Assembly (NCBI GenBank): GCA_947383695.1
Contig: OX376642.1
Coordinates: forward strand, 806,001 to 870,000
Reading direction: 5' to 3'
DNA: 64,000 nucleotides
Source of the DNA: Actinomycetes bacterium
GTDB taxonomy: Bacteria; Actinomycetota; Actinomycetes; Nanopelagicales; Nanopelagicaceae
Position 1 is the stretch's first letter; the number at the start of each line of letters is the position of its first letter. The translations under genes were made by a program, and so were the position numbers. This document shows, in pieces, positions 1-64,000 of the stretch. The notes beneath the pieces were generated by a model that was not told the DNA's origin, ran no database searches, and was given only the letters and a program-made list of their open reading frames with translations.

Positions 1-16
1 TTGGTCATGGATGCAT

Positions 17-41
17 CGTAGAGTGCCAGTTAGACTCTACG
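17..41 (+). promoter_or_regulatory. Inverted repeat and -10-like element ahead of the thioesterase gene
   Basis: Two perfect 8-base arms, CGTAGAGT (17-24) and ACTCTACG (34-41), are separated by nine bases and end one base before the ATG at 43. The right arm overlaps TAGACT (31-36), which fits the TANNNT form of an actinobacterial -10 box and sits six bases before the ATG. No Shine-Dalgarno sequence is present. Seen: the repeat and the hexamer. Inferred: a promoter giving a leaderless mRNA, with the repeat as an operator or hairpin. The window edge hides any -35 context. Confidence 0.4.
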
Positions 42-42
42 C

Positions 43-456
43 ATGACTGAACCGGATTATCTCTCAATTATTAAAGAGCGTGGAAGCGGAGCCCTCGATA
101 AGAAGATGGGTATCCAAATCACAGAGGCTTCACTGACAAGACTTGTTGGAACGATGCCGGTAGAGGGAAACACTCAACCGATGGGAATCCTTCATGGCGG
201 AGCTAATGTTGTTTTAGCTGAAAGCCTTGGCTCTATTGGAACACAGCTTAACGCCGGTGCAGATCGAAAGATTGTTGGAATTGATATCAATGCAACTCAC
301 CACAAGGCAACTGCAACGGGTGTCGTAACGGGTGTTGCTACCGCGGTTTCAATCGGAAAGACTTTGTGTTGCTGGGATATTGTCATTACAAATGAAAACG
401 GACAGCGCACCTGCACTGCCCGTATCACCTGCATGATTCTAAATCCTAGAAATTAG
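43..456 (+). CDS. PaaI/MenI-like hotdog-fold acyl-CoA thioesterase
   Basis: A 137-residue single-domain hotdog protein of normal family length. The active-site segment is visible: His-Gly-Gly at 51-53 followed by Glu60, matching the HGG...E arrangement of YdiI/MenI/PaaI hydrolases that cleave aromatic or other acyl-CoA thioesters in the cytoplasm. The substrate cannot be assigned; 1,4-dihydroxy-2-naphthoyl-CoA (menaquinone pathway) or phenylacetyl-CoA derivatives are the usual ones, and no men or paa genes are nearby. The ATG is preceded by a -10-like box and no ribosome site, suggesting a leaderless message. It converges on livF and their ends overlap by four bases, leaving no room for a terminator. 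Confidence 0.85.
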   Translation: MTEPDYLSIIKERGSGALDKKMGIQITEASLTRLVGTMPVEGNTQPMGILHGGANVVLAESLGSIGTQLNAGADRKIVGIDINATHHKATATGVVTGVATAVSIGKTLCCWDIVITNENGQRTCTARITCMILNPRN

Positions 457-1172
457 TGAGCACCTGTTCCCAGGTATGCCGCACGAACAGCTGGATCATT
501 AAGAAGATCTGAAGCCTTAGCTTCCTTTACAACATTTCCAACCTCAAGAACATAGGCACGGTGTGCGCGCTGTAGCGCTTGCTGTGCATTTTGCTCAACG
601 AGAAGAATTGTTACACCGGTCTTGTTGATCTCGGTGATGATGTTAAAGATATTTTGGATCATCAAAGGTGCAAGACCCATTGAAGGCTCATCAAGAAGCA
701 AAACCTTAGGACGTGACATCAATGCACGGCCGATCGCAAGCATCTGCTGCTCTCCACCTGACAAAGTTCCGCCCGCCTGAAATGCGCGCTCCTTGAGACG
801 AGGAAATAGGTGATACACCTTCTCTAGATCCTCAGCCATCTCCTTCTTGCGATCTTTACGGTTGTACTTACCCATTTCCAGGTTTTCCAAAACCGTCATA
901 CCAACAAAGATTCCGCGACCTTCAGGTGCCTGTGACAAACCAAGATCTGCGCGCTTGAAAGCTGGCATCTTGGAGATATCTTCACCATTGAAAAGAATCT
1001 GACCGCTAGTTACTGGACGAAGACCAGAGATAGTTTTGAGCATCGTTGTCTTACCAGCACCATTTGCGCCAATAAGTGTGACGATCTCACCCTCATTAAC
1101 AACAATGGAGACACCCTTAATCGCTTCGATCTTGCCGTAGTGGACGTGTAAGTCCTTAATTTCAAGACGCAT
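453..1172 (-). CDS. livF: Branched-chain amino acid type ABC importer, ATPase LivF
   Basis: A 239-residue ABC ATPase. Walker A GANGAGKT is at 35-42, the LSGGEQQ signature near 137-143 and Walker B LLLDEP near 158-163. The glutamine-rich end after Walker B (VEQNAQQAL) is typical of LivF. It would pair with LivG on the cytoplasmic face of the LivHM permease. It is the last gene of livK-livH-livM-livG-livF and overlaps livG by 11 bases, implying translational coupling. Family membership is clear. The substrate (Leu/Ile/Val, other amino acids, amides or urea) is inferred only from the HAAT family. Confidence 0.93.
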   Translation of the reverse strand: MRLEIKDLHVHYGKIEAIKGVSIVVNEGEIVTLIGANGAGKTTMLKTISGLRPVTSGQILFNGEDISKMPAFKRADLGLSQAPEGRGIFVGMTVLENLEMGKYNRKDRKKEMAEDLEKVYHLFPRLKERAFQAGGTLSGGEQQMLAIGRALMSRPKVLLLDEPSMGLAPLMIQNIFNIITEINKTGVTILLVEQNAQQALQRAHRAYVLEVGNVVKEAKASDLLNDPAVRAAYLGTGAH

Positions 1173-1938
1173 CTGCAGGAGCTCCTAAATACGCTTCGAT
1201 AACGCGTGGATCATTTTGAACTTCAGTAGTCGAACCATCTGCAATCTTGGTACCGAAATCTAGAACCGCTACGCGATCAGAGACTCCCATGATCAATGAC
1301 ATATCGTGTTCAATGAGTAGAACTGTGTAACCCGCATCGCGAATCTTTTTGATTGTTTCTGCCAACGCAACCTTTTCAGCAGGGTTAAAACCTGCAGCTG
1401 GCTCATCAAGTAGTAACAACTTTGGATTGGTAGCAAGTGCGCGAGCAATCTCGAGGCGACGTTGATCTCCATAAGGAAGGTTCTTGCCCAGCTGACCTGC
1501 GCGTTTTTTAATGCCCATGAAATCTAATAGCTCAAGAGCGCGTTCAAGGTTCGCCTTTTCTTCACGGCGTGAACGAGGGGTTCCAAAAATCGATCCAACT
1601 ACACCTGTCTTTGAGTGAACATCGGCACCTGTTACAACATTTTCAAGGGCTGATGACTCACCGAAAAGGCGAATATTCTGGAAAGTACGGGCGATACCTA
1701 ACTTTGTAATCTTGAAACGCTTTTTTCCAACGATTGACTCACCCTGGAATACAACATCGCCAGAAGTTGGCTTGTACACACCTGTGATCACATTGAAAAC
1801 AGTTGTCTTACCGGCACCATTAGGTCCGATGAGAGCAAGAATTTCGCCCTTCTTGACGACAAGGTTGACTTCATTGAGCGCAGTGACGCCACCAAACTTC
1901 ATGGTGATGTTCTTTAGCTCTAGAACATTTTCGCTCAT
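1162..1938 (-). CDS. livG: Branched-chain amino acid type ABC importer, ATPase LivG
   Basis: A 258-residue ABC ATPase. Walker A GPNGAGKT is at 38-45. The signature is the degenerate YGDQRRLEIARAL form normal for LivG, followed by LLLLDEPAAGFNP. It forms the ATPase pair with LivF. Its first base overlaps the last base of livM, and its end overlaps the start of livF, so the three cistrons are read as one unit. Length and motifs are normal. The start at MSENVLELKN places the first beta strand at the usual distance from Walker A. Confidence 0.93.
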   Translation of the reverse strand: MSENVLELKNITMKFGGVTALNEVNLVVKKGEILALIGPNGAGKTTVFNVITGVYKPTSGDVVFQGESIVGKKRFKITKLGIARTFQNIRLFGESSALENVVTGADVHSKTGVVGSIFGTPRSRREEKANLERALELLDFMGIKKRAGQLGKNLPYGDQRRLEIARALATNPKLLLLDEPAAGFNPAEKVALAETIKKIRDAGYTVLLIEHDMSLIMGVSDRVAVLDFGTKIADGSTTEVQNDPRVIEAYLGAPADAS

Positions 1939-3002
1939 TATTTGATCTCCCCTTCGCCTGATTCTTCAACTGTGTGCCAGTCTGGGTCAAAGTGCTCACG
2001 CTTCTTCTTAGGCAAGATTCCATCTGGGCGAAGATTCATCATCACAACAAGTGCGATACCAAATACCAAGATACGAGGCTGGCTTAGGAAACGAATACGT
2101 TCAGGTGTAAATGCAAGAAGCACCGCTCCAAGGATTACTCCCCATACATTTCCGATTCCACCAAACACAACACAAGCAAGAATCAAGATTGAGATATTGA
2201 GATTGAACTGATCTGGAACGATTGACAGAATCTGTGATGCGTAAACAACACCACCTACTCCAGCAACTGCAGCTCCGAGAACGAAGGCCCACACCTTGTA
2301 CTTGCGTGTGTTGATTCCCATTAACTGAGCGACATCATCATCTTGGCGAATCGCATCCCAAGCACGACCTGGACGACGTGCAGCCATACGGCGAACCATC
2401 CAAATAATTAGCAAGGTAAAGGTCAACAGCATCCAGTAGTAAGGCTTTGGATCAAGGATCGTGAACTTAGCGTTGAATACATCTGGTGGTGTTGGAATAC
2501 CGGCGATACCGCGGGATCCACCAATTGCATCGGTGTTTACCGCGAAGATTCGTACGATCTCACCAAAGCCCAAGGTCACAATCGCTAAGTAATCACCGCG
2601 AAGACGAAGTGTTGGTGTTCCGAGTAGTACTCCAGAAAGCATTGCAAGTCCTACACCGATTGGCAGAATCTCCCAGAAGTTCAGAGAGGTCTTTGTTCCA
2701 AGGATCGCCATTGTGTAAGCGCCGATCGCAAAGAAGGCAACATAACCAAGGTCTAGAAGACCTGATTTACCAACAACGATATTCAAACCAATCGCCATCA
2801 GCACATACATGCCTACTGGATAAAAGAGAACTGATTGGAAATCTGATCCAGGGGTATTGACCAATGGATTATTAAGGAATGGCAGCGCGTAACAAATCGC
2901 GATGAAAAATATTGCTAGAGCAACGCGGCGCCACTTTGGTGAACGCTCCCAGTACTCAGCGCCTTTATCGCGCAAATTAAGTGAAGACTTTAGATTTGCC
3001 AT
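1938..3002 (-). CDS. livM: Branched-chain amino acid type ABC importer, permease LivM
   Basis: A 354-residue polytopic membrane protein with about nine hydrophobic segments between residues 25 and 335. It has charged ends: a basic N-terminus and an acidic HFDPDW..EESGEGEIK tail. Conserved LivM features are the GYVAFFAIGAYT stretch and the cytoplasmic loop AWDAIRQDDDVAQLMGIN, which contacts the ATPases. It forms the transmembrane heterodimer with LivH. It starts on the last base of livH and ends on the first base of livG, an extremely compact operon layout. Confidence 0.92.
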   Translation of the reverse strand: MANLKSSLNLRDKGAEYWERSPKWRRVALAIFFIAICYALPFLNNPLVNTPGSDFQSVLFYPVGMYVLMAIGLNIVVGKSGLLDLGYVAFFAIGAYTMAILGTKTSLNFWEILPIGVGLAMLSGVLLGTPTLRLRGDYLAIVTLGFGEIVRIFAVNTDAIGGSRGIAGIPTPPDVFNAKFTILDPKPYYWMLLTFTLLIIWMVRRMAARRPGRAWDAIRQDDDVAQLMGINTRKYKVWAFVLGAAVAGVGGVVYASQILSIVPDQFNLNISILILACVVFGGIGNVWGVILGAVLLAFTPERIRFLSQPRILVFGIALVVMMNLRPDGILPKKKREHFDPDWHTVEESGEGEIK

Positions 3003-3955
3003 TAGACCCTCGCCTGCTGGATTGATTCTCCAAATAAGCCGGTCGGCTTAATCAGAAGAACAAGTACCAAGATAATGAATGAGATAACCGCTTTCCATGC
3101 GGTACCAAAGACAGCTGAAGTCCAGGTCTCCATCAAACCAAGGGCAAAGCCACCAAAGAGTGCGCCTTTAAGGTTTCCGATACCACCGAGGACCGCTGCG
3201 GTAAATGCGCTAATTCCGAGGAAGAAGCCCACCTTAAATGAGGTGTTCTCGTAGACCAGGATGTAGAAGAAAGCTGCAGCACCTGCCATGAGGCCGCCTG
3301 CGAAAAATGTAACTGTAATAACGCGGTTGATGTTCACGCCCATCAAAGTTGAGGTGTTCTCATCCATTGATACTGCGCGGATGCCCTTACCTAAACGGGT
3401 CTTAGTAATAAAGCGTTCTAGCGCAAACATCATCAAACCTGCGGCGATGATAACAATGACCTTGTCATTGCGAACATCTGCACCTGCGTAGCTGAACAAA
3501 AATGTCTTTTCCATAATGCGAGGAAACTCGCGTGGAAGTGAGTCTGTAATAATTCTAAATAATTCAACAAGAGAGATTGATACACCGATCGCTGAAATCA
3601 AGGTTGCAAGCTTGGTCGCACCTCTTTGACGCAATCGACGGTAAGCGACAATTTCAACAAGTACTGCGGTAATGGCCGATGCCAACATCGCAACTACTAA
3701 ACAGACTATCAGGGTCAAGATCATCGACACTCCGGTACGAGGATCATCCTCAACCTTTACGCCCATGATTCCTGAAGCAGCAACAAGGGCTGCAAATGTT
3801 CCGATCATGAACACTTCAGAGTGAGCAAAGTTAATCAGGCGTAGTACGCCATACACCAATGTGTATCCAAGTGAGATAAGCGCGTAAATCGCTCCGAGTG
3901 CAATGCCATCAAAGGTTAAACCCCAGAAAGCGTCATGCAGTAATGCAAAATCCAT
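3002..3955 (-). CDS. livH: Branched-chain amino acid type ABC importer, permease LivH
   Basis: A 317-residue integral membrane protein with about eight hydrophobic helices. It carries the family hallmarks GAIYALISLGYTLVYGVLRLINFAHSEVFM and RAVSMDENTSTLMGVN, the second being the ATPase-coupling loop. The start is supported by AAGGTGAG two bases upstream of the ATG. A strong hairpin at 3977-4012 separates it from livK, so the binding protein can be made in excess over the membrane components, as is common in such operons. It pairs with LivM. Confidence 0.92.
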   Translation of the reverse strand: MDFALLHDAFWGLTFDGIALGAIYALISLGYTLVYGVLRLINFAHSEVFMIGTFAALVAASGIMGVKVEDDPRTGVSMILTLIVCLVVAMLASAITAVLVEIVAYRRLRQRGATKLATLISAIGVSISLVELFRIITDSLPREFPRIMEKTFLFSYAGADVRNDKVIVIIAAGLMMFALERFITKTRLGKGIRAVSMDENTSTLMGVNINRVITVTFFAGGLMAGAAAFFYILVYENTSFKVGFFLGISAFTAAVLGGIGNLKGALFGGFALGLMETWTSAVFGTAWKAVISFIILVLVLLIKPTGLFGESIQQARV

Positions 3956-3976
3956 TTCTCACCTTTACTTTATAAG

Positions 3977-4012
3977 GGTCAGAGTGGGCGGGAAACCCCA
4001 CCCACTCTGACC
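3977..4012 (-). terminator. Strong hairpin between livK and livH (attenuator or leaky terminator)
   Basis: GGTCAGAGTGGG (3977-3988) pairs perfectly with CCCACTCTGACC (4001-4012), giving a 12-bp GC-rich stem with an inner GGG-AAA-CCC extension. In the minus-strand direction it is followed by CTTATAAAGTAAAGG, without a long U tract. It lies in the 91-bp gap downstream of the livK stop. Seen: the stem. Inferred: partial termination or 3' end protection of the livK message, raising the ratio of binding protein to permease. TATAAA just after it could also be a weak internal promoter. Confidence 0.6.
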
Positions 4013-4046
4013 GTACTTATTTAAAGCGATACCAATTTCTTGGTAA

Positions 4047-5177
4047 TTACGCCTTGATAGCTCCTAGAAGAACAAGCTTTCCGTTCTTAACTACGAAGCC
4101 GTTTACATCTGCACCAGAAACTTCTCCGTCAGCATCAAACTTCAAGACCTTTGAAAGACCCTTTGATGACTGAGTTGAGACGTACTTGTTGATTGAAGCA
4201 CGGTCTGTGTTTCCAGCCTTGATTGCCTCAAGGAAGAAGTTAGCTGCGTCGTATGACTCTGTTGTGTAAACACCAGGTGTCCAACCAGCCTTAACCATCT
4301 CTGCTGCAAGCTTTGGAGAAGCTGTCTCCATTGGGATCGCTGGAGCTGAAAGTAGAACACCTTCTGCTGCCTTACGAGCCAACTTGATGAACTGGTTGTC
4401 AAGAGTACCGTCACCTGAAGCGAAGACAATCTTTGAACCTGAGTCACGAAGCTGCTTTACGAATACTGCTGCTTGTGAGAAGTAACCTGAGTAGATCACT
4501 GCTGTTGCCTTTGACTTCTTGATCTTTGCAATTGTTGCAGTGAAGTCAGTTGTACCTGTTGGTGTTACATCCTTACCAACAACGCGGCCAGCAAGAGTGA
4601 TATCTACAGTCTTCTGTAGACCAACTGCGTAGTCTGATGCATCGTTAACCAAGAACACCTTAGCGTTCTTAACCTTTGATGTTACAAGGCGAGCAAGTGC
4701 TGGACCCTGGTAATCATCTGTCAACACTGCACGGTGGAAGATTGACTTTCCGAATGTTGGAAGTGTTGGGTTTGTAGCTGATGGTGTGATGATTGGTAGA
4801 CCAGCTGATAGGTACACAGGTAGTGAAACCTTTGATGCGCCTGAGTAAGCAGGACCGACTAGTGCAACTACGCACTCTTCTGCTGCAACCTTAGGAGCGA
4901 TTGGACCTGCAACTGCTGGATCTCCCTGGTCATCTACTTCGTAAACAACTGGGTCAACATTTGCTGACTTGTTTGCTGCAAGGAACTTCTTGAGTGCGAA
5001 CTTCACACCGTTAAGCTCGTTGATACCTAGTGCAGCTTCAGGACCTGTTAGTGGACCCTGGTATGCAATCTTTAGCTTGCTTGAGCAAGCAGCTGACGCT
5101 GACGGAGCGAATGCAACGAATGATGATGTTGCGATAGCTACGGCAGCTACAACCGCGAGAACGCGATTCTTCTTCAT
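4047..5177 (-). CDS. livK: Periplasmic-binding-type branched-chain amino acid substrate-binding protein
   Basis: A 376-residue type I periplasmic-binding fold protein (Peripla_BP_6). A signal peptide covers residues 1-31: MKKNR, a hydrophobic core, then SASAAC. The last residues fit signal peptidase I (ASA before Ala). The Cys also makes a poor lipobox, so lipoprotein anchoring is possible but less likely. The mature protein starts KIAYQGPLTGPEAALG, with later motifs VGPAYSG and TPSATNP typical of the family. I chose the ATG at 5177 rather than an upstream in-frame start 29 codons earlier, because AGGAAAGG sits properly ahead of it and the signal peptide begins there. It delivers substrate to LivHMGF. 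Confidence 0.93.
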   Translation of the reverse strand: MKKNRVLAVVAAVAIATSSFVAFAPSASAACSSKLKIAYQGPLTGPEAALGINELNGVKFALKKFLAANKSANVDPVVYEVDDQGDPAVAGPIAPKVAAEECVVALVGPAYSGASKVSLPVYLSAGLPIITPSATNPTLPTFGKSIFHRAVLTDDYQGPALARLVTSKVKNAKVFLVNDASDYAVGLQKTVDITLAGRVVGKDVTPTGTTDFTATIAKIKKSKATAVIYSGYFSQAAVFVKQLRDSGSKIVFASGDGTLDNQFIKLARKAAEGVLLSAPAIPMETASPKLAAEMVKAGWTPGVYTTESYDAANFFLEAIKAGNTDRASINKYVSTQSSKGLSKVLKFDADGEVSGADVNGFVVKNGKLVLLGAIKA

Positions 5178-5287
5178 ATGTAGTGCCTTTCCTGTTCTTG
5201 TGTCCCGGGACAGGGAGGCTGAAAGAGTAATGGCAGGGGTGAGCCTTAGACAAGGCGGGGCCACGCTTGAATTGTTTCAGTTTCGTT

Positions 5288-5319
5288 ATAAATGAGATAT
5301 CGGTATCAATAAATGAGAT
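5288..5319 (-). promoter_or_regulatory. Direct repeats upstream of livK
   Basis: The 11-mer ATAAATGAGAT occurs twice on the plus strand, at 5288-5298 and 5309-5319, with starts 21 bases apart, close to two helical turns. This lies about 110-140 bases upstream of the livK ATG, in the only sizeable gap between pdtaR and livK. Seen: the exact repeat. Inferred: an operator for a regulator of the liv operon, or repeated promoter elements. The same 10-mer ATAAATGAGA also lies upstream of the giant surface-protein gene near 63050. Confidence 0.4.
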
Positions 5320-5330
5320 GTATCTGGGAA

Positions 5331-5906
5331 CTACTTGTCGGGAACAGCGTTGGGGTTAATAACCGCCTCTGCGACCTCTTTCATCGTCAATCGGCGATCC
5401 ATTGCAGCCCGCTGAATCCAGGAAAAAGCTTCAGGCTCTGACAGGTTTAAGGCCTTCATCAATATCCCCTTTGCACGATCAATCAACTTTCGTGTTTCAA
5501 GTCGATCATGCAGATCTGCGACCTCATCGGCAAGTGATTTCATTTGAGTATGGCGGCTGATGGCAATCTCAATCGCCGGCATTAAGTCCCCTATGGTGAA
5601 TGGCTTAACAACATAAGCCATGACACCTGCATCACGTGCGCGATCTACCAACTCTTTTTGAGAGTACGCGGTCAACATCAATACAGGTGCGATTTCAATA
5701 ATTTTTTCAGCAGCTGAAATTCCATCAAGGACCGGCATCTTCACATCAAGAATTGCAAGATCTGGCTTGTGCAGGGATGCTAGTTCGATTGCTTCTTGAC
5801 CATTGGTTGCTTGTGCAACAACTTCATAACCGGCACCTTGCAACATCTCAACAAGATCCATGCGGATTAGAGTTTCATCTTCTGCGACGAGAATTCGAAC
5901 TGTCAT
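5331..5906 (-). CDS. pdtaR: ANTAR-domain response regulator, PdtaR-like
   Basis: A 191-residue protein with an N-terminal receiver domain (acidic pocket AEDE at 8-11, phosphoacceptor Asp54 in AILDVKMP, conserved Lys101 in VVKPF). It is followed by a coiled linker and a C-terminal ANTAR domain, about 120-180, containing DRAKGILMKALNLSEPEAFSWIQR. ANTAR domains bind dual-hexaloop RNAs and prevent transcription termination. The family model is mycobacterial PdtaR (Rv1626), whose kinase PdtaS is encoded elsewhere. GAGGGG precedes the ATG. The gene follows the tRNA-Leu by 49 bases on the same strand. No clear ANTAR hexaloop target was recognised in this window. Confidence 0.88.
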   Translation of the reverse strand: MTVRILVAEDETLIRMDLVEMLQGAGYEVVAQATNGQEAIELASLHKPDLAILDVKMPVLDGISAAEKIIEIAPVLMLTAYSQKELVDRARDAGVMAYVVKPFTIGDLMPAIEIAISRHTQMKSLADEVADLHDRLETRKLIDRAKGILMKALNLSEPEAFSWIQRAAMDRRLTMKEVAEAVINPNAVPDK

Positions 5907-5955
5907 TGTCGAACCATCCCCTCAGAATTCCATTCCCCAAAATTATTGACTTGTG

Positions 5956-6028
5956 TGCCCCGAGTCGGATTCGAACCGACACTATGCAGTGTTTGAGACT
6001 GCCCTCTCTACCGTTGGAGTACCGAGGC
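5956..6028 (-). tRNA. tRNA-Leu (anticodon CAA), 73 nt with a short variable loop
   Basis: A full cloverleaf can be drawn on the minus strand. The acceptor is GCCTCGG with TCGGGGC (two G-U pairs), then a 3-bp D stem with GG in the loop. The anticodon stem GCAGT/ACTGC has loop CTCAAAC, so the anticodon is CAA. The variable loop is ATAGT, and the T arm is GTCGG-TTCGAAT-CCGAC. The discriminator is A and CCA is not encoded. CAA reads the Leu codon UUG, yet bacterial tRNA-Leu normally has a long extra arm; here it is five bases. It sits between pyk and pdtaR, probably transcribed with them. Confidence 0.88.
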
Positions 6029-6044
6029 TTTCTGTGGGGCAATC

Positions 6045-7484
6045 TTAGCGGTAAGCCGCTACGACTCCACCAACAGCATCTCCCACGCGGTGAACACGCA
6101 TAGCGTTGGTTGAGCCAGGAATTCCTGGAGGTGATCCTGCAACGATGACGACATTTTCACCTTCATGTGCACGACCTGATTGAATTAATAAGGTATCTGC
6201 CTGCTTCACCATTTCATCGGTGTGCTTGACCATAGGTGTTACCTCAGGCTCAACACCCCATGACAATGCAAGTCGGTTATATGTTCCAACTTCTGGAGTG
6301 AAGGCAAGGATTGGAATTGGTGAGCGCAAACGTGCCATTCGGCGAGCAGAATCACCTGATTGAGTAAAGGTAACTAAGTACTTTGCGCCAACAATTGCGC
6401 CTACTTCAGCTGCGGCGCGTGTAATCGCACCACCCTTTGTCTTTGGAGTTGTACGTAATGCACGGATCATCTCAAAGCCACCCTCTTCGGTGCGAGCAAT
6501 GATGCGAGCCATTGTCTTAACAGCTTCAATTGCAAAGGCACCAACAGATGTTTCACCTGACAACATCAACGCATCGGCGCCATCTAGTACCGCGTTGGCA
6601 CAATCTGTTGCTTCTGCACGTGTTGGAGATGAGTTAGTAATCATTGAATCCAACATCTGAGTTGCAACAATTACAGGCTTTGCAGCTTCACGTGCTAACT
6701 CAATACAACGTTTTTGAACAAGTGGAACCTCTTCAATAGGAAGCTCTACACCTAGATCGCCACGAGCAACCATGATGCCATCAAAGGCAGCAACGATCTC
6801 TTCAAGGTTTTCAACAGCTTGTGGCTTTTCGATCTTTGCAATCACCGGGATACGGAAACCAACCTCATCCATGATCGCATGCACATCTTTAATATCTGCA
6901 GCGTTGCGAACAAATGAGAGCGCGATGAAATCAGCACCTGCTCGAAGTCCCCAACGAAGATCCTCTTTATCTTTTTCAGACAACGCTGGAACTGAGACTG
7001 CAACACCAGGAAGGTTAATTCCCTTGTTGTTGCTAACCGCACCTGGCTGAATAACCTTAGTTACAACATCATTGCCCTTAACTTCAACAACTTCGACAGT
7101 TACCTTGCCATCATCGATCAGAATGCGATCTCCTGGCTTGCAATCCCCCGGTAAGCCTTTGTAGGTAGTACCAACACGCTCTTTAGTACCTTCAACCTCA
7201 TCAACTGTAATTGTGAAGATATCGCCACGTTCTAAATCGTGTGGACCATTTGCAAAACGGGCTAAACGAATCTTTGGACCTTGTAGATCGACAAGAATTG
7301 CAACAGGTTGTCCCGCCGCCTTTGCAGCCTCACGAACTCGGTCGAGACGGGTTTGATGTTCATCGTAACCACCATGGGAAAGGTTCAAACGGGCCATATT
7401 CATGCCCGCTTCAATCAACTCCTTCACCTTTTCGGGAGATTCAACCGCTGGACCCATCGTGCAAACAATCTTCGCTCTACGCAT
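6045..7484 (-). CDS. pyk: Pyruvate kinase
   Basis: A 479-residue pyruvate kinase, converting phosphoenolpyruvate and ADP to pyruvate and ATP. Visible family marks are the N-terminal RRAKIVCTMGP, the substrate-binding RLNLSHG, the catalytic lysine region PVIAKIEKPQAVEN, the metal-binding Glu/Asp stretch GIMVARGDLGVELP and the MLDSMI helix. The B domain and the C-terminal allosteric domain are both present, so the length is normal. It begins nine bases after the gltD stop on the same strand, suggesting cotranscription with gltBD and a link between glycolytic output and nitrogen assimilation. A tRNA lies 16 bases beyond its stop. Confidence 0.96.
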   Translation of the reverse strand: MRRAKIVCTMGPAVESPEKVKELIEAGMNMARLNLSHGGYDEHQTRLDRVREAAKAAGQPVAILVDLQGPKIRLARFANGPHDLERGDIFTITVDEVEGTKERVGTTYKGLPGDCKPGDRILIDDGKVTVEVVEVKGNDVVTKVIQPGAVSNNKGINLPGVAVSVPALSEKDKEDLRWGLRAGADFIALSFVRNAADIKDVHAIMDEVGFRIPVIAKIEKPQAVENLEEIVAAFDGIMVARGDLGVELPIEEVPLVQKRCIELAREAAKPVIVATQMLDSMITNSSPTRAEATDCANAVLDGADALMLSGETSVGAFAIEAVKTMARIIARTEEGGFEMIRALRTTPKTKGGAITRAAAEVGAIVGAKYLVTFTQSGDSARRMARLRSPIPILAFTPEVGTYNRLALSWGVEPEVTPMVKHTDEMVKQADTLLIQSGRAHEGENVVIVAGSPPGIPGSTNAMRVHRVGDAVGGVVAAYR

Positions 7485-7493
7485 GTCTCTACC

Positions 7494-8948
7494 TTAAACC
7501 ATTAGTGGGCGGTCAGTTGGCGCAATCGGTGCAGGAAGTTGTGTGCGCCCCGTGAGATATCTATCAACAGCTGCTGCTGCACTACGTCCTTCAGCGATTG
7601 CCCACACGATCAATGATTGACCGCGTCCAGCATCGCCAGCAACAAAAATTCCTTCTTCAGTTGTTTGGAAGTTTTCATCGCGCTTGATATTTCCACGATC
7701 ATCGAGCTGTACCTCTAGCTGAGTGATCAATGATGATTTTTCTGGACCGGTAAAGCCCATCGCCATGAAAACAAAGTCACAAGGGATCTCTTTCTCAGAT
7801 CCAGCAACCGGTTCAAACTTTCCATTAACAAATTGTGTCTCCACGATCTTGATGGCGCGCAGATTTCCGTTGCCATCCCCCAAGAACTCTTCAGTGCTGA
7901 CAGAGAAGAGACGGTTGTCCTTTTCCTCATGTGCACTTGAAACACGATAAATCATTGGGTATGTCGGCCAAGGTTGACCTGATGGTCGCTCATCGCTTGG
8001 ACGAGGCATGATCTCAAGTTGAGTAACACTTGCAGCACCTTGACGGATAGATGTTCCTAAGCAATCCGCACCGGTATCTCCACCACCAAGAATGACAACA
8101 TGCTTACCAGCAACATTAATGGGTGGAGTTTCAATCTCACCTAACGCTTGCTTGTTTCCCCATGGCAAAAACTCCATCGCCTGATAGATGCCCTTGTTCT
8201 CGCGACCCTTAATAGAAAGGTCACGCCATTGCGTTGAACCAACAGCTAAAACAACCGCGTCATACTTTTTGCGAAGATCAGAACCTGTTAATTCGGTACC
8301 AACATCAATACCTGGACGAAAACGTGTTCCCTCTTTCTCCATCTGCTCTAATCGGCGATCAAGGATGTGCTTTTCCATTTTGAACTCTGGAATTCCGTAA
8401 CGTAGTAATCCACCGATCTTGTCGGCACGCTCGTACACAGCAACTGTGTGACCTGCGCGCGTTAATTGTTGAGCTGCAGCAAGTCCTGCTGGACCTGAAC
8501 CAATTACAGCAACTGTCTTGCCGGTAAGGCGATCTGGTGCCATTGGCTTTACTGTTCCAGCACCAAAAGCCTCTTCAATTGTGCGAAGTTCAATCTGCTT
8601 GATTGTTACCGCATCGCGGTTAATGCCGACAACACATGCGGTTTCACATGGAGCCGGACATAGACGACCTGTGAACTCTGGAAAGTTGTTAGTTGCATGC
8701 AGGCGATCGATAGCTTCATTCTTATCGCCGCGGTACATCAAATCATTCCATTCAGGAATTAGATTTCCGAGTGGGCAACCATTGTGGCAAAACGGAATAC
8801 CGCAATCCATGCAACGTCCTGCTTGCTTTTGTAGATGCTCAAAGCTCTGTGGCTCATACACTTCACGCCAATCTTTGATGCGAACATCAACTGGTCGACG
8901 CTGTGGAGTTTCGCGAGGCGTTGTCATAAAACCCTTTGGATCAGCCAT
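7494..8948 (-). CDS. gltD: Glutamate synthase (NADPH) small subunit
   Basis: A 484-residue iron-sulfur flavoprotein that takes electrons from NADPH and passes them to GltB. The N-terminal adrenodoxin-like part carries cysteines in [17 protein letters not shown] and CPAPCETAC for two [4Fe-4S] clusters. The FAD GxGxxG is [12 protein letters not shown], the NADPH fold is [12 protein letters not shown], and [18 protein letters not shown] closes the flavin site. I placed the start at the ATG at 8948, where GGAGG lies nine bases upstream; an in-frame TTG three codons earlier abuts that site. Its start overlaps the gltB stop by eight bases. Confidence 0.95.
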
Positions 8949-11900
8949 TTGCTGCAACCTCCATCACTAGTGCATCAACCGGTAAACCTTCACGTTCTGC
9001 GCGCTCCATAGCGGCAAGTACACGTGCATAATCACGCGGCATGATTAATGAGATTCGGGCAACGCCCTTATCCCAATCCTTCAGAAGCGCTTGTGCAATC
9101 TCTGATCCTGTTTCAGCGAAGTACTTTGAGATGTGATCCTTCAGTACATCCTTTTGATCATCAGGAACTGCAAGTACATCAACCATATCTGCGTTGACAT
9201 TTGCAGCATCTAAATCAAGAACGTACGCACGTCCACCAGACATACCTGCTGCGATATTGCGACCTGTTCGACCAAGAACAACAACTGTTCCACCGGTCAT
9301 GTACTCGCAACCGTGGTCGCCGATTCCTTCAACAATTGCCAAGGCACCAGAGTTACGAACGCAGAAACGCTCTCCAACAACACCGCGAATAAAGATTTCG
9401 CCAGCTGTTGCGCCATAACCGATGACATTTCCGGCGATCACATTGTCTTGTGATGGGAAGGTTGCCTTCTCATCTGGACGAACAACGACTCGTCCACCTG
9501 AAATTCCCTTACCAACATAATCATTGGAGTCTCCGTATAGACGGATTGCAACACCACGAGGAATAAATGCACCCAGTGATTGACCCGCTGAACCATGCAA
9601 GGTGACATCAATTGTTCCGGCAGGTAAACCTTCTGCGCCGTACTTTCGTGTGACCTCTGCGCCTAACATCGTTCCAACGGTGCGGTTAACGTTTCGTACG
9701 GGTAGATCGATCTTTACCGCTTCACCCTTTGTAAGTGCGGGTTGAGCAAGTTCAATCAAGGTGTTATCCAGTGCTGCAGCTAAACCATGATCCTGCTTGA
9801 TGGTGTTGTGCAGTGCACTTTCAACATCTGGGCGAACTAACAAAGGCTCAAGATTTAATCCAGCTGCCTTCCAGTGATCTACCGCCTTACGAGTATCTAG
9901 GTACTCGACATGGCCGATCGCTTCTTGCAAAGTACGGAAACCAAGTTGAGCCAATAATTCGCGGACCTCTTCAGCGATGTACTCAAAGAATGTCTCAACA
10001 AACTCTGGCTTACCGCTGAACTTCTTACGCAGTTCTGGGTTTTGTGTAGCAACACCTACTGGGCATGTATCCAAGTGGCACACACGCATCATGATGCAAC
10101 CAGAAACTACAAGGGGTGCAGTTGCGAAGCCATACTCTTCTGCTCCAAGTAGCGCTGCGATAACAACATCGCGACCTGTCTTTAGTTGACCATCTGCCTG
10201 AACGACGATGCGATCACGTAAACCATTGAGCAACAATGTTTGCTGTGTTTCAGCTAAACCAAGTTCCCAAGGAGCACCTGCATGCTTGAGTGATGTCAGC
10301 GGTGATGCACCTGTTCCCCCATCGTGGCCTGAGATCAAAACAACATCGGCGTGTGCCTTTGAAACACCTGCAGCAACAGTTCCAACGCCGACCTCTGCCA
10401 CTAGCTTGACGTGAACACGTGCATTCTTATTTGCATTCTTTAAATCGTGAATCAATTGAGCAAGATCTTCAATTGAGTAAATATCGTGATGCGGAGGTGG
10501 CGAAATCAAACCAACACCAGGTGTTGAGTAACGTGCCTTTGCAATCCATGGATACACCTTGTTACCAGGTAGCTGTCCACCTTCACCAGGCTTTGCTCCC
10601 TGTGCAATCTTGATCTGAATGTCATCGCTGTTAACCAAGTAATTACTTGTTACACCAAATCGACCAGATGCAACCTGCTTAATTGCAGAACGCTTTGAAT
10701 CACCATTTGCCATTGTGACAAAACGCTCTGGCTCTTCTCCACCCTCACCTGTATTGGATTTTCCACCAATACGGTTCATTGCAATCGCTAAAGTCTCGTG
10801 CACCTCTGCTGACACAGATCCGTATGACATCGCACCAGTTGAGAAACGCTTAATGATCGCGCTGATTGGTTCGACTTCATCAACTGAGATCGGTGGGTTT
10901 ACTCCCTCTTTAAATTGGAACAAACCACGCAAGGTCATAAGTCGCTTGCTCTGTTCGTTGACACGATCTGTGTAGCGCTTGAAAACGTCGTAACGCTTAT
11001 TGCGTGTTGAGTGCTGCAAGGTAAATACAGTCTCGGGATCAAATAGGTGAGGCTCACCTTCGCGACGCCATTGGTACTCGCCACCAATAGGCAGACGCTT
11101 TGTTCCTGGAACTTCTCCCCCAGGTGGATACGCGATGTGGTGACGGGCGATTGTTTCTTGTGCAATTACATCCAGTGAAACTCCACCAAGACGAGATGTT
11201 GTTCCAACAAAGTATTCGTCGACAACCTCTTGAGAAAGTCCGATAGCTTCAAATACCTGTGCTCCTGTGTATGAAGCGATGGTGCTGATACCCATCTTGG
11301 ACATCACCTTGAGCACACCTTTGCCCAGGCTCTTAATTAAATTCTTAACCGCCTTTTCAGGTGTGATTCCTGTGATGACACCTTGAAGTACTAGATCTTC
11401 TGCTGACTCCATTGCAAGGTATGGATTAACACATGCTGCGCCATAACCAATCAACAGCGCAACGTGGTGAACCTCGCGAACATCTCCGGCTTCAACTACT
11501 AAACCAACCTTGGTGCGGCTCTTTTCACGGATCAAATGGTGGTGAACTGCAGAAGTCAGAAGGAGTGAAGGAATTGGTGCATTCTCTGCATCACCATCGC
11601 GGTCTGATAAAACAATGATGCGAGCACCATCATTAATCGCCTGTGAAACTTCTGCTTTGATCTCATTTAAACGTTCGCGTAATGAGTCTCCCCCATCAGC
11701 GATGCTAAACAAGCCTCGAATCACATGTGCACCTAAACCTGGATGATCTCCATCTGCATTTACGTGAATGATCTTTGCAAGCTCATCATTATCAATTACT
11801 GGGAAAGCTAATGAAATCTGTCGGCAGCTGCTTGGGCCGGGATCGAGCAGGTTGTGCTCAGGTCCCATTGATGTTCCAAGACTTGTCACTAACTCTTCAC

Positions 11901-13458
11901 GGATCGCATCAAGTGGTGGATTAGTAACCTGGGCAAATAGTTGTGAGAAGTAATCAAAGATCAAACGTGGCTTATCAGAAAGGGCGGCGATAGGAGTATC
12001 TGTTCCCATTGAACCAAGTGGTTCCATGCCGTTCTTTGCCATCGGTGTTACCAAAATGCGTAGATCTTCTTCGGTGTAACCAAATGCGCGTTGACGACGA
12101 ACAACAGATGAGTGCGGATACACAATGTGTTCGCGTGCAGGAAGTTCGCTTAACTTGATGATGCCTGCATGTAACCAATCTCCATATGGAGCAGCATTTG
12201 CTAAACCATCTTTAATTTCGCCATCTTCAATAATGCGTCCTTGTTCAATATCAACTAAGAACATCTTGCCGGGCTGTAAACGACCCTTACGCTCTACATT
12301 TTCAGCTGGGATATCTAGAACTCCAACTTCGGAAGCTAGTACAACCATTCCATCCTTTGTAACCCAGTAACGAGATGGACGTAAACCATTGCGATCAAGT
12401 ACTGCGCCTACTTGGTGACCATCTGTGAAAGTTACACAAGCAGGACCATCCCAAGGCTCCATCATCGATGCGTGGAAGGCGTAAAAATCACGACGGTTCT
12501 GCGGCATCGTTGCATGGTTCTCCCACGCTTCAGGAATCATCATCAGAACTGCGTGCGGAAGTGAACGTCCACCTAAGTACAAAAGCTCCAGAACTTCATC
12601 AAATGAAGCAGAGTCAGAGCCTGACATTTCAACAATTGGGAATAAGCGCTTGAGATCTCCAGGAATTACATCGCTTTGCAACAAGGATTCGCGAGCGCGC
12701 ATCCAATTACGATTTCCCTTAACGGTGTTGATTTCGCCGTTGTGTGCAATAAATCGGTATGGGTGAGCAAGTGGCCATGAAGGAAAGGTATTTGTAGAAA
12801 AACGTGAGTGAACCAGCGCAAGTGGTGAAACAACTCGCTCATCTGAAAGCTCTGGGAAAAACTCTTCAAGCTGACCTGTTGTAAGCATTCCCTTATACAC
12901 AATTGTCTGAGATGACAAGGAAGGGAAGTACAGATCTAATCCATGCTCAGCACGCTTGCGCAGACAAAATGCCAAACGATCTAATGCAATTCCAGTCTCG
13001 CCCTTTTTACCTGCAATAAATAGTTGGTGGAAATCTGGCATAACCGACAAGGCGGTCTTTCCAAGAGATGATGGGTTAATCGGGACTTCGCGCCACCCTA
13101 GGACAACTAGCCCTTCTTCATCAGCTAACTTTTCGATCTCGCCCTTAACATCTGCACCCTTGGCGATAAATGCAATACCTGTTGCATACGCATCTGCAGC
13201 TGGAAGTTTAAAATCAACTACTGCTTGAAAGTATGCATCTGGAATACGAATAAGGATTCCTGCGCCATCACCGCTATCTGGTTCAGCACCTGATGCACCG
13301 CGGTGCTCCATATTGCGTAAAGCTGTTAGTGCTTGGGAAACAATGTGATGAGTTGCAACCTTGTTGAGTGTGGCAACCATTGCAACGCCGCAGGCATCAT
13401 GTTCAGCGGCAGGGTCGTAGAGTCCCTGTGCTTGTGGATAATTGGATGCAAGTGCCAT
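8941..13458 (-). CDS. gltB: Glutamate synthase (NADPH) large subunit
   Basis: A 1505-residue glutamate synthase, making two glutamates from glutamine and 2-oxoglutarate. The N-terminal class II amidotransferase domain has its nucleophile at Cys23 (HDACGV) after a short propeptide. The central and FMN-binding synthase domains follow, with the [3Fe-4S] ligands in [15 protein letters not shown] and the [11 protein letters not shown] loop. The C-terminal beta-helix GXGXG domain completes the normal length. TAGGAG eight bases before the ATG supports the start. A 22-bp inverted repeat lies 20-41 bases upstream, a reasonable place for nitrogen control. The product works with GltD, encoded in the overlapping next gene. 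Confidence 0.96.
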
Positions 13459-13477
13459 GGGCGCGCTCCTACGGAAT

Positions 13478-13499
13478 TGTCCTTACATGTAAAGGGACA
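13478..13499 (-). promoter_or_regulatory. Inverted repeat upstream of gltB
   Basis: The perfect 10-bp palindrome TTACATGTAA (13483-13492) is flanked by TGTCC on the left and GGACA (13495-13499) on the right, with a two-base imperfection on one side. It lies 20-41 bases upstream of the gltB ATG, between the VIT1-like gene and the ribosome site. Seen: the symmetry. Inferred: an operator for a nitrogen or glutamate regulator. It does not obviously match the GlnR or AmtR consensus I know, so the regulator is unassigned. Confidence 0.45.
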
Positions 13500-13554
13500 T
13501 CCTTGGCCCGTGATGCTCACTACTTGTTGCGTAGGGCGAAATCGTAGCAATAAG

Positions 13555-13572
13555 AGGGCTACTTAGAGCCCT
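13555..13572 (-). terminator. Weak hairpin at the end of the VIT1-like gene
   Basis: AGGGCT (13555-13560) and AGCCCT (13567-13572) form a 6-bp stem with a 6-base loop that spans the stop codon of the VIT1-like gene. On the minus strand it is followed by CTTATTGC, only a poor U tract. It could contribute to termination ahead of gltB. The stem is short and chance is not excluded. Confidence 0.3.
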
Positions 13573-14270
13573 GAGATGTTGGCAATCTTTCCAATTCCTG
13601 CGGTGATCGCCATACCTATGGAGCCACCGATCAGCACACGCAGTGTTGGTGAGAGCAGCTTTGAGCCTGCGGTTCGGGCTGAGACCACGCCGGTGATTAC
13701 CAATCCCCCGAGGGTAAAGGCGACGATGCTCCACGCCTTAGTGCCAAGGGTTGGAGCAAAGGCGCCTGCAAATGGAATCAATCCACCCAAGGTAAATGAG
13801 ATTGCCGATGCAACCGCCGCCTGAACTGGACGTGCCTTTGTATTGGGATGTTGACCAAGCTCATCACGTAGATGGGCTTCAAGTGGATCTTTGCGATGCA
13901 TTTCAAGGGCAACCTGCAAGGCAAGTGCTGGAGTTAAGCCACGATCGATGTAAATCTGCTGAAGTTCTTGAAGCTCCGCCTCTGGATCTGCTGCAAGGTG
14001 GGCGATTTCAATTAAGCGATCTGATTCTTCAATATCATTTTGAGAACGAACCGAGATGTACTCACCAACCGCCATCGACATCGCACCTGCGGTTATTCCA
14101 GCAACGCCAGCAGTAATCAGAAAATCCTGTTTTCCAGCCGCTGCTACACCGATCATTAACGCTGCCGTTGAAACGAGGCCATCATTTGCACCAAGCACTG
14201 CGGCACGAAGCCAACCAGCACGATGGGTGCGATGTTCTAGATTTCTTTGGTAGACCTCTTCCAAACTCAT
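13563..14270 (-). CDS. VIT1/CCC1 family transporter-like membrane protein
   Basis: A 235-residue VIT1/CCC1 family protein. It opens with HRAGWLRAAVLGANDGLVSTAALMIGVA, the signature first transmembrane helix, followed by a second helix with GAMSMAVGEYISVRSQND. A soluble acidic and helical middle (about 85-135: AADPEAELQELQQIY) normally binds metal, and three further hydrophobic segments end the protein. Family members move Fe2+ or Mn2+ across membranes; direction and metal here are unknown. No ribosome site is seen; TAGGCT seven bases before the ATG may be a -10 box of a leaderless transcript. Its stop is about 100 bases ahead of gltB. Confidence 0.85.
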   Translation of the reverse strand: MSLEEVYQRNLEHRTHRAGWLRAAVLGANDGLVSTAALMIGVAAAGKQDFLITAGVAGITAGAMSMAVGEYISVRSQNDIEESDRLIEIAHLAADPEAELQELQQIYIDRGLTPALALQVALEMHRKDPLEAHLRDELGQHPNTKARPVQAAVASAISFTLGGLIPFAGAFAPTLGTKAWSIVAFTLGGLVITGVVSARTAGSKLLSPTLRVLIGGSIGMAITAGIGKIANISGL

Positions 14271-14291
14271 GGAGGCAAGCCTACCTGAGTG

Positions 14292-15098
14292 TTACACCGA
14301 TTTTTTAGAGGCGCGAGCGAAATACAGCACAGCACCTGCGCCTACGAGCAGGCTGACCCAGACATTGACCCGTAAACCAGCGATTGTGTTGGCGGTATCG
14401 ATGCGAATTAACTCAATGAAAAATCGCCCTAGGCAGTAAGTCGCGACATAGAGCGCGAAGCTTTGTCCCGCTTTCAATTTATTTCCGAACTTAATAATGA
14501 TGACCGCAATCAGTGAGCACCAGATTGCTTCATATAAAAATGTTGGATGAAAGGATTCAAATTGTGAAAAGCCGTTAGGGCGATATCGCATTGGAATCTC
14601 TACCGCCCACCATGAATCCAGCGGCTTTCCAAAGAGTTCTCCGTTAAACCAATTACCAAATCTTCCGATGGCTTGAGCAAATAGGATTCCAGGAGCTAGT
14701 GCATCTGCGAAAACTGCAAATGATGGGAGTTCAAGTGTTCGAGCAAGTAATCTATAACGAAGGTATGCGCCTAACAATCCGATAGATATGGCACCCCAAA
14801 TACCTAAGCCGCCCTCCCAAATTTTAAATGCATCAACTGGTTGGCCTGCAGCACCAAAGTAAGCGTTAGGCGATGAGATCACATGATAAATACGTCCACC
14901 GATAATTCCAGCTGGCACTGCAACTATTGCAACCTCTGAAACAACAGATTGACCTTGTGCGGTTTTGTACTGGAAGCGCTTTCCACCTAACCAAATCGCT
15001 ATCGCAATGCCGGTAATAATGCACAGTGCGTAATAGTGAATTGTTAAAGGACCAAGCTCCAGCACCGATTGTGCTGGAGTTGGAAAAGCGCGATTCAA
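14292..15098 (-). CDS. lgt: Phosphatidylglycerol-prolipoprotein diacylglyceryl transferase
   Basis: A 268-residue polytopic enzyme with about seven hydrophobic segments. It transfers diacylglyceryl from phosphatidylglycerol to the lipobox cysteine of preprolipoproteins, the first step of lipoprotein maturation. The Lgt signature is seen as IGRFGNWFNGELFGKP, preceded by GGRIYHVI and followed by HPTFLYEAIW. It follows the DsbA-like gene by three bases in the trpA-doxX-dsbA-lgt line; lgt downstream of trp genes is a common actinobacterial arrangement. LspA, which acts next in the pathway, is also in this window. Confidence 0.95.
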   Translation of the reverse strand: MNRAFPTPAQSVLELGPLTIHYYALCIITGIAIAIWLGGKRFQYKTAQGQSVVSEVAIVAVPAGIIGGRIYHVISSPNAYFGAAGQPVDAFKIWEGGLGIWGAISIGLLGAYLRYRLLARTLELPSFAVFADALAPGILFAQAIGRFGNWFNGELFGKPLDSWWAVEIPMRYRPNGFSQFESFHPTFLYEAIWCSLIAVIIIKFGNKLKAGQSFALYVATYCLGRFFIELIRIDTANTIAGLRVNVWVSLLVGAGAVLYFARASKKSV

Positions 15099-15101
15099 AG
15101 T

Positions 15102-15809
15102 TTAAGCAGCCTCAACAGCGGCTTTGAACTCTTCAAGTGAGAACTCGTTTTGAGTGCGCTCCCACTTCTTGCCATTGATGAACACTGTAGGAGTTCCCTG
15201 AACACCAAACTTGCTCATTGAATCGTAGTTGGCCTTAACGATCTCGACCTTTGAACCATTAGTTACGCAATCTGCAAAAGTCTTGGATGAAATACCAATC
15301 TTCTTTCCGATATTGACCAGAGTTTCATTGCTCCAGAAACCTGAGTTCTCAAGTGGTGACTGGACGGCATACAAAGCGTGGTGGAAATCGAGGTACTGGC
15401 CTTCATCTGCAGCACAGAATGAAGCGTTTGCAGCTCGAACTGATTCATCTCCAAGGAAGGAAAGTACGTGATAGCGAACTGTTGCCTTCTTTTCACGAAT
15501 AAGAGATTCGATGTAATCTCCGTTGGCATCTTCAAACAACTTACATACTGGGCACTGAGGATCTTCCCAAACATCAATAACTGTTACTGCACCATTATCA
15601 AATGTGATTGGTGAGCCATTTGCTGTATCGATAGTTGATGTAATCGCTGGCTTAAGAGTGGTTCCATCCAAACCTGCAAGGGATGCGCTCTCTTTGCTGT
15701 TTTGACTAAAGAGTGAGAAAACAACTCCGGTAACTACAACAAGAAGGACCATTCCAATAACGATCCAGCGCGTTGTGTTATCAGTGCTCTTTGCCGCTTG
15801 CTTTGCCAT
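15102..15809 (-). CDS. Membrane-anchored DsbA/thioredoxin-like oxidoreductase
   Basis: A 235-residue protein with one N-terminal membrane anchor (about 14-35) and an extracytoplasmic thioredoxin-fold domain of the Thioredoxin_4/DsbA type. The active site is CPVC at 86-89 in WEDPQCPVCK, and the cis-proline loop is GVQGTPTVFING. Such proteins oxidise or isomerise disulfides in exported proteins. The adjacent DoxX/MauE gene (two-base gap) encodes a likely membrane redox partner. GAGGAG precedes the ATG. Its place next to lgt suggests service to secreted and lipoprotein substrates. The redox direction cannot be told from sequence. Confidence 0.88.
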   Translation of the reverse strand: MAKQAAKSTDNTTRWIVIGMVLLVVVTGVVFSLFSQNSKESASLAGLDGTTLKPAITSTIDTANGSPITFDNGAVTVIDVWEDPQCPVCKLFEDANGDYIESLIREKKATVRYHVLSFLGDESVRAANASFCAADEGQYLDFHHALYAVQSPLENSGFWSNETLVNIGKKIGISSKTFADCVTNGSKVEIVKANYDSMSKFGVQGTPTVFINGKKWERTQNEFSLEEFKAAVEAA

Positions 15810-15811
15810 TA

Positions 15812-16306
15812 TTACTCCTCGATTGGTTGAGCTGCTTTTTCAAAACTGAGTTTTCCGTATGGGAAAAGGTATAGATAAAGCGCGGTGAGCGCCAAGCCCA
15901 AATCCCGCATGATTTCTGTGAAATAGGCGCGATGAACCTGAGACTTCAGAGATGGATCGATTTCGCCGCCTCCTCCGAAGCATCCGCAATCGATTAAGAG
16001 GCCGCGGGCCCACACCGAGGCGATCGCTGCGATAAAGATAATCATGATGATTCCGCTAAAGATTGCGGAGTATCGGACCATGATTCCAAGGATGAGCAAC
16101 AAACCAATAGCAACCTCAACCCATGGCAATGCATATCCAACGAGGTGCGCTAAATCAGTGGGCAAAATTTTGTAAGCAGCTGTTGCGTTGGCAGATTCAG
16201 TTGGCTTGGTGACCTTTAATCCACCAGCAACAAGCAAAACTCCGCCCAGCAATAAACGGCCAAGGAGTGTGATCCATGGTTGATTCTTTACAAGGAAACT
16301 CTTCAT
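15812..16306 (-). CDS. DoxX/MauE family membrane protein
   Basis: A 164-residue membrane protein with four hydrophobic helices: near 13-30 (LLLGGVLLVAGGLKV), 52-72, 75-98 and 135-153. This is the DoxX/MauE-like (methylamine utilisation MauE) fold. A cysteine pair, DCGCFGGGGE, sits in the loop after helix three and is typical of members that exchange electrons with thioredoxin-like partners. It is encoded next to a DsbA-like protein and overlaps the trpA stop by four bases. A role in thiol redox exchange across the membrane is inferred from this pairing. Confidence 0.8.
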   Translation of the reverse strand: MKSFLVKNQPWITLLGRLLLGGVLLVAGGLKVTKPTESANATAAYKILPTDLAHLVGYALPWVEVAIGLLLILGIMVRYSAIFSGIIMIIFIAAIASVWARGLLIDCGCFGGGGEIDPSLKSQVHRAYFTEIMRDLGLALTALYLYLFPYGKLSFEKAAQPIEE

Positions 16307-17103
16307 CGACCCTCACGGACTCCTAGTGCAAGCTCCTTAGCTAAATGCGAGATCGCATCCAACCCTTCTTGTTCAGTTTTTGCCTCAAGAAGTAATTTGA
16401 TAAATGCAGAACCAACGATGACACCATCGGCGTATGCGGCAAGGGATTTAGCCTGCTCGCGTGTTGAAACACCTAAACCAACTGAGATAGGAAGATCGGT
16501 CACTGTGCGCACGCGTGAGACCAGGTTGCTGGCATCGGTTGAGACACTGGTGCGAGTTCCAGTTACGCCCATCAAGCTTGCCGCGTACACAAAGCCACCA
16601 GTCTTAGCGGTTACATCGGCAAGGCGAGCATCATTGGTGCTTGGTGCAACTACATAAATTGGATTGATGCCTGTCTTGCTAGTTGCGGCTAACCAACGAT
16701 CCGACTCTTCAATTGTTAGATCTGGGGTAATAACACCCGATCCCCCGTTATTGGCGATGGATTGAGCAAACTCATTTACGCCATACCGTTCAATGGGATT
16801 CCAGTAGGTCATCACAACGGCAGCTACACCAGTATCGGTTGCAACCTTAAGTGCTGCAAAAACATCTGCGGCATTTGTTCCACCTTTCAATGAAATTTCC
16901 GCCGCCTCTTGAATTACAGGACCATCCATTACCGGGTCGCTATAAGGAAAACCGATTTCGATCGCATCAACACCTGCAGCTGCAAGTGCTTGTATCGCTT
17001 TGGCGCAACCTTCTTGAGATGGAAAACCCGCTGGAATGTAAGCAATAAGTGCTGCGCGATTTTCTGCACGGACCTTTGCCATGACTGAATCGAGTTGAGT
17101 CAT
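16303..17103 (-). CDS. trpA: Tryptophan synthase alpha subunit
   Basis: A 266-residue TIM-barrel enzyme that cleaves indole-3-glycerol phosphate to indole and glyceraldehyde 3-phosphate, channelling indole to TrpB. Catalytic residues are visible in AIEIGFPYSDPVMDGPVIQ (Glu and Asp) and in the phosphate loops GVTGTRT and VGLGVST. Length is standard. Its first base overlaps the last base of the trpB stop, and its own end overlaps the DoxX-like gene by four bases, so it lies inside one continuous minus-strand transcript. Confidence 0.95.
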   Translation of the reverse strand: MTQLDSVMAKVRAENRAALIAYIPAGFPSQEGCAKAIQALAAAGVDAIEIGFPYSDPVMDGPVIQEAAEISLKGGTNAADVFAALKVATDTGVAAVVMTYWNPIERYGVNEFAQSIANNGGSGVITPDLTIEESDRWLAATSKTGINPIYVVAPSTNDARLADVTAKTGGFVYAASLMGVTGTRTSVSTDASNLVSRVRTVTDLPISVGLGVSTREQAKSLAAYADGVIVGSAFIKLLLEAKTEQEGLDAISHLAKELALGVREGR

Positions 17104-18284
17104 TACAGTGGAATTCCAAAGTATTCGGCGGCGGTTTGAACATCCTTATCTCCGCGACCAGAAAGATTGATTAATAAGTTAGCTGTGGGTCCTAGCTCTT
17201 TTCCAACAAGAATTGCACCAGCTAAAGCATGCGCAGTTTCAATCGCAGGAATAATTCCTTCAGTTCTGCTGAGCAATGAGAAGGCTGCCATCGCTGCATC
17301 ATCATTAATCGCACGGTATTCAGCACGACCAATGTCATGCAGGTAAGCATGTTCTGGTCCTACACCTGGGTAATCTAAACCGGCAGAGATTGAATGAGAT
17401 TCAATTGTCTGACCATTTGCATCTTGCAAAACATATGAGCGTGTTCCATGAAGAACGCCGGGTGTTCCACCTGTGATCGTTGCCGCGTGGCGTCCTGTTT
17501 CAACCCCATCACCGCCAGCTTCTAGACCAATTAAACGCACATCGCTATCTGGAATAAATGCGTTAAAGATTCCGATCGCATTGGATCCGCCACCAACACA
17601 GGCCAAGATCGCATCTGGAAGTCTTCCCGTTAAGGCAAGCATCTGTTCCCGCGCTTCTTCGCCGATTATTTTGTGGAAATCGCGAACCATCGTTGGGAAT
17701 GGGTGTGGTCCGGCAACGGTGCCCAATAAGTAATGTGTATCTGCAACATTGGTAACCCAATCTCGCATAGCTTCATTAATTGCATCCTTCAGGGTGCGTG
17801 AACCTGATGTCACAGGAACAACCTCAGCACCTAGCAACTTCATACGTGCAACGTTGAGCGCCTGACGATGGGTGTCTTCTTCTCCCATGTACACAACACA
17901 ATCAAGACCCATCAACGCAGCTGCTGTTGCTGATGCAACACCATGTTGACCCGCTCCGGTTTCAGCGATGATTCGCTTCTTACCCATGCGCTTAGTAAGT
18001 AACGCTTGACCTAAAACATTGTTGATTTTGTGCGAACCGGTGTGGTTAAGATCTTCGCGCTTAAGAAAGATTCGTGCACCGCCTGCATGTTCAGAAAATC
18101 TCTTCGCTTCGGTAATGATGCTGGGGCGACCGGTATATGTTCGGTGCAGCTCTGCAAGCTCTGCTAAAAACTCTGGATCCTTTTGTGCGGTGTTATGTGC
18201 GATCTCAAGTTCATTGAGTGCTCCAATTAACGCCTCGGGTACGAAACGACCGCCGTACTCTCCGAAGTGTCCTGGGCTGCTCAT
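17103..18284 (-). CDS. trpB: Tryptophan synthase beta subunit
   Basis: A 393-residue PLP enzyme condensing indole with serine. The PLP lysine lies in [10 protein letters not shown]. The ammonium and serine site is [11 protein letters not shown] and the phosphate-binding loop is [10 protein letters not shown]. The family start [10 protein letters not shown] is intact. The sequence is of the canonical TrpB1 type. Only two bases separate it from trpC and it overlaps trpA by one base. It forms the alpha2-beta2 complex with TrpA. Confidence 0.96.
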
Positions 18285-18286
18285 AG

Positions 18287-19060
18287 TTAAAGCCTACCGA
18301 GCAATTGGTCGATCGCAACTGATGGAGATCCTGAGCGAACAAGGGCTTCTCCGACCAATATTGCGGTCGCTCCACACTCTTGAGCAAATGCAACCTCTTG
18401 GCGAGTAGAGATTCCAGACTCTGCAACGCGAGCAATAGTTGATGGAATCTGTGGAATAAGTTCAGCAAATGCTTGTGCATCGACATCTAATGTTTTCAGA
18501 TTACGAGAGTTTACGCCGATGATCTCTGGAGAGATTTCGAGGGCACGTTCTAACTCATCATGGGTATGAACCTCAATCAAAGATCTCATCCCAAGTTCCT
18601 TAGCTAAATGAAAGTAATCTTCAAGTTGATTTTTACTCAACGCTGCAACAATCAACAGAACCACATCTGCACCATGTGCACGAGCCTCGTAAAATTGATA
18701 CTCATCAACCATGAAATCTTTGCGAAGGACTGGAAGATCTATCGCTTTTCTGACCGCATCCAAATCGGCAAGTGATCCACCAAAACGGCGCTTTTCGGTG
18801 AGAACGCTAACAACATGGGCACCAGCATCTTCATAGGCAGCGGCTAATCCCGCAGGATCTGTAATTGTTGCCAAGGCACCCTTGCTAGGTGAGGATCTCT
18901 TCACCTCTGCAATTAAAGAAATTTCTTCAGTCAATAGATTTGGTAGGCAGTCACGCACTGCAGGAGCGACTTCAAGCGCCTCTTGTAACTGCGCCATCGG
19001 AAGACGTCGAGCCGCTAGATCCTCCCGTACGCCTTCGATGATTGATGCTAGAACACTCAT
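18287..19060 (-). CDS. trpC: Indole-3-glycerol phosphate synthase
   Basis: A 257-residue single-domain TIM barrel with no fused TrpF. It closes the indole ring from carboxyphenylaminodeoxyribulose phosphate. Visible marks are the N-terminal [16 protein letters not shown] helix, [13 protein letters not shown] with its catalytic Glu/Lys, and [12 protein letters not shown]. Its ATG overlaps the stop of the 56-aa membrane peptide by four bases (ATGA), implying coupled translation. The preceding isomerase step is probably served by the PriA-type HisA upstream, since no trpF is seen here. Confidence 0.95.
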
Positions 19061-19227
19061 AACTTCTCATCCACCGTTGGATCAATTCCATGGTCAAGTG
19101 CACTCCAGGTATTGAGTTGGCGCGGTTTGCGTTCGTAGCGTGAAGAGAGTTTAAATCTCTTAGAAATAACAACAACTAGTGCGAAAACAACTACTAGCGA
19201 GATGATGATTGGAAGAAACTCTTTCAT
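19057..19227 (-). CDS. Small single-pass membrane protein of the trp operon (probable Trp_oprn_chp remnant)
   Basis: A 56-codon reading frame fills exactly the space between trpE and trpC. Its ATG shares one base with the trpE stop (TAATG) and its TGA overlaps the trpC ATG (ATGA). The peptide has a strongly hydrophobic helix at about 5-21 (LPIIISLVVVFALVVVI), a basic stretch KRFK, then SSRYERKPRQ and NTWSALDHGIDPT. I recall that W-x-ALD-x-G-x-DPT and a SxRY element close the larger actinobacterial Trp operon membrane protein (about 200 aa, four helices) found at the same place. This looks like only its last helix and tail. Function unknown. Confidence 0.75.
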   Translation of the reverse strand: MKEFLPIIISLVVVFALVVVISKRFKLSSRYERKPRQLNTWSALDHGIDPTVDEKL

Positions 19228-20711
19228 TATTTGTACGCCAATCGATTAGCTGCATGTACTGCTGTCAAAACCGCTGCCGCCTTATTGCGACACTCTTGAT
19301 TCTCTGATTCGGGATCTGAATCGGCGACAACGCCTGCACCTGCTTGTACGTAAGCGGTTCCGTTATGCAGCAACGCCGTTCTAATTGCGATACATGTATC
19401 TAGATTTCCTGTGAAATCAATGTACCCAACAATTCCGCCGTAAACGCCACGTCTAGTTGTTTCTAGCTCTTCGATGATTTCCATTGCACGAGGCTTGGGA
19501 GCACCTGACAAGGTGCCTGCTGGGAATACTGAAAACAGTGCATCAACTGGTGATGATTTTTTTGAAAGCTTTCCTATTACCGTTGAAACAATATGCATTA
19601 CATGTGAGTAACGCTCGATGTGCATGAAATCAACTACTTCAACCGATCCAGGTGCACACACACGACCTAAATCATTTCTTCCAAGATCTACCAGCATTAA
19701 ATGCTCAGCACGTTCCTTAGGGTCGGATAGCAGCTCTTCTGCTAAACGATGATCCTCTTCAGGATTAGCTGAGCGCTTACGAGTACCTGCGATGGGATGG
19801 ATCATCACATCCTCTTGATTAACTTTGACTAGCGCTTCTGGGCTGGAACCAACGATTTCAACTCCATCGGTAAAGCGGAATAAGTACATGTACGGCGAAG
19901 GATTATTGAGTCGAAGCATTCGATATACATCAATTGCATCTGCGGTACATGGCAATGCAAAGCGTTGGGACAAAACAACTTGAAAGGCCTCACCTGCCAA
20001 GATTTCTTCCTTAACCTGTGCGATGTTCTTTTTGAACTCCTCTGCCGAAATATTTCCTGTGTAATCCGGCAGGGAAAAATCGGGAATAGCTGCGGCATCA
20101 CCTGGTAGTGAGATCGCTAAATCTGCCTGCATGCGATCTAAACGTTCGATGCATGATGCATACGCCTCATCGATTCGATCATCGCTTCCATCCCAATTAA
20201 TCGCATTGGCAATTAATGTGATGGTTCCATCGCTGTGATCCATCACCGCTAAATCACTGGTGAGCATAAAAGAGAGCTCTGGAAGTGGAATGTCTTTGTG
20301 CGCTAACGATGGCAGTTTCTCTAATCGACGAACAACGTCATACCCCATGAAACCAACTAACCCACCTGTAAGTGGAGGTAAACCCGCAATCTTGGGAGAT
20401 TTCAAATGTGCAGCGGAAAGTCGTAACGCCTCCAATGGATCAATTCCAGTAGGTGCTCCAGCTGGAGCGCTCCCCTGCCAATACGCCAAACCATCCTTTT
20501 CACTTAATGTGGCTTCGCTGCGAACACCGATAAATGAGTAACGAGACCAAGCTCCTCCATGTTCTGCAGACTCTAGAAGAAATGTATTTGCCGCACTCTT
20601 TGCTAATTTTTTATAGACACCCAGTGGAGTTTCAGAGTCAGCTAAGAGTTTGCGCGATACAGGTATGACATTAGAAACCCTTGCGTAAGCGCGAAACTCT
20701 TCTAGATTCAT
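19227..20711 (-). CDS. trpE: Anthranilate synthase component I
   Basis: A 494-residue chorismate-using enzyme without a fused TrpG domain. The tryptophan feedback motif is seen as LLESAEHGGAWSRYSF near residues 47-62. The chorismate domain motifs include AGTRKRSANPEED, ERAEHLMLVDLGRNDLGRV and GTLSGAPKPRAMEIIEE. Ammonia would come from a TrpG encoded elsewhere. It begins three bases after the hisI stop, tying tryptophan to the histidine genes in one transcript. The presence of the LLES motif suggests allosteric inhibition by tryptophan. No trp leader peptide or attenuator is visible at the start. Confidence 0.95.
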   Translation of the reverse strand: MNLEEFRAYARVSNVIPVSRKLLADSETPLGVYKKLAKSAANTFLLESAEHGGAWSRYSFIGVRSEATLSEKDGLAYWQGSAPAGAPTGIDPLEALRLSAAHLKSPKIAGLPPLTGGLVGFMGYDVVRRLEKLPSLAHKDIPLPELSFMLTSDLAVMDHSDGTITLIANAINWDGSDDRIDEAYASCIERLDRMQADLAISLPGDAAAIPDFSLPDYTGNISAEEFKKNIAQVKEEILAGEAFQVVLSQRFALPCTADAIDVYRMLRLNNPSPYMYLFRFTDGVEIVGSSPEALVKVNQEDVMIHPIAGTRKRSANPEEDHRLAEELLSDPKERAEHLMLVDLGRNDLGRVCAPGSVEVVDFMHIERYSHVMHIVSTVIGKLSKKSSPVDALFSVFPAGTLSGAPKPRAMEIIEELETTRRGVYGGIVGYIDFTGNLDTCIAIRTALLHNGTAYVQAGAGVVADSDPESENQECRNKAAAVLTAVHAANRLAYK

Positions 20712-20714
20712 TGT

Positions 20715-21056
20715 TTACGATCGCAGCTCTAGAGGCGTATGAAAACAGCTGCGATCTCCGGTATGGCATGCCATACCAGTTTGGATTACCTGCATGATTA
20801 ATGCATCTCCATCACAATCTAAGGTAATTGATTGCACATCTTGATAGTGGCCTGAGGTTGCACCTTTGACCCATAACTCATTGCGGCTGCGCGACCAGTA
20901 AGTTGCTTTTCCAGTTGTCAGAGTGAGTTCCAGTGATTGAGCGTTCATGTACGCCAGCATCAAAACTTCTTTGCTTGTTGAATCTTGCACAATCGCGGGG
21001 ATCAAGGCATCCGGATCTTTAAGGTGTGCAGCTACCTGCGGATCCAGAGTTGTCAT
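20715..21056 (-). CDS. hisI: Phosphoribosyl-AMP cyclohydrolase
   Basis: A 113-residue monofunctional HisI, hydrolysing phosphoribosyl-AMP in the third step of histidine synthesis. Zinc and magnesium ligand motifs are complete: [12 protein letters not shown] and [11 protein letters not shown], with the substrate element [20 protein letters not shown]. The HisE pyrophosphohydrolase is not fused and is not in this window, as is usual in actinobacteria, where hisE and hisG lie elsewhere. It lies 14 bases after hisF and three before trpE. Confidence 0.95.
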
Positions 21057-21070
21057 GTGCTTATTCTGCC

Positions 21071-21844
21071 TTACCGAACGGCAACGCCGCGCACCGGATA
21101 ATTGTGCTTACCCAGATAGCTCTTTACATCTCCAATGCGGTGAACTCCGAAGTGAAAAACGCTCGCAGCCAGCAGCGCATCTGCTCCTGCATCGAGGGCG
21201 GCTGAGAAATCTTCTAGCGAACCTGCGCCACCACTGGCAATCAAGGGAACCTTAGAAACTGCACGAACCGCGGTAATCATTCCGATGTCATACCCTGCAC
21301 GAGTTCCATCTGCATCCATTGAATTAAGCAGGATCTCGCCAACACCAAGTGCGCATGCTTGCTCAACCCACGCTAGTGCATCAACACCTGCGCTTTGTCG
21401 TCCACCATGAGTTGTCACTTCAAAACCTGATTCGGTGCGAGCACGTCGTGCATCTACCGAAAGAACTAAAACCTGCGAACCAAATCTATCTGCGATTTCA
21501 GCGATCAATTGCGGGCGTGCAAGTGCTGATGTATTGATTGAAACCTTGTCAGCACCAGCGCGCAATAGACGGTCGACATCTTCAACACTTCGAATACCGC
21601 CACCAACAGTCAGGGGAATAAATACCTGCTCTGCGGTGCGTCGAACAACATCAAGAGTTGTCTCGCGTCCTGCAACACTTGCTGAGATATCTAGAAAAGT
21701 GAGCTCATCAGCACCTTCGGTGTTGTACAAAGCCGCCATCTCGACGGGATCGCCTGCATCAACAAGATCGGTGAAGTTAACGCCTTTAACAACTCGACCA
21801 TCGGTGACATCGAGGCAGGGAATGATGCGAACAGATAGCGTCAT
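21071..21844 (-). CDS. hisF: Imidazole glycerol phosphate synthase cyclase subunit
   Basis: A 257-residue TIM barrel. It uses ammonia from HisH to convert PRFAR to imidazole glycerol phosphate and AICAR. The catalytic aspartates are in [13 protein letters not shown] and [13 protein letters not shown], and the phosphate loops are VGGGIRS and SGGAGS. Its start overlaps the end of hisA (priA) by four bases. It forms the HisFH complex with the product of the hisH gene encoded just upstream. Confidence 0.96.
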
Positions 21845-22566
21845 TTTCCGCTGACCTTAAGTGCTTCTTGCAAGGTGAACTTTCCTGCATATAAAGCTTT
21901 GCCAACAATTGCGCCTTCAACACCAGTAGCGCGAAGAGCGGCAAGGGCTGCGATGTCAGCTAATGATGAGATTCCACCACTTGCAATTACAGGCTTGCTA
22001 GTCGCAGCGCATACAGATGTGAGTAATTCGATATTTGGTCCAGCAAGGGTTCCATCCTTAGCAACATCTGTTACAACATATCGAGCACATCCATCGCGAT
22101 CTAATCGCGCAAGGGTCTCAAATAAATCTCCACCCTCTTTAGTCCATCCACGCGCCGCCAATGTGTGTCCGCGAACATCTAAACCAACTGCGATGCGATC
22201 ACCATGCTCTGCAATTACTCGAGCGGTCCATTCAGGATCTTCAAGTGCTGCTGTTCCTAAGTTCACACGTCGACAACCAGTGGCAAGGGCACGACGCAAC
22301 GATTCATCATCGCGAATTCCACCGGAAAGTTCGACCTTGATATCCAACTTTCCAACAACTTCAGCTAACAAGGCAGAGTTTTCTCCACGCCCAAAGGCGG
22401 CATCGAGATCTACCAGGTGAAGCCATTCAGCACCTGCTGCTTGAAACTCGAGTGCAACATCAAGTGGCGCACCGTAGATGCTTTCCTTGTCGAGCTCACC
22501 TTGAACCAGGCGAACTGCACGGCCATCTTTAACATCAACCGCTGGAAGAAGCTCTAAGTAACTCAT
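21841..22566 (-). CDS. hisA: Phosphoribosyl isomerase (HisA, probably bifunctional PriA)
   Basis: A 241-residue TIM barrel that isomerises ProFAR. The first aspartate is in [18 protein letters not shown] and the second catalytic Asp is in [14 protein letters not shown]; phosphate loops are SGGIRD and SGGISS. In actinobacteria lacking trpF, this enzyme (PriA) also isomerises phosphoribosylanthranilate. The adjoining trp operon has no trpF, so the dual role is likely but inferred. I used the ATG at 22566, which overlaps the hisH TGA in an ATGA junction, rather than an in-frame start five codons earlier. Confidence 0.94.
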
Positions 22567-23165
22567 AGCGATCCCACCCAATTCTTAATCAAAGCAAGTC
22601 CAGCAGCTCCTGATTTTTCAGGGTGAAACTGAGTTGCGCTCATATATCCATCTTCAACAGCTGCTAAAAATCTTTCACCATGCGTGCTCCAAGCCTGCAT
22701 CTTTCCGACAGCGCTCTTTGCAGCGTATGAGTGCACAAAGTAGAAAGATTCTGCTTCGATCCCTTTAAACAAAATTGAATCTGAATCAACCTCTACTGTG
22801 TTCCAACCCATGTGAGGCAAAATTGGTGCAGCTAATTGAGAAACCGTTCCATCCCACACGCCCACACCTGCATGCGGAGCGGTGTCAGAGTGTTCAGTTC
22901 CGTGGCTAAACATAATTTGCATGCCGATACAGATACCTAAAGTTGGGCGTTCCTTTGCTAAACGCTCTCGAACAATAGCTGCACCATCAACACCATTTAA
23001 TCCATTCATGCATGCTGCAAATGCGCCAACACCTGGAACTACTAAACCTTCTGCTTCAACTGCGACTGTGCGATCAGCGGTAACAACTACCTCTTTACCT
23101 GCTGTAGCAAATGCACGTTCTGCAGAGCGTAGATTTCCAGATCCGTAATCAAGAATTGCTATCAA
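22563..23165 (-). CDS. hisH: Imidazole glycerol phosphate synthase glutaminase subunit
   Basis: A 200-residue class I glutamine amidotransferase. It has the N-terminal [12 protein letters not shown], the oxyanion loop VPGVGAF, the nucleophile in [10 protein letters not shown], and the catalytic His-x-Glu in TQFHPEKSG. It supplies ammonia to HisF. It overlaps hisB at its start and hisA at its end by four bases each. All catalytic residues are present and the length is normal. Confidence 0.95.
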
Positions 23166-23746
23166 AGAGAACCTTTTGTTGATGGGATTCCGGCAACTCT
23201 GCCATCAAGTGAAACCGCATCACGCAATGCGCGAGCGACCGCCTTGAACTGTGCTTCAAAAACATGGTGTGCGTTGCGACCTTCAAGTACGCGGATATGC
23301 AACGCGATACGAGCTTCAGCAACGATTGATTCCCAGATGTGCTTTCCGAGAGTTGTATCAAATGTTCCAATGAGTTCAACGATCTCTGGTTGACGGTGCA
23401 CTAGGTATGGGCGACCTGAAAGATCAACCGCAGCCTGAACGAGAACCTCATCAAGTGGAACCATTGAGTCACCAAAGCGACGGATGCCAGCCTTATCCCC
23501 CAACGCTTCGCGAAGTGCTTGACCAAATGCAAGAGATGTATCTTCAACTGTGTGGTGAGAATCAACATCAACATCACCTGTTGTCTTAACTGTTAGATCA
23601 AACCCTGAGTGCTTACCTAATTGAGACATCATGTGATCAAAGAAAGGTACGCCAGTGTCGACATCGATGATGCCCTGGCCATCTAGATTGATCTCAACGA
23701 GTACATGCGACTCTTTTGTCTTTCTTTCGACGCGTGCTGTTCTCAT
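23162..23746 (-). CDS. hisB: Imidazoleglycerol-phosphate dehydratase
   Basis: A 194-residue monofunctional HisB with no N-terminal phosphatase domain, as in other actinobacteria. It is a manganese enzyme. The duplicated metal-binding motifs are HHTVEDTSLAFGQAL and HHVFEAQFKAVARAL, with GVPFFDHMMSQLGKHSG near the start. It dehydrates imidazoleglycerol phosphate to imidazole acetol phosphate for HisC. The gap to hisC is 11 bases and its end overlaps hisH by four. Confidence 0.96.
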   Translation of the reverse strand: MRTARVERKTKESHVLVEINLDGQGIIDVDTGVPFFDHMMSQLGKHSGFDLTVKTTGDVDVDSHHTVEDTSLAFGQALREALGDKAGIRRFGDSMVPLDEVLVQAAVDLSGRPYLVHRQPEIVELIGTFDTTLGKHIWESIVAEARIALHIRVLEGRNAHHVFEAQFKAVARALRDAVSLDGRVAGIPSTKGSL

Positions 23747-23757
23747 GGGTATCTCCT

Positions 23758-24843
23758 TTAAATGAGCTCTTTGAGGGCTGAAATAAACAATTGATTCTCG
23801 GCTTCATTGCCAATGGTGACTCTTAAGTACCCTGATAATCCCACATCTCTAATCAGAACACCCTTTTCCAGCAAGGCCGACCACAGTTGTGGCGCATCCT
23901 GCTTGAAACCTGTGAAGAGAATGAAGTTAGCGCTGCTCGGAACGGTGTGTAACCCCATCTGATGCAATGCATCGATGAGCTCTACTCGAGCAGCAATCAA
24001 GGTTGAAACTCCACTTAATAATTCAGCGCGGTGATCGATAGCTACCTGGGCTGCTGCTTGGGTAAGGGCGCTGAGGTGATACGGCAAACGAACAATCATC
24101 ATCGCATCTTTGACCGCTACATCACTGACAAGATAACCAACACGTGCTCCAGCAAAAGCAAAGGCCTTGCTCATAGTGCGAATGACGATTACATGTGGAT
24201 TTTTTGAAATAAGAGTTACAGCAGAAAGCTCCTGTGAAAACTCTGCATACGCCTCATCAACTACAAGTAATCCCCCAACAGATTGTGCTGCATCAGCCAA
24301 TTGTTGAATCGCTTCAAGTGTGACAGCACCACCAGTTGGATTATTAGGAGTTGTAATAAAGGTAAGGGTTGGTTTGTTCTTAATAATCTCTGCAACTGCA
24401 TCCTGGGTGTTGAGAGAGAAATCAGGGTTTCGCTTTCCATCGATCCACTGAGCACCAGTTGTTTTTGCAATCAATGGGTGCATTGAATATGAAGGGGTAA
24501 AGCCTAGAACTGGACCTTGAGCGAAGGCTAAGAAAATCGATTGAATAATCTCATTGGAACCATTAGCCGCCCAAATATTGTCGAGAGTGAAACCGGTACC
24601 ACTTCTCTCGTTGATGTAGGTAGCAAGTTTGGTGCGCAATACAGTTGCATCGCGATCTGGATAACGATTTAAATCAGCTGCAACTTGTGCGACAGCATCG
24701 GTGATCGCCTTTTGTAGCGCTGGTGATGGCGAATAAGGGTTCTCATTTGTATTTAATGAGGCTTGAGCGGGAACTTGCGGTGCGCCGTATGCAGACAGTG
24801 GACGCAGAGTTTCGCGCAGAGGTAACCACGTTGGCCAACTCAT
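23758..24843 (-). CDS. hisC: Histidinol-phosphate aminotransferase
   Basis: A 361-residue fold-type I PLP aminotransferase. The N-terminal [12 protein letters not shown], the substrate-binding NPNNPTGG variant (TTPNNPTGG), the DEAYAEF element and the PLP lysine in [15 protein letters not shown] are all visible. It converts imidazole acetol phosphate to histidinol phosphate with glutamate, which links it to the gltBD products. It overlaps hisD by four bases (ATGA type). Closely related aromatic aminotransferases cannot be excluded by sequence alone, but the operon position decides the call. Confidence 0.94.
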
Positions 24844-26150
24844 GACAAATTCTCCAAGCGTGCTGTCATTGCTTCACCATGTGCTGGTAGATCCTCTGAA
24901 TTTGCCAAGGTCACAACGGTGTCAACAATCTCGGTAAATGCCTTTTGGCCATACTCAATAAAGTGCAATCCGCGAAGAAAGGTTTGAACTGAAAGCCCGC
25001 TTGAGTGACATGCGCAGCCACCCGTTGGAAGAACGTGATTTGAGCCTGCAGAGTAATCACCTAATGAGACCGGTGAGAATCGCCCGATAAAGACAGCTCC
25101 AGCGTTACGAATCTTTTCAGCATCACTACGAGAGTTTTTTGTTTGAATCTCTAAGTGTTCTGCTGCATAAGCGTTAACAACATCTAAACCTTGCTTCATG
25201 TCATCTACTAATGCGATTGCAGATTGAACGCCAGATAGCGCGCTCTTGATTCGATCTGCGTGCTTCGTTGCTGCAACCCGTACCTTAAGTTCAGCCTCAA
25301 CCGCTTGAGCTAATTCAACTGAATCAGTTACCAGTACAGCTGCAGCAATAACATCGTGCTCTGCTTGGCTAATCAAATCAGCTGCAACATCGGCGGCGAT
25401 TGCTGATGAGTCAGCTAAAACTGCGATCTCAGTTGGTCCCGCCTCAGAATCAATTCCGATAATTCCACGGAGCGCACGTTTTGCCGCAGCTACATAAATA
25501 TTTCCAGGACCGGTTACAAGATCGGCCTTTTCGCACACACCTTCCATGCCATAAGCAAAGAGTGCTATCGCTTGTGCTCCCCCAACCGCATAGACCTCGG
25601 TGATTCCCAGCAACGCACAGGTTGCAAGAATCGTTGGGTGTGGCAAACCACCAAAATCTTTTTGTGGTGGTGATGCAACCGCAATTGATTGCACCTTTGC
25701 AATCTGTGCAGGAATGACATTCATCATCACACTGCTTGGGTAAACAGCACGACCACCTGGAACATAGAGACCAACTCGATCTACCGGAATCCATTTTTCA
25801 GTAACTGTTCCGCCATCTACAACAGTTGTCGTTGTAGTAGTGCGCAACTGATCATTGTGAACCTTGGTGATTCGTGAAATAGATAGCTCTAAAGCGGTTC
25901 TAATTGCAGGATCTAATTGTGAAAGCGCCGCATCTAAGGCGGTTTGAGGAACTCGAATACTGGCTGGAGTAACACCATCAAACTCTTGCGCTAAAGCGAT
26001 CAGATCTGCCTGAGTTCCATTCTTTACTCTCTCCAAAATGGGTTCGATAAGCAGCATCGCCTCTGCCACATTAAGCGTGGCTCGAGGAAGTTCAGCGTTG
26101 TATTGAGCTTTAGACAGGGATCGTCCGCGCAGGTCTACGGTACGAATCAT
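24840..26150 (-). CDS. hisD: Histidinol dehydrogenase
   Basis: A 436-residue zinc enzyme catalysing the final two oxidations from histidinol to histidine. Visible motifs are [29 protein letters not shown]-like [28 protein letters not shown] and NHVLPTGG. I chose the ATG at 26150 (MIRTVDLRG), the normal family start. The upstream in-frame start nine codons earlier has no support, and TACAAT lies six bases before this ATG, suggesting a leaderless promoter. It is the first gene of the his-trp unit, 42 bases after dnaE. Confidence 0.95.
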
Positions 26151-26156
26151 TGGGCA

Positions 26157-26162
26157 ATTGTA
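26157..26162 (-). promoter_or_regulatory. Putative -10 box for a leaderless his-trp transcript
   Basis: On the minus strand TACAAT is followed by six bases and the hisD ATG. It matches the TANNNT -10 pattern well and no Shine-Dalgarno sequence precedes the ATG. Initiation would fall at or next to the start codon. No convincing -35 hexamer is seen 17 bases upstream. The 42-bp dnaE-hisD gap is the only non-coding space able to hold a promoter for this long unit. Confidence 0.45.
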
Positions 26163-26192
26163 ACGGCAAGAGGGCAACCCTCGCTTATTGAT

Positions 26193-29100
26193 TTAAACCA
26201 AGCAGTTAGGCCCCAAAATTGATTTCAAATCAGCGCTCAAACTTGGTGATGATGTAATCAACGCATCTACCTTCATCACAGTGCTGCTTCCATTATCGAG
26301 AAGTTGCAGATGAACCTCTCGCTTTCCGGGATGTGAGCGCAAAATCTCTTTAATGCGATCTACAACAGGTGGTGTGCATTGCTGAATTGGCAGTGAAATT
26401 ACTAGTGGTCCCGTTGGTCCTGCACTGATATCTGGCATAGACATTTCAAGTGCGGTAAATCTCAGCGCATCTTCGCGACGGTCCACGCGACCACGAATCG
26501 TGACAATACGATCCTCAGTTAATGACATCGAGTACTGGTTGTAGGTATTTGCGAAGAACAGAACTTCAAGCGCGCCTTCTAGATCTTCAACGGTTACAAC
26601 CGCCCATGATGCACCTTGTCGAGAAACCTTTCGTGTAACACTTGTGATTAATCCACCAATGGTGACAATTGATTCATGCTGTGCACCATCATCTGATAGT
26701 TCGCTGATGGACATATCTGTGTTAGCTCGCAAGACATGCTCAACACCCAGTAATGGGTGGTCGGAAACATAAAGACCCAACATCTCGCGTTCATAAGAAA
26801 GCAACATCGCTTTATCCCATTCGCCAGTTGGAACTTCGATATCTAATCCAGATACCGCGGTAACCGCTTCTCCGCCAAAGAGATCAAATTGACCAATAGC
26901 CTCTGCACGCTTTGATTCGATTACTGAATCAATTGCTTCGAGGTGAACAGCGATCAGACCCTTACGAGTCGAACCGAGAGAGCCAAAAGCTCCAGCTTTG
27001 ATAAGCGATTCAATTGTCTTTTTGTTGCACACCTGTGCATCAACCTTTGCCAGGAAATCACCAAAGGAGGTGTAACGTCCCTTGGAATCACGAGCGCTCT
27101 TAATCGATGCAACTACACCTTCTCCAACATTTCTAATTGCCGCTAAGCCGAAACGAATATCGACTCCACGTGGTGTGTACTCGGCATCAGATTCATTCAC
27201 ATCTGGTGGCAACACCTTGATTCCCATTCGGCGGCATTCAGATAGGTAGAGCGCAGATTTATCCTTGTCATCACGGACAGAGGTTAAAAGCGCGGCCATA
27301 TATTCAGTGGGGTAATTCGCCTTTAAATACGCGGTCCAATAAGAGACAACACCGTATCCAGCAGAGTGTGCACGGTTAAAGGCGTAATCAGAGAAGGGAA
27401 TCAGAACTTCCCATAAACGTTTAATTGCAGCGGTTGAGAAACCATTTTCCTTCATGCCAGCTTCGAAGGGAACATACTCTTTATCCAGAATGTCCTTGTT
27501 CTTCTTTCCCATCGCCTTACGCAAAAGATCTGCGCGACCAAGGGTAAAACCTGCAACCTTTTGCGCAATCGCCATAACCTGCTCTTGATACACAATTAAT
27601 CCATAGGTATCGCCCAAGATCTCATTAAGCGGTACCGATAATTCAGGATGAATTGGTTCAACTGGTTTGCGACCATTTTTACGATCTGCATAGTTGTTGT
27701 GCGCGTTCTCGCCCATTGGTCCTGGACGATACAAAGCGATCACAGCTGAAATATCCTCAAATGAATCTGGGGACATGCTGCGTAGCAATGCTCGCATTGG
27801 CCCACCATCGAGTTGGAATACACCCAAGGTATCTCCACGACTTAAGAGTTCATATGTCTTGGGATCATCCAAGGTTAGATCTTCAAGGACTACATCTTTA
27901 CCTTGGTTCGCTTTGATGTTGAGCAGAGCATCATCAAGTACAGAGAGATTTCGCAATCCCAAAAAGTCCATCTTGAGCAAACCAGTTGCCTCGCACGCAC
28001 CCATATCAAACTGGGTAATAATCGCACCATCTGCTTCACGACGATGAATTGGAATAACATCCAACAACGGTTCACGTGAAAGAATCACACCAGCTGCGTG
28101 AACACCCCATTGACGCTTCAAACCTTCAAGGCCACGAGCGGTATCTACAACACGTTTTGAATCTGGATCGGAGTTGTATAGAGAACGGAACTCCCCTGCT
28201 TCTCCATAACGATCATCCTTTGAATCAAAGACTCCGCTGAGCGAAATATCCTTACCCATAACTGATGGTGGAAGCGCTTTCGTTAACTTTTCTCCGACAA
28301 CATATGGATAACCAAGCACTCGGGTTGAATCCTTAATCGCTTGCTTAGATTTAATGGTTCCGTAGGTAATGATCTGTGCAACGCGATCTTCACCATACTT
28401 ATTAGTGGCATAACGGATCATTTCGCTGCGGCGACGCTCATCAAAGTCCAAGTCGATATCAGGCATAGAGATACGCTCAGGATTAAGGAATCGCTCAAAC
28501 AAGAGACCATGTTCTAGTGGATCTAAACCGGTAATTCCAAGTGAGTATGCAACCAAGGATCCAGCTGCAGATCCTCGACCTGGGCCAACTCGAATACCAA
28601 CCTTCTTTGCATGACCTACAAGATCTGCAACAACGAGAAAGTAGCCAGGAAAACCCATTTTCTCCATGACGCCGAGTTCATACTTCAGGCGCTCTTCATG
28701 GGCAGGTGTAATGCGTGCGCCTAACCGTTCCTTGAGGCCACGTTCTGCCTCTTTCTTTAACCAAGAGTCTTCAGTTTCACCCGCTGGTACCTCAAACTGT
28801 GGAAGTAAGTTTTCACCTTCGCGCAAGGTGATGTTGCACCGTTCGGCGATCAGCAAGGTGTTATCGCAACTTTCAGGAATATCCTTAAATAATTCCCGCA
28901 TCTGGGCTGCGGTCTTTACATAAAAAGAGTCGTTATCAAATTTAAATCTCTTGGGATCTGCCAAGGTTGAACCGGATTGAACGCAGAGCAACGCTTCATG
29001 TGCGCCAGCATCTTCTTGACGTGTGTAATGCAGATCGTTGGTGGCAAGTAGCGGTAGACCTAGTTCTTTACCTAACTTCATTAAATCTGCTTTAACGCGA

Positions 29101-29690
29101 GCTTCAATTTCGATTCCGTGATCCATAACCTCAAGGAAGAAGTTCTCTTTTCCAAAAATATCGCGATATGCACTAGCTGCCTTAATTGCTTCCTTGTATG
29201 CACCCATGCGAAGTCTGGTTTGAATTTCGCCGCCCGGACATCCAGTAGTTGCGATCAATCCCTTTGAATATGTCGCAAGAAGTTCGCGATCCATACGTGG
29301 CTTGTAGTAATAACCTTCAAGGGATGCCAGTGAGGACAATCTAAAAAGATTTCCAAGACCTTCATTGTTTTCCGCCAGAATTGTCATGTGGGTATAAGCA
29401 CCACCACCTGAAACATCATCCTCGCCACCATCTGCCCACTGCACCCGCTTCTTATCAAAACGAGATTCAGGTGCAACGTAGGCTTCAATTCCGATGATTG
29501 GCTTTACATCAGCCTTCTTTGCCGCCTTATAAAACTCAAAAGCTCCGAAGACATTGCCATGGTCGGTCATTGCAATGGCGGGCATGCCTTGTGCTTTGAC
29601 CTCAGACATTAAATCGCCAACACGAGCGGCGCCATCGAGCATCGAGTACTCGGTATGGACGTGAAGGTGGACGAAATTGTCTTTAGACAT
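26193..29690 (-). CDS. dnaE: DNA polymerase III alpha subunit
   Basis: A 1165-residue replicative polymerase of the DnaE1 type. The N-terminal PHP domain starts HLHVHTEYSMLDG. The catalytic palm shows RGSAAGSLVAYSLGIT and the two-aspartate motif PDIDLDFDERRR. The fingers region has VYQEQVM, then a helix-hairpin-helix region around VCNKKTIESLIKAGAFGSLG, and a C-terminal OB fold (VTIGGLITSVTRK). Length is standard. The gene is the only large replication gene in the window. It lies between the rluD-lspA pair and the his operon; this neighbourhood is common in actinobacteria. Confidence 0.96.
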   Translation of the reverse strand: MSKDNFVHLHVHTEYSMLDGAARVGDLMSEVKAQGMPAIAMTDHGNVFGAFEFYKAAKKADVKPIIGIEAYVAPESRFDKKRVQWADGGEDDVSGGGAYTHMTILAENNEGLGNLFRLSSLASLEGYYYKPRMDRELLATYSKGLIATTGCPGGEIQTRLRMGAYKEAIKAASAYRDIFGKENFFLEVMDHGIEIEARVKADLMKLGKELGLPLLATNDLHYTRQEDAGAHEALLCVQSGSTLADPKRFKFDNDSFYVKTAAQMRELFKDIPESCDNTLLIAERCNITLREGENLLPQFEVPAGETEDSWLKKEAERGLKERLGARITPAHEERLKYELGVMEKMGFPGYFLVVADLVGHAKKVGIRVGPGRGSAAGSLVAYSLGITGLDPLEHGLLFERFLNPERISMPDIDLDFDERRRSEMIRYATNKYGEDRVAQIITYGTIKSKQAIKDSTRVLGYPYVVGEKLTKALPPSVMGKDISLSGVFDSKDDRYGEAGEFRSLYNSDPDSKRVVDTARGLEGLKRQWGVHAAGVILSREPLLDVIPIHRREADGAIITQFDMGACEATGLLKMDFLGLRNLSVLDDALLNIKANQGKDVVLEDLTLDDPKTYELLSRGDTLGVFQLDGGPMRALLRSMSPDSFEDISAVIALYRPGPMGENAHNNYADRKNGRKPVEPIHPELSVPLNEILGDTYGLIVYQEQVMAIAQKVAGFTLGRADLLRKAMGKKNKDILDKEYVPFEAGMKENGFSTAAIKRLWEVLIPFSDYAFNRAHSAGYGVVSYWTAYLKANYPTEYMAALLTSVRDDKDKSALYLSECRRMGIKVLPPDVNESDAEYTPRGVDIRFGLAAIRNVGEGVVASIKSARDSKGRYTSFGDFLAKVDAQVCNKKTIESLIKAGAFGSLGSTRKGLIAVHLEAIDSVIESKRAEAIGQFDLFGGEAVTAVSGLDIEVPTGEWDKAMLLSYEREMLGLYVSDHPLLGVEHVLRANTDMSISELSDDGAQHESIVTIGGLITSVTRKVSRQGASWAVVTVEDLEGALEVLFFANTYNQYSMSLTEDRIVTIRGRVDRREDALRFTALEMSMPDISAGPTGPLVISLPIQQCTPPVVDRIKEILRSHPGKREVHLQLLDNGSSTVMKVDALITSSPSLSADLKSILGPNCLV

Positions 29691-29708
29691 GATTGGCGAG
29701 ATTAGTGG

Positions 29709-30650
29709 TTACGGAAGAACGGCGTCGGAAAGCAACGCCAGGGAGCGTGTGAGATCGGCTGGATATGGGGCGTGGAAGTTGAGCGCCTCCGCCGTAACTG
29801 GGTGGGCGAAGCGAAGCTCGGCGGCATGAAGCCAAGGTCTGGACATCTGCAGACTCTTAGCCAAGACCGGATCTGCGCCATATGTAGTGTCACCAACTAA
29901 TGGATGGTGCAACGCTGAAAAGTGAACACGAATCTGATGTGTGCGGCCGGTTTCAAGTTCAATCTTGACCATTGATACACCACGATAAAACTCGATTACC
30001 TCGTAATGGGTGATTGATTCCTTGCCCGTTGCCATCACTGCAAAACGATGATCCTCTTTTGGGTGACGATCAATGGGTGCATCAATTGTTCCCGTTGTTG
30101 GATCCATATGACCTTGAACCATTGCATGATAAATCTTGTCAACGGTTCGATTTCTAAATGCATCCTTCAGAACATGAAAAGCTTTATCGCTCTTAGCAAC
30201 AATCATTAATCCACTAGTACCAACATCTAATCGATGAACGATTCCTTGACGCTCTGCTGGACCAGAAGTTGAAATGGTGTAACCAGCTGCCATTAATGCA
30301 CCAACAACAGTTGGACCTGTCCATCCTGGACTTGGGTGAGCTGCACATCCAATTGGTTTATCAATAACGACGATATCTTGATCATCAAAAACTATTGTTA
30401 AACCCTCAAGAGGTGTCAGTGGAATTGGATCTGTATTAATAGGTGCTGGCATCAGTACATCAATGATTTGTCCTGCGGTAACGCGATCTGATTTCGGCAT
30501 CGCTTTTCCACCGGTTGTGATGTCACCATCTTCAAGAAGTTTGACCACAGCGGTGCGTGATAATCCCAGTACACGTGTGAGTGCGCTATCAATGCGCTCT
30601 CCCGCGACTCCTTCTGGCACCGATAAGGTGCGCAATTCGCGGTTACTCAT
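29709..30650 (-). CDS. RluD-family 23S rRNA pseudouridine synthase
   Basis: A 313-residue protein with an N-terminal S4 RNA-binding domain (RIDSALTRVLGLSRTAVVKLLEDGDI, about 18-45) and a RluA/RluD catalytic domain. The catalytic aspartate is in HRLDVGTSGLM, and the other family elements KPIGCAAHPSPG and TGRTHQIRVHFSALHHPLVGD are present. It likely converts uridines in 23S rRNA (helix 69 for RluD), but target positions cannot be read from sequence. It overlaps lspA by four bases, the same pairing seen in many Gram-positive genomes. Confidence 0.92.
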   Translation of the reverse strand: MSNRELRTLSVPEGVAGERIDSALTRVLGLSRTAVVKLLEDGDITTGGKAMPKSDRVTAGQIIDVLMPAPINTDPIPLTPLEGLTIVFDDQDIVVIDKPIGCAAHPSPGWTGPTVVGALMAAGYTISTSGPAERQGIVHRLDVGTSGLMIVAKSDKAFHVLKDAFRNRTVDKIYHAMVQGHMDPTTGTIDAPIDRHPKEDHRFAVMATGKESITHYEVIEFYRGVSMVKIELETGRTHQIRVHFSALHHPLVGDTTYGADPVLAKSLQMSRPWLHAAELRFAHPVTAEALNFHAPYPADLTRSLALLSDAVLP

Positions 30651-31132
30651 GGTTGTGAGCCTACCTTTGTTATGGGTGGGATATTTCTGGCGGTTAAGAC
30701 CATAGAAATCACCGCTGCAGTAACAATTGCGGTGTCTGCGATGTTAAATACCGGCCAATTGGGCAGCTGCATCCAATCAATGACATGGCCACGTAATACG
30801 CCTGGTTCACGGAATATTCGATCCACCATATTTCCAAGAATTCCACCGAAAACCAACCCCAAGACAACAGCCCATCCACGGGATGTAATTTGAGGTGAGT
30901 AGTACAAAATTGCGCTCATCACAATCAAACCAAAGATAGATAAGAAGATGGTTGCACCGGCAGCAAAGGAAAAGGCAGCTCCGGAGTTACGCACAAAGGT
31001 TAATTGAAAGAACTCACCAACTACTTTGATGTTGGATTTGTAGGAAAGGTTATTAACCGCCCAGATTTTTGTTGCTAGATCTAGAACCCAAACCGCCCAG
31101 GCAACACTAAAAAGTGTGCGCCATCTGCGCAC
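30647..31132 (-). CDS. lspA: Lipoprotein signal peptidase II
   Basis: About 161 residues with four membrane helices. It cleaves signal peptides from diacylated prolipoproteins made by Lgt. The catalytic aspartates are in GNMVDRIF and FNIADTAIV, and the VLDLATK and RNSGAAFSF elements are intact. The start is uncertain: a GTG at 31132, just after the upstream stop, gives the usual length, while another in-frame GTG at 31162 adds ten residues and overlaps the DksA-like gene. It ends overlapping the rluD-type gene by four bases. Confidence 0.93.
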   Translation of the reverse strand: MRRWRTLFSVAWAVWVLDLATKIWAVNNLSYKSNIKVVGEFFQLTFVRNSGAAFSFAAGATIFLSIFGLIVMSAILYYSPQITSRGWAVVLGLVFGGILGNMVDRIFREPGVLRGHVIDWMQLPNWPVFNIADTAIVTAAVISMVLTARNIPPITKVGSQP

Positions 31133-31134
31133 CT

Positions 31135-31947
31135 TTAGCGCCGTTCTTCCTTCTGCTTGCACAGCATGCAGAGAGTTGCGCGAGGGAAAACTTGTAGGCG
31201 AGCTTTACCAATAGGAGAACCACACTCTTCGCAGTTTCCGTAACTCTTGTTATCGATTCGCTCAAGAGCGCGCTCGGTCTGCAGCACCATGTCACGTGCA
31301 TTAATAACGAGCGACATCTCATGTTCACGTTCAAAAGTCTTTGTTCCCGCATCTGCTTGATCATCGCCGGCGCCTTCACCAGACTCTTGAATCAAGGCAT
31401 CCATCTCTTGCTCAACAACTGCAAGCTCTTTACGAAGACGATCGAGCTCCTTTGAGATTTCAGTGCGGATCGCCTTGATCTCAGCGGCTGTCCATGGAGA
31501 TTCATTTTCGCTAACAACAACTGGAGTTGGCGCAACCTTGATTGGCTTCAGTGGAGCGATCTTCTTACCGCTCTTTACTGGACGTGGTGGAGGCGGCATT
31601 ACTAAACGACGCTCTTCAATAACCGGTGCTACAACTGGTGCTGTAATTGTTGATACAGAAACTGTTTGTGATTTCTCATCAACGGTAAGAGTTGTCTTTG
31701 ATGGAAATGGCTTTCCTGGAGCTTTCTTTACTGGAATGCTCTTCACCGCAGCTTTTTTGGCAGGTGCTGCCTTCTTTGCCGCAGCCTTTTTGACAGGAGC
31801 TTTCTTAGCTGGCGCCTTCTTTGCAACCTTCTTGGCAACCTTCTTTACAGGGGTTACCTTTTTGATCGCCTTCTTTACCGCCTTTTTGACAGCCGACTTT
31901 TTGGCCGCTTTTTTAACCGCGGCTTTCTTGACTGGCTTCTTAGGCAT
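31135..31947 (-). CDS. DksA/TraR-type zinc-finger protein with a histone-like Lys/Ala/Pro tail
   Basis: A 270-residue protein in two parts. Residues 1 to about 85 are built from repeats of the type KKAVKKA and AKKAPAKK, a highly basic disordered tail like histone H1 or HU C-termini. After a linker with SGKKIAPLKP, residues 150-265 form a DksA/TraR-like helical domain (LDRLRKELAVVEQEMDALIQ) ending in a C4 zinc finger, CEECGSPIG with CMLCKQKEE. Classical DksA acts in the RNA polymerase secondary channel with ppGpp. The tail suggests nucleic acid binding as well. AAGG precedes the ATG by eight bases. Length is about twice plain TraR/DksA. The fusion is real in frame; its function is inferred. 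Confidence 0.85.
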   Translation of the reverse strand: MPKKPVKKAAVKKAAKKSAVKKAVKKAIKKVTPVKKVAKKVAKKAPAKKAPVKKAAAKKAAPAKKAAVKSIPVKKAPGKPFPSKTTLTVDEKSQTVSVSTITAPVVAPVIEERRLVMPPPPRPVKSGKKIAPLKPIKVAPTPVVVSENESPWTAAEIKAIRTEISKELDRLRKELAVVEQEMDALIQESGEGAGDDQADAGTKTFEREHEMSLVINARDMVLQTERALERIDNKSYGNCEECGSPIGKARLQVFPRATLCMLCKQKEERR

Positions 31948-32039
31948 GTCGCGAACCTTATGCCTTGCCGGCTACCGCTACCAACTTCGCCACGGTCATT
32001 TTTTAAGGATTCAATCAACTACACTAAGAACCTCGCGTA

Positions 32040-32214
32040 CAGGGCGTTGACGGGGCTATCACCTCACGAGCCAGCAGGAAGAAATGGGTTCACGCCCATC
32101 TAGAACCGGCACGGGAGATTTCAAGTGGCACACCTCGGTGTGCAAGGCGGGTGGTACCGCGAAAGCTGTGAATGCAGCGATCGTCCCTCCAGAGATTGTT
32201 TTCTGGAGGATTTT
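32040..32214 (+). promoter_or_regulatory. T-box leader of ileS, isoleucine (ATC) specifier
   Basis: The canonical T-box core AAGGCGGGTGGTACCGCG lies at 32144-32161; its TGGT would pair with the ACCA end of tRNA-Ile. Upstream, GGCT (32054-32057) and AGCC (32069-32072) enclose a loop starting with ATC at 32058-32060, the likely Ile specifier in a very short Stem I, as known for actinobacterial ileS leaders. Just before the gene, CCTCCAGA pairs with TCTGGAGG, which holds the ribosome site and is followed by six T residues. Blocked translation and, less likely, termination are both possible. A -10-like TACACT lies at 32020-32025. Confidence 0.9.
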
Positions 32215-32216
32215 TT

Positions 32217-35200
32217 ATGTCATTTCGCGCCATCCCCGCAGCTGTTGATCTGCCTGCCGTCGAACATGCAATTTTAAAGTTCTGGCGCGAAAACTCCATC
32301 TTTGAAAAAACCGTTGCAGCTCGTGAAGGTGCTGCTGCCTGGACATTTTATGAAGGTCCACCAACTGCAAATGGAATGCCTGGCACACACCACATTGAAG
32401 CCCGCGTATTTAAGGATTTGTTTCCACGTTTTCACACAATGAAGGGCAAGCAGGTAACTCGTAAAGCGGGTTGGGATTGTCATGGCTTGCCAGTAGAGAT
32501 CGCTGTAGAAAAAGAGTTAGGTTTTTCTGGCAAGGGCGATATCGAAAAATTTGGAATCGCACCATTTAATGACAAGTGTCGCGAATCTGTACAGCGTCAC
32601 GTCAGCGCATTTACAGATATGACAGATCGCATGGGCTTCTGGGTTGATTTTGATGAAGCGTATTGGACGATGTCTCCAGAATATGTTGAATCAGTCTGGT
32701 GGTCTCTGAAAGAGATCTGGAAAAAGGGATTACTAGTACAGGATCATCGCGTTGCTCCGTACTGTCCTCGTTGCGGCACAGGCTTGTCAGATCACGAGCT
32801 AGCGCAAGGGTATGAAACAGTTACTGATCCATCGGTCTTTGTTCGTTTTCCAGTGACATCGGGTGAACTCGCAGCGTTGAATGCATCCTTGTTGGTGTGG
32901 ACCACTACCCCATGGACCTTGGTTTCAAATACCGCTGTCGCTGTGCATCCAGAGGTTGAGTACGTTGCCATCGAAGTAACAGATGAAGAAAGTACTGAAG
33001 TCTTAGTTGTTGCACAGAATTTGATGGAAACAGTTAAGGGCGAGAAGAAGATTCTGAAGACAATGCTGGGCAAGGAGCTTGAGCGGGTTACATACAAGCG
33101 CCCATTTGATTACATTGAAATTCCAGATGCTCACTATGTAGTTCTTGCTACCTATGTAACTACTGAGGATGGAACTGGATTAGTTCACCAAGCACCTGCC
33201 TTTGGTGCAGATGACTTAGCTGTATGTCGTAGCTATGGATTGCCGGTTGTAAATCCCATTGCACCTGATGGACATTTCCTGGCAGATGTTCCAGTTGTTG
33301 GCGGAACCTTTTTCAAAGAGGCGGATAAGCCTTTAGTAAAGGAGCTCAAAGCAAGTGGTGCTTTGTATAAGCACCAGCAATACGAGCACACCTACCCCCA
33401 TTGCTGGCGCTGTCACACAGCGTTGATGTATTACGCACAACCGTCGTGGTACATCCGCACAACATCGATTAAGGATGCGCTGCTGCGTGAAAATGCTGCA
33501 ACAGATTGGCACCCAGAAACAATTAAAGAAGGTCGATACGGCGATTGGCTGAACAACAATATTGACTGGGCTCTTTCACGCAACCGTTATTGGGGTACAC
33601 CACTTCCGATCTGGCGCTGCGAGAACAAACATGAAATCTGTGTTGATTCATTGAAGGAGCTTGGAGCACTTGCAGGTCAAGAGCTTTCTAATCTGGATCC
33701 ACACCGACCATTTGTTGATGACATCACCTTTGCCTGTGCTGAGTGTTCACAAACAATGACACGTGTTCCAGAAGTAATCGATTGCTGGTACGACTCAGGT
33801 GCGATGCCCTTTGCTCAATGGGGATACCCGCACAAAGAAGGTTCGGTAGAAAAGTTCAAAGCCTCATACCCTGCCGACTTTATTTGTGAAGCGATTGATC
33901 AGACACGTGGGTGGTTCTATACCTTGATGACTATTGGAACCTTGGTCTTTGATCAATCCTCATATAAAACAGTTCTGTGTCTTGGTCACATCCTGGATAA
34001 GGATGGTCGCAAGATGAGTAAGCACCTTGGCAATGTTTTAGAACCGATGGCATTGATGGATCAACATGGTGCAGATGCGGTTCGTTGGTACATGTTGGCA
34101 GCGGGTTCTCCATGGGCTGCCCGTCGAGTAGGCCATGACAGCATCAACGAGGTTGTTCGCAAAACCTTGTTGACCTACTGGAACACCGTTTCATTCCACG
34201 CTTTGTATGCCAACGCCTCTCACTTTGAACTTTCGCAAACTCCAGCACTTTCTGATCGTCCATTGATGGATCGCTGGATCATTTCAGAGCTCAACACTTT
34301 GGTGCAAGAGGTTGATGCAGCGCTAGAGGACTTTGATTCTCAAATTGCGGGCCGCGCACTTGCACGATTTATCGATGATTTATCCAACTGGTATGTGCGT
34401 CGTTCTCGTCGACGTTTCTGGGATGGAGATGTTGCAGCGCTAGGAACTTTGCATGAGTGCTTAGTAACGCTAACGCAGCTACTTGCTCCACTCGTTCCAT
34501 TTATTACCGAACAGGTGTGGCAAGAGTTGGTTATTCCGGCAGATTCTAAGCAACCTGCATCGGTTCACCTTTCTGATTGGCCAGCGGTCAACACAGGTGC
34601 AATTGATTCTGAGCTTGCATCTCAAGTTGCATTGACTCGACGCATCGTTGAATTAGGACGTGCAACACGTGCAGAATCTGGAATCAAAATCCGCCAGCCT
34701 TTGGGTCGCGCACTGATCGCAGCAAGTGGTTGGTCAACTCTTCCTGAAGCGATGCGTGAGCAGATCGCCGATGAGCTCAATGTTCAAACGCTGCAGGACA
34801 TTGCAACTGCAGATGGAGATCTCGTTGATATCAGCGTTAAAGCTAACTTCAAATCTTTAGGTGCCAAATTTGGCGGTGCGGTGCAGGAGATTGCTAAGGC
34901 AATTGCCGCAACCGATGCGACAGCACTGGTAAAGACCCTTCGCGCATCTGGTGTTACAACCGTTGGCACATGGGAGATCGCACTTGATGACCTAGTCATT
35001 ACAGAGGTTCCAAAGAGCGGCTGGAGCGTTTCATCCCATGATGGGGAAAGCGTGGCGCTAGATCTTGAGTTAACCCCCGCGCTTATTGCCGCTGGAAATG
35101 TGCGTGAAGTAATCCGATTTATTCAAGAGCGTCGCAAGAGCGATGGCTTGGATATTTCAGATCGCATCAACGTTACCTGGAATGCAACTGATGAGATGGC

Positions 35201-35327
35201 TGCTGCAATAGAAACCGATCTTGCACATATTGCAGATGAGGTTTTGGCGCTATCAATCACACGTGATGCTGGATTAGCGATTAACGATACTGAAATTGGT
35301 GTTGAGGTCGTACTGGTTAAGCAGTAA
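32217..35327 (+). CDS. ileS: Isoleucyl-tRNA synthetase
   Basis: A 1036-residue class I synthetase charging tRNA-Ile. The HIGH-type motif is PTANGMPGTHHIEARV near residues 49-64 and KMSKH is near 600 (GRKMSKHLGNVLEP). An editing domain (WTTTPWTLVSNTA) and an anticodon domain with a long C-terminal part are present. The GTHH form and C-terminal length resemble the IleS2-type enzymes that tend to tolerate mupirocin; that is inferred by likeness. The start at 32217 follows TGGAGGA in the T-box leader; an in-frame start 15 codons earlier lies inside that leader. It ends base-to-base against the convergent yggT. Confidence 0.96.
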   Translation: MSFRAIPAAVDLPAVEHAILKFWRENSIFEKTVAAREGAAAWTFYEGPPTANGMPGTHHIEARVFKDLFPRFHTMKGKQVTRKAGWDCHGLPVEIAVEKELGFSGKGDIEKFGIAPFNDKCRESVQRHVSAFTDMTDRMGFWVDFDEAYWTMSPEYVESVWWSLKEIWKKGLLVQDHRVAPYCPRCGTGLSDHELAQGYETVTDPSVFVRFPVTSGELAALNASLLVWTTTPWTLVSNTAVAVHPEVEYVAIEVTDEESTEVLVVAQNLMETVKGEKKILKTMLGKELERVTYKRPFDYIEIPDAHYVVLATYVTTEDGTGLVHQAPAFGADDLAVCRSYGLPVVNPIAPDGHFLADVPVVGGTFFKEADKPLVKELKASGALYKHQQYEHTYPHCWRCHTALMYYAQPSWYIRTTSIKDALLRENAATDWHPETIKEGRYGDWLNNNIDWALSRNRYWGTPLPIWRCENKHEICVDSLKELGALAGQELSNLDPHRPFVDDITFACAECSQTMTRVPEVIDCWYDSGAMPFAQWGYPHKEGSVEKFKASYPADFICEAIDQTRGWFYTLMTIGTLVFDQSSYKTVLCLGHILDKDGRKMSKHLGNVLEPMALMDQHGADAVRWYMLAAGSPWAARRVGHDSINEVVRKTLLTYWNTVSFHALYANASHFELSQTPALSDRPLMDRWIISELNTLVQEVDAALEDFDSQIAGRALARFIDDLSNWYVRRSRRRFWDGDVAALGTLHECLVTLTQLLAPLVPFITEQVWQELVIPADSKQPASVHLSDWPAVNTGAIDSELASQVALTRRIVELGRATRAESGIKIRQPLGRALIAASGWSTLPEAMREQIADELNVQTLQDIATADGDLVDISVKANFKSLGAKFGGAVQEIAKAIAATDATALVKTLRASGVTTVGTWEIALDDLVITEVPKSGWSVSSHDGESVALDLELTPALIAAGNVREVIRFIQERRKSDGLDISDRINVTWNATDEMAAAIETDLAHIADEVLALSITRDAGLAINDTEIGVEVVLVKQ

Positions 35328-35612
35328 TTACAGACCGCGTACAAAACCCATCAACAGTTGTGTTCCGAAAAAGAGCACAATGAAACTCATATCAAGACTT
35401 ACTGCGCCTAATCGAAGTGGTGGAACAAAGCGACCCACAAACTTCATCGGCGGATCGGTAATTGTGTAGATCGCTTCTACAAAGTAGAGAACGATTCCTT
35501 TCGGACGCCAAGTGCGTGAAAACATCTGCACATAATCAAAGATCAATCGACCCAAAAGGGCGAGCAGAAAGAATTGAAGAATACTGGCTAGCAGTGAGCC
35601 GACGCTCAACAT
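35328..35612 (-). CDS. yggT: YggT family membrane protein
   Basis: A 94-residue protein with hydrophobic segments at about 5-25 and 70-92 and the family centre FVEAIYTITDPPMKFVGRFVPPLRLGAVSLDMSF. YggT/Ycf19 proteins are small membrane proteins of unclear function, possibly aiding membrane or division processes. It is the last gene of the dcw cluster, two bases after sepF. Its stop touches the ileS stop with no spacer and no terminator. In many actinobacteria the next gene would be divIVA (wag31); here it is absent. Confidence 0.9.
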   Translation of the reverse strand: MLSVGSLLASILQFFLLALLGRLIFDYVQMFSRTWRPKGIVLYFVEAIYTITDPPMKFVGRFVPPLRLGAVSLDMSFIVLFFGTQLLMGFVRGL

Positions 35613-35614
35613 GA

Positions 35615-36097
35615 TCAGCTCTGGTTAAAGAAGCTTGCCTGAGCAGCTGCTGATTTATCTTCAGAGCTAACTGAAACATTTGCTGGTGACAAAAGGAATA
35701 CCTTCTTTGTCACTCGCTCAATTGTTCCGTGCAAACCAAATGCAAGACCACTTGCAAAATCAACCAAGCGCTTGTGCTCTGACTCATCCATTTCAGTCAG
35801 GTTGATGATCACTGGATTTCCTTGACGGAAATGCTCACCAATCGTACGAGCCTCGTTGTAATAACGTGGGTGCAAAGTAATGATGCGATCCATTGTTGGA
35901 AGATCAAGCTGTGGCGCAACCTCTACAACTGATGAGTGACGCAATGAACCAACTGAACGAGGTTCGCGAGTTTTCACGCGAACATCACCAGTTGGTGGAA
36001 TTGCTGGAGTATTTGTAGTTGCTGTTTGTGGAGTATCGAATTCAGGATCATCCATCAAACCAAGGTAATTAGCGACACGGCGCATTGCATTAGACAT
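35615..36097 (-). CDS. sepF: Cell division protein SepF
   Basis: A 160-residue SepF. The N-terminal amphipathic segment MRRVANYLGLM would bind the membrane. A Pro/Thr-rich linker (about 18-60) and the folded DUF552 domain follow: ITLHPRYYNEARTIGEHFRQGNPVIINLTEMDESEHKRLVDFASGLAFGLHG. SepF polymerises and ties FtsZ to the membrane; in actinobacteria, which lack FtsA, it is the main membrane anchor. Length is somewhat shorter than in mycobacteria. It sits two bases before yggT and nine after yggS. Confidence 0.95.
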   Translation of the reverse strand: MSNAMRRVANYLGLMDDPEFDTPQTATTNTPAIPPTGDVRVKTREPRSVGSLRHSSVVEVAPQLDLPTMDRIITLHPRYYNEARTIGEHFRQGNPVIINLTEMDESEHKRLVDFASGLAFGLHGTIERVTKKVFLLSPANVSVSSEDKSAAAQASFFNQS

Positions 36098-36106
36098 GGT
36101 TAAAGG

Positions 36107-36763
36107 TTACCTGTGGGGTGAGCGGGAACCGAGGATTGATGAGCCTACGCGGACATGTGTCGCACCATGGGAAATCGCTGTTTCATAATCCCCACTCATG
36201 CCCGCCGACAGGGATTTCGCATTCGGGAAGCGGTTCATAAACTCAGTACGGATCACTGCTAATTGTGAGTAAGCCTTTTCAGGATCCATCCCTACTGGTG
36301 GAACTGACATCAACCCCGCCAATGTGTGGGTCGCAGAAGCTGAGACTTTTTCAGCTAATTGATACAGCTGATCAACCCCTGCTCCCCCGCGATGGTGGGC
36401 TCCATCTAATGAAACCTGCAAAAAGATGGACAAGGGATGAGGTGCAACTTTTTCAATCATCTCAAAGTGTCGCGGATCATCTAGCGAATGAATTACAGAT
36501 GCCCATGAAGTAATTGATTTCAACTTATTACTTTGTATTTGACCCTGGAAATGCCAGTTTCCAACAACTAGTTGGGATTTTTCAGCCCCTTCAGAATCTC
36601 TGTTTTCCCCAAAATCTGCAACACCTAATTGCTGCAGGATCTGAGCATCACTAACCGGAAAGGTTTTAGTAACGGCGATCAAGGTGACGGGATGGTAAGC
36701 AACCGCTGCAATCTTTGATTTAACTACTTCGAGGTTGGCGGAGATTTCATCGAGGCGGCTCAT
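36107..36763 (-). CDS. yggS: YggS/PROSC family PLP-binding protein
   Basis: A 218-residue fold-type III PLP-binding protein without catalytic domain partner. The PLP lysine is Lys33 in LIAVTKTFP, and the family elements DFGENRDSEGAEK, WHFQGQIQSNK and LSAGMSGDYETAI(SHGATHVRVG) are visible. These proteins maintain PLP and amino acid homeostasis rather than catalysing a reaction. Its start overlaps the pgeF end by four bases. The position between pgeF and sepF is the standard one in Gram-positive dcw clusters. Confidence 0.93.
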   Translation of the reverse strand: MSRLDEISANLEVVKSKIAAVAYHPVTLIAVTKTFPVSDAQILQQLGVADFGENRDSEGAEKSQLVVGNWHFQGQIQSNKLKSITSWASVIHSLDDPRHFEMIEKVAPHPLSIFLQVSLDGAHHRGGAGVDQLYQLAEKVSASATHTLAGLMSVPPVGMDPEKAYSQLAVIRTEFMNRFPNAKSLSAGMSGDYETAISHGATHVRVGSSILGSRSPHR

Positions 36764-37410
36764 AGGGATATGACTCCAGCAAATCTTCCAGTTGGATTTT
36801 GGCGACGATGTGAAAAGTACATTTCATCTTCATAGGTGCAGCTTGTAGAAGCTTCATAGGAAACACCTGCTGACACCAAATCTGCGATCAAAGCCTTTGG
36901 AAGATCCAACCCTGGTGTTCCTTTGCGGGTTGTTGCAAATGCACGTGGATGCTCTTGCATAACATCCTGCTGCATCTCAAATGGAACTTCATAACAAGCA
37001 CCACAAATTGATGGTCCCAATATGGCGTGAATATCAATGGAACCTAAGGAACGCATTGTGTGAATCGCTTTCAGCGCGATGCGATTAACTAATCCTGCTC
37101 TACCAACATGGATTGCACCTACCGCCTCTTTTGAAACAAGAAGCAATGGAATGCAATCAGCAACCATGACAGCTAAAGAGATTGCAGGTTTTGTTGTAAT
37201 CAAGCCATCACAAGTTGGTACCTCTGAAGTAACAGAATCAACAATCACGATCTCATCACCATGGACCTGATTCATAAACTGCGCCGAACCAATCTGCGCT
37301 CGATTGGAGGCAACGATCGCAGGATCATCGCCAACATGCAGAGCAAGGTTCAAAGATTCATAGACGCCAAGGCTTGAGCCTCCGCGTCGATCGGTGAAAA
37401 AGTGAGGCAA
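36760..37410 (-). CDS. pgeF: PgeF/YfiH family laccase-domain protein
   Basis: A 216-residue protein of the YfiH/YlmD family, historically called polyphenol oxidase or laccase-domain protein. Members act on purine nucleosides or remove wrongly placed L-serine from muropeptide precursors. Zinc-site elements are seen as MNQVHGDEI, VMVADCIPLLL, AIHVGRAGLVN and GPSICGACYEV. The third element is diverged from the more common HAGWRG. It lies four bases after ftsZ and overlaps yggS, consistent with a cell-wall quality role. The exact reaction is not settled by the sequence. Confidence 0.9.
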   Translation of the reverse strand: MPHFFTDRRGGSSLGVYESLNLALHVGDDPAIVASNRAQIGSAQFMNQVHGDEIVIVDSVTSEVPTCDGLITTKPAISLAVMVADCIPLLLVSKEAVGAIHVGRAGLVNRIALKAIHTMRSLGSIDIHAILGPSICGACYEVPFEMQQDVMQEHPRAFATTRKGTPGLDLPKALIADLVSAGVSYEASTSCTYEDEMYFSHRRQNPTGRFAGVISL

Positions 37411-37414
37411 AGCC

Positions 37415-38545
37415 TTACTTCATGAAGTCAGGAACGTCGATCTCATCCTCTGCAACTAACTCTTCAAAGGTCACGCGACGCTTTGGAGTTTCGCTGCCAA
37501 GATCTAGAGCCACTGAGATTGGATCGTTTGATGCGATTGGATCTGCAACCCCACCAAGAGTTGCTGCATTGATTACTGGTGTTGCAACCTTCTTAGGCTC
37601 GCCACCTTCAAAGCCTGCAGCAACAACGGTAATACGAACCTCATCACCTAATGCATCATCAATAGTTGTTCCGAAGATGAACTTAGCGTTGGGATGAACC
37701 GCTGATTGAACAAGTTCGCACGCCTCGTTAACTTCAAAGAGACCTAGATCAGATCCACCTGAGACTGAGAGTAGAACTCCCATCGCTCCATCAATTGATG
37801 CTTCAAGCAATGGACTTGATATCGCAAGTTCGGCGGCGCGCAGTGCACGATTTTCTCCGCGAGCAGAACCGATGCCCATCAATGCAGAACCTGCACCTGA
37901 CATCACAGCCTTAACATCTGCAAAGTCAAGGTTGATTAATCCTGGCTGTGTGATGATCTCTGTAATTCCCTGCACACCTGAAAGTAGAACTTGATCTGCA
38001 CTCTTGAATGCATCTGCCAAAGTAATTGTGCGATCAGAGATTGCAAGTAGACGATCATTTGGAATAACGATCAAGGTATCAACCTCGGCGCGTAGCGCTT
38101 CGATACCAGCATCAGCTTGTGTTGAACGAAGCTTTGCTTCAAATGAGAATGGACGAGTTACAACACCGATAGTTAATGCACCAATATCTTTTGCAATCTT
38201 TGCAACAACTGGAGCTGCACCTGTTCCGGTTCCGCCACCTTCACCTGCAGTTACAAAAACCATATCTGCGCCACGAAGAATTTCTTCAATGTCATCTGCG
38301 TGATCAAGTGCTGCTTCGCGACCCTTATCTGGATCCATTCCTGCACCAAGTCCACGTGTTGTCTTGCGACCAATATCTAATTTCACATCTGCATCACTCA
38401 TTAATAAATGTTGTGCATCTGTGTTAATCGCAATGAACTCGACGCCCTTTAATCCGACATCGATCATTCGATTAATTGCGTTAACTCCACCGCCACCAAT
38501 GCCGACGACTTTGATGACCGCTAAATAATTTTGTGGTGAAGCCAC
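37415..38545 (-). CDS. ftsZ: Cell division GTPase FtsZ
   Basis: A 376-residue tubulin-like GTPase that forms the Z ring. The nucleotide loop [13 protein letters not shown] is at 16-27, the tubulin signature [13 protein letters not shown] at 103-115, and the T7 synergy loop [11 protein letters not shown] follows. A short variable linker ends in the actinobacterial tail [10 protein letters not shown], the docking peptide for SepF. The start is a GTG at 38545 with a strong AAGGAGG site eight bases upstream. The 136-bp gap before it is the largest in the dcw cluster and likely holds its own promoter. Confidence 0.97.
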
Positions 38546-38600
38546 TTTTATTCCTCCTTATGAACCATAAACCTCAACTTGAGCCTTACAATTCACTACT
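38546..38600 (-). promoter_or_regulatory. ftsZ upstream region with ribosome site and palindrome
   Basis: The minus strand carries AAGGAGG eight bases before the GTG. Further upstream is the symmetrical CTCAACTTGAG (38573-38583; 5-base arms around one base), about 30-40 bases before the start. A CTCA/TGAG palindrome upstream of ftsZ is something I recall from other actinobacteria, which would make it a conserved regulatory element. No clear -10/-35 pair was identified in 38546-38681. Seen: site and palindrome. Inferred: regulation of ftsZ apart from the rest of the cluster. Confidence 0.45.
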
Positions 38601-38681
38601 TTTCTATAGGGCGAACCTAAAGCGCATAAGGGTGATTATCAAACACCGACGCGATTTGTTTAACGTGTCGCAATTTTCTAT

Positions 38682-39320
38682 TTACTTAACGATTGGTGCA
38701 TGTGGTGCAGATACATCAACTCTTTTTATATTTGCATTTTCAGGAAGTGCAATCAACGCCTTATAAACCTTTAGTTTCAACTCATTTTCAGAGTTAGTAC
38801 CCCAACGAAGTTCAATCTTCTTGCCATTGTTTTCCATAATCAAAACAAGGGCTCCGGTGCTGCGAACCTTTACAACCGTCAAGGTTGAGTTGAGATCTTC
38901 TGGCAGCTCTGTAAGAAAATCGACCGCTTTAATCGCGTCATCAAGGGTGCCGGCCTGAATATCAATTAATCCAGATGGTCGATCCCCTTGGGGTACAAAG
39001 CTGGCCCCAGTTGAATCAATCACCTGGTTTTGAAAGGTTGCAATGGGAGTTCGTGGAGTTAGTTCGACAACAACCTTTCCATTGATCCAGTTGCGAGAAA
39101 TATCTGCGGATTCGACCCAATCAAGTTTTTCTAGATTTGTTGCTACCGCCCGAGGTTCGACGCGAGCTAACTTCTGACCTTTTACGATTCCGGTGTTAAT
39201 GGGTTTGGTACTTCCAATAACTTCAACTGATGAGACGGTAAAGAAGGTTGAGTACCCCAAAATGTAGGTAGCACCTGCAAGGGCAACCATCGCAAATAGT
39301 GCAACTAGCTTTTTATTCAT
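38682..39320 (-). CDS. ftsQ: Cell division protein FtsQ/DivIB
   Basis: A 212-residue bitopic membrane protein. It has a short cytoplasmic start, a membrane helix at about 4-24 (LVALFAMVALAGATYILGY), then a POTRA domain (FTVSSVEVIGSTKPINTGIV) and a beta domain with WINGKVVVELTPRTPIATFQ. It bridges FtsL/FtsB and the septal synthase. The cytoplasmic part is almost missing compared with mycobacterial FtsQ, suggesting reduction. The start touches the murC stop region, and the ftsZ gap follows. Confidence 0.92.
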   Translation of the reverse strand: MNKKLVALFAMVALAGATYILGYSTFFTVSSVEVIGSTKPINTGIVKGQKLARVEPRAVATNLEKLDWVESADISRNWINGKVVVELTPRTPIATFQNQVIDSTGASFVPQGDRPSGLIDIQAGTLDDAIKAVDFLTELPEDLNSTLTVVKVRSTGALVLIMENNGKKIELRWGTNSENELKLKVYKALIALPENANIKRVDVSAPHAPIVK

Positions 39321-40706
39321 TTAGCCAAAGCGCCTAGTCAAGCCATCAACGATGATCGGTGCTAATGAGCTGACATCGCCCGCTCCTAAGGTCATGATGA
39401 CATCTCCGGGTTGGGCATCTGCAACCACAGAATCTGTCACCTCAACAAAGTTTGGAATGTACTCGCCGTTGGTCATCAGTGAAGTGATCATCTTTGAGGT
39501 AACACCATCGATTGGTTTTTCACTCGCAGCATAGACTTCTAGAAGGATGGCTCTATCGGCTGTACTTAACTCTTGAGCAAACTGTGGCGCAAAAGCCTTT
39601 GTGCGTGAGTATCGATGCGGTTGGAAAATTACAATCAATCGACCAGCATCTGCGTAGCGACGAGCCGCTTCGAGGGTTACATGAATCTCAGTTGGATGGT
39701 GCCCATAATCATCAATAACTCGGACTCCGTGCACAGTTCCCTTTAATTCAAATCGTCGACCTGTCCCTCTAAAGGTTGCTAAGCCTGTCAGCAATTCAGC
39801 TACTGGAAACCCTAATTTCAAGCCTGTTGCAAGGACTCCAGCGGCGTTCAAAAGATTGTGATGACCAGGTACTTGTAATTCGATGTGACCGACGCTTCGG
39901 CCCTTCCAAATAGCGCGAGCTCGTGAACCCATTGTTAATAGTTCAATCTGATCGATATGTAAATCAGCGGACTCATTGATGCCATATGAAATTAATTCGA
40001 TTGATTCAACACTCTTTGACAGCGCAACAGCACCCGCATCATCGGCACAGTATGTTAAAAAGCCACCTGGCTTAATCGTTGCTGCAAAATCTCTAAATGC
40101 TTGGGCAACCGCTTCAGGGGTTTCAAAAAAATCAACATGGTCATGTTCAACATTTGTGACAATTGCGCCAAATGGGTGGTACTCAATAAAGGAGCCATCT
40201 GATTCATCAGCCTCTGCCACAAAGATCTCGCCGGTGCCTCTGTGAGCATTTGAACCCGAGGCAGTGATCGTTCCACCGATTGCAAAGGATGGATCTGCAG
40301 CACATGCTTGCAGAGCAACTGCGAGCATTGATGAGGTGGTTGTCTTTCCATGTGTTCCAGCAACGGCCACACTCTTTGACTCTGACATCAAGATTGCAAG
40401 TGCGGCAGCGCGAGTAAGGATCGGAAGCTTTAACTCTTGTGCGCGAACTCGTTCGGGGTTGCTCTGAGAAATCGCATTGGAGTACACAACTAAATCTGCC
40501 CCATCAACATTTTCTGCCGAATGCGATGTTGACACCGTCGCACCTAAAGCTGACAGAGCAGTGACGACAGATGAATCCTTTGCATCAGAGCCACTAACAG
40601 TAATTCCGTGAGATAAAGCGATACGTGCCAGCCCGCTCATTCCGGCTCCACCAATACCGATGAAGTGAATACGCTTACCGATTAACGCAGAAAGCTGTGG
40701 CCTCAT
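39321..40706 (-). CDS. murC: UDP-N-acetylmuramate--L-alanine ligase
   Basis: A 461-residue Mur ligase adding the first amino acid to UDP-MurNAc. The N-terminal Rossmann loop is HFIGIGGAGMSGLARI. The ATP loop is AGTHGKTTTSSM and the central domain shows EADESDGSF and NVEHDHVDFF. The C-terminal domain holds IDDYGHHPTEI and FQPHRYSRT. It overlaps murG by four bases and abuts ftsQ. Its place directly before ftsQ is typical of actinobacteria, where murB and ddl lie elsewhere; neither is in this window. Confidence 0.96.
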   Translation of the reverse strand: MRPQLSALIGKRIHFIGIGGAGMSGLARIALSHGITVSGSDAKDSSVVTALSALGATVSTSHSAENVDGADLVVYSNAISQSNPERVRAQELKLPILTRAAALAILMSESKSVAVAGTHGKTTTSSMLAVALQACAADPSFAIGGTITASGSNAHRGTGEIFVAEADESDGSFIEYHPFGAIVTNVEHDHVDFFETPEAVAQAFRDFAATIKPGGFLTYCADDAGAVALSKSVESIELISYGINESADLHIDQIELLTMGSRARAIWKGRSVGHIELQVPGHHNLLNAAGVLATGLKLGFPVAELLTGLATFRGTGRRFELKGTVHGVRVIDDYGHHPTEIHVTLEAARRYADAGRLIVIFQPHRYSRTKAFAPQFAQELSTADRAILLEVYAASEKPIDGVTSKMITSLMTNGEYIPNFVEVTDSVVADAQPGDVIMTLGAGDVSSLAPIIVDGLTRRFG

Positions 40707-41779
40707 GAGTTCATCGCAAACTCAGCAAGTGCCACAATCTTTTCAGCGGCGTGAAGATCCTGGGGATCTCCTGCAATTGGGGCGTGCGCTGCTTTTTCTA
40801 GCAAAGAGGTTAGGTTGGTTGAAATGTATTGTGCGGTGAACTCTTGCTGAGTGATCACTTGTGCGCGATCGGCTGCAACCAAGGAGGCAGCGTTAACAAA
40901 CTGTTCTCCATTTCCGATTGGTAGCGGCACAAAAAGAGCGTATCGGCCGAGCGCACGAAACTCGCTACAGGTCACCGCGCCGCTTCGGGCAATGATTAAA
41001 TCGGCAGCTAAATAGGCATCTGCCATGGCATCAATATAAGCAACTGGCTTATATCCCCCAGTGGCAATAGGTAGGGCATTGAGTTTGCCTACTGAATGCA
41101 GAACAGAAATACCTTTGTCATTAAAGGTTGAAACGCTGTCGGCAATTACTGCATTGATTGCGACTGAGCCTTGAGATCCGCCCATGATGACAACTAATGG
41201 TGCAGCTGTAGAAAAACCTAATCGAGACTTTGCAGCAGAACGAGCCTTACTCCAGTCACTCGCTGATTCTGTACAACCGTGAGCAACATCAGATCGCAGA
41301 GGTAATCCAGCGAGTAAAGCTTTAGAAAAACTACCCTCTTCAACTGGATGAGCAACCGCTAAATGGTGGGTAAATCCTGCACCAACCCGATTAGCCCACC
41401 CTGGTTTTGCATTAGCTTCGTGAATGACTATTGGGGTTCGGGTAATTGCAGCTGCTAAGTAAGCAGGTGCACTGACATATCCACCAAAACCAATCACAAC
41501 ATCAGCGTTTTTTACAACGGTGATGGAGGCTGCAATTGATGCAATGAGATCAAATGGGATTCGCAGCCATGAAGGCGATGGGGTACGGGAGATTTTTACC
41601 TTAGGAATTGTGCGCAATTGAAATCCTGCAGCTGGCACCAAAGTGTTTTCAAGTCCGCTCTTAGTGCCAAGAAAGATGCAGGTGTCGGTTGGATGGGCTT
41701 TCATCCATTGACGTGCAACAGCTAACGCTGGCTCAATATGTCCTGCGGTGCCACCACCTGCAAGAACTACCGTAGCCAT
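40703..41779 (-). CDS. murG: UDP-GlcNAc:undecaprenyl-pyrophosphoryl-MurNAc-pentapeptide transferase
   Basis: A 358-residue GT-B glycosyltransferase making lipid II from lipid I on the inner face of the membrane. The first glycine loop VLAGGGTAGHIEPALAVA, the GFGGYVSAPAYLAA loop and the donor-site MGGSQGS with ARSGAVTCSEFRALG are all present. It overlaps ftsW by 13 bases at its start and murC by four at its end. Length and motifs are normal. Confidence 0.96.
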   Translation of the reverse strand: MATVVLAGGGTAGHIEPALAVARQWMKAHPTDTCIFLGTKSGLENTLVPAAGFQLRTIPKVKISRTPSPSWLRIPFDLIASIAASITVVKNADVVIGFGGYVSAPAYLAAAITRTPIVIHEANAKPGWANRVGAGFTHHLAVAHPVEEGSFSKALLAGLPLRSDVAHGCTESASDWSKARSAAKSRLGFSTAAPLVVIMGGSQGSVAINAVIADSVSTFNDKGISVLHSVGKLNALPIATGGYKPVAYIDAMADAYLAADLIIARSGAVTCSEFRALGRYALFVPLPIGNGEQFVNAASLVAADRAQVITQQEFTAQYISTNLTSLLEKAAHAPIAGDPQDLHAAEKIVALAEFAMNS

Positions 41780-42927
41780 TTAATTCCCGTCTCTTGTAAC
41801 CCTTTATAGATTACTGGGTCTCTACGGGCGGCACCTAAAACAAAGCCGATTCCCATATATGTCGCGATCAATGCCGAACCACCATAGGAAACCAGGGGCA
41901 AGGTCACTCCAACAACTGGAAGAACGCTAATCGCAGAGCCAATGTTAAGAATTGTTTGAATTGCAATCCAACAACCAATGCCTGCTGCTACATAACGCAC
42001 CATTGGATCACTTGCGCGCAACGCTAATTTAAAGATGGAAAATAAAAGCAGAGCTAACACCAGCAAGGTTGCAAGTGTTCCAAACAATCCAAGCTCTTCA
42101 CCAATAACTGCAAAAATAAAGTCGGTATGTGCTTCTGCGAGGTTTCCCCACTTTTGCCGGCTGGCACCCAGTCCAACACCAAATAATCCACCGCTAGCAA
42201 GGCCTAACAAGCTATGTGCAGGCTGCCATCCAGAGAATTTGTATTGATCCTCCGCAAAAGGGTTGAGAATTACTGCAAAGCGTTCCATGCGATATGGGTT
42301 GGTCAAGATGAGAACAGCCAATGCAGCAGCACCAGCAGCAAGTCCAATTCCAAAAACACCAAGTCGTAAACCTGAGACCCATAAAAGGCCTGCCAAAATA
42401 AAGGCGAAAACAGAGGCTGTGCCTAAATCTCGACCCGCCATAATTAAAATCATGCACAAAACAAATGCCGGCCCGATTAAAACCAACACATTGCTGTGAA
42501 TCGCACCAGCTTTTTCCCGCTTAGCAAGCATGAATCCGGCCCACAAAATCATTAAAAACTTAGCGACTTCGCTTGGTTGAATATCAACAAATCCAAGGCT
42601 AATCCAGTTGTGATTACCATTAACGCTCTTTCCAATTACCTGAACAATCAGTAAGAGGACTACAGATATCAAAACTCCAAATCGAGCTAAGACTTTCCAT
42701 TGGCGAAGTGAGAGCCGTGAAAGCACCCATGCCATTGGAAGCGAAATCAATAAGAAGATGAATTGGCGCAAAACAATTCCGTAAGTAGTTCCGCGAGAAC
42801 CCAAGGAGTAAATCGAAGAGGCGGAGAAAACCATAATCAGCCCCAAAAGACTTAACGCCAAAGTGCTGCCCAGCAGCATGTAATACAAATTGACCGGCTT
42901 AGTAAAAAAGGTTTCCTCACGCTTCAT
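41767..42927 (-). CDS. ftsW: Septal peptidoglycan glycosyltransferase FtsW
   Basis: A 386-residue SEDS protein with about ten membrane helices, polymerising lipid II with the transpeptidase FtsI. Family marks are VFSASSIYSLG, GFVDIQPSEVAKFLMILW, AGRDLGTASV, AEAHTDFIFAVIGEELG and the final LPLVSYGGSALIA. I chose the ATG at 42927 (MKREETFF), which has AAAGG upstream and overlaps murD by 11 bases; the frame stays open another 26 codons inside murD without support. Confidence 0.94.
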   Translation of the reverse strand: MKREETFFTKPVNLYYMLLGSTLALSLLGLIMVFSASSIYSLGSRGTTYGIVLRQFIFLLISLPMAWVLSRLSLRQWKVLARFGVLISVVLLLIVQVIGKSVNGNHNWISLGFVDIQPSEVAKFLMILWAGFMLAKREKAGAIHSNVLVLIGPAFVLCMILIMAGRDLGTASVFAFILAGLLWVSGLRLGVFGIGLAAGAAALAVLILTNPYRMERFAVILNPFAEDQYKFSGWQPAHSLLGLASGGLFGVGLGASRQKWGNLAEAHTDFIFAVIGEELGLFGTLATLLVLALLLFSIFKLALRASDPMVRYVAAGIGCWIAIQTILNIGSAISVLPVVGVTLPLVSYGGSALIATYMGIGFVLGAARRDPVIYKGLQETGIKWLR

Positions 42928-44296
42928 GAGCGACAACCTTTCGCACAGCTGCTGCAAATCTATCTCCGCGATCTGCATAAGACACAAATTGATCCATCGA
43001 GGCACAGGCTGGTGCTAGTAAAACCGCATCGCCGGATTGAGCAACAGCGGCTGCGGCGGTCACGATTGATTCCATTAAGGAATTGGAGGCTCCCCCACGT
43101 ACATAATCGCCGGGAGCATCAATAAGAATTCGCGGAAGATCTGGTGCATGTTTAATCAAAGCCGCTTGAATAAGTGCGCGATCTGTACCAATGAGAATCG
43201 CTGCCTTCATGCGAGGTGCACATCGTTCAACCATTGCATCCATATCGGCACCCTTTGCCAAGCCGCCGGCAATCCAAACAACGGATAGATGTGACATCAG
43301 GGATGCAGCTGCAGCATGCGGGTTAGTAGCCTTTGAGTCATCAACCCAGGTAATTCCAGCCGATTCATGCACTGTTTCGATGCGATGGCGACCTGGGCGG
43401 AAATCATGCAACGCCATTTGAATAGCCTCGTGAGGGACATTGATTGCGCGAGCTAAAGCAGCGGCAGCTAGAGCATTGGAAACATTGTGTGGAACCGTCG
43501 GAACAATGTCAGCTAGCTCGCAAATCATCGATGCTTGTTGAGGATCTGCGACAAATGCACGATCGACAAGTAGCTCCTCGACAACTCCTATTTCGCCAGG
43601 GGCGGGGGTATCTAGAGAGAAGAAAACCTTTCGCCCTGTAAAGCGATTAGCACGGGTGACGATTGGTGCATCATCGGCGTTGAGAATTGCAATCTCTGCG
43701 CGATCTAAAATTGAAAACTTTGCATCGGCGTAGGCATCAAAACTTCCGTGCCAATCCAGGTGATCATCGGCAATATTGAGAATCGCTGCCGCCTCGAAAT
43801 GTGCCTGACGCGCCCAGTGCAGTTGGAAGCTAGAGAGTTCTAAAACAAGAACTTCGTATGCATCATCGCGATCCACAGCATCTATAACTGTGTCACCAAC
43901 ATTTCCACAAGCGACCGCTTTGATTCCAGCGGCTTGCAAAATTGCCGCGGTCATTTCCACCGTTGTTGTCTTGCCATTTGTGCCGGTGAGTGCGATCCAC
44001 TTTTGTCCTGGAGCACGCTCTGCCCGCAAACTCCATGCAATATCTATCTCATTCAGCAATTCAATCGGGCTATTAAGAATCTGTGCAACTAACGGGTGAT
44101 CTTGACGCCAGCCCGGTGAGATAACTACCCCTTCAAAATCCTTAAGGTTTACTTCACTTGGCTTAACTGCGCCTTCTGCATTGTCATCTGTCAATGTGAC
44201 TTGTGCACCACGTGATTGAAGGAAGCGTGCAACTGATGTACCTGTTACGCCAGCTCCTAGAACCAGAATATTTTTGTGGGCAAAATCTGTACTCAT
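42917..44296 (-). CDS. murD: UDP-N-acetylmuramoylalanine--D-glutamate ligase
   Basis: A 459-residue Mur ligase adding D-glutamate. The N-terminal VLGAGVTGTSVARFL binds the uridine moiety. The ATP loop is ALTGTNGKTTTVEM, the metal site includes ELSSFQLHW and NIADDHLDWHGS, and the C-terminal domain has WVDDSKATNPHAA. It starts four bases after mraY and overlaps ftsW, in the common order mraY-murD-ftsW-murG. All usual catalytic segments are present. Confidence 0.96.
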   Translation of the reverse strand: MSTDFAHKNILVLGAGVTGTSVARFLQSRGAQVTLTDDNAEGAVKPSEVNLKDFEGVVISPGWRQDHPLVAQILNSPIELLNEIDIAWSLRAERAPGQKWIALTGTNGKTTTVEMTAAILQAAGIKAVACGNVGDTVIDAVDRDDAYEVLVLELSSFQLHWARQAHFEAAAILNIADDHLDWHGSFDAYADAKFSILDRAEIAILNADDAPIVTRANRFTGRKVFFSLDTPAPGEIGVVEELLVDRAFVADPQQASMICELADIVPTVPHNVSNALAAAALARAINVPHEAIQMALHDFRPGRHRIETVHESAGITWVDDSKATNPHAAAASLMSHLSVVWIAGGLAKGADMDAMVERCAPRMKAAILIGTDRALIQAALIKHAPDLPRILIDAPGDYVRGGASNSLMESIVTAAAAVAQSGDAVLLAPACASMDQFVSYADRGDRFAAAVRKVVAHEA

Positions 44297-44299
44297 GAA

Positions 44300-45358
44300 T
44301 TACTTGACGACCCATTGGGCGTAGAAGAGGCCAAGGCCAGTTGCAACGCAAAGTCCTGCGATGATCCAGAAGCGAATGACGATTGTGATCTGCTCCCAAC
44401 CCACTAATTCGAAGTGATGGTGAAGCGGAGCCATCTTAAAGACCCGCTTTCCACCGCTCACTTTGAAGTAAAGGGTTTGGATTAATACAGACATAGTGAT
44501 GATTACAAACAAACCACCCAGCGGAATAAGTAGTAGTTCTACACGTAGAGTTGCGGCAAGTCCTGCGATTGCTCCACCGAGTGCAAGTGAACCTGTGTCC
44601 CCCATAAAGATCTTTGCTGGCGCAGTGTTCCACCATAAGAATCCTGTACATCCACCTGCAAATGCTGCAGCCAACACCGCAAGATCTAGCGGATCGCGAA
44701 CCGCATAACATCCTGCAGCAGCGTTCAGTGCGCAGCTTTGTCCAAACTCCCAGACACCGATCAGTACAAAAGCTAAGAAGGTCATGATGGATGCACCTGT
44801 TGCTAGTCCATCGAGACCATCAGTTAAGTTCACACCATTACTTGCCGACATCACCATCACGATGATGAAGATGATTACTAGCGCTGGTCCTAAGTAAATT
44901 GTTGTTTCACGTACTCCAGATAAATACTCTGAAATCGGTGCAAGTGAATCTTGGTCAACAAATTGAAGACCTAGGTAACCAAAGACTCCTGCTGAAATCG
45001 CTTGTCCTAACAGCTTGAATCGACCAGGCAATCCTCGTGAATTCTGACGAGAAACTTTCAGCCAGTCATCTAGAAAACCTATAAAGCCCAGTGCAACTAC
45101 TAACCCCATTACTAAAAGCGCAGAGGCGGTAACTGAGTTACCTGTTACAAGGTGAGCGGCTAGGTATCCAAGAATTGCTGCCAGGATGAAGATGATTCCA
45201 CCCATGGTTGGTGTTCCACGCTTGATGTGGTGGCTACTTGGACCATCATCGCGAATGATTTGGCCATAGCCCTTGCTCGCAAGAGCGCGAATCAATACGC
45301 GAGTTCCAAAGAGTGAAAACATTAAGGCAAAAGCGCCAGCGATAAGGATCTGTCTCAA
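44300..45358 (-). CDS. mraY: Phospho-N-acetylmuramoyl-pentapeptide-transferase
   Basis: A 352-residue membrane enzyme with about ten helices, moving phospho-MurNAc-pentapeptide onto undecaprenyl phosphate (lipid I). Conserved elements are GPSSHHIKRGTPTMGGIIF, FIGFLDDWLKV with the Asp-Asp pair, SNGVNLTDGLDGLATG, FMGDTGSLALGG and MAPLHHHFELVGW. The start overlaps murF by four bases (ATGA). The complete set of conserved loops makes this assignment secure. Confidence 0.97.
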   Translation of the reverse strand: MRQILIAGAFALMFSLFGTRVLIRALASKGYGQIIRDDGPSSHHIKRGTPTMGGIIFILAAILGYLAAHLVTGNSVTASALLVMGLVVALGFIGFLDDWLKVSRQNSRGLPGRFKLLGQAISAGVFGYLGLQFVDQDSLAPISEYLSGVRETTIYLGPALVIIFIIVMVMSASNGVNLTDGLDGLATGASIMTFLAFVLIGVWEFGQSCALNAAAGCYAVRDPLDLAVLAAAFAGGCTGFLWWNTAPAKIFMGDTGSLALGGAIAGLAATLRVELLLIPLGGLFVIITMSVLIQTLYFKVSGGKRVFKMAPLHHHFELVGWEQITIVIRFWIIAGLCVATGLGLFYAQWVVK

Positions 45359-46725
45359 CTTTCAACTCCGCTCTTGTCTAGCCACAAACTTTCCAACTTC
45401 TGTGCCAACACTTCAAAGCCCTCTGAACGAGATGCCTTTACTAAAACAACATCGCCAGCAGAGAAATGTTCCGTCATCGATACACACTCATCAATACTTG
45501 CGTAGTGATGTACAACCATCTGCCCCTGTGAAACGCCGTATTCAGGTGCTGCGATAGCTACTAGATGATCGATACCTATCTCCTGAGCAAGGGTGCCAAT
45601 GGCGGCGTGATGGGCAGCGCTTGACTCGCCGAGTTCATGCATTTTTCCTAAGAAGGCCCACGATTGTCCCCCGCGCTCCTGCGCAAAGAGAACTAAGGAG
45701 CGAAGTGCGGCAGCCATGGATTCAGGATTAGCGTTATACGAATCATTGATAAGCAAGAGTCCGAAGAGATCATGGATCTCCATACGCCACTTGCTTGTGT
45801 TTTCTGCGGTCGACAAGGAACTTGCGATTAATTCGATCGGTAACGCTAAAGCGGTTCCAACTGCAGCTACCGCTAAAGCGTTTGCGATGTGGTGTTCTCC
45901 GACAATTCTCATGCCAACAGCTTCGCGGCCAGCAGGTGTTACTAAATCAAAGTGTGGTCGACCTTCGCGGATTTCAATATCTGTAGCACGTACTTCGCAG
46001 CCATCTCCAAAATTGATTACCCGTCCTGAGTGAAGAGATGCCATAGCCGGTGTGTACTTGTCGTAACTACCCAGAACTGCGACTCCATCTGGATGCAGAG
46101 TTTGAATCAGTTCAGATTTTGTCTGAGCAATAGCTTCTACCGAACCAAACTCACCAAGGTGTGCGGTACCGACCGTTAGCACAACGCCAATATTTGGCTG
46201 GGCGATTTCGCAAAGTCGTGCGATGTCACCTTTATGACGGGCTCCCATTTCTAAAATACAAAACTTGGTTTTATCATCACATTCCAGCAAAGTAATTGGC
46301 AATCCAAGATCATTATTGAAAGAGCCTGCAGGAGAGACCGTTGGTCCTGCAACTGACAACATGTGAGACATAAGATCTTTGGTGCTGGTTTTTCCTTGTG
46401 AACCGGTAATACCAATAACAGTTAAGTTAGTTAAACGTTTGCGAACAAAGGCTGCCAAAATAGAAAGTGCTTCAAGGACATCTTTTACAACGATGCAAGG
46501 TCCATCGATGCGTCGAGTTGTGAGCGAAAACATCGCACCCGCGCGATAAGCATCTGCTGCGAAATCATGTCCATCGACAACCTCGCCCTTTAACGCCAAG
46601 AATATGCAGCCTGGTGTTGCTTTACGGGAATCAAAGACAGGTGCTTTTGAAACTAGTAAATCCTTGTCGCAATGAACATCGCCACCTACTAATAGACCAA
46701 TCTCACCTGCGGTTAATGTGATCAC
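45355..46725 (-). CDS. murF: UDP-MurNAc-tripeptide--D-alanyl-D-alanine ligase
   Basis: A 456-residue Mur ligase adding D-Ala-D-Ala. The N-terminal domain contains DSRKATPGCIFLALKGEVVDGHDF. The ATP loop is GITGSQGKTSTKDLM, with LEMGARHKGDIARLC and NDSYNANPESMAAAL typical of MurF. It overlaps murE and mraY by four bases each, consistent with coupled synthesis. The Ddl enzyme making its dipeptide substrate is not encoded here. Confidence 0.96.
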   Translation of the reverse strand: MITLTAGEIGLLVGGDVHCDKDLLVSKAPVFDSRKATPGCIFLALKGEVVDGHDFAADAYRAGAMFSLTTRRIDGPCIVVKDVLEALSILAAFVRKRLTNLTVIGITGSQGKTSTKDLMSHMLSVAGPTVSPAGSFNNDLGLPITLLECDDKTKFCILEMGARHKGDIARLCEIAQPNIGVVLTVGTAHLGEFGSVEAIAQTKSELIQTLHPDGVAVLGSYDKYTPAMASLHSGRVINFGDGCEVRATDIEIREGRPHFDLVTPAGREAVGMRIVGEHHIANALAVAAVGTALALPIELIASSLSTAENTSKWRMEIHDLFGLLLINDSYNANPESMAAALRSLVLFAQERGGQSWAFLGKMHELGESSAAHHAAIGTLAQEIGIDHLVAIAAPEYGVSQGQMVVHHYASIDECVSMTEHFSAGDVVLVKASRSEGFEVLAQKLESLWLDKSGVES

Positions 46726-48206
46726 TTTTTATCCTCGATTGCTCGGGCAAGCTCTACGCGATCATCAAATGGGTGCACTGTTCCGTTGATCTCTTGACCC
46801 TTTTCATGTCCCTTACCTAGAACAATAACCAGATCGCCATCCTTGGCCTCGTTAACCGCAGTTCTAATCGCTTGTGATCGATCTTCAATAACCGCACTTG
46901 GCTCTTGAATATCTAAACCTAAAGTCATCTGCACCAAAATTGCATCTGCTTTTTCAGAACGAGGGTTATCGCTAGTAAAGATTGCAACATCTGCCCCATC
47001 ATGTAACGCCTTGCCCATCAGCGCTCTCTTTGAGGTATCGCGATCTCCGCCACACCCAAGAACTGCGATGACACGACCATCGCTAATTTCATGGGCGGTT
47101 TCAAGAACGCGAGCAACCGCATCTGGTGAGTGTGCGTAATCAACAAGTGCAGTGAAGTTTTGACCTAAGCGCACAGATTCAAGACGGCCCGCAGCACCTG
47201 TTAGCTGAGGCAGTATCGCTGCGATATCAATGGGGTCGATACCGCTTTCAGTTGCAATTGCAACAGCCATTAATAGATTGTCAAAGTTGTATCCACCATG
47301 CAGGTGAACCTTTCCTTCGATCAAAATTCCACCACTACCTCTGATGGCAACATGTGCTCCAACGTAATCCTTGGAGATTGAGACAAAGTGCCAGGTCGCG
47401 CTTTGATCATGACGAGAAACAGACATGACTGGAAGCTCTGTCTGCTCTGCAAGTTTTACACCGTACGCATCATCAATATTGATGACAGCAAGATCTGCAA
47501 ACTCAAAGGTAAATAACTTTGCCTTAGCCTCGAAGTACGCCTGCATTGTTTTGTGAAAATCTAAGTGATCTTGAGACAAGTTGGTAAAGGCGACAACAGC
47601 AAAGTGGCTACCGCGGACTCTTTCAAGAGCGATTGCATGGCTAGAAACCTCCATGACTAAATTGCGCATATGTCGTTCACGCATAACCGCTGATAACGCC
47701 TGCAAATCGCTGCTTTCGGGGGTTGTGCGCTTGCTTGCAATAACTTCATCGCCAATGCGGGTTTCAACAGTTCCGATAAGTCCGCTTTCGCGTCCTGCAG
47801 CGGACATTATTTGGTGGAGCAAAGTTGTAACAGTTGTCTTTCCATTTGTTCCCGTTACGCCAACGCTGTAAAGATCTCGCATTGGCTCGCTATAAAACCA
47901 GGCACTGATTACTCCAGCAGCTCTGCGCGGGTTAGCGCTGATAATGACAGGAACACCTTTGATCTTTGCTGCGCCAACAGCATCGGTAAGGACCGCAACC
48001 GCACCTAGTGAAATCGCCTCTGCCGCAAAATCTGCGCCGTGGGATTTTTCACCAGGAAGCGCGATGAACAGGTCACCTTCTTGTACCTCTTTGCTTGAAA
48101 GAGTAAGTCCCGTAATTATCGTTGCAGAATCACCAACTAATTGTGCGTTAGCTATCGCTGCAACAGATTCAGCGGTTCTCTTGAACTCTTCAATTGGTCT
48201 TGACAC
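46722..48206 (-). CDS. murE: UDP-MurNAc-L-Ala-D-Glu--meso-diaminopimelate ligase
   Basis: A 494-residue Mur ligase. The ATP loop is VTGTNGKTTVTTLLHQ. The third-residue specificity motif near the C-terminus is SDNPRSE, the DNPR form that selects meso-diaminopimelate, so the wall should be of the DAP type. DYAHSPDA and LGKGHEKGQE are also present. The start is a GTG at 48206 with AAGG seven bases upstream, lying inside ftsI (17-base overlap). The end overlaps murF. Confidence 0.95.
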   Translation of the reverse strand: MSRPIEEFKRTAESVAAIANAQLVGDSATIITGLTLSSKEVQEGDLFIALPGEKSHGADFAAEAISLGAVAVLTDAVGAAKIKGVPVIISANPRRAAGVISAWFYSEPMRDLYSVGVTGTNGKTTVTTLLHQIMSAAGRESGLIGTVETRIGDEVIASKRTTPESSDLQALSAVMRERHMRNLVMEVSSHAIALERVRGSHFAVVAFTNLSQDHLDFHKTMQAYFEAKAKLFTFEFADLAVINIDDAYGVKLAEQTELPVMSVSRHDQSATWHFVSISKDYVGAHVAIRGSGGILIEGKVHLHGGYNFDNLLMAVAIATESGIDPIDIAAILPQLTGAAGRLESVRLGQNFTALVDYAHSPDAVARVLETAHEISDGRVIAVLGCGGDRDTSKRALMGKALHDGADVAIFTSDNPRSEKADAILVQMTLGLDIQEPSAVIEDRSQAIRTAVNEAKDGDLVIVLGKGHEKGQEINGTVHPFDDRVELARAIEDKK

Positions 48207-50007
48207 TTGCTGCCTTCTTATCTGCGATCAACTTTCTTTCAGCAAGAAGTTGCTTTTCAGTCAATGCAATTGGATCAACCTTTGTTCCAGTTGGTGCAAT
48301 TCCCTTTGACTGTAGGACAAATGACATAACCTTCTTAAATACTGGACCGCCTAGGTAGCCACCCCAGTGCATTCCCTTTGGATCTTGAATAGTTACCGAG
48401 ATGACATACGCAGGATTGTCAGCTGGTGCAAAACCGATAAATGAGGCTGTGTAGCCGCGATAGCAACCGCAGGTGTCATCAATACGTTGTGCTGTACCTG
48501 TCTTACCAGCAACGCGGTATCCAGGAATCGCAGCAGAAGGTGCTGTTCCATTGGCAGAAACAACGCTCTCCATCATTAAACGCATCTGTGCCGCTGTTTC
48601 TGCGCTGATGACTCGAACACTTTCGCGGGTAGCAGATGGTGTGTAATTTCCACTGGAATCACTGGTTCCCGCAATAACTGTTGGAGAAACACGAACACCA
48701 TCATTTGCAATCGTTGCAAAAACGCTTGTCGCCTGCATCGCTGTTAATGAATAACCCTGTCCAAAGGCAACTGTTGGAGCTGTTGTTCCTGACCAATCGG
48801 CAACCTTAGGAAGGATTCCTCGTGACTCACCTGGAAGTCCTGAACCAGTCTTGGTACCGATACCAAACTTTGTTAAGTACTCGTACAACTTGTCATTGGA
48901 AAGCATCTCGCCGATCTTGATTGAACCTGTGTTACTTGAAACCGCAAGAACGCCAGCTGTAGTCAAGCGCTGTGTTGGGTGTGGTTCATGATCATGGAAG
49001 ATCTTTACTGAACGCTTTAAAGCGTAAGGGATTGTTAATACTGTTTCTGGAGTAATTTTCTTTTCTTCAATTGCTGCAGCAAGGGTCATAACCTTGCCGG
49101 TAGAGCCTGGCTCGTACACATCGAGAACAGATGGGTTGCGCATTGCAACTAAAGAAACTTTGGTTGTGTCATTGGGGTCAAATGTTGGAGCGGTTGCATG
49201 AGCCAAGATCTGACCTGTCTTGGGATCCATAACAATAACTGTGCCGCTGAGAGCATTTGAACTTTTAACAGCATCGGCAATCGCCTTTGATGCCACCCAC
49301 TGAATATCGCGATCTACTGTTAAACGGATTGATGTTCCAGATTGAGCGGGAACGATTTCAGATTGTGAGCCAGGGATTTCAGCCTTATAACCATTGGCAT
49401 ACGAGTACTTGCCATCGATACCTTTAATCGTCGAGTTCATACTGGACTCAAGTCCAGTTGCTCCAACGCCATCATGATTGACGAAACCAATTAATGAAGC
49501 AATCAGGCTTCCTGATGGATATTCGCGCACATAACTACGTTCTGGGAAAAATCCAATAATTCGATCTGGGCTCATCGCCTTGTATTGAGAGTTGTACTGA
49601 TCAATTGCTGCTGAAAGCATTAACCAAGTTGCTGGCTTAGCATTGCGAAAAACCATGTTCCATTTACGAGTACCAGTCAGCGCCTCTTGGACATCTTGCA
49701 CCTTCATGCCGATGATCGGTGCAACAAAAGCTGCAACCTTTGCAGGGTTTGTAATCTGGGTTTGATCAACGACGATGCTTGTTGCAGCAACGCTGCGTGC
49801 AAAAGGAACTCCGTTGATATCGGTGATATCTCCACGTGGTGCTTGAAGAGTCTTTACCTTTTCCATCTCATTGACTGCGCGAGAGCGATAGTCCCCTGCC
49901 TGCAACGCCTGAACTTGAACAAGTCGAAGTCCAAACATGAACATGACTATCGCAAGGAAGAGAACCAGAACTCTGATTCTGTTATGCGCTAATGAGAAAT
50001 TACCCAT
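48190..50007 (-). CDS. ftsI: Septal transpeptidase, penicillin-binding protein FtsI
   Basis: A 605-residue class B penicillin-binding protein. It has a single N-terminal membrane helix (about 10-30), a pedestal domain beginning APRGDITDINGVPFARS, and a transpeptidase domain. The active-site motifs are SxxK in EPGSTGKVM near residue 300, SxN in VSSNTGS near 355 and KTG in AGKTGTAQR near 505. No PASTA domains are present. It crosslinks septal peptidoglycan with FtsW. It overlaps ftsL by eight bases and murE by 17. Confidence 0.95.
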   Translation of the reverse strand: MGNFSLAHNRIRVLVLFLAIVMFMFGLRLVQVQALQAGDYRSRAVNEMEKVKTLQAPRGDITDINGVPFARSVAATSIVVDQTQITNPAKVAAFVAPIIGMKVQDVQEALTGTRKWNMVFRNAKPATWLMLSAAIDQYNSQYKAMSPDRIIGFFPERSYVREYPSGSLIASLIGFVNHDGVGATGLESSMNSTIKGIDGKYSYANGYKAEIPGSQSEIVPAQSGTSIRLTVDRDIQWVASKAIADAVKSSNALSGTVIVMDPKTGQILAHATAPTFDPNDTTKVSLVAMRNPSVLDVYEPGSTGKVMTLAAAIEEKKITPETVLTIPYALKRSVKIFHDHEPHPTQRLTTAGVLAVSSNTGSIKIGEMLSNDKLYEYLTKFGIGTKTGSGLPGESRGILPKVADWSGTTAPTVAFGQGYSLTAMQATSVFATIANDGVRVSPTVIAGTSDSSGNYTPSATRESVRVISAETAAQMRLMMESVVSANGTAPSAAIPGYRVAGKTGTAQRIDDTCGCYRGYTASFIGFAPADNPAYVISVTIQDPKGMHWGGYLGGPVFKKVMSFVLQSKGIAPTGTKVDPIALTEKQLLAERKLIADKKAASVKTN

Positions 50008-50404
50008 TCTTCACCGGAACCTCAATAACCGGCTTGTCTAGCGACAAGAAAGTTGGATTTTCAGAAGGCTTCATGCCTAATGCTGTTGCAGATTTTGCAA
50101 GAGCATCTGGGGAGGAGATCTTGTCGATCTGACGTGCAATTGCTTCTCGTTCATCACTTACTAACTTCGCCTCAAGTTTGAGGCTTGTCAGTTCAAATGC
50201 ATCTTGTGCGAGCAAGGTATTGATCAGGAGAAGGAGCATGAGACCAATACCGCCAACAACAGATACAAAGATTGCGAAGAACTTACGATCTGCTTGCTTT
50301 CCGTCGGATAGATCAGGCACAAGCTTGAGTGCAACTTGTGAAGTCTTCTCGGCGAAAATTTCTTTTGAGCGAGTAATCGCTGGAGCTAGTGCAGTCATAG
50401 CCAT
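50000..50404 (-). CDS. ftsL: FtsL-like septum formation initiator
   Basis: A 134-residue bitopic protein. A basic cytoplasmic part (1-40) is followed by a membrane helix at about 41-66 and an extracytoplasmic coiled coil (LTSLKLEAKLVSDEREAIARQIDKI). A short tail contains ALGMKPSENPTFLSLDKP. Sequence conservation in FtsL is low, so the call rests on topology plus position between rsmH and ftsI. It would join FtsQ and an FtsB-type partner to activate FtsWI. Its start overlaps the rsmH stop by one base. Confidence 0.85.
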   Translation of the reverse strand: MAMTALAPAITRSKEIFAEKTSQVALKLVPDLSDGKQADRKFFAIFVSVVGGIGLMLLLLINTLLAQDAFELTSLKLEAKLVSDEREAIARQIDKISSPDALAKSATALGMKPSENPTFLSLDKPVIEVPVKNG

Positions 50405-51357
50405 TACGCGGCCACCCTTTCGATAGCGCGAAGACGCACTGATTGAGAACGTGAGTTCTCTTCAAGCTCGGCATCGGTTGGTGTCTCGCTTCCGCGAGTG
50501 ATCATTGAAAACTTGGCGGCAAATTCAGGTAGATCAATTGGAAGATCGCGTGGTGTTCCAGATGTTGTGGATGCAACAAAGAGTTGCTTAACGATGCGAT
50601 CTTCTAGAGATTGGAATGACATGACTACTAATCGAGCGCCAACATTGAGAAGTTCAAGTGCTGCAGGAAGTGCGCGTGTAATAGTGCCTAGCTCGTCATT
50701 GGTTTCGATGCGAAGTGCCTGGAAGGTGCGCTTTGCAGGGTTTCCACCAGTACGACGAGTTGCTGCTGGAATCGCCTCTTTTACAAGGCTTGCAAGCTGA
50801 GCTGTCGAATTCATAGGAGCGATTGCGCGCTGCTTAACAATTGATTCGACGATGCGTGTAGCAAACTTCTCTTCACCATAGGTGCGAAGAATTCGTACTA
50901 ATTGGCCTGGCTCGTATGTATTGATGATCTCCCCCGCTGTTAGCGATTGGGTACGATCCATGCGCATATCTAGCGGTGCATCTTGTGAGTATGAAAAACC
51001 ACGCTCTACTTGATCCAGCTGCATGGATGAAACACCGAGGTCAAACAAGGCCCCATCAATGTTCTTGTAACCAAAGCTGGCAACCACATCTGCGATGCCA
51101 TCAAAGGTTGAGTGTGCAGTCTTTAGACGATCTGCAAATGGTGCAAGGCGCTCTGTGGCCTTTGCAATCGCATCAAGGTCGCGATCGATTCCGATAACAG
51201 TTAAGTGTGGGAACTTTTGAAGTAAAGCTTCTGTGTGGCCACCTAGGCCCAATGTTGCATCAACAACAACAGGATTACTTGACGCTGCAATTGCTGGAGA
51301 CAAGAGATCGACACAGCGATCACGCATTACAGATATGTGCTCTGTTGTACTTGTCAT
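50404..51357 (-). CDS. rsmH: 16S rRNA (cytosine-1402-N4) methyltransferase RsmH
   Basis: About 317 residues. A Rossmann SAM-binding core (VVDATLGLGGHTEALL, then VIGIDRDLDAIAKATERL) has an inserted helical domain and the RsmH elements GALFDLGVSSMQLDQVERGFSYSQDAPLDMRMD and NEIGT-like TNDELG. It methylates C1402 in the 16S decoding centre. The start is uncertain: the ATG at 51357 gives the normal length but its GGGGG lies very close. The in-frame ATG at 51429 lies within the arm of the RNA hairpin described here. Historic name mraW. Confidence 0.92.
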   Translation of the reverse strand: MTSTTEHISVMRDRCVDLLSPAIAASSNPVVVDATLGLGGHTEALLQKFPHLTVIGIDRDLDAIAKATERLAPFADRLKTAHSTFDGIADVVASFGYKNIDGALFDLGVSSMQLDQVERGFSYSQDAPLDMRMDRTQSLTAGEIINTYEPGQLVRILRTYGEEKFATRIVESIVKQRAIAPMNSTAQLASLVKEAIPAATRRTGGNPAKRTFQALRIETNDELGTITRALPAALELLNVGARLVVMSFQSLEDRIVKQLFVASTTSGTPRDLPIDLPEFAAKFSMITRGSETPTDAELEENSRSQSVRLRAIERVAA

Positions 51358-51421
51358 CTCTCCCCCTTTACTTCTAGTAGTTGATGTACCGCTTACTTCT
51401 GGTCTTACTTCTTTCCTAGCG

Positions 51422-51527
51422 ACTCTCATCTCTGGTCACTGCCGGCCGACGGATCTTTGTGTTGCAACGGCGCCGGGGAAGGGGCGTCGCTACGTTCGAA
51501 GGGTCGGCAGTGGCCACAAATGAGAGT
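51422..51527 (-). promoter_or_regulatory. Long structured RNA element between mraZ and rsmH (mraW-motif-like)
   Basis: The whole mraZ-rsmH gap folds on itself. ACTCTCA (51422-51428) pairs with TGAGAGT (51521-51527). After a 4x4 internal loop, fifteen positions from 51433-51447 pair with 51502-51516 (two G-U pairs), and GACG can pair with CGTC further in. The outer arm starts on the mraZ stop codon. An Rfam mraW RNA motif is known upstream of mraW/rsmH in actinobacteria; position and size fit, but I could not test the consensus. Likely a cis-regulator of the downstream cell-wall genes. Confidence 0.7.
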
Positions 51528-51958
51528 TAGAACAAACCTGGAAAGACCTCCTCTGAAACATCAGCGAAGCTCTTTTCACGATCTGCTAAATATTCATTCC
51601 AAGAAGTTGCGTCCCAAATTTCAACGCGAGTATTTGCACCAATAACAACGCACTCTTTTTCTAAACCTGCATATGTGCGAAGTGATTGTGGAATTGTTAC
51701 GCGACCTTGACGATCAGGAATTTCATCGTGTGCGCCAGCAAACATCACACGGCTGTAATCACGTGCTGATTTTGCAGTGACTGGCGCTTGTTTTAGCGTT
51801 TCAGTAATAACTGAAAACTCTTGTGATGGAAAAACATAAAGACAACGTTCTTGTCCTTTTGTAATTACTAAACCTGCAGCAAGTTCTTCGCGGAATTTCG
51901 CGGGAAGGATTAAGCGACCTTTGTCATCAAGACGTGGCTCGTGGGTGCCTAGAAACAT
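51527..51958 (-). CDS. mraZ: Transcriptional regulator MraZ
   Basis: A 143-residue AbrB-like protein with two MraZ domains. The first starts [22 protein letters not shown], and the second contains [23 protein letters not shown]; each shows the DxxGR core. MraZ forms rings and binds repeats in its own promoter to control the dcw cluster. I set the start at the ATG at 51958, the canonical family start, with GGGGG eight bases upstream. The frame stays open 44 codons further, but that part is the G-rich operator array read as protein. Confidence 0.96.
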
Positions 51959-52010
51959 TTTCAGCGCCCCCTTCCCCAGGTTCGCTGCGGACTTTCGTGC
52001 CCGCTTAATT

Positions 52011-52088
52011 CCCCACTTTACTCCACTTTTCCCCTTTTTCAACCACCTTTTCCCACTTTTTCCCCTTTTCGCCCCCACCTCTCCCCAC
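52011..52088 (-). promoter_or_regulatory. 10-bp-periodic MraZ operator array upstream of mraZ
   Basis: On the minus strand, GTGG-type cores preceded by A/G tracts recur in register: TGGGG, TGGAG, AGGGG, TGGTT and TGGGA at 10-base steps over 52011-52056. They continue at 10-11-base steps to 52088, giving eight blocks. Known MraZ boxes are TGGGN units separated by five bases (E. coli, three copies) or AAAGTG repeats (mycoplasmas); both patterns are visible. The array ends 53 bases before the mraZ ATG. Autoregulation by MraZ is therefore well supported; the copy number is unusually high. Confidence 0.8.
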
Positions 52089-52144
52089 ATTCAGGGCAGG
52101 CCAAAGGGACCTGAAACAGGCGGGAATCGGCGTATTTGGGCATG

Positions 52145-52170
52145 AAAAAGCCCCTCTCTAGGAGGGGCTT
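52145..52170 (-). terminator. Rho-independent terminator of the giant surface-protein gene
   Basis: AAGCCCCTC (52148-52156) and GAGGGGCTT (52162-52170) form a perfect 9-bp stem with a 5-base loop. In the minus-strand direction the stem ends in GGGGCTT followed by TTT, a short U run. It starts 32 bases after the stop codon of the giant gene and insulates it from the mraZ operator immediately downstream. This is the clearest intrinsic terminator in the window. Confidence 0.85.
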
Positions 52171-52201
52171 CGGCCGTTTATGGGCCCTAATTCATGTCGA
52201 G

Positions 52202-55200
52202 TTACTTCTTGTTGAAGGAGTCCACTCGATAGCTGACAGCAACCCACTTGGCCCCCTTGGCCGCCAGTGGTGCTTTCGTCGATGGGTAAAGAGCAATAGC
52301 GGTGATGACAGAAGGCTTGGCCTTCTTGATCATTGAGCAGATCGCCTTTGCCTGTGTAGTAGCAAGCGCTTTGGCCTTGGCAACTGTCGTGTTCTTTGTG
52401 TAGTAGTAACCAATACAAGTCACCGGCGCCTTAGGTTTTAGAGTCGAGATGTATTTCTTTAAGTAGGCATTGTCGTAGGCACTCAGTGTTAACTTTGATG
52501 AGATTGAGTACAGGGTTATCTTCGGAACGATCTTCTTTGCAGCAAGTGCCGCGGCTGCTTTTGCATCATCCAAAGCTTTCTTTTCGGCAGCTGCTTTCAG
52601 CTCGGCGTCAGCCTTTTCTTGTGCAGCCTTCAACTCTGCGGCAATGCGTGCATCTTCGGCAGCCTTGTCTTGTGCAGCTTTTAACTCGGCAGCAGCTCGT
52701 GCTTCTGCATCTGCAATCTCTTGTGCAGCCTTTAGTGCGGCTGCTGCGGCCGCCTCTGCTGCTGCTTTATCTGCTGCAGCTTTTAGCTCGGCAGCGGCTT
52801 TTGCATCGGCGGCAGCTTTCTCAGCAGCTGCTTTTGCTTCTGTTGCAGGTGTAGAAACATCTGAAACAGGAAGTGAAGGAACAGGGGCACCACCACTTGA
52901 TCCACCACTTGATCCACCGCTTGATCCACCGCTTGATCCACCGCTTGATCCACCACCAGTATTTCCTGATGATGGAGCACCAAGCGTGAGTGGCGACGAT
53001 GGAGTGCTTACTGCACTGTTTCCAATCAAATTGCTAGCAGTGACTGTAAATGTGTAAGGAGTTCCAGTAACTAATCCGTCGATCACACATGTTGTTGCTG
53101 ATAATGACTCGCAACTCTTTCCGGCTCCGGCAGTTGCAACATACTTAGTAATTGCAGTTCCACCATTGTTTGCTGGTGCGGTCCACGAAATCGTCGCTGA
53201 AGTGGTATCAATTGGTGTTGCAGTAACGCCGGTTGGGGCATCTGGTGCAACCATGGCAACTACAACAACAGGGTCCTTACTTATTGATACCTGAACTTGA
53301 CCATCGACAAGGGCAATACCCAATAGCTCTGGCTGATTGCCCACTAATCCATAGACCTTTGATCCAGCGGTAATGCTGGAATTTCTAACGGTCATAAGGA
53401 TTGGTTTTCCTGCAACCGTATCCGGCACAGTTCCATCGGGTGCAACCCAAGCAAGAATCAGGGAGAGAATCGGTGTTGCTGGGGTTTGCAGAAGTGAGGT
53501 AACGCGAGTTGTTGAGTTTTCTAGATATGCAGTGATGACCGTGCCGTCAGGCAATGCGCCAGCTGTATAACTAACAGTTGCTGTGCTTCCATTGCTACCC
53601 GCGGTAAATCCTGTATCAATACCATCTCGCACAGTTATTTGTGCAATCAGTGTCGCAGGTCCCATTCCGCTTAGAGATCCTTGAACCCAACGCGCATAGG
53701 CCGTGATTGAACCACTAGGTAAAAAGTTCGCACCTGCGTCACCTAATAAATAGCCGCCTGATGCTTGGGAGTACCAGCCGTTAAATACATAGTTTGTTCT
53801 ACTTGCAGAAGGCAAAACAATTGGGGTTTGCGAATTATAGTTAATCGAATCTGTGGCTCTTCCAGCTGTTCCACTGTTACCGTTATATGTAACGGTGAAC
53901 ACCGCTGGAACCCACTGTGCATAAAGAATTGCATCAGCAGTAGGCGTGTAAGGGCCGCTTAATGAAATTAACGTTCCGCCAGTTTCCGTAGTCGACCAAC
54001 CTTGCAATGTGTAATTAGCTCTTGTTGCATTAGGCAGAGATACAGATTGACCAATCGTCACAGTTGCTGTCGAAGTATCACTAATGCCGCTACCTGCATT
54101 GAATGTTAGGCGATATACCGAAGTGACCCATACTGCGTGAAGCAATATGTTTCCACTTGGCGCAAATGAAGAAGCAACTGGAGCCGTTGCAGTACTTGTC
54201 GTTGCCCAACCCTTGAAATCGTATTCTGAGCGAGTAGGACCTGATGCTGGCAAGCTCGCAGGACCAGAACCAAATGTGTAATTCTGGGCTGCAATCGGTG
54301 TTCCGCTTCCACCATTGAAGTTATAGGAAATTTGATAAACCTGTGGAGTCCAAATTGCTTGCAGTACAACGTTGTCGGTTGCAACCTGGTAATCAGCCCC
54401 CGGGTTGTAATTGTTTGTTCCATCTCTCCAGTGCTCAAAGTCGTAGCCGATCTTTGTTGGTGCAGCTGCAACTGTAAAGATCTGGCCAATTGTTCGGTTC
54501 ACTTGGGTTGGAACCGTTGAATTTCCACCATTTACATCGTAAGTAATGGTGTAGGACTTAGGCGTCCACTGGGCATAGAGCAAGTAGTGGCTATCGCGCA
54601 CTACATAGTTAGCTCCTGCTGATGCTTCTTCCCCACTTTGATCTTTCCATGTGACAAAGTCGTATCCCGCACGTGTAGGAACAGTAGAGCTGACAACAAT
54701 CGTGTCGCCAGCAATCTTTTGTTGATCTGCAATAGTAGTTGCGACAGAACCGCCGTTAAAGGAGTACTTGACGTTATAAATACGAGTCCACTGCGCAGTT
54801 AAAGTTATTGCGCCCGCCCCCATAAGAATGCTCTGACCTGGGGCATACGTTCTTGTTCCATCACTCCATGAAACGAATGCATATGGATTTGTTCCATCAC
54901 TTCCGGTTAACCGGGTCGCTGCTGCAACAGTAAAGCTTGTTCCGTAATTTACATTTGCTTGCGTAGGAACAGTTCCACTTCCATTTGTACCGGCAACGTA
55001 TGTGACCGCGAAGTTTGCAACTGTCCACTGAGCATAAAGTTCAACATTGGATGTAGTTGTAAATGGATCTGCAACTGGTGTTGAAACTGCAGCTAGGCCC
55101 CAGCCTGCAAAGTTATAACCGGTCTTTTCCAAAGTACCTCTAGTGGCCAATGGAACCGCAGTACCTGCTGTTGTGTAATTATCTTCGGCTTTACTTGGTG

Positions 55201-58200
55201 AACCCGTTCCACCATTTGCATCAAAGGTAACTTTGTAAGTATTGGGTGACCAACGAGCCCAGAAAGCAATGTTGTTTGTACCAACGGTGTATGTATTTCC
55301 AGATACATACTGATTGACCGTATCGGTTGAACTTAGTCCCCAGCCGATAAAGCTATATCCAGTCCGAACCAAAGTTCCTGTGTTTCCCAAAATCGGTACA
55401 GAGCCACTCATTGTGTAGGTGTTGGAATCAAGGGGCACTGAACCACCAGTTGCTCCATTTGCATTATAAGTAACGGTGTACTGCGTCAAACTCCACTTTG
55501 CATACAAAGTGACATCGACTAAGCCAAGTGCAAGAGAAGCGCCTGGTTGATAAATCTGACCGGTTTCATCTGAATTCAAACTCCAACCAGCAAGATTATA
55601 ACCATTAAGGGTTAAGCCACCTGATGCCGGGTTAGCTAAAACAACCGCTGATGCATTTGAGGCATATGAGTTTGCATCTGTTGGTGCTGCCCCACCTGTT
55701 GAACGAGTACCGTTATAGAAAACCTTTAACAGCGCAAGAGTTGTAACCGTCGTCTTAGAAGAACCGGGGGCGTATCCGACTCGGGTGGTGCTAACAGTGA
55801 GTTCAACTGCAGTTGATGGGTTAACACCTGAAACTGTAATTCCACCTTGTGTGTTAATAACTGCCGTACCAACGGTTGAAGAAACGTTCCATTGATATGC
55901 AGAGTCGTAGTTAGTTACGGAAGCGGTAAATCCACCAGTAAGAGTCACAATACTGCCGACAACTGGAACCTTTGCAGCGTTGAGAGCACTTCCAGATGCA
56001 AGGCCTGTGCCACTTGAAAAGCCTGTCTTTTGATTACCAATTGAAAATGTTGCAACCGAACCAGGTGTCATTCCTGTGACTGTTATAGGCAAGTTCGAAC
56101 CTGTTGCAGTGCCTACCGAAATATTTCCTGAGCCAACTGTAAATTGGGGCACGCCGTATGTGTAAGTAGCATCGTAATTAGTTACATTGACTGTGAAGCC
56201 ATCTGCAGTCGATGTAGATGGACCAAATGTTGGGTTTGTTTGTGCACCAAGTGGTGTTCCTGATGCATTTGCAGAATAGGCGCTATTTCCAAAGAGATTC
56301 TTTGCTCTAATCTGGAATACATATGCTGTTCCATTACTTAGATTCGGCACTATTGCTGAAGTGGCGGTGGCAGCAGCTTGGATCAGCTCTGACCAGGTCG
56401 AACCGCCATTAGATGAATACCTAATCTCAAAGCCATCGGTAGGTGCCTCATTTAGTGATGCACCCTTGCTCCAGTTCAACACAATCTGACCAGATCCACC
56501 AGCTGCGGCAGTTAGGCCGGTAGGGGCGTTAGGAACAACTTCGGCGCACCAGATTGTTTTGCTGGTAAAGCGCGAGTTAATGTAATTGGATAAGACGGTG
56601 CCGGTTGAACCGCAATATTGAACGCTAGTGATCGATGGATCAAATGCAGTTGTAGCAATAGTGAGGTTGCTGGGATGTGTGGTTGCAGTGCCAAATCTAA
56701 TTGTCTTTATACCGGTGCCTTCAAAAGCTTGAGCATCAAATTGGGAAACTGTTGGTGGGAAAAGTGGTGCCCAACTACCGGCTGCAACATTGTAAAACGC
56801 TTTGCGCCCGATACTAGTTATTCCAGTTCCCCAATCAACACTTGAGAAAACTGTTCCTGTGCCAAAGTTCTCACCAATCTGAATTTTTCCACTGCCCAAG
56901 GTCAACGCGATACCTGGGCTAATCGGATTACCCTTAAACGCTGAATCCAGTAAAGCGGTTGGGTGATTAGCAGGTCCTGTTCCTGTGACAAAAACGGTGG
57001 TTATGTAGTTATTCATAAAGGAATAGATGCCAACTGTTTCAACAGTACCTGGAATCGAAACTGATGTGAGGCCAAGATTTTTAAATGCACCTTGGTCAAT
57101 TGTTCGTAGTCCAGTTGATGGAAAAGTTACTTTCGTAATATTTCGGTTGGTCGTTTCGGTGTTAACTGTAAATGCATTGCTATTTATCTGCACGATTCCT
57201 TGTGGGATCGTAACTTCGCCCTGGCAATTCACGCCGGCCGCAGAAGGAATTTGGACAACTGAAAGTGTTGAGTTTACGTAGAAACTTCCGCTCGAAGAAC
57301 ACTCGACAAAATAGAAAGATCTGACTGAAGCACTAGTTGCCCAGTTATAGTTCAAATCTCCAGAACTGTTAGTCGCTCTGACTCGATAAACGTAGGCAGT
57401 TCCATTAAGCAGACTCGTTACAGATAATTGTGTTGTGCTGTCATTCGTTGTTCCAATGTTGACCCAAGTGGTTGAATCTGTAGAGGCCTCAATTACGTAA
57501 CCGGTGAGAGCAGAGCCACCATTGCCGGTTGGCGCGCTCCAGGATAAGTTCGCTCCCCCAGCCTGAGCGGTTGCGCTTAAACTCAATGGCACAGTGGGAT
57601 TCGTGGCAAACACTGAGTTAACGCGTGAAAAGTTAACTGTTCCATCTGCTGCAGTGACCTGGACTATAAAGAAATCACCATTAGAAACTGTGCCAGTTGA
57701 GCCATTGGTAAAGGCCGCTGCTGCATTGAAGTTTGTTAAGTTCTCAGTTGTTCCAGATGCAAGCTTTGCAATTTTAGTAATCGTTGCGCCAGCATCTGTG
57801 ATGGTAAAGGTAGTTGCTGCATTACCAGTTGCCTGTGAAACCGACAAAGTGACAGAGCCTGCTGTTAACGACCCCAGAGAAGCGCCCGCGGTTCCAACTG
57901 TTCCGGTCAGACCCTTGATTGTTGCGCCCGATAAGGTTGCAACATTTGAGTTAACCGTAACGTTGATGCGATAGAACCTTACTGTCGCATCTGCGGCTGT
58001 GACCTTAACAATGAAGAAATCACCGCTTGTAACTGTGCCTGCCCCGCCATTGGTGAAAGCTGTATCGCTCTCAAAACCTGTTGTTACTGCGCCAGTTGAA
58101 TATTTAACGATTCTAGAAATTACGGCATTGTTATCTGTCCTAGTAAAGGTAGTTATGTCAGTGCCTGTAGCTTGTGCTGTCGTTAGGGTGATGGTGCCAG

Positions 58201-61200
58201 CCGTTACTGATGCCAGAACTGCGTTCGGAGTTCCTAGGTTTGGAGTTTGGCCCTTGATCGTTGCGCCAGAGAGTGATGCGACATCTGAGTTAACGGTTAC
58301 GTTAAATCGCGAATAATTCACTGTTCCATCTGCAGCGGTGATCTTGACGATGAAGAAATCACCGTTTATGACGGTGCCCGTCGAGCCATTAGTTAAGCCT
58401 GTCGCTGCATCAAAGTTTGTTATGTTCTCAGTTGTTCCAGATGCAAGCTTTGCAATTTTAGTAATTGTTGCGCCAGTATCTGTCTTGGTAAAGGAAGTAG
58501 CTGCAGTTCCTATTGCTTGTGCTGTGGTCAGGGTGATGGTGCTAGCTACAAGAGATCCCAGAGCAGTGCCCGCTGTTCCAACCGTTGCGCCTACGCCCTT
58601 AATGGATGCGGCAGAAAGTGTTGCAACATTTGAAAGTCGAGTCAGAGTAATTGTGTAGGTAACTACAGTTGTTTCATCGTGAGCTGTGACTTTAACCAAG
58701 ATGGTATTAGCGCCAACAACTAATGGGAGGTCCGCCGATACTGATCCCGATACGACTGTTGCAAAATCTCCAGAACCAATCTTGACTTGAACAGTGGCAT
58801 TAGCTTGGTTGACTGTTGGAGTCACCGTAACTTTGTCAACGGAGTTAACAACTGAAGATGTATAGGTATTAGTTGTAGGTGAAAAACCGCCCACCAGAGT
58901 TGCTTGCGTAAGTATCAAGGCAGAAAGTTTTGCATCATTGGACTTTGTGTACGTGAACTTGCTCGCAGAACTTGCAACTGATGATCCAGATGCGTTAACC
59001 ACAAAAATATCTATTTCACCTAAGTTGTTGGTTGCTGGAGAGATCACTCTGATCTGTGTCGAACTATTAACAGTGACACTTTGAGCTGCAATTGAGCCAA
59101 ATAAGACTCCACCCGTAGTCAGAAGATTGTTTAACCCAGTTCCATTGATGATGACATCTTGTCCACCTGTAAGCATTCCTGAAGAAGGCGAAATCGAGGT
59201 AATGGTTGGTACGGAAACATAGGTGAACTTGCCGTAAAGCGCGACCGCAGATGTTCCACCTGGATTTATCACAGTCACATTAACTTCGCCCGTTCCAGCA
59301 GGGGCGACCACAGTTATTTGAGTAGCGCTCACAACTGTTACTGATGTTCCATCCGTAGTTCCAAATTTCACACCTGTAGCACTAGTAAAATTCTCACCGG
59401 TAATCGTGACCGAAGTTCCACCTGCCGTTGTGCCAGTTGAGGGCGAAATGCTTGTCACCACTGGAATTGGGAAATAATTGAAGTTATCAGCAACAACATT
59501 TTCAGATGTTCCACCTTGGTTTGAAACTCGCACATCAACTGCACCAGTACCAGCTGGAGAAGTTGCCGTAATTTGTGTCGTGCTATCGATCGTAAAGGTG
59601 CTCACATTGTTTGAACCGAAAGCAACAGTTGAGGCCGATGTGAAATTAGTACCGGTAATGATTACTGAAGATCCACCACCGTTAGGGCCAGTAGATCTTG
59701 AGAGGCCTGTAATAGTTGGCGGTGCAAAGTAAGTAAATTGACTAGAAATGGCAGATGTGTTTGAGCCTGTAGTGACTCTTACGTTTACAGCTCCAGTTCC
59801 AGCTGGTGAAGTAGCCGTTAACTTACCGGTCGTACTGTTATACGAAACGTTGGTGGCTGCATTTGAACCAAATGCAACGGTAGACGCTGACGTGAAGTTG
59901 GTACCGGAAATTTCCACCACCGTTCCCCCAGCAGTTGGGCCAAATAAAGGAGAAATTCCCGAAACTGCAACAGTAGCGGTGTACACAAAGTCGTCAGCGG
60001 AAACATTCGTGGATGTTGAACCACCTGTTGTGACAGTTACATTGACTGTTCCAGCGACTCCGGCCGGTGATGTCGCTGTCAGCTTGCCAGTGCTGCTGTT
60101 ATAGGCAACGTTAGTGGCTGCATTTGAACCAAATGCGACGGTAGACGAGGATGAGAAATTCGTTCCAGAAATTTCAACTACGGTGCCACCGCTGGTCGAG
60201 CCAGTGCTAGGGCTAATTGCGGTAATCGAAGTCGCCGACGTGTACAAAAAGTTGTCAGCTGTAACATTTTCAGATGTTCCGCCTGGGGTTGTAACCCGCA
60301 CATCGACTGTCCCAGAGCCGGCTGGATAACTTGCCGTAATTTGAGTTGAGCTGTTTACGGTAAAAGATGTTGCGTTATTTGACCCAAATGTCACCGCTGA
60401 CACATTTGTGAAACCAGTTCCAGTTATAACCACACCATTTCCACCGGTCGGTGAACCACCTGAAGGGCTCAAGCCAGTGACAGTAGGCGCTGCCACATAA
60501 CTGTACTTCGAGCCCGACGATATCGCTGATGTTCCACCTGCAGTTTGAACCGTAACATCAAGGGTCCCCAATATGCCCGGGGGTACTTTTGCAGTGATCT
60601 GTGTTCCGAAAGTGTTAATCGCATAATCGGTCAGAGGGATTGAAGTCGTACCAAACTTTAAGCCGTTGGTAACTAAATCTATAAAGTTGGTTCCAGAAAT
60701 CACAACAGTGTTTAGACCGGCAATTGGTCCACTATTTGCAACAACTGAAGTAATTGATGGAGGTGCTACTGGGTATTGATTTGAACATACAGCAGTTGAT
60801 GCTCCAGTACTCGCAGTAACAGTCTGTGGCGCAACTGACGCTGAGTTACATGTCTGATCGCTTGGCTGAAATAAAGCTAGGGTATTGGCTCCAAATGCGT
60901 AGGTTGTAACTGGAGAAAAACCTGTCAGCGGGTATGCGGCAACACCTGATAAAACTTGAGTAGGCCCGATCAGGGTCTCACCATTGAATGGTCCAATACG
61001 AACACCAATACTTTTTCCTTGCGTAGCCGGATCACCCTGCGATTTGTCACCAGTTCCAAACTGTGCTACCAAAACACCATTTATAAAGACGGCGTCGTAT
61101 CCCTCTGAAGGACTGCCAGGAACAACTTTTCGTTGATAAACAACATTTTGCCACGCGTTGTTAGCGGCAAAAGGGGTAGCCGGGACGGTGAGACCAATAA

Positions 61201-62995
61201 CTGAACCACCTAAAAAGCCATAAATTCTGGAGTCAGTATTGGTAATTGAAATTCCGTTTCCGCGGTCAGAATAGAAGCCATCCCCGTAAAACGCACCTAT
61301 ATCTATATTTAGGATTGGGTTGTTTACCTTTACCCAAGTTTCAACAGTAAATGATTGAGAAGTAACTAATCCGGTGCCTTGAGGAAAATTCAATCTCAGT
61401 GTGTTATTCGTAGCAAGACGATTTTGAGTCTCTCCCGGGTAAGTGGTGAATCCAGTTGAAGTGAGCCTTAGGCTTCCGCGGATATTAGTAAGTGAGGGTG
61501 CGGATGTTGAAGTAGCTAACTCGGTATTAGTTGGCGTCAATGTTGCGTTCATCGTGAAATAACTAGAGGTTGGGACCCAAGGACAACTTGCCGTAAATGG
61601 ACTGACGGTCGTTGTTGCAACAGATGAGCAACCTGGAATAACTCCCTGGTCTGTTTGAAATGAGACATTTCCTGGTGTGGATGCGGTCGCGGTAAGTGTG
61701 TTAGTTACGCCGACCTGCACTGCACTGTTGGCCAAGGCAAGGGAGACCGAGGTGACTAGTTTGTTTACAGTAATGGAAATGTTTGCCGTAGTTTGCAAAC
61801 CCGAACTGTTTTGCGTACCAGCAACAACATACGTTGTGGTGGGGGAAGATAAGGCCGGAGTTCCCGAAATTTCGCCAGTTGTTGTATTTAGATTCAATCC
61901 ACTTGGGAGTGCAGGGCTAACCGAGAAACTGTTGATGTCACCGCCCGTTGAAACTATGTTAGTTGTGGGTAGCGGCGAACCGGCAAAAATTGTGCGCGAC
62001 GCGGGTGAATAACTAAACGCCGGTGGTGGCGGTGAAGCAAAGTCTGATGAGGCTGCAATACTGCCCCCTGTAACACGAGTGGACAGGACAGCTCCGTTAC
62101 CCGTTAAATCAACTGCGTTTGAAGTAGTGGTATTGGTTTGCGGTTTTATCAATGCTAGAACGGTTCCACCGGATACAGTTGTCGAAAAATCATATGACGG
62201 TGCAAATGCTGAGGTTCCATCGGTCGGATATAGAGCGACATTTGACAAACGCATTTGCCCGTAAAAGGCCTTACCCGAAGCGTTAGTACCAAAGGGGCCA
62301 AGTTTGAAAATTCGTAATGGGTTCGAAGGTGCATTGATAGACGTAGCAGACTGGGCAACTTTGCCCCCAACAAAAGCTGTTAGGCGCGCATTGCCGCCAA
62401 TTATTGATTTCTGAAGTGCTATGTGTGTCCATCCACCAGTTGGAAACTCCACCCTAGGGCATGCGGCTACGGTTGCTGAAGCATCGCAATAACGAAGCAC
62501 GCCGTTTGCATTTGTCCGCATGTAGTGCGAACCGCCGACGCCCTCCACGCGATATAGCCGTTGATTCCAGCCCTCATAGGCGGTTGCTCCACCGCCACTT
62601 TCAGGGATTGAGGCACCCGCAGCTACTTCAGCGCAACCTTGAGTCGACCCATTACCACCGGTGGCACTGTAACTGCTGTTTGTTGCGGCATCAGTTTTCA
62701 CCCACGCCTCAAAGGTGTATGCGACATTTCCGGACAAAGCCAGCTCACTAGGGATATCCAATGTCAAATAATTATTACCCGTTCCACATTGACCGCCATA
62801 GTTGCTGCCTGAAGTGATGGAAATACTTCCAGGGTTAGAGTTGTTAGCCGATGCTGTTGGCAAATTTTGTGGCGCAGTTATTCCAACAACCGGCAAAATG
62901 AGTGATCCCAATAGCGCGGCAACTACAACTCGCGCCACGTTTACGCGCAAAGTCCGCTGTATCTGCTTGATATCTAAAGAAAACAAGTTACGCAC
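52202..62995 (-). CDS. Giant secreted multidomain repeat protein (putative adhesin or S-layer-like protein)
   Basis: A 3597-residue exported protein. A signal sequence (helix 21-40, cleavage likely after TASA at 50) is followed by a LamG-like domain (about 57-320), an Ig/He_PIG-like unit (326-410) and a second LamG-like domain (510-735). Seven IPT/TIG repeats (742-1348), a cadherin-like sandwich (1350-1452) and three copies of an unassigned repeat of about 115 residues (1455-1798) come next. Then Fn3, an LRR_5/BspA-like stretch (1898-2150), Fn3, Ig-like units, nine InlB-type repeats (about 2421-3104) and a third Fn3. A Gly-Ser linker, an Ala/Lys-rich helix and a C-terminal domain resembling OmpA-like folds end it. 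No LPXTG motif. Starts with GTG after AAGGGG. Domain borders are estimates. Confidence 0.88.
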   Translation of the reverse strand: MRNLFSLDIKQIQRTLRVNVARVVVAALLGSLILPVVGITAPQNLPTASANNSNPGSISITSGSNYGGQCGTGNNYLTLDIPSELALSGNVAYTFEAWVKTDAATNSSYSATGGNGSTQGCAEVAAGASIPESGGGATAYEGWNQRLYRVEGVGGSHYMRTNANGVLRYCDASATVAACPRVEFPTGGWTHIALQKSIIGGNARLTAFVGGKVAQSATSINAPSNPLRIFKLGPFGTNASGKAFYGQMRLSNVALYPTDGTSAFAPSYDFSTTVSGGTVLALIKPQTNTTTSNAVDLTGNGAVLSTRVTGGSIAASSDFASPPPPAFSYSPASRTIFAGSPLPTTNIVSTGGDINSFSVSPALPSGLNLNTTTGEISGTPALSSPTTTYVVAGTQNSSGLQTTANISITVNKLVTSVSLALANSAVQVGVTNTLTATASTPGNVSFQTDQGVIPGCSSVATTTVSPFTASCPWVPTSSYFTMNATLTPTNTELATSTSAPSLTNIRGSLRLTSTGFTTYPGETQNRLATNNTLRLNFPQGTGLVTSQSFTVETWVKVNNPILNIDIGAFYGDGFYSDRGNGISITNTDSRIYGFLGGSVIGLTVPATPFAANNAWQNVVYQRKVVPGSPSEGYDAVFINGVLVAQFGTGDKSQGDPATQGKSIGVRIGPFNGETLIGPTQVLSGVAAYPLTGFSPVTTYAFGANTLALFQPSDQTCNSASVAPQTVTASTGASTAVCSNQYPVAPPSITSVVANSGPIAGLNTVVISGTNFIDLVTNGLKFGTTSIPLTDYAINTFGTQITAKVPPGILGTLDVTVQTAGGTSAISSGSKYSYVAAPTVTGLSPSGGSPTGGNGVVITGTGFTNVSAVTFGSNNATSFTVNSSTQITASYPAGSGTVDVRVTTPGGTSENVTADNFLYTSATSITAISPSTGSTSGGTVVEISGTNFSSSSTVAFGSNAATNVAYNSSTGKLTATSPAGVAGTVNVTVTTGGSTSTNVSADDFVYTATVAVSGISPLFGPTAGGTVVEISGTNFTSASTVAFGSNAATNVSYNSTTGKLTATSPAGTGAVNVRVTTGSNTSAISSQFTYFAPPTITGLSRSTGPNGGGSSVIITGTNFTSASTVAFGSNNVSTFTIDSTTQITATSPAGTGAVDVRVSNQGGTSENVVADNFNYFPIPVVTSISPSTGTTAGGTSVTITGENFTSATGVKFGTTDGTSVTVVSATQITVVAPAGTGEVNVTVINPGGTSAVALYGKFTYVSVPTITSISPSSGMLTGGQDVIINGTGLNNLLTTGGVLFGSIAAQSVTVNSSTQIRVISPATNNLGEIDIFVVNASGSSVASSASKFTYTKSNDAKLSALILTQATLVGGFSPTTNTYTSSVVNSVDKVTVTPTVNQANATVQVKIGSGDFATVVSGSVSADLPLVVGANTILVKVTAHDETTVVTYTITLTRLSNVATLSAASIKGVGATVGTAGTALGSLVASTITLTTAQAIGTAATSFTKTDTGATITKIAKLASGTTENITNFDAATGLTNGSTGTVINGDFFIVKITAADGTVNYSRFNVTVNSDVASLSGATIKGQTPNLGTPNAVLASVTAGTITLTTAQATGTDITTFTRTDNNAVISRIVKYSTGAVTTGFESDTAFTNGGAGTVTSGDFFIVKVTAADATVRFYRINVTVNSNVATLSGATIKGLTGTVGTAGASLGSLTAGSVTLSVSQATGNAATTFTITDAGATITKIAKLASGTTENLTNFNAAAAFTNGSTGTVSNGDFFIVQVTAADGTVNFSRVNSVFATNPTVPLSLSATAQAGGANLSWSAPTGNGGSALTGYVIEASTDSTTWVNIGTTNDSTTQLSVTSLLNGTAYVYRVRATNSSGDLNYNWATSASVRSFYFVECSSSGSFYVNSTLSVVQIPSAAGVNCQGEVTIPQGIVQINSNAFTVNTETTNRNITKVTFPSTGLRTIDQGAFKNLGLTSVSIPGTVETVGIYSFMNNYITTVFVTGTGPANHPTALLDSAFKGNPISPGIALTLGSGKIQIGENFGTGTVFSSVDWGTGITSIGRKAFYNVAAGSWAPLFPPTVSQFDAQAFEGTGIKTIRFGTATTHPSNLTIATTAFDPSITSVQYCGSTGTVLSNYINSRFTSKTIWCAEVVPNAPTGLTAAAGGSGQIVLNWSKGASLNEAPTDGFEIRYSSNGGSTWSELIQAAATATSAIVPNLSNGTAYVFQIRAKNLFGNSAYSANASGTPLGAQTNPTFGPSTSTADGFTVNVTNYDATYTYGVPQFTVGSGNISVGTATGSNLPITVTGMTPGSVATFSIGNQKTGFSSGTGLASGSALNAAKVPVVGSIVTLTGGFTASVTNYDSAYQWNVSSTVGTAVINTQGGITVSGVNPSTAVELTVSTTRVGYAPGSSKTTVTTLALLKVFYNGTRSTGGAAPTDANSYASNASAVVLANPASGGLTLNGYNLAGWSLNSDETGQIYQPGASLALGLVDVTLYAKWSLTQYTVTYNANGATGGSVPLDSNTYTMSGSVPILGNTGTLVRTGYSFIGWGLSSTDTVNQYVSGNTYTVGTNNIAFWARWSPNTYKVTFDANGGTGSPSKAEDNYTTAGTAVPLATRGTLEKTGYNFAGWGLAAVSTPVADPFTTTSNVELYAQWTVANFAVTYVAGTNGSGTVPTQANVNYGTSFTVAAATRLTGSDGTNPYAFVSWSDGTRTYAPGQSILMGAGAITLTAQWTRIYNVKYSFNGGSVATTIADQQKIAGDTIVVSSTVPTRAGYDFVTWKDQSGEEASAGANYVVRDSHYLLYAQWTPKSYTITYDVNGGNSTVPTQVNRTIGQIFTVAAAPTKIGYDFEHWRDGTNNYNPGADYQVATDNVVLQAIWTPQVYQISYNFNGGSGTPIAAQNYTFGSGPASLPASGPTRSEYDFKGWATTSTATAPVASSFAPSGNILLHAVWVTSVYRLTFNAGSGISDTSTATVTIGQSVSLPNATRANYTLQGWSTTETGGTLISLSGPYTPTADAILYAQWVPAVFTVTYNGNSGTAGRATDSINYNSQTPIVLPSASRTNYVFNGWYSQASGGYLLGDAGANFLPSGSITAYARWVQGSLSGMGPATLIAQITVRDGIDTGFTAGSNGSTATVSYTAGALPDGTVITAYLENSTTRVTSLLQTPATPILSLILAWVAPDGTVPDTVAGKPILMTVRNSSITAGSKVYGLVGNQPELLGIALVDGQVQVSISKDPVVVVAMVAPDAPTGVTATPIDTTSATISWTAPANNGGTAITKYVATAGAGKSCESLSATTCVIDGLVTGTPYTFTVTASNLIGNSAVSTPSSPLTLGAPSSGNTGGGSSGGSSGGSSGGSSGGSSGGAPVPSLPVSDVSTPATEAKAAAEKAAADAKAAAELKAAADKAAAEAAAAAALKAAQEIADAEARAAAELKAAQDKAAEDARIAAELKAAQEKADAELKAAAEKKALDDAKAAAALAAKKIVPKITLYSISSKLTLSAYDNAYLKKYISTLKPKAPVTCIGYYYTKNTTVAKAKALATTQAKAICSMIKKAKPSVITAIALYPSTKAPLAAKGAKWVAVSYRVDSFNKK
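52896..52955. repeat. Five 12-bp tandem repeats coding a Gly-Ser linker
   Basis: The unit CTTGATCCACCG occurs five times head to tail; the first and last copies end in A instead of G. Read on the minus strand it encodes GGSS units linking the third Fn3 domain to the Ala-rich helix of the giant protein. Nearly identical copies suggest recent expansion by slippage, so the linker length may vary among strains. Confidence 0.85.
53685..55733 (-). repeat. Nine InlB-type (Listeria-Bacteroides) repeats within the giant gene
   Basis: Nine units of about 72-82 residues share the plan YTVTYNxNGGxG, a variable middle, TRxGYxFxGW, then LYAQWTP. This is the InlB B-repeat or Flg_new family, often found in surface proteins that hold an extended, sticky beta structure. 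Copies are diverged from each other, so the array is old rather than newly duplicated. Borders are approximate. Confidence 0.85.
58952..60772 (-). repeat. Seven IPT/TIG repeats within the giant gene
   Basis: Seven Ig-like units of about 82-90 residues, each with the plan ITSISPSTGxTxGGTxVxITGTNFT, VxFGSN, TQITATSPAGTGxVDVRV and FTY at the end. Units three to five are very similar to one another, including the shared run STVAFGSNAATNV, pointing to internal duplication or conversion. TIG domains usually act as extended stalks or binding modules on cell surfaces. Confidence 0.85.
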
Positions 62996-63113
62996 GAGAC
63001 CCCTTGTGTTAAAGAATGGATTATGTATTCAATCTTGAGAAAGTATGCCATAAATGAGAGGTAGCACCAGTCTTAGAATCTGCTTTCAAGTGTCGGGCTC
63101 TACCCCAATGGTG

Positions 63114-63138
63114 TGGGTCGGTTCTACACTTAGACCCA
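63114..63138 (+). promoter_or_regulatory. Putative TetR operator overlapping its own promoter
   Basis: TGGGTC (63114-63119) and GACCCA (63133-63138) form 6-base arms separated by 13 bases, ending on the A of the TetR-family ATG. The centre contains TACACT (63125-63130), a good -10 box seven bases before the ATG, so the gene is probably leaderless. An inverted repeat over the -10 fits negative autoregulation. Whether the same regulator controls the divergent giant gene 142 bases away is open. Confidence 0.45.
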
Positions 63139-63788
63139 TGGCATCCAAAAAGCAGGCGGCTCAAGCCCCTGGTGGTAGACAAGCTGCCTATAGCGCCAGA
63201 AATCGCGCTGCCTTAATCAAGGTCGCCCAAGAGGTTTTAGCTGAAGTAGGGCCGAGTGCCACTATCGAACAATTATCAGCCCACGCCCAGGTCTCCCCGA
63301 CAACTATCTATAAATACTTTGCCAATAAAGAGGTGCTTTTCTCCGAGGCGTTCAGCCAGATGTGGGAGGAATGGATCCATTGGTCCAACGAAACAAGATC
63401 TCCAGGTGAACCTCTTGAGACAGTGTTAGACGCTGGGCGCAAACTCTTTCGGATCAAGCAGCATGATCCGATCCTTGCCGAAGTTCTGCACAATGTTGTG
63501 AGGGATCCGCAATTTGCAATGAATGCGGTCCAAGGGGAAGCAGATCGAGTATTTAAAACCTTGGCCAAAATGGGGGCCGTCAAGAGTGAAGACCTAGAGG
63601 AGAGATTGATTATCTGGAAGCACATCTACACGGGTATCTGTATTTCTCTCTATGGCACGAAGGAAATCTCCCCTGAGGAAGCTGATCTAGCTTTCGGAAT
63701 TGGACTGTCGGTCTGGGGTATTAGTGAGGCAAAAGCGAAGAAGATTATTTCGCGGCCACTTACATTTCCGCTTCATGCAATAAAGTAA
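63138..63788 (+). CDS. TetR/AcrR family transcriptional regulator
   Basis: A 216-residue regulator. After a basic tail (ASKKQAAQAPGGRQ) comes an N-terminal TetR DNA-binding domain at about 21-70 with the helix-turn-helix ATIEQLSAHAQVSPTTIYKYFANKEVLF. The ligand-binding domain (about 80-205) is not assignable to a known effector. I used the ATG at 63138, which follows a -10 box and an inverted repeat; the frame is open 28 codons further upstream with no support. It is divergent from the giant surface-protein gene across a 142-bp gap, which makes that gene a candidate target besides itself. Confidence 0.88.
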   Translation: MASKKQAAQAPGGRQAAYSARNRAALIKVAQEVLAEVGPSATIEQLSAHAQVSPTTIYKYFANKEVLFSEAFSQMWEEWIHWSNETRSPGEPLETVLDAGRKLFRIKQHDPILAEVLHNVVRDPQFAMNAVQGEADRVFKTLAKMGAVKSEDLEERLIIWKHIYTGICISLYGTKEISPEEADLAFGIGLSVWGISEAKAKKIISRPLTFPLHAIK

Positions 63789-63808
63789 AAACGACTTTCA
63801 GAAACTCT

Positions 63809-64000
63809 TTACTCCCCGTTGGAGCGGTCTTCCCAACGCTTTTCCATGCGAGCGCTCAAGTTGCCACGCGCACGAGGGGCCTTCTTTGGGCCACGTACCT
63901 GAGGAGAGATGCTGGAGATTGCGCTGATTACTCCGGTCAGGGCGATGATGAAGCCCAGGATTCCGATCGGGGTAATTTGAGCGATGAGGCCGCCAAACAA
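63809..64000 (-). CDS. Small membrane protein, partial at the window edge (possibly DUF3040)
   Basis: The last 63 or so codons of a minus-strand gene that probably continues past the right edge; no ATG or ribosome site is visible at the edge. It has a hydrophobic segment (LIAQITPIGILGFIIALTGVISAI), a basic Arg/Lys/Pro linker and the ending LSARMEKRWEDRSNGE. Helix plus Arg-rich ...RxExRW.. ending resembles the C-terminus of actinobacterial DUF3040 proteins, which often lie near mraZ. That family call is tentative. It converges on the TetR gene with a 20-bp gap and no clear terminator. Confidence 0.55.
   Translation of the reverse strand: MFGGLIAQITPIGILGFIIALTGVISAISSISPQVRGPKKAPRARGNLSARMEKRWEDRSNGE

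Follow-up and report, generated by a model that had tools for sequence, protein, structure and literature searches.

What does a bacterium with a minimal genome do with a single gene of 10.8 kb, and how did it come by it? The general view of free-living plankton with minimal genomes is that they attach to nothing and have little regulation. We analysed a window of 64,000 nucleotides (positions 806,001 to 870,000 of contig OX376642.1) from a genome of the Nanopelagicaceae, which is assembled as one contig of 1,431,431 bases and is 99.86% complete. The giant gene lies on the reverse strand at window positions 52202-62995 as an uninterrupted open frame of 3597 residues with a GTG start and AAGGGG upstream, exactly the coordinates and length that a sequence-only reading of this DNA had given for a single gene. 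That reading proposed a mosaic protein standing as a stalk at the cell surface, possibly an adhesin. The explanation that we favour, to which we give somewhat better than an even chance, is a TetR-regulated, cassette-borne fibrillar adhesin in which the recognition tip is swapped and the stalk and anchor are conserved.

The N terminus resembles a signal sequence (aa 1-51, positions 62843-62995; all features of the giant gene are on the reverse strand). By hydropathy, a basic start is followed by residues 15-43, the sole segment of the protein above 1.6, and then by an ASA-NN site, which we take to be a signal cleavage pattern; the signal sequence proposed earlier is thus matched by one N-terminal hydrophobic segment. 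The protein has 16 cysteines, an even number in every domain. Even numbers of cysteines per domain together with strong hydrophobicity at the N terminus only are as expected of an exported protein. The composition is rich in Thr, Ser, Gly and Ala.

The domain anatomy was established by computation. A Pfam scan of the whole protein passed Flg_new in eight stretches (seven singly over the cut-off), TIG seven times, fn3 three times, LRR_5 twice and Cadherin-like once, as the sequence-only reading had named them, and did not list LamG. Two LamG domains had also been claimed, and these stand only weakly: the first passes Laminin_G_3 by only 0.4 bits when the N-terminal piece is scanned alone (28.0 bits against a cut-off of 27.6), and the second, at 20.0 bits, falls under the cut-off. 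The tip domain LamG1 (aa 52-325, Pfam match aa 73-230; positions 62021-62842) is followed by a He_PIG Ig-like domain (aa 344-411; 61763-61966; 36.8 bits) and by the second LamG-like region, LamG2 (aa 506-745, match aa 538-662; 60761-61480), which is 52% identical in a relative, L038. Seven TIG domains (aa 746-1349; 58949-60760), the cadherin-like domain (aa 1365-1453; 58637-58903; 50.2 bits), three repeats of ~113 aa recognised by eye with no Pfam match over cut-off (aa 1456-1795; 57611-58630) and the first Fn3 (aa 1796-1880; 57356-57610; boundaries by eye) come next. The conserved stalk begins with the LRR_5 region (aa 1881-2155; 56531-57355) and continues through a further Fn3, two Ig-like domains assigned by eye and the InlB/Flg_new repeats (aa 2156-3104; 53684-56530) to a ZU5-like "bridge" domain (aa 3105-3250; 53246-53683) and the last Fn3 (aa 3251-3335; 52991-53245). 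The bridge was named by fold comparison with ankyrin ZU5 4d8o (Foldseek E 0.09, probability 0.97; VIA Z 9.7, rmsd 3.0, 125 aligned). A Gly/Ser linker and an Ala/Lys-rich helix with tandem repeats (aa 3336-3488; 52532-52990), the helix already noticed in the sequence-only reading, may span the wall, and the protein ends in a tail with two invariant cysteines (aa 3489-3597; 52205-52531), predicted from alignment, model and fold searches to have an OmpA fold. The He_PIG domain, the three ~113-aa repeats, the ZU5-like domain and the OmpA-fold tail had not been named before, nor had the TetR partner, the operator and the insertion boundaries described below.

Length alone could raise the doubt that so long a frame is an assembly artefact joining separate genes, a possibility that the sequence-only reading had itself named. 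The giant protein aligns with seven relatives from separate assemblies at 48-60% identity over 1177-1550 residues, and the 3809-aa protein L038 of G071, a genome of another genus, shows the same main order. Between L038 and L041, dN/dS in the conserved stalk is 0.12 (dS 0.47; comparisons with the window are saturated), and by this measure the stalk is under purifying selection. The independently assembled relatives, the order in G071 and the dN/dS value together contradict the artefact, and we give it practically no chance.

We compared 15 giants, of which L041-L044 are cut by contig ends and L034, L035 and L048 have no such tail or an ordinary OmpA tail. L038 matches LamG1, He_PIG, LamG2, the seven TIG domains, LRR_5, the second Fn3, the two Ig-like domains, the InlB repeats, the bridge, the last Fn3 and the tail at identities in the range of 39-73%; it has no match to the cadherin-like domain or to the three repeats, and the first Fn3 matches only another Fn3 of L038. 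LamG in L038 and in G065 rests on 41-45% identity to LamG1 of the window, Pfam having listed none there. Since L038 has the main layout, the "unique domain order" claimed earlier was overstated, although the full set of domains occurs in none of the 15 giants. L038, L041-L044 and L046 have in common, at 48-60% identity, the stretch that runs from LRR_5 through the last Fn3; in L044 it starts inside LRR_5. In L039 the shared part starts at the second Fn3. Bridge and tail are present in all 12 tail-bearing relatives compared, and the heads vary. Among the 15 giants, L046 also has a match to the cadherin-like domain and L039 a weak one; the three ~113-aa repeats were matched in none. The host genome itself has two further Flg_new frames, with frame lengths of 3464 and 1205 aa. 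Its second giant (L034, G000:C1:1388000-1404000, 3664-14022, reverse strand) has 3452 aa with 14 Flg_new and six fn3 matches, glycine-rich domains and no Pfam match to OmpA; the gene after it encodes 556 aa that match nothing in Pfam and finish with a hydrophobic segment.

The giant gene belongs to an 11.7-kb cassette (52089-63809, delimited by alignment to G225) that comprises a terminator, the giant gene, an operator and a TetR gene and lies between mraZ and its usual DUF3040-like neighbour. We named the flanking genes from sequence and take them to be mraZ, a DUF3040-like gene and dinB; genus relatives have the small DUF3040-like gene and dinB upstream of mraZ. The nearest relative, G225 (L080), aligns to window coordinates 50031-52088 and 63810-65168 with 61 bases between. 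Both flanks are kept without the cassette in 10 of 11 aligned relatives, the contig of the eleventh (L082) ending too early. mraZ was detected in 55 of the 61 genus genomes, and among the 30 mraZ loci compared the giant matches only its own. As these alignments show computationally, the giant and TetR genes are an accessory insertion. The terminator-like hairpin 3' of the giant gene (52151-52164, reverse strand) was the one found, against 0.5 in shuffles (sd 1.0). No integrase or transposase frame was seen by eye in the cassette. Transport by phage was considered and rejected: scans of viral contigs with the tail, the TetR protein and the bridge gave no relative.

Across the family, the 120-aa tail was found in 12 of 201 genomes at 15 places, one of which is a weak match to an ordinary OmpA tail, and the bridge in 22 of 296 genomes (E 1e-8). 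A survey of the class found the bridge in 15 of 394 genomes at E 0.001, with values below 1e-8 only in the family and in G547 of another family. The same kind of cassette is present in relatives at other chromosomal places. The earlier argument that so long a gene in a minimal region must earn its cost is weakened by this accessory, patchy distribution. In G547 the bridge-like domain lies within a 3675-aa frame (L134/L166) that apparently ends in a membrane helix and a basic tail, without the OmpA-fold tail.

The tail is where the protein might be held. Thirteen tails align over 120 aa, with the two cysteines invariant. An AlphaFold2 model from two sequences, of modest confidence (pLDDT 63), has the order b-a-b-a-b-b, which is that of OmpA. 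In Foldseek the SiiA peptidoglycan-binding domain ranked first, A. baumannii OmpA came next, and Pal and OprF were among the high-ranking matches; VIA gave Z 11.1 against the OmpA-c-like 9uu2 (rmsd 2.9, 104 aligned). Membership of OmpA by sequence failed: the Pfam OmpA model (PF00691) does not match the window tail and matches one of the 13 tails, at E 0.012; a search of PDB sequences returned zero matches; and hhalign of the tail against two OmpA tails gave 1.4%, with shallow alignments. We therefore retain OmpA as a fold only, and by the model the tail is an OmpA-fold domain. It resembles the OmpA/Pal/MotB peptidoglycan-binding domains in predicted fold and C-terminal position and differs from them in its two invariant cysteines, in being missed by the Pfam model and in the GHTD and NRRVE motifs, which are replaced in all 13 aligned tails. 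The Asp of GHTD and the Arg of NRR are presumably the residues with which OmpA binds DAP. Because these motifs are replaced, binding of the tail to peptidoglycan is no more than plausible.

No LPXTG-type sortase motif is present near the C terminus of the giant protein, the only similar motif being LPTTN at residue 342, and sortase (PF04203) has no match in the host genome, with 3 of 14 control genomes positive. Three relatives (L038, L042 and L188) carry an extra stretch of ~120 aa beyond the OmpA-fold tail that ends alike in all three. About 10 kb from the giant gene, a paralogous pair (L035, G000:C1:876000-886000, 3673-8004) consists of a 1180-aa paralogue that ends in an ordinary OmpA domain and its own divergent TetR gene, whose product is 33% identical to the TetR of the window.

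Divergent from the giant gene is a TetR-family regulator gene (63138-63788, forward strand; the start was chosen by likeness to relatives), whose TetR_N DNA-binding domain scores 42 bits against a cut-off of 24. A search of 201 family genomes found 15 genomes with at least 48% identity, then a second group at ~30%, then general TetR proteins. The neighbourhood could be counted at 13 of the 15 loci, G138 and G188 being cut at contig ends. At 11 of these 13 the TetR gene has a divergent gene of exported type, as judged by eye: in eight a long frame that in some runs off the contig (G000, G071, G065, G155, G165, G198, G125 and G132), and in three (G157, G084 and G078) a gene of 391-541 aa whose product has a hydrophobic stretch at the N terminus and in G157 carries RCC1 repeats. 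The remaining two (G167 and G145) have the operator, but no giant or other exported-type gene adjoins TetR. None of eight general-TetR loci has an exported-type neighbour, a weak control because several of these loci represent a single gene in different species. The genes of 391-541 aa that occupy the giant's position next to this TetR and operator (L112 4805-8270, L110 6157-7332 and L111 947-2122) start like MSDYY.DDPIEEAP, and the one in L112 has RCC1 repeats.

Tail-bearing giants at L036, L037, L039, L040 and L047, as well as L192, where the tail is cut by a contig end, have a divergent LuxR-type response regulator and histidine kinase instead of TetR; the pair was confirmed by Pfam in L036 only. 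At L191, a TetR gene that by eye is like the second group lies beside a tail-bearing giant. A CTANANT-like element stands ~10 bases before the TetR start in the window (63110-63137) and in relatives, as if the message were leaderless, and a simple scan of 62800-63300 found no consensus sigma-70 promoter.

Between the two genes lies a palindrome, TTGGAA-N5-TTCCA, repeated at 19 bp (63008-63053, forward strand), which we propose from its conservation as the TetR operator. A palindrome of this kind is conserved upstream of all 15 TetR genes. The 46-base alignment reads approximately CGAAGATTGGAA-N5-TTCCATACTTGGAA-N5-TTCCA, with two palindromes 19 bp apart. With 13 of the 15 sequences compared (a duplicate and one more left out), the best 18-mer averages 3.75 mismatches to the closest match that each of the 12 other sequences offers; 10 base shuffles, which do not keep relatedness, gave 6.5-6.9. 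The sites precede homologous genes, and descent and selection are not separated as the source of their likeness. In a leave-one-out model, 63008 scored 28.1 bits, the highest among 127,910 window positions, with 7.6 for the next-best place elsewhere, and no second place in the host genome came within 3 mismatches of a 23-base part of the site. At the 13 other loci the operator ranked first in 10 and second in three. At two of the latter the top-ranked match is this same site, offset by one repeat, and at the third, L112, the top site stands 44 bases in front of another gene of this kind, which is likely a further target.

In the 201 genomes, a model built on sequence only, with strict filters that can miss weak sites, found sites in 15 of 15 TetR genomes, which are the training loci (G065 being the twin of one), and in 2 of 186 others. 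The site in G043 precedes a TetR gene of the second group that lay outside the training set; the weak matches in G114 and G188:C89 lie inside reading frames, look like chance and were discarded. G212, likewise outside training, gave the top locus score of 39.2 bits at 13271-13316, beside a TetR gene that by eye is of the same group and a 3126-aa giant. This site stands 64 bases in front of TetR and overlaps the opening 25 bases of the giant's longest possible frame; the giant may in fact start further in. Chance matches inside frames reach 14.0 bits (L125) and 12.6 bits (L128). For the second-group TetR genes the same operator was rejected at L035, L122, L124, L126, L127 and L191, all below 9 bits; L129 scores 23.9 at the right place, and L123 scores 13.5 at the right place, under the 14.0 chance level. 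At the response regulator/kinase loci, L037, L039 and L047 score at most 4.9, L036 reaches 10.1 between the two genes, and the values for L040 (11.5) and L192 (9.7) come from inside frames.

Inheritance of the cassette as one unit is not supported by the distances of its parts. TetR and stalk distances are uncorrelated, with 227 of 720 permutations reaching the observed value among six genomes, a test that assumed three TetR-giant pairings across contigs (G125, G198 and G132). Because the divergence of the regulator does not follow that of the stalk, the parts appear to have been reshuffled rather than inherited as one.

The tip difference comes from one genome pair, G071 and G065, both drafts and of different species. 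In 150-base and 250-base steps their cassettes are 97-100% identical in nucleotides through TetR, the signal sequence, aa ~390-~1290 (LamG2 and TIG) and the remainder of the giant from aa ~2132 on; aa ~1290-~2132 are uncovered in G065, where the gene is split over two contigs. The computed alignment shows a sole break inside the compared cassette, at aa ~60-340, which is the LamG1 tip, at 55-68% nucleotide and 51% amino acid identity, a single step at its border having 89%. In the DNA around the cassette, identity is 63% in a step beyond the TetR end and 65 and 71% in steps of a gene that we take to be mutM; murA, elsewhere, is 90.7% identical, so the two genomes are nearer than mutM suggests. 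Even set against the 90.7% of murA, a cassette at 99% points to recent exchange. Between the window and L038, LamG1 is the second most diverged shared segment (45%), after LRR_5 (39%). We tentatively extend the favoured explanation, at a lower confidence than the adhesin itself, to a mobile adhesin platform of streamlined planktonic actinobacteria, in which a dedicated TetR family with its own 19-bp-repeat operator and a constant OmpA-fold anchor and stalk would go with plug-in lectin tips swapped between species.

A tip might also vary as the target of phages or grazers rather than to alter what the cell adheres to, the giant being a variable shield or receptor that TetR switches off under attack. 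The tip difference and the patchy presence (the bridge in 22 of 296 family genomes) fit such arms-race models, and according to PMC10202952 phages have been assumed to prey extensively on the order of this bacterium. Two LamG-type domains on a long stalk look like a ligand-binding device, however, and the viral contigs that yielded no relative of the tail, TetR or bridge say nothing about receptors; we consider this account unlikely, at perhaps a quarter of our belief. Size, repeats and a composition rich in Thr, Ser, Gly and Ala would suit a structural protein of an S-layer-like layer or extracellular matrix, with LamG gluing neighbours of the same strain. Against it stand the accessory presence in the family, the place beside a repressor-type gene and, in the one close pair, a difference at the tip only; we rate this as improbable, well below the phage or grazer account.

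Under the favoured adhesin explanation, the TetR protein would bind the operator between both genes and repress the giant until some ligand releases it. The giant protein would then be exported through Sec, and its OmpA-fold tail and Ala/Lys helix would anchor it in the wall independently of sortase. The conserved stalk of LRR_5, Fn3, InlB repeats and the ZU5-like domain, with an upper stalk that is variable and consists here of TIG and cadherin-like domains, would carry the LamG lectin-type domains outward by a distance that we infer to be on the order of 100 nm. The outermost LamG would be the recognition part, replaced by recombination while the rest is kept. The surface stalk or adhesin of the sequence-only reading fits what was found, namely a signal-type N terminus, even numbers of cysteines, a lectin-type tip, a tail that has the OmpA fold by model, and a difference confined to the tip; adhesion itself is probable at the strength given above.

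The protein has traits of fibrillar adhesins, with an N-terminal export signal by hydropathy, Laminin_G_3 near the tip and a stalk of repeated domains. CshA-like fibrillar adhesins, as described in PMC10952558, likewise have a signal sequence, a ligand-binding domain at an N-terminal tip, a repeat stalk and domain shuffling, and also a C-terminal anchor, which in the giant is predicted by fold. For the set of 690 adhesins treated there, sortase motifs are reported as universal among Gram-positive species, and anchors of the OmpA-like type are reported chiefly from Proteobacteria. The giant differs from that set in its LamG tip, its dedicated TetR and proposed operator, and its predicted OmpA-fold tail in an actinobacterial genome where no sortase was detected. 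Giant1-5 of Apilactobacillus kunkeei are also very large surface proteins, in a 1.5-Mb genome with recombination and cross-genus sequence exchange, but Giant1-4 have beta-solenoid N termini and the five genes are consecutive; the abstract of PMC12863079 mentions neither a regulator pair nor tip-limited exchange for them. Four further papers served as background only (PMC9426551, PMC11039613, PMC12381374 and PMC7616799).

TetR repressors of the IcaR type are divergent from surface or biofilm genes, with their site between. Here too there are a TetR-family gene, a divergent gene and a proposed site between them, and the target differs in being a giant adhesin-like gene. In searches of open-licence literature, by titles and opening lines of abstracts, none of the papers listed reported the cassette or its combination of parts; the individual parts are already known and their combination appears to be new. 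The locus offers testable material in one operator and in natural tip alleles on an almost identical stalk. The predicted OmpA-fold anchor may be an answer to how sortase-less actinobacteria could hold giant proteins. If the explanation is true, a repeatedly acquired, privately regulated adhesin with swappable tips would show in what such cells invest their adaptive variation, and what a cell can hold, and when, would move as a cassette through otherwise minimal genomes.
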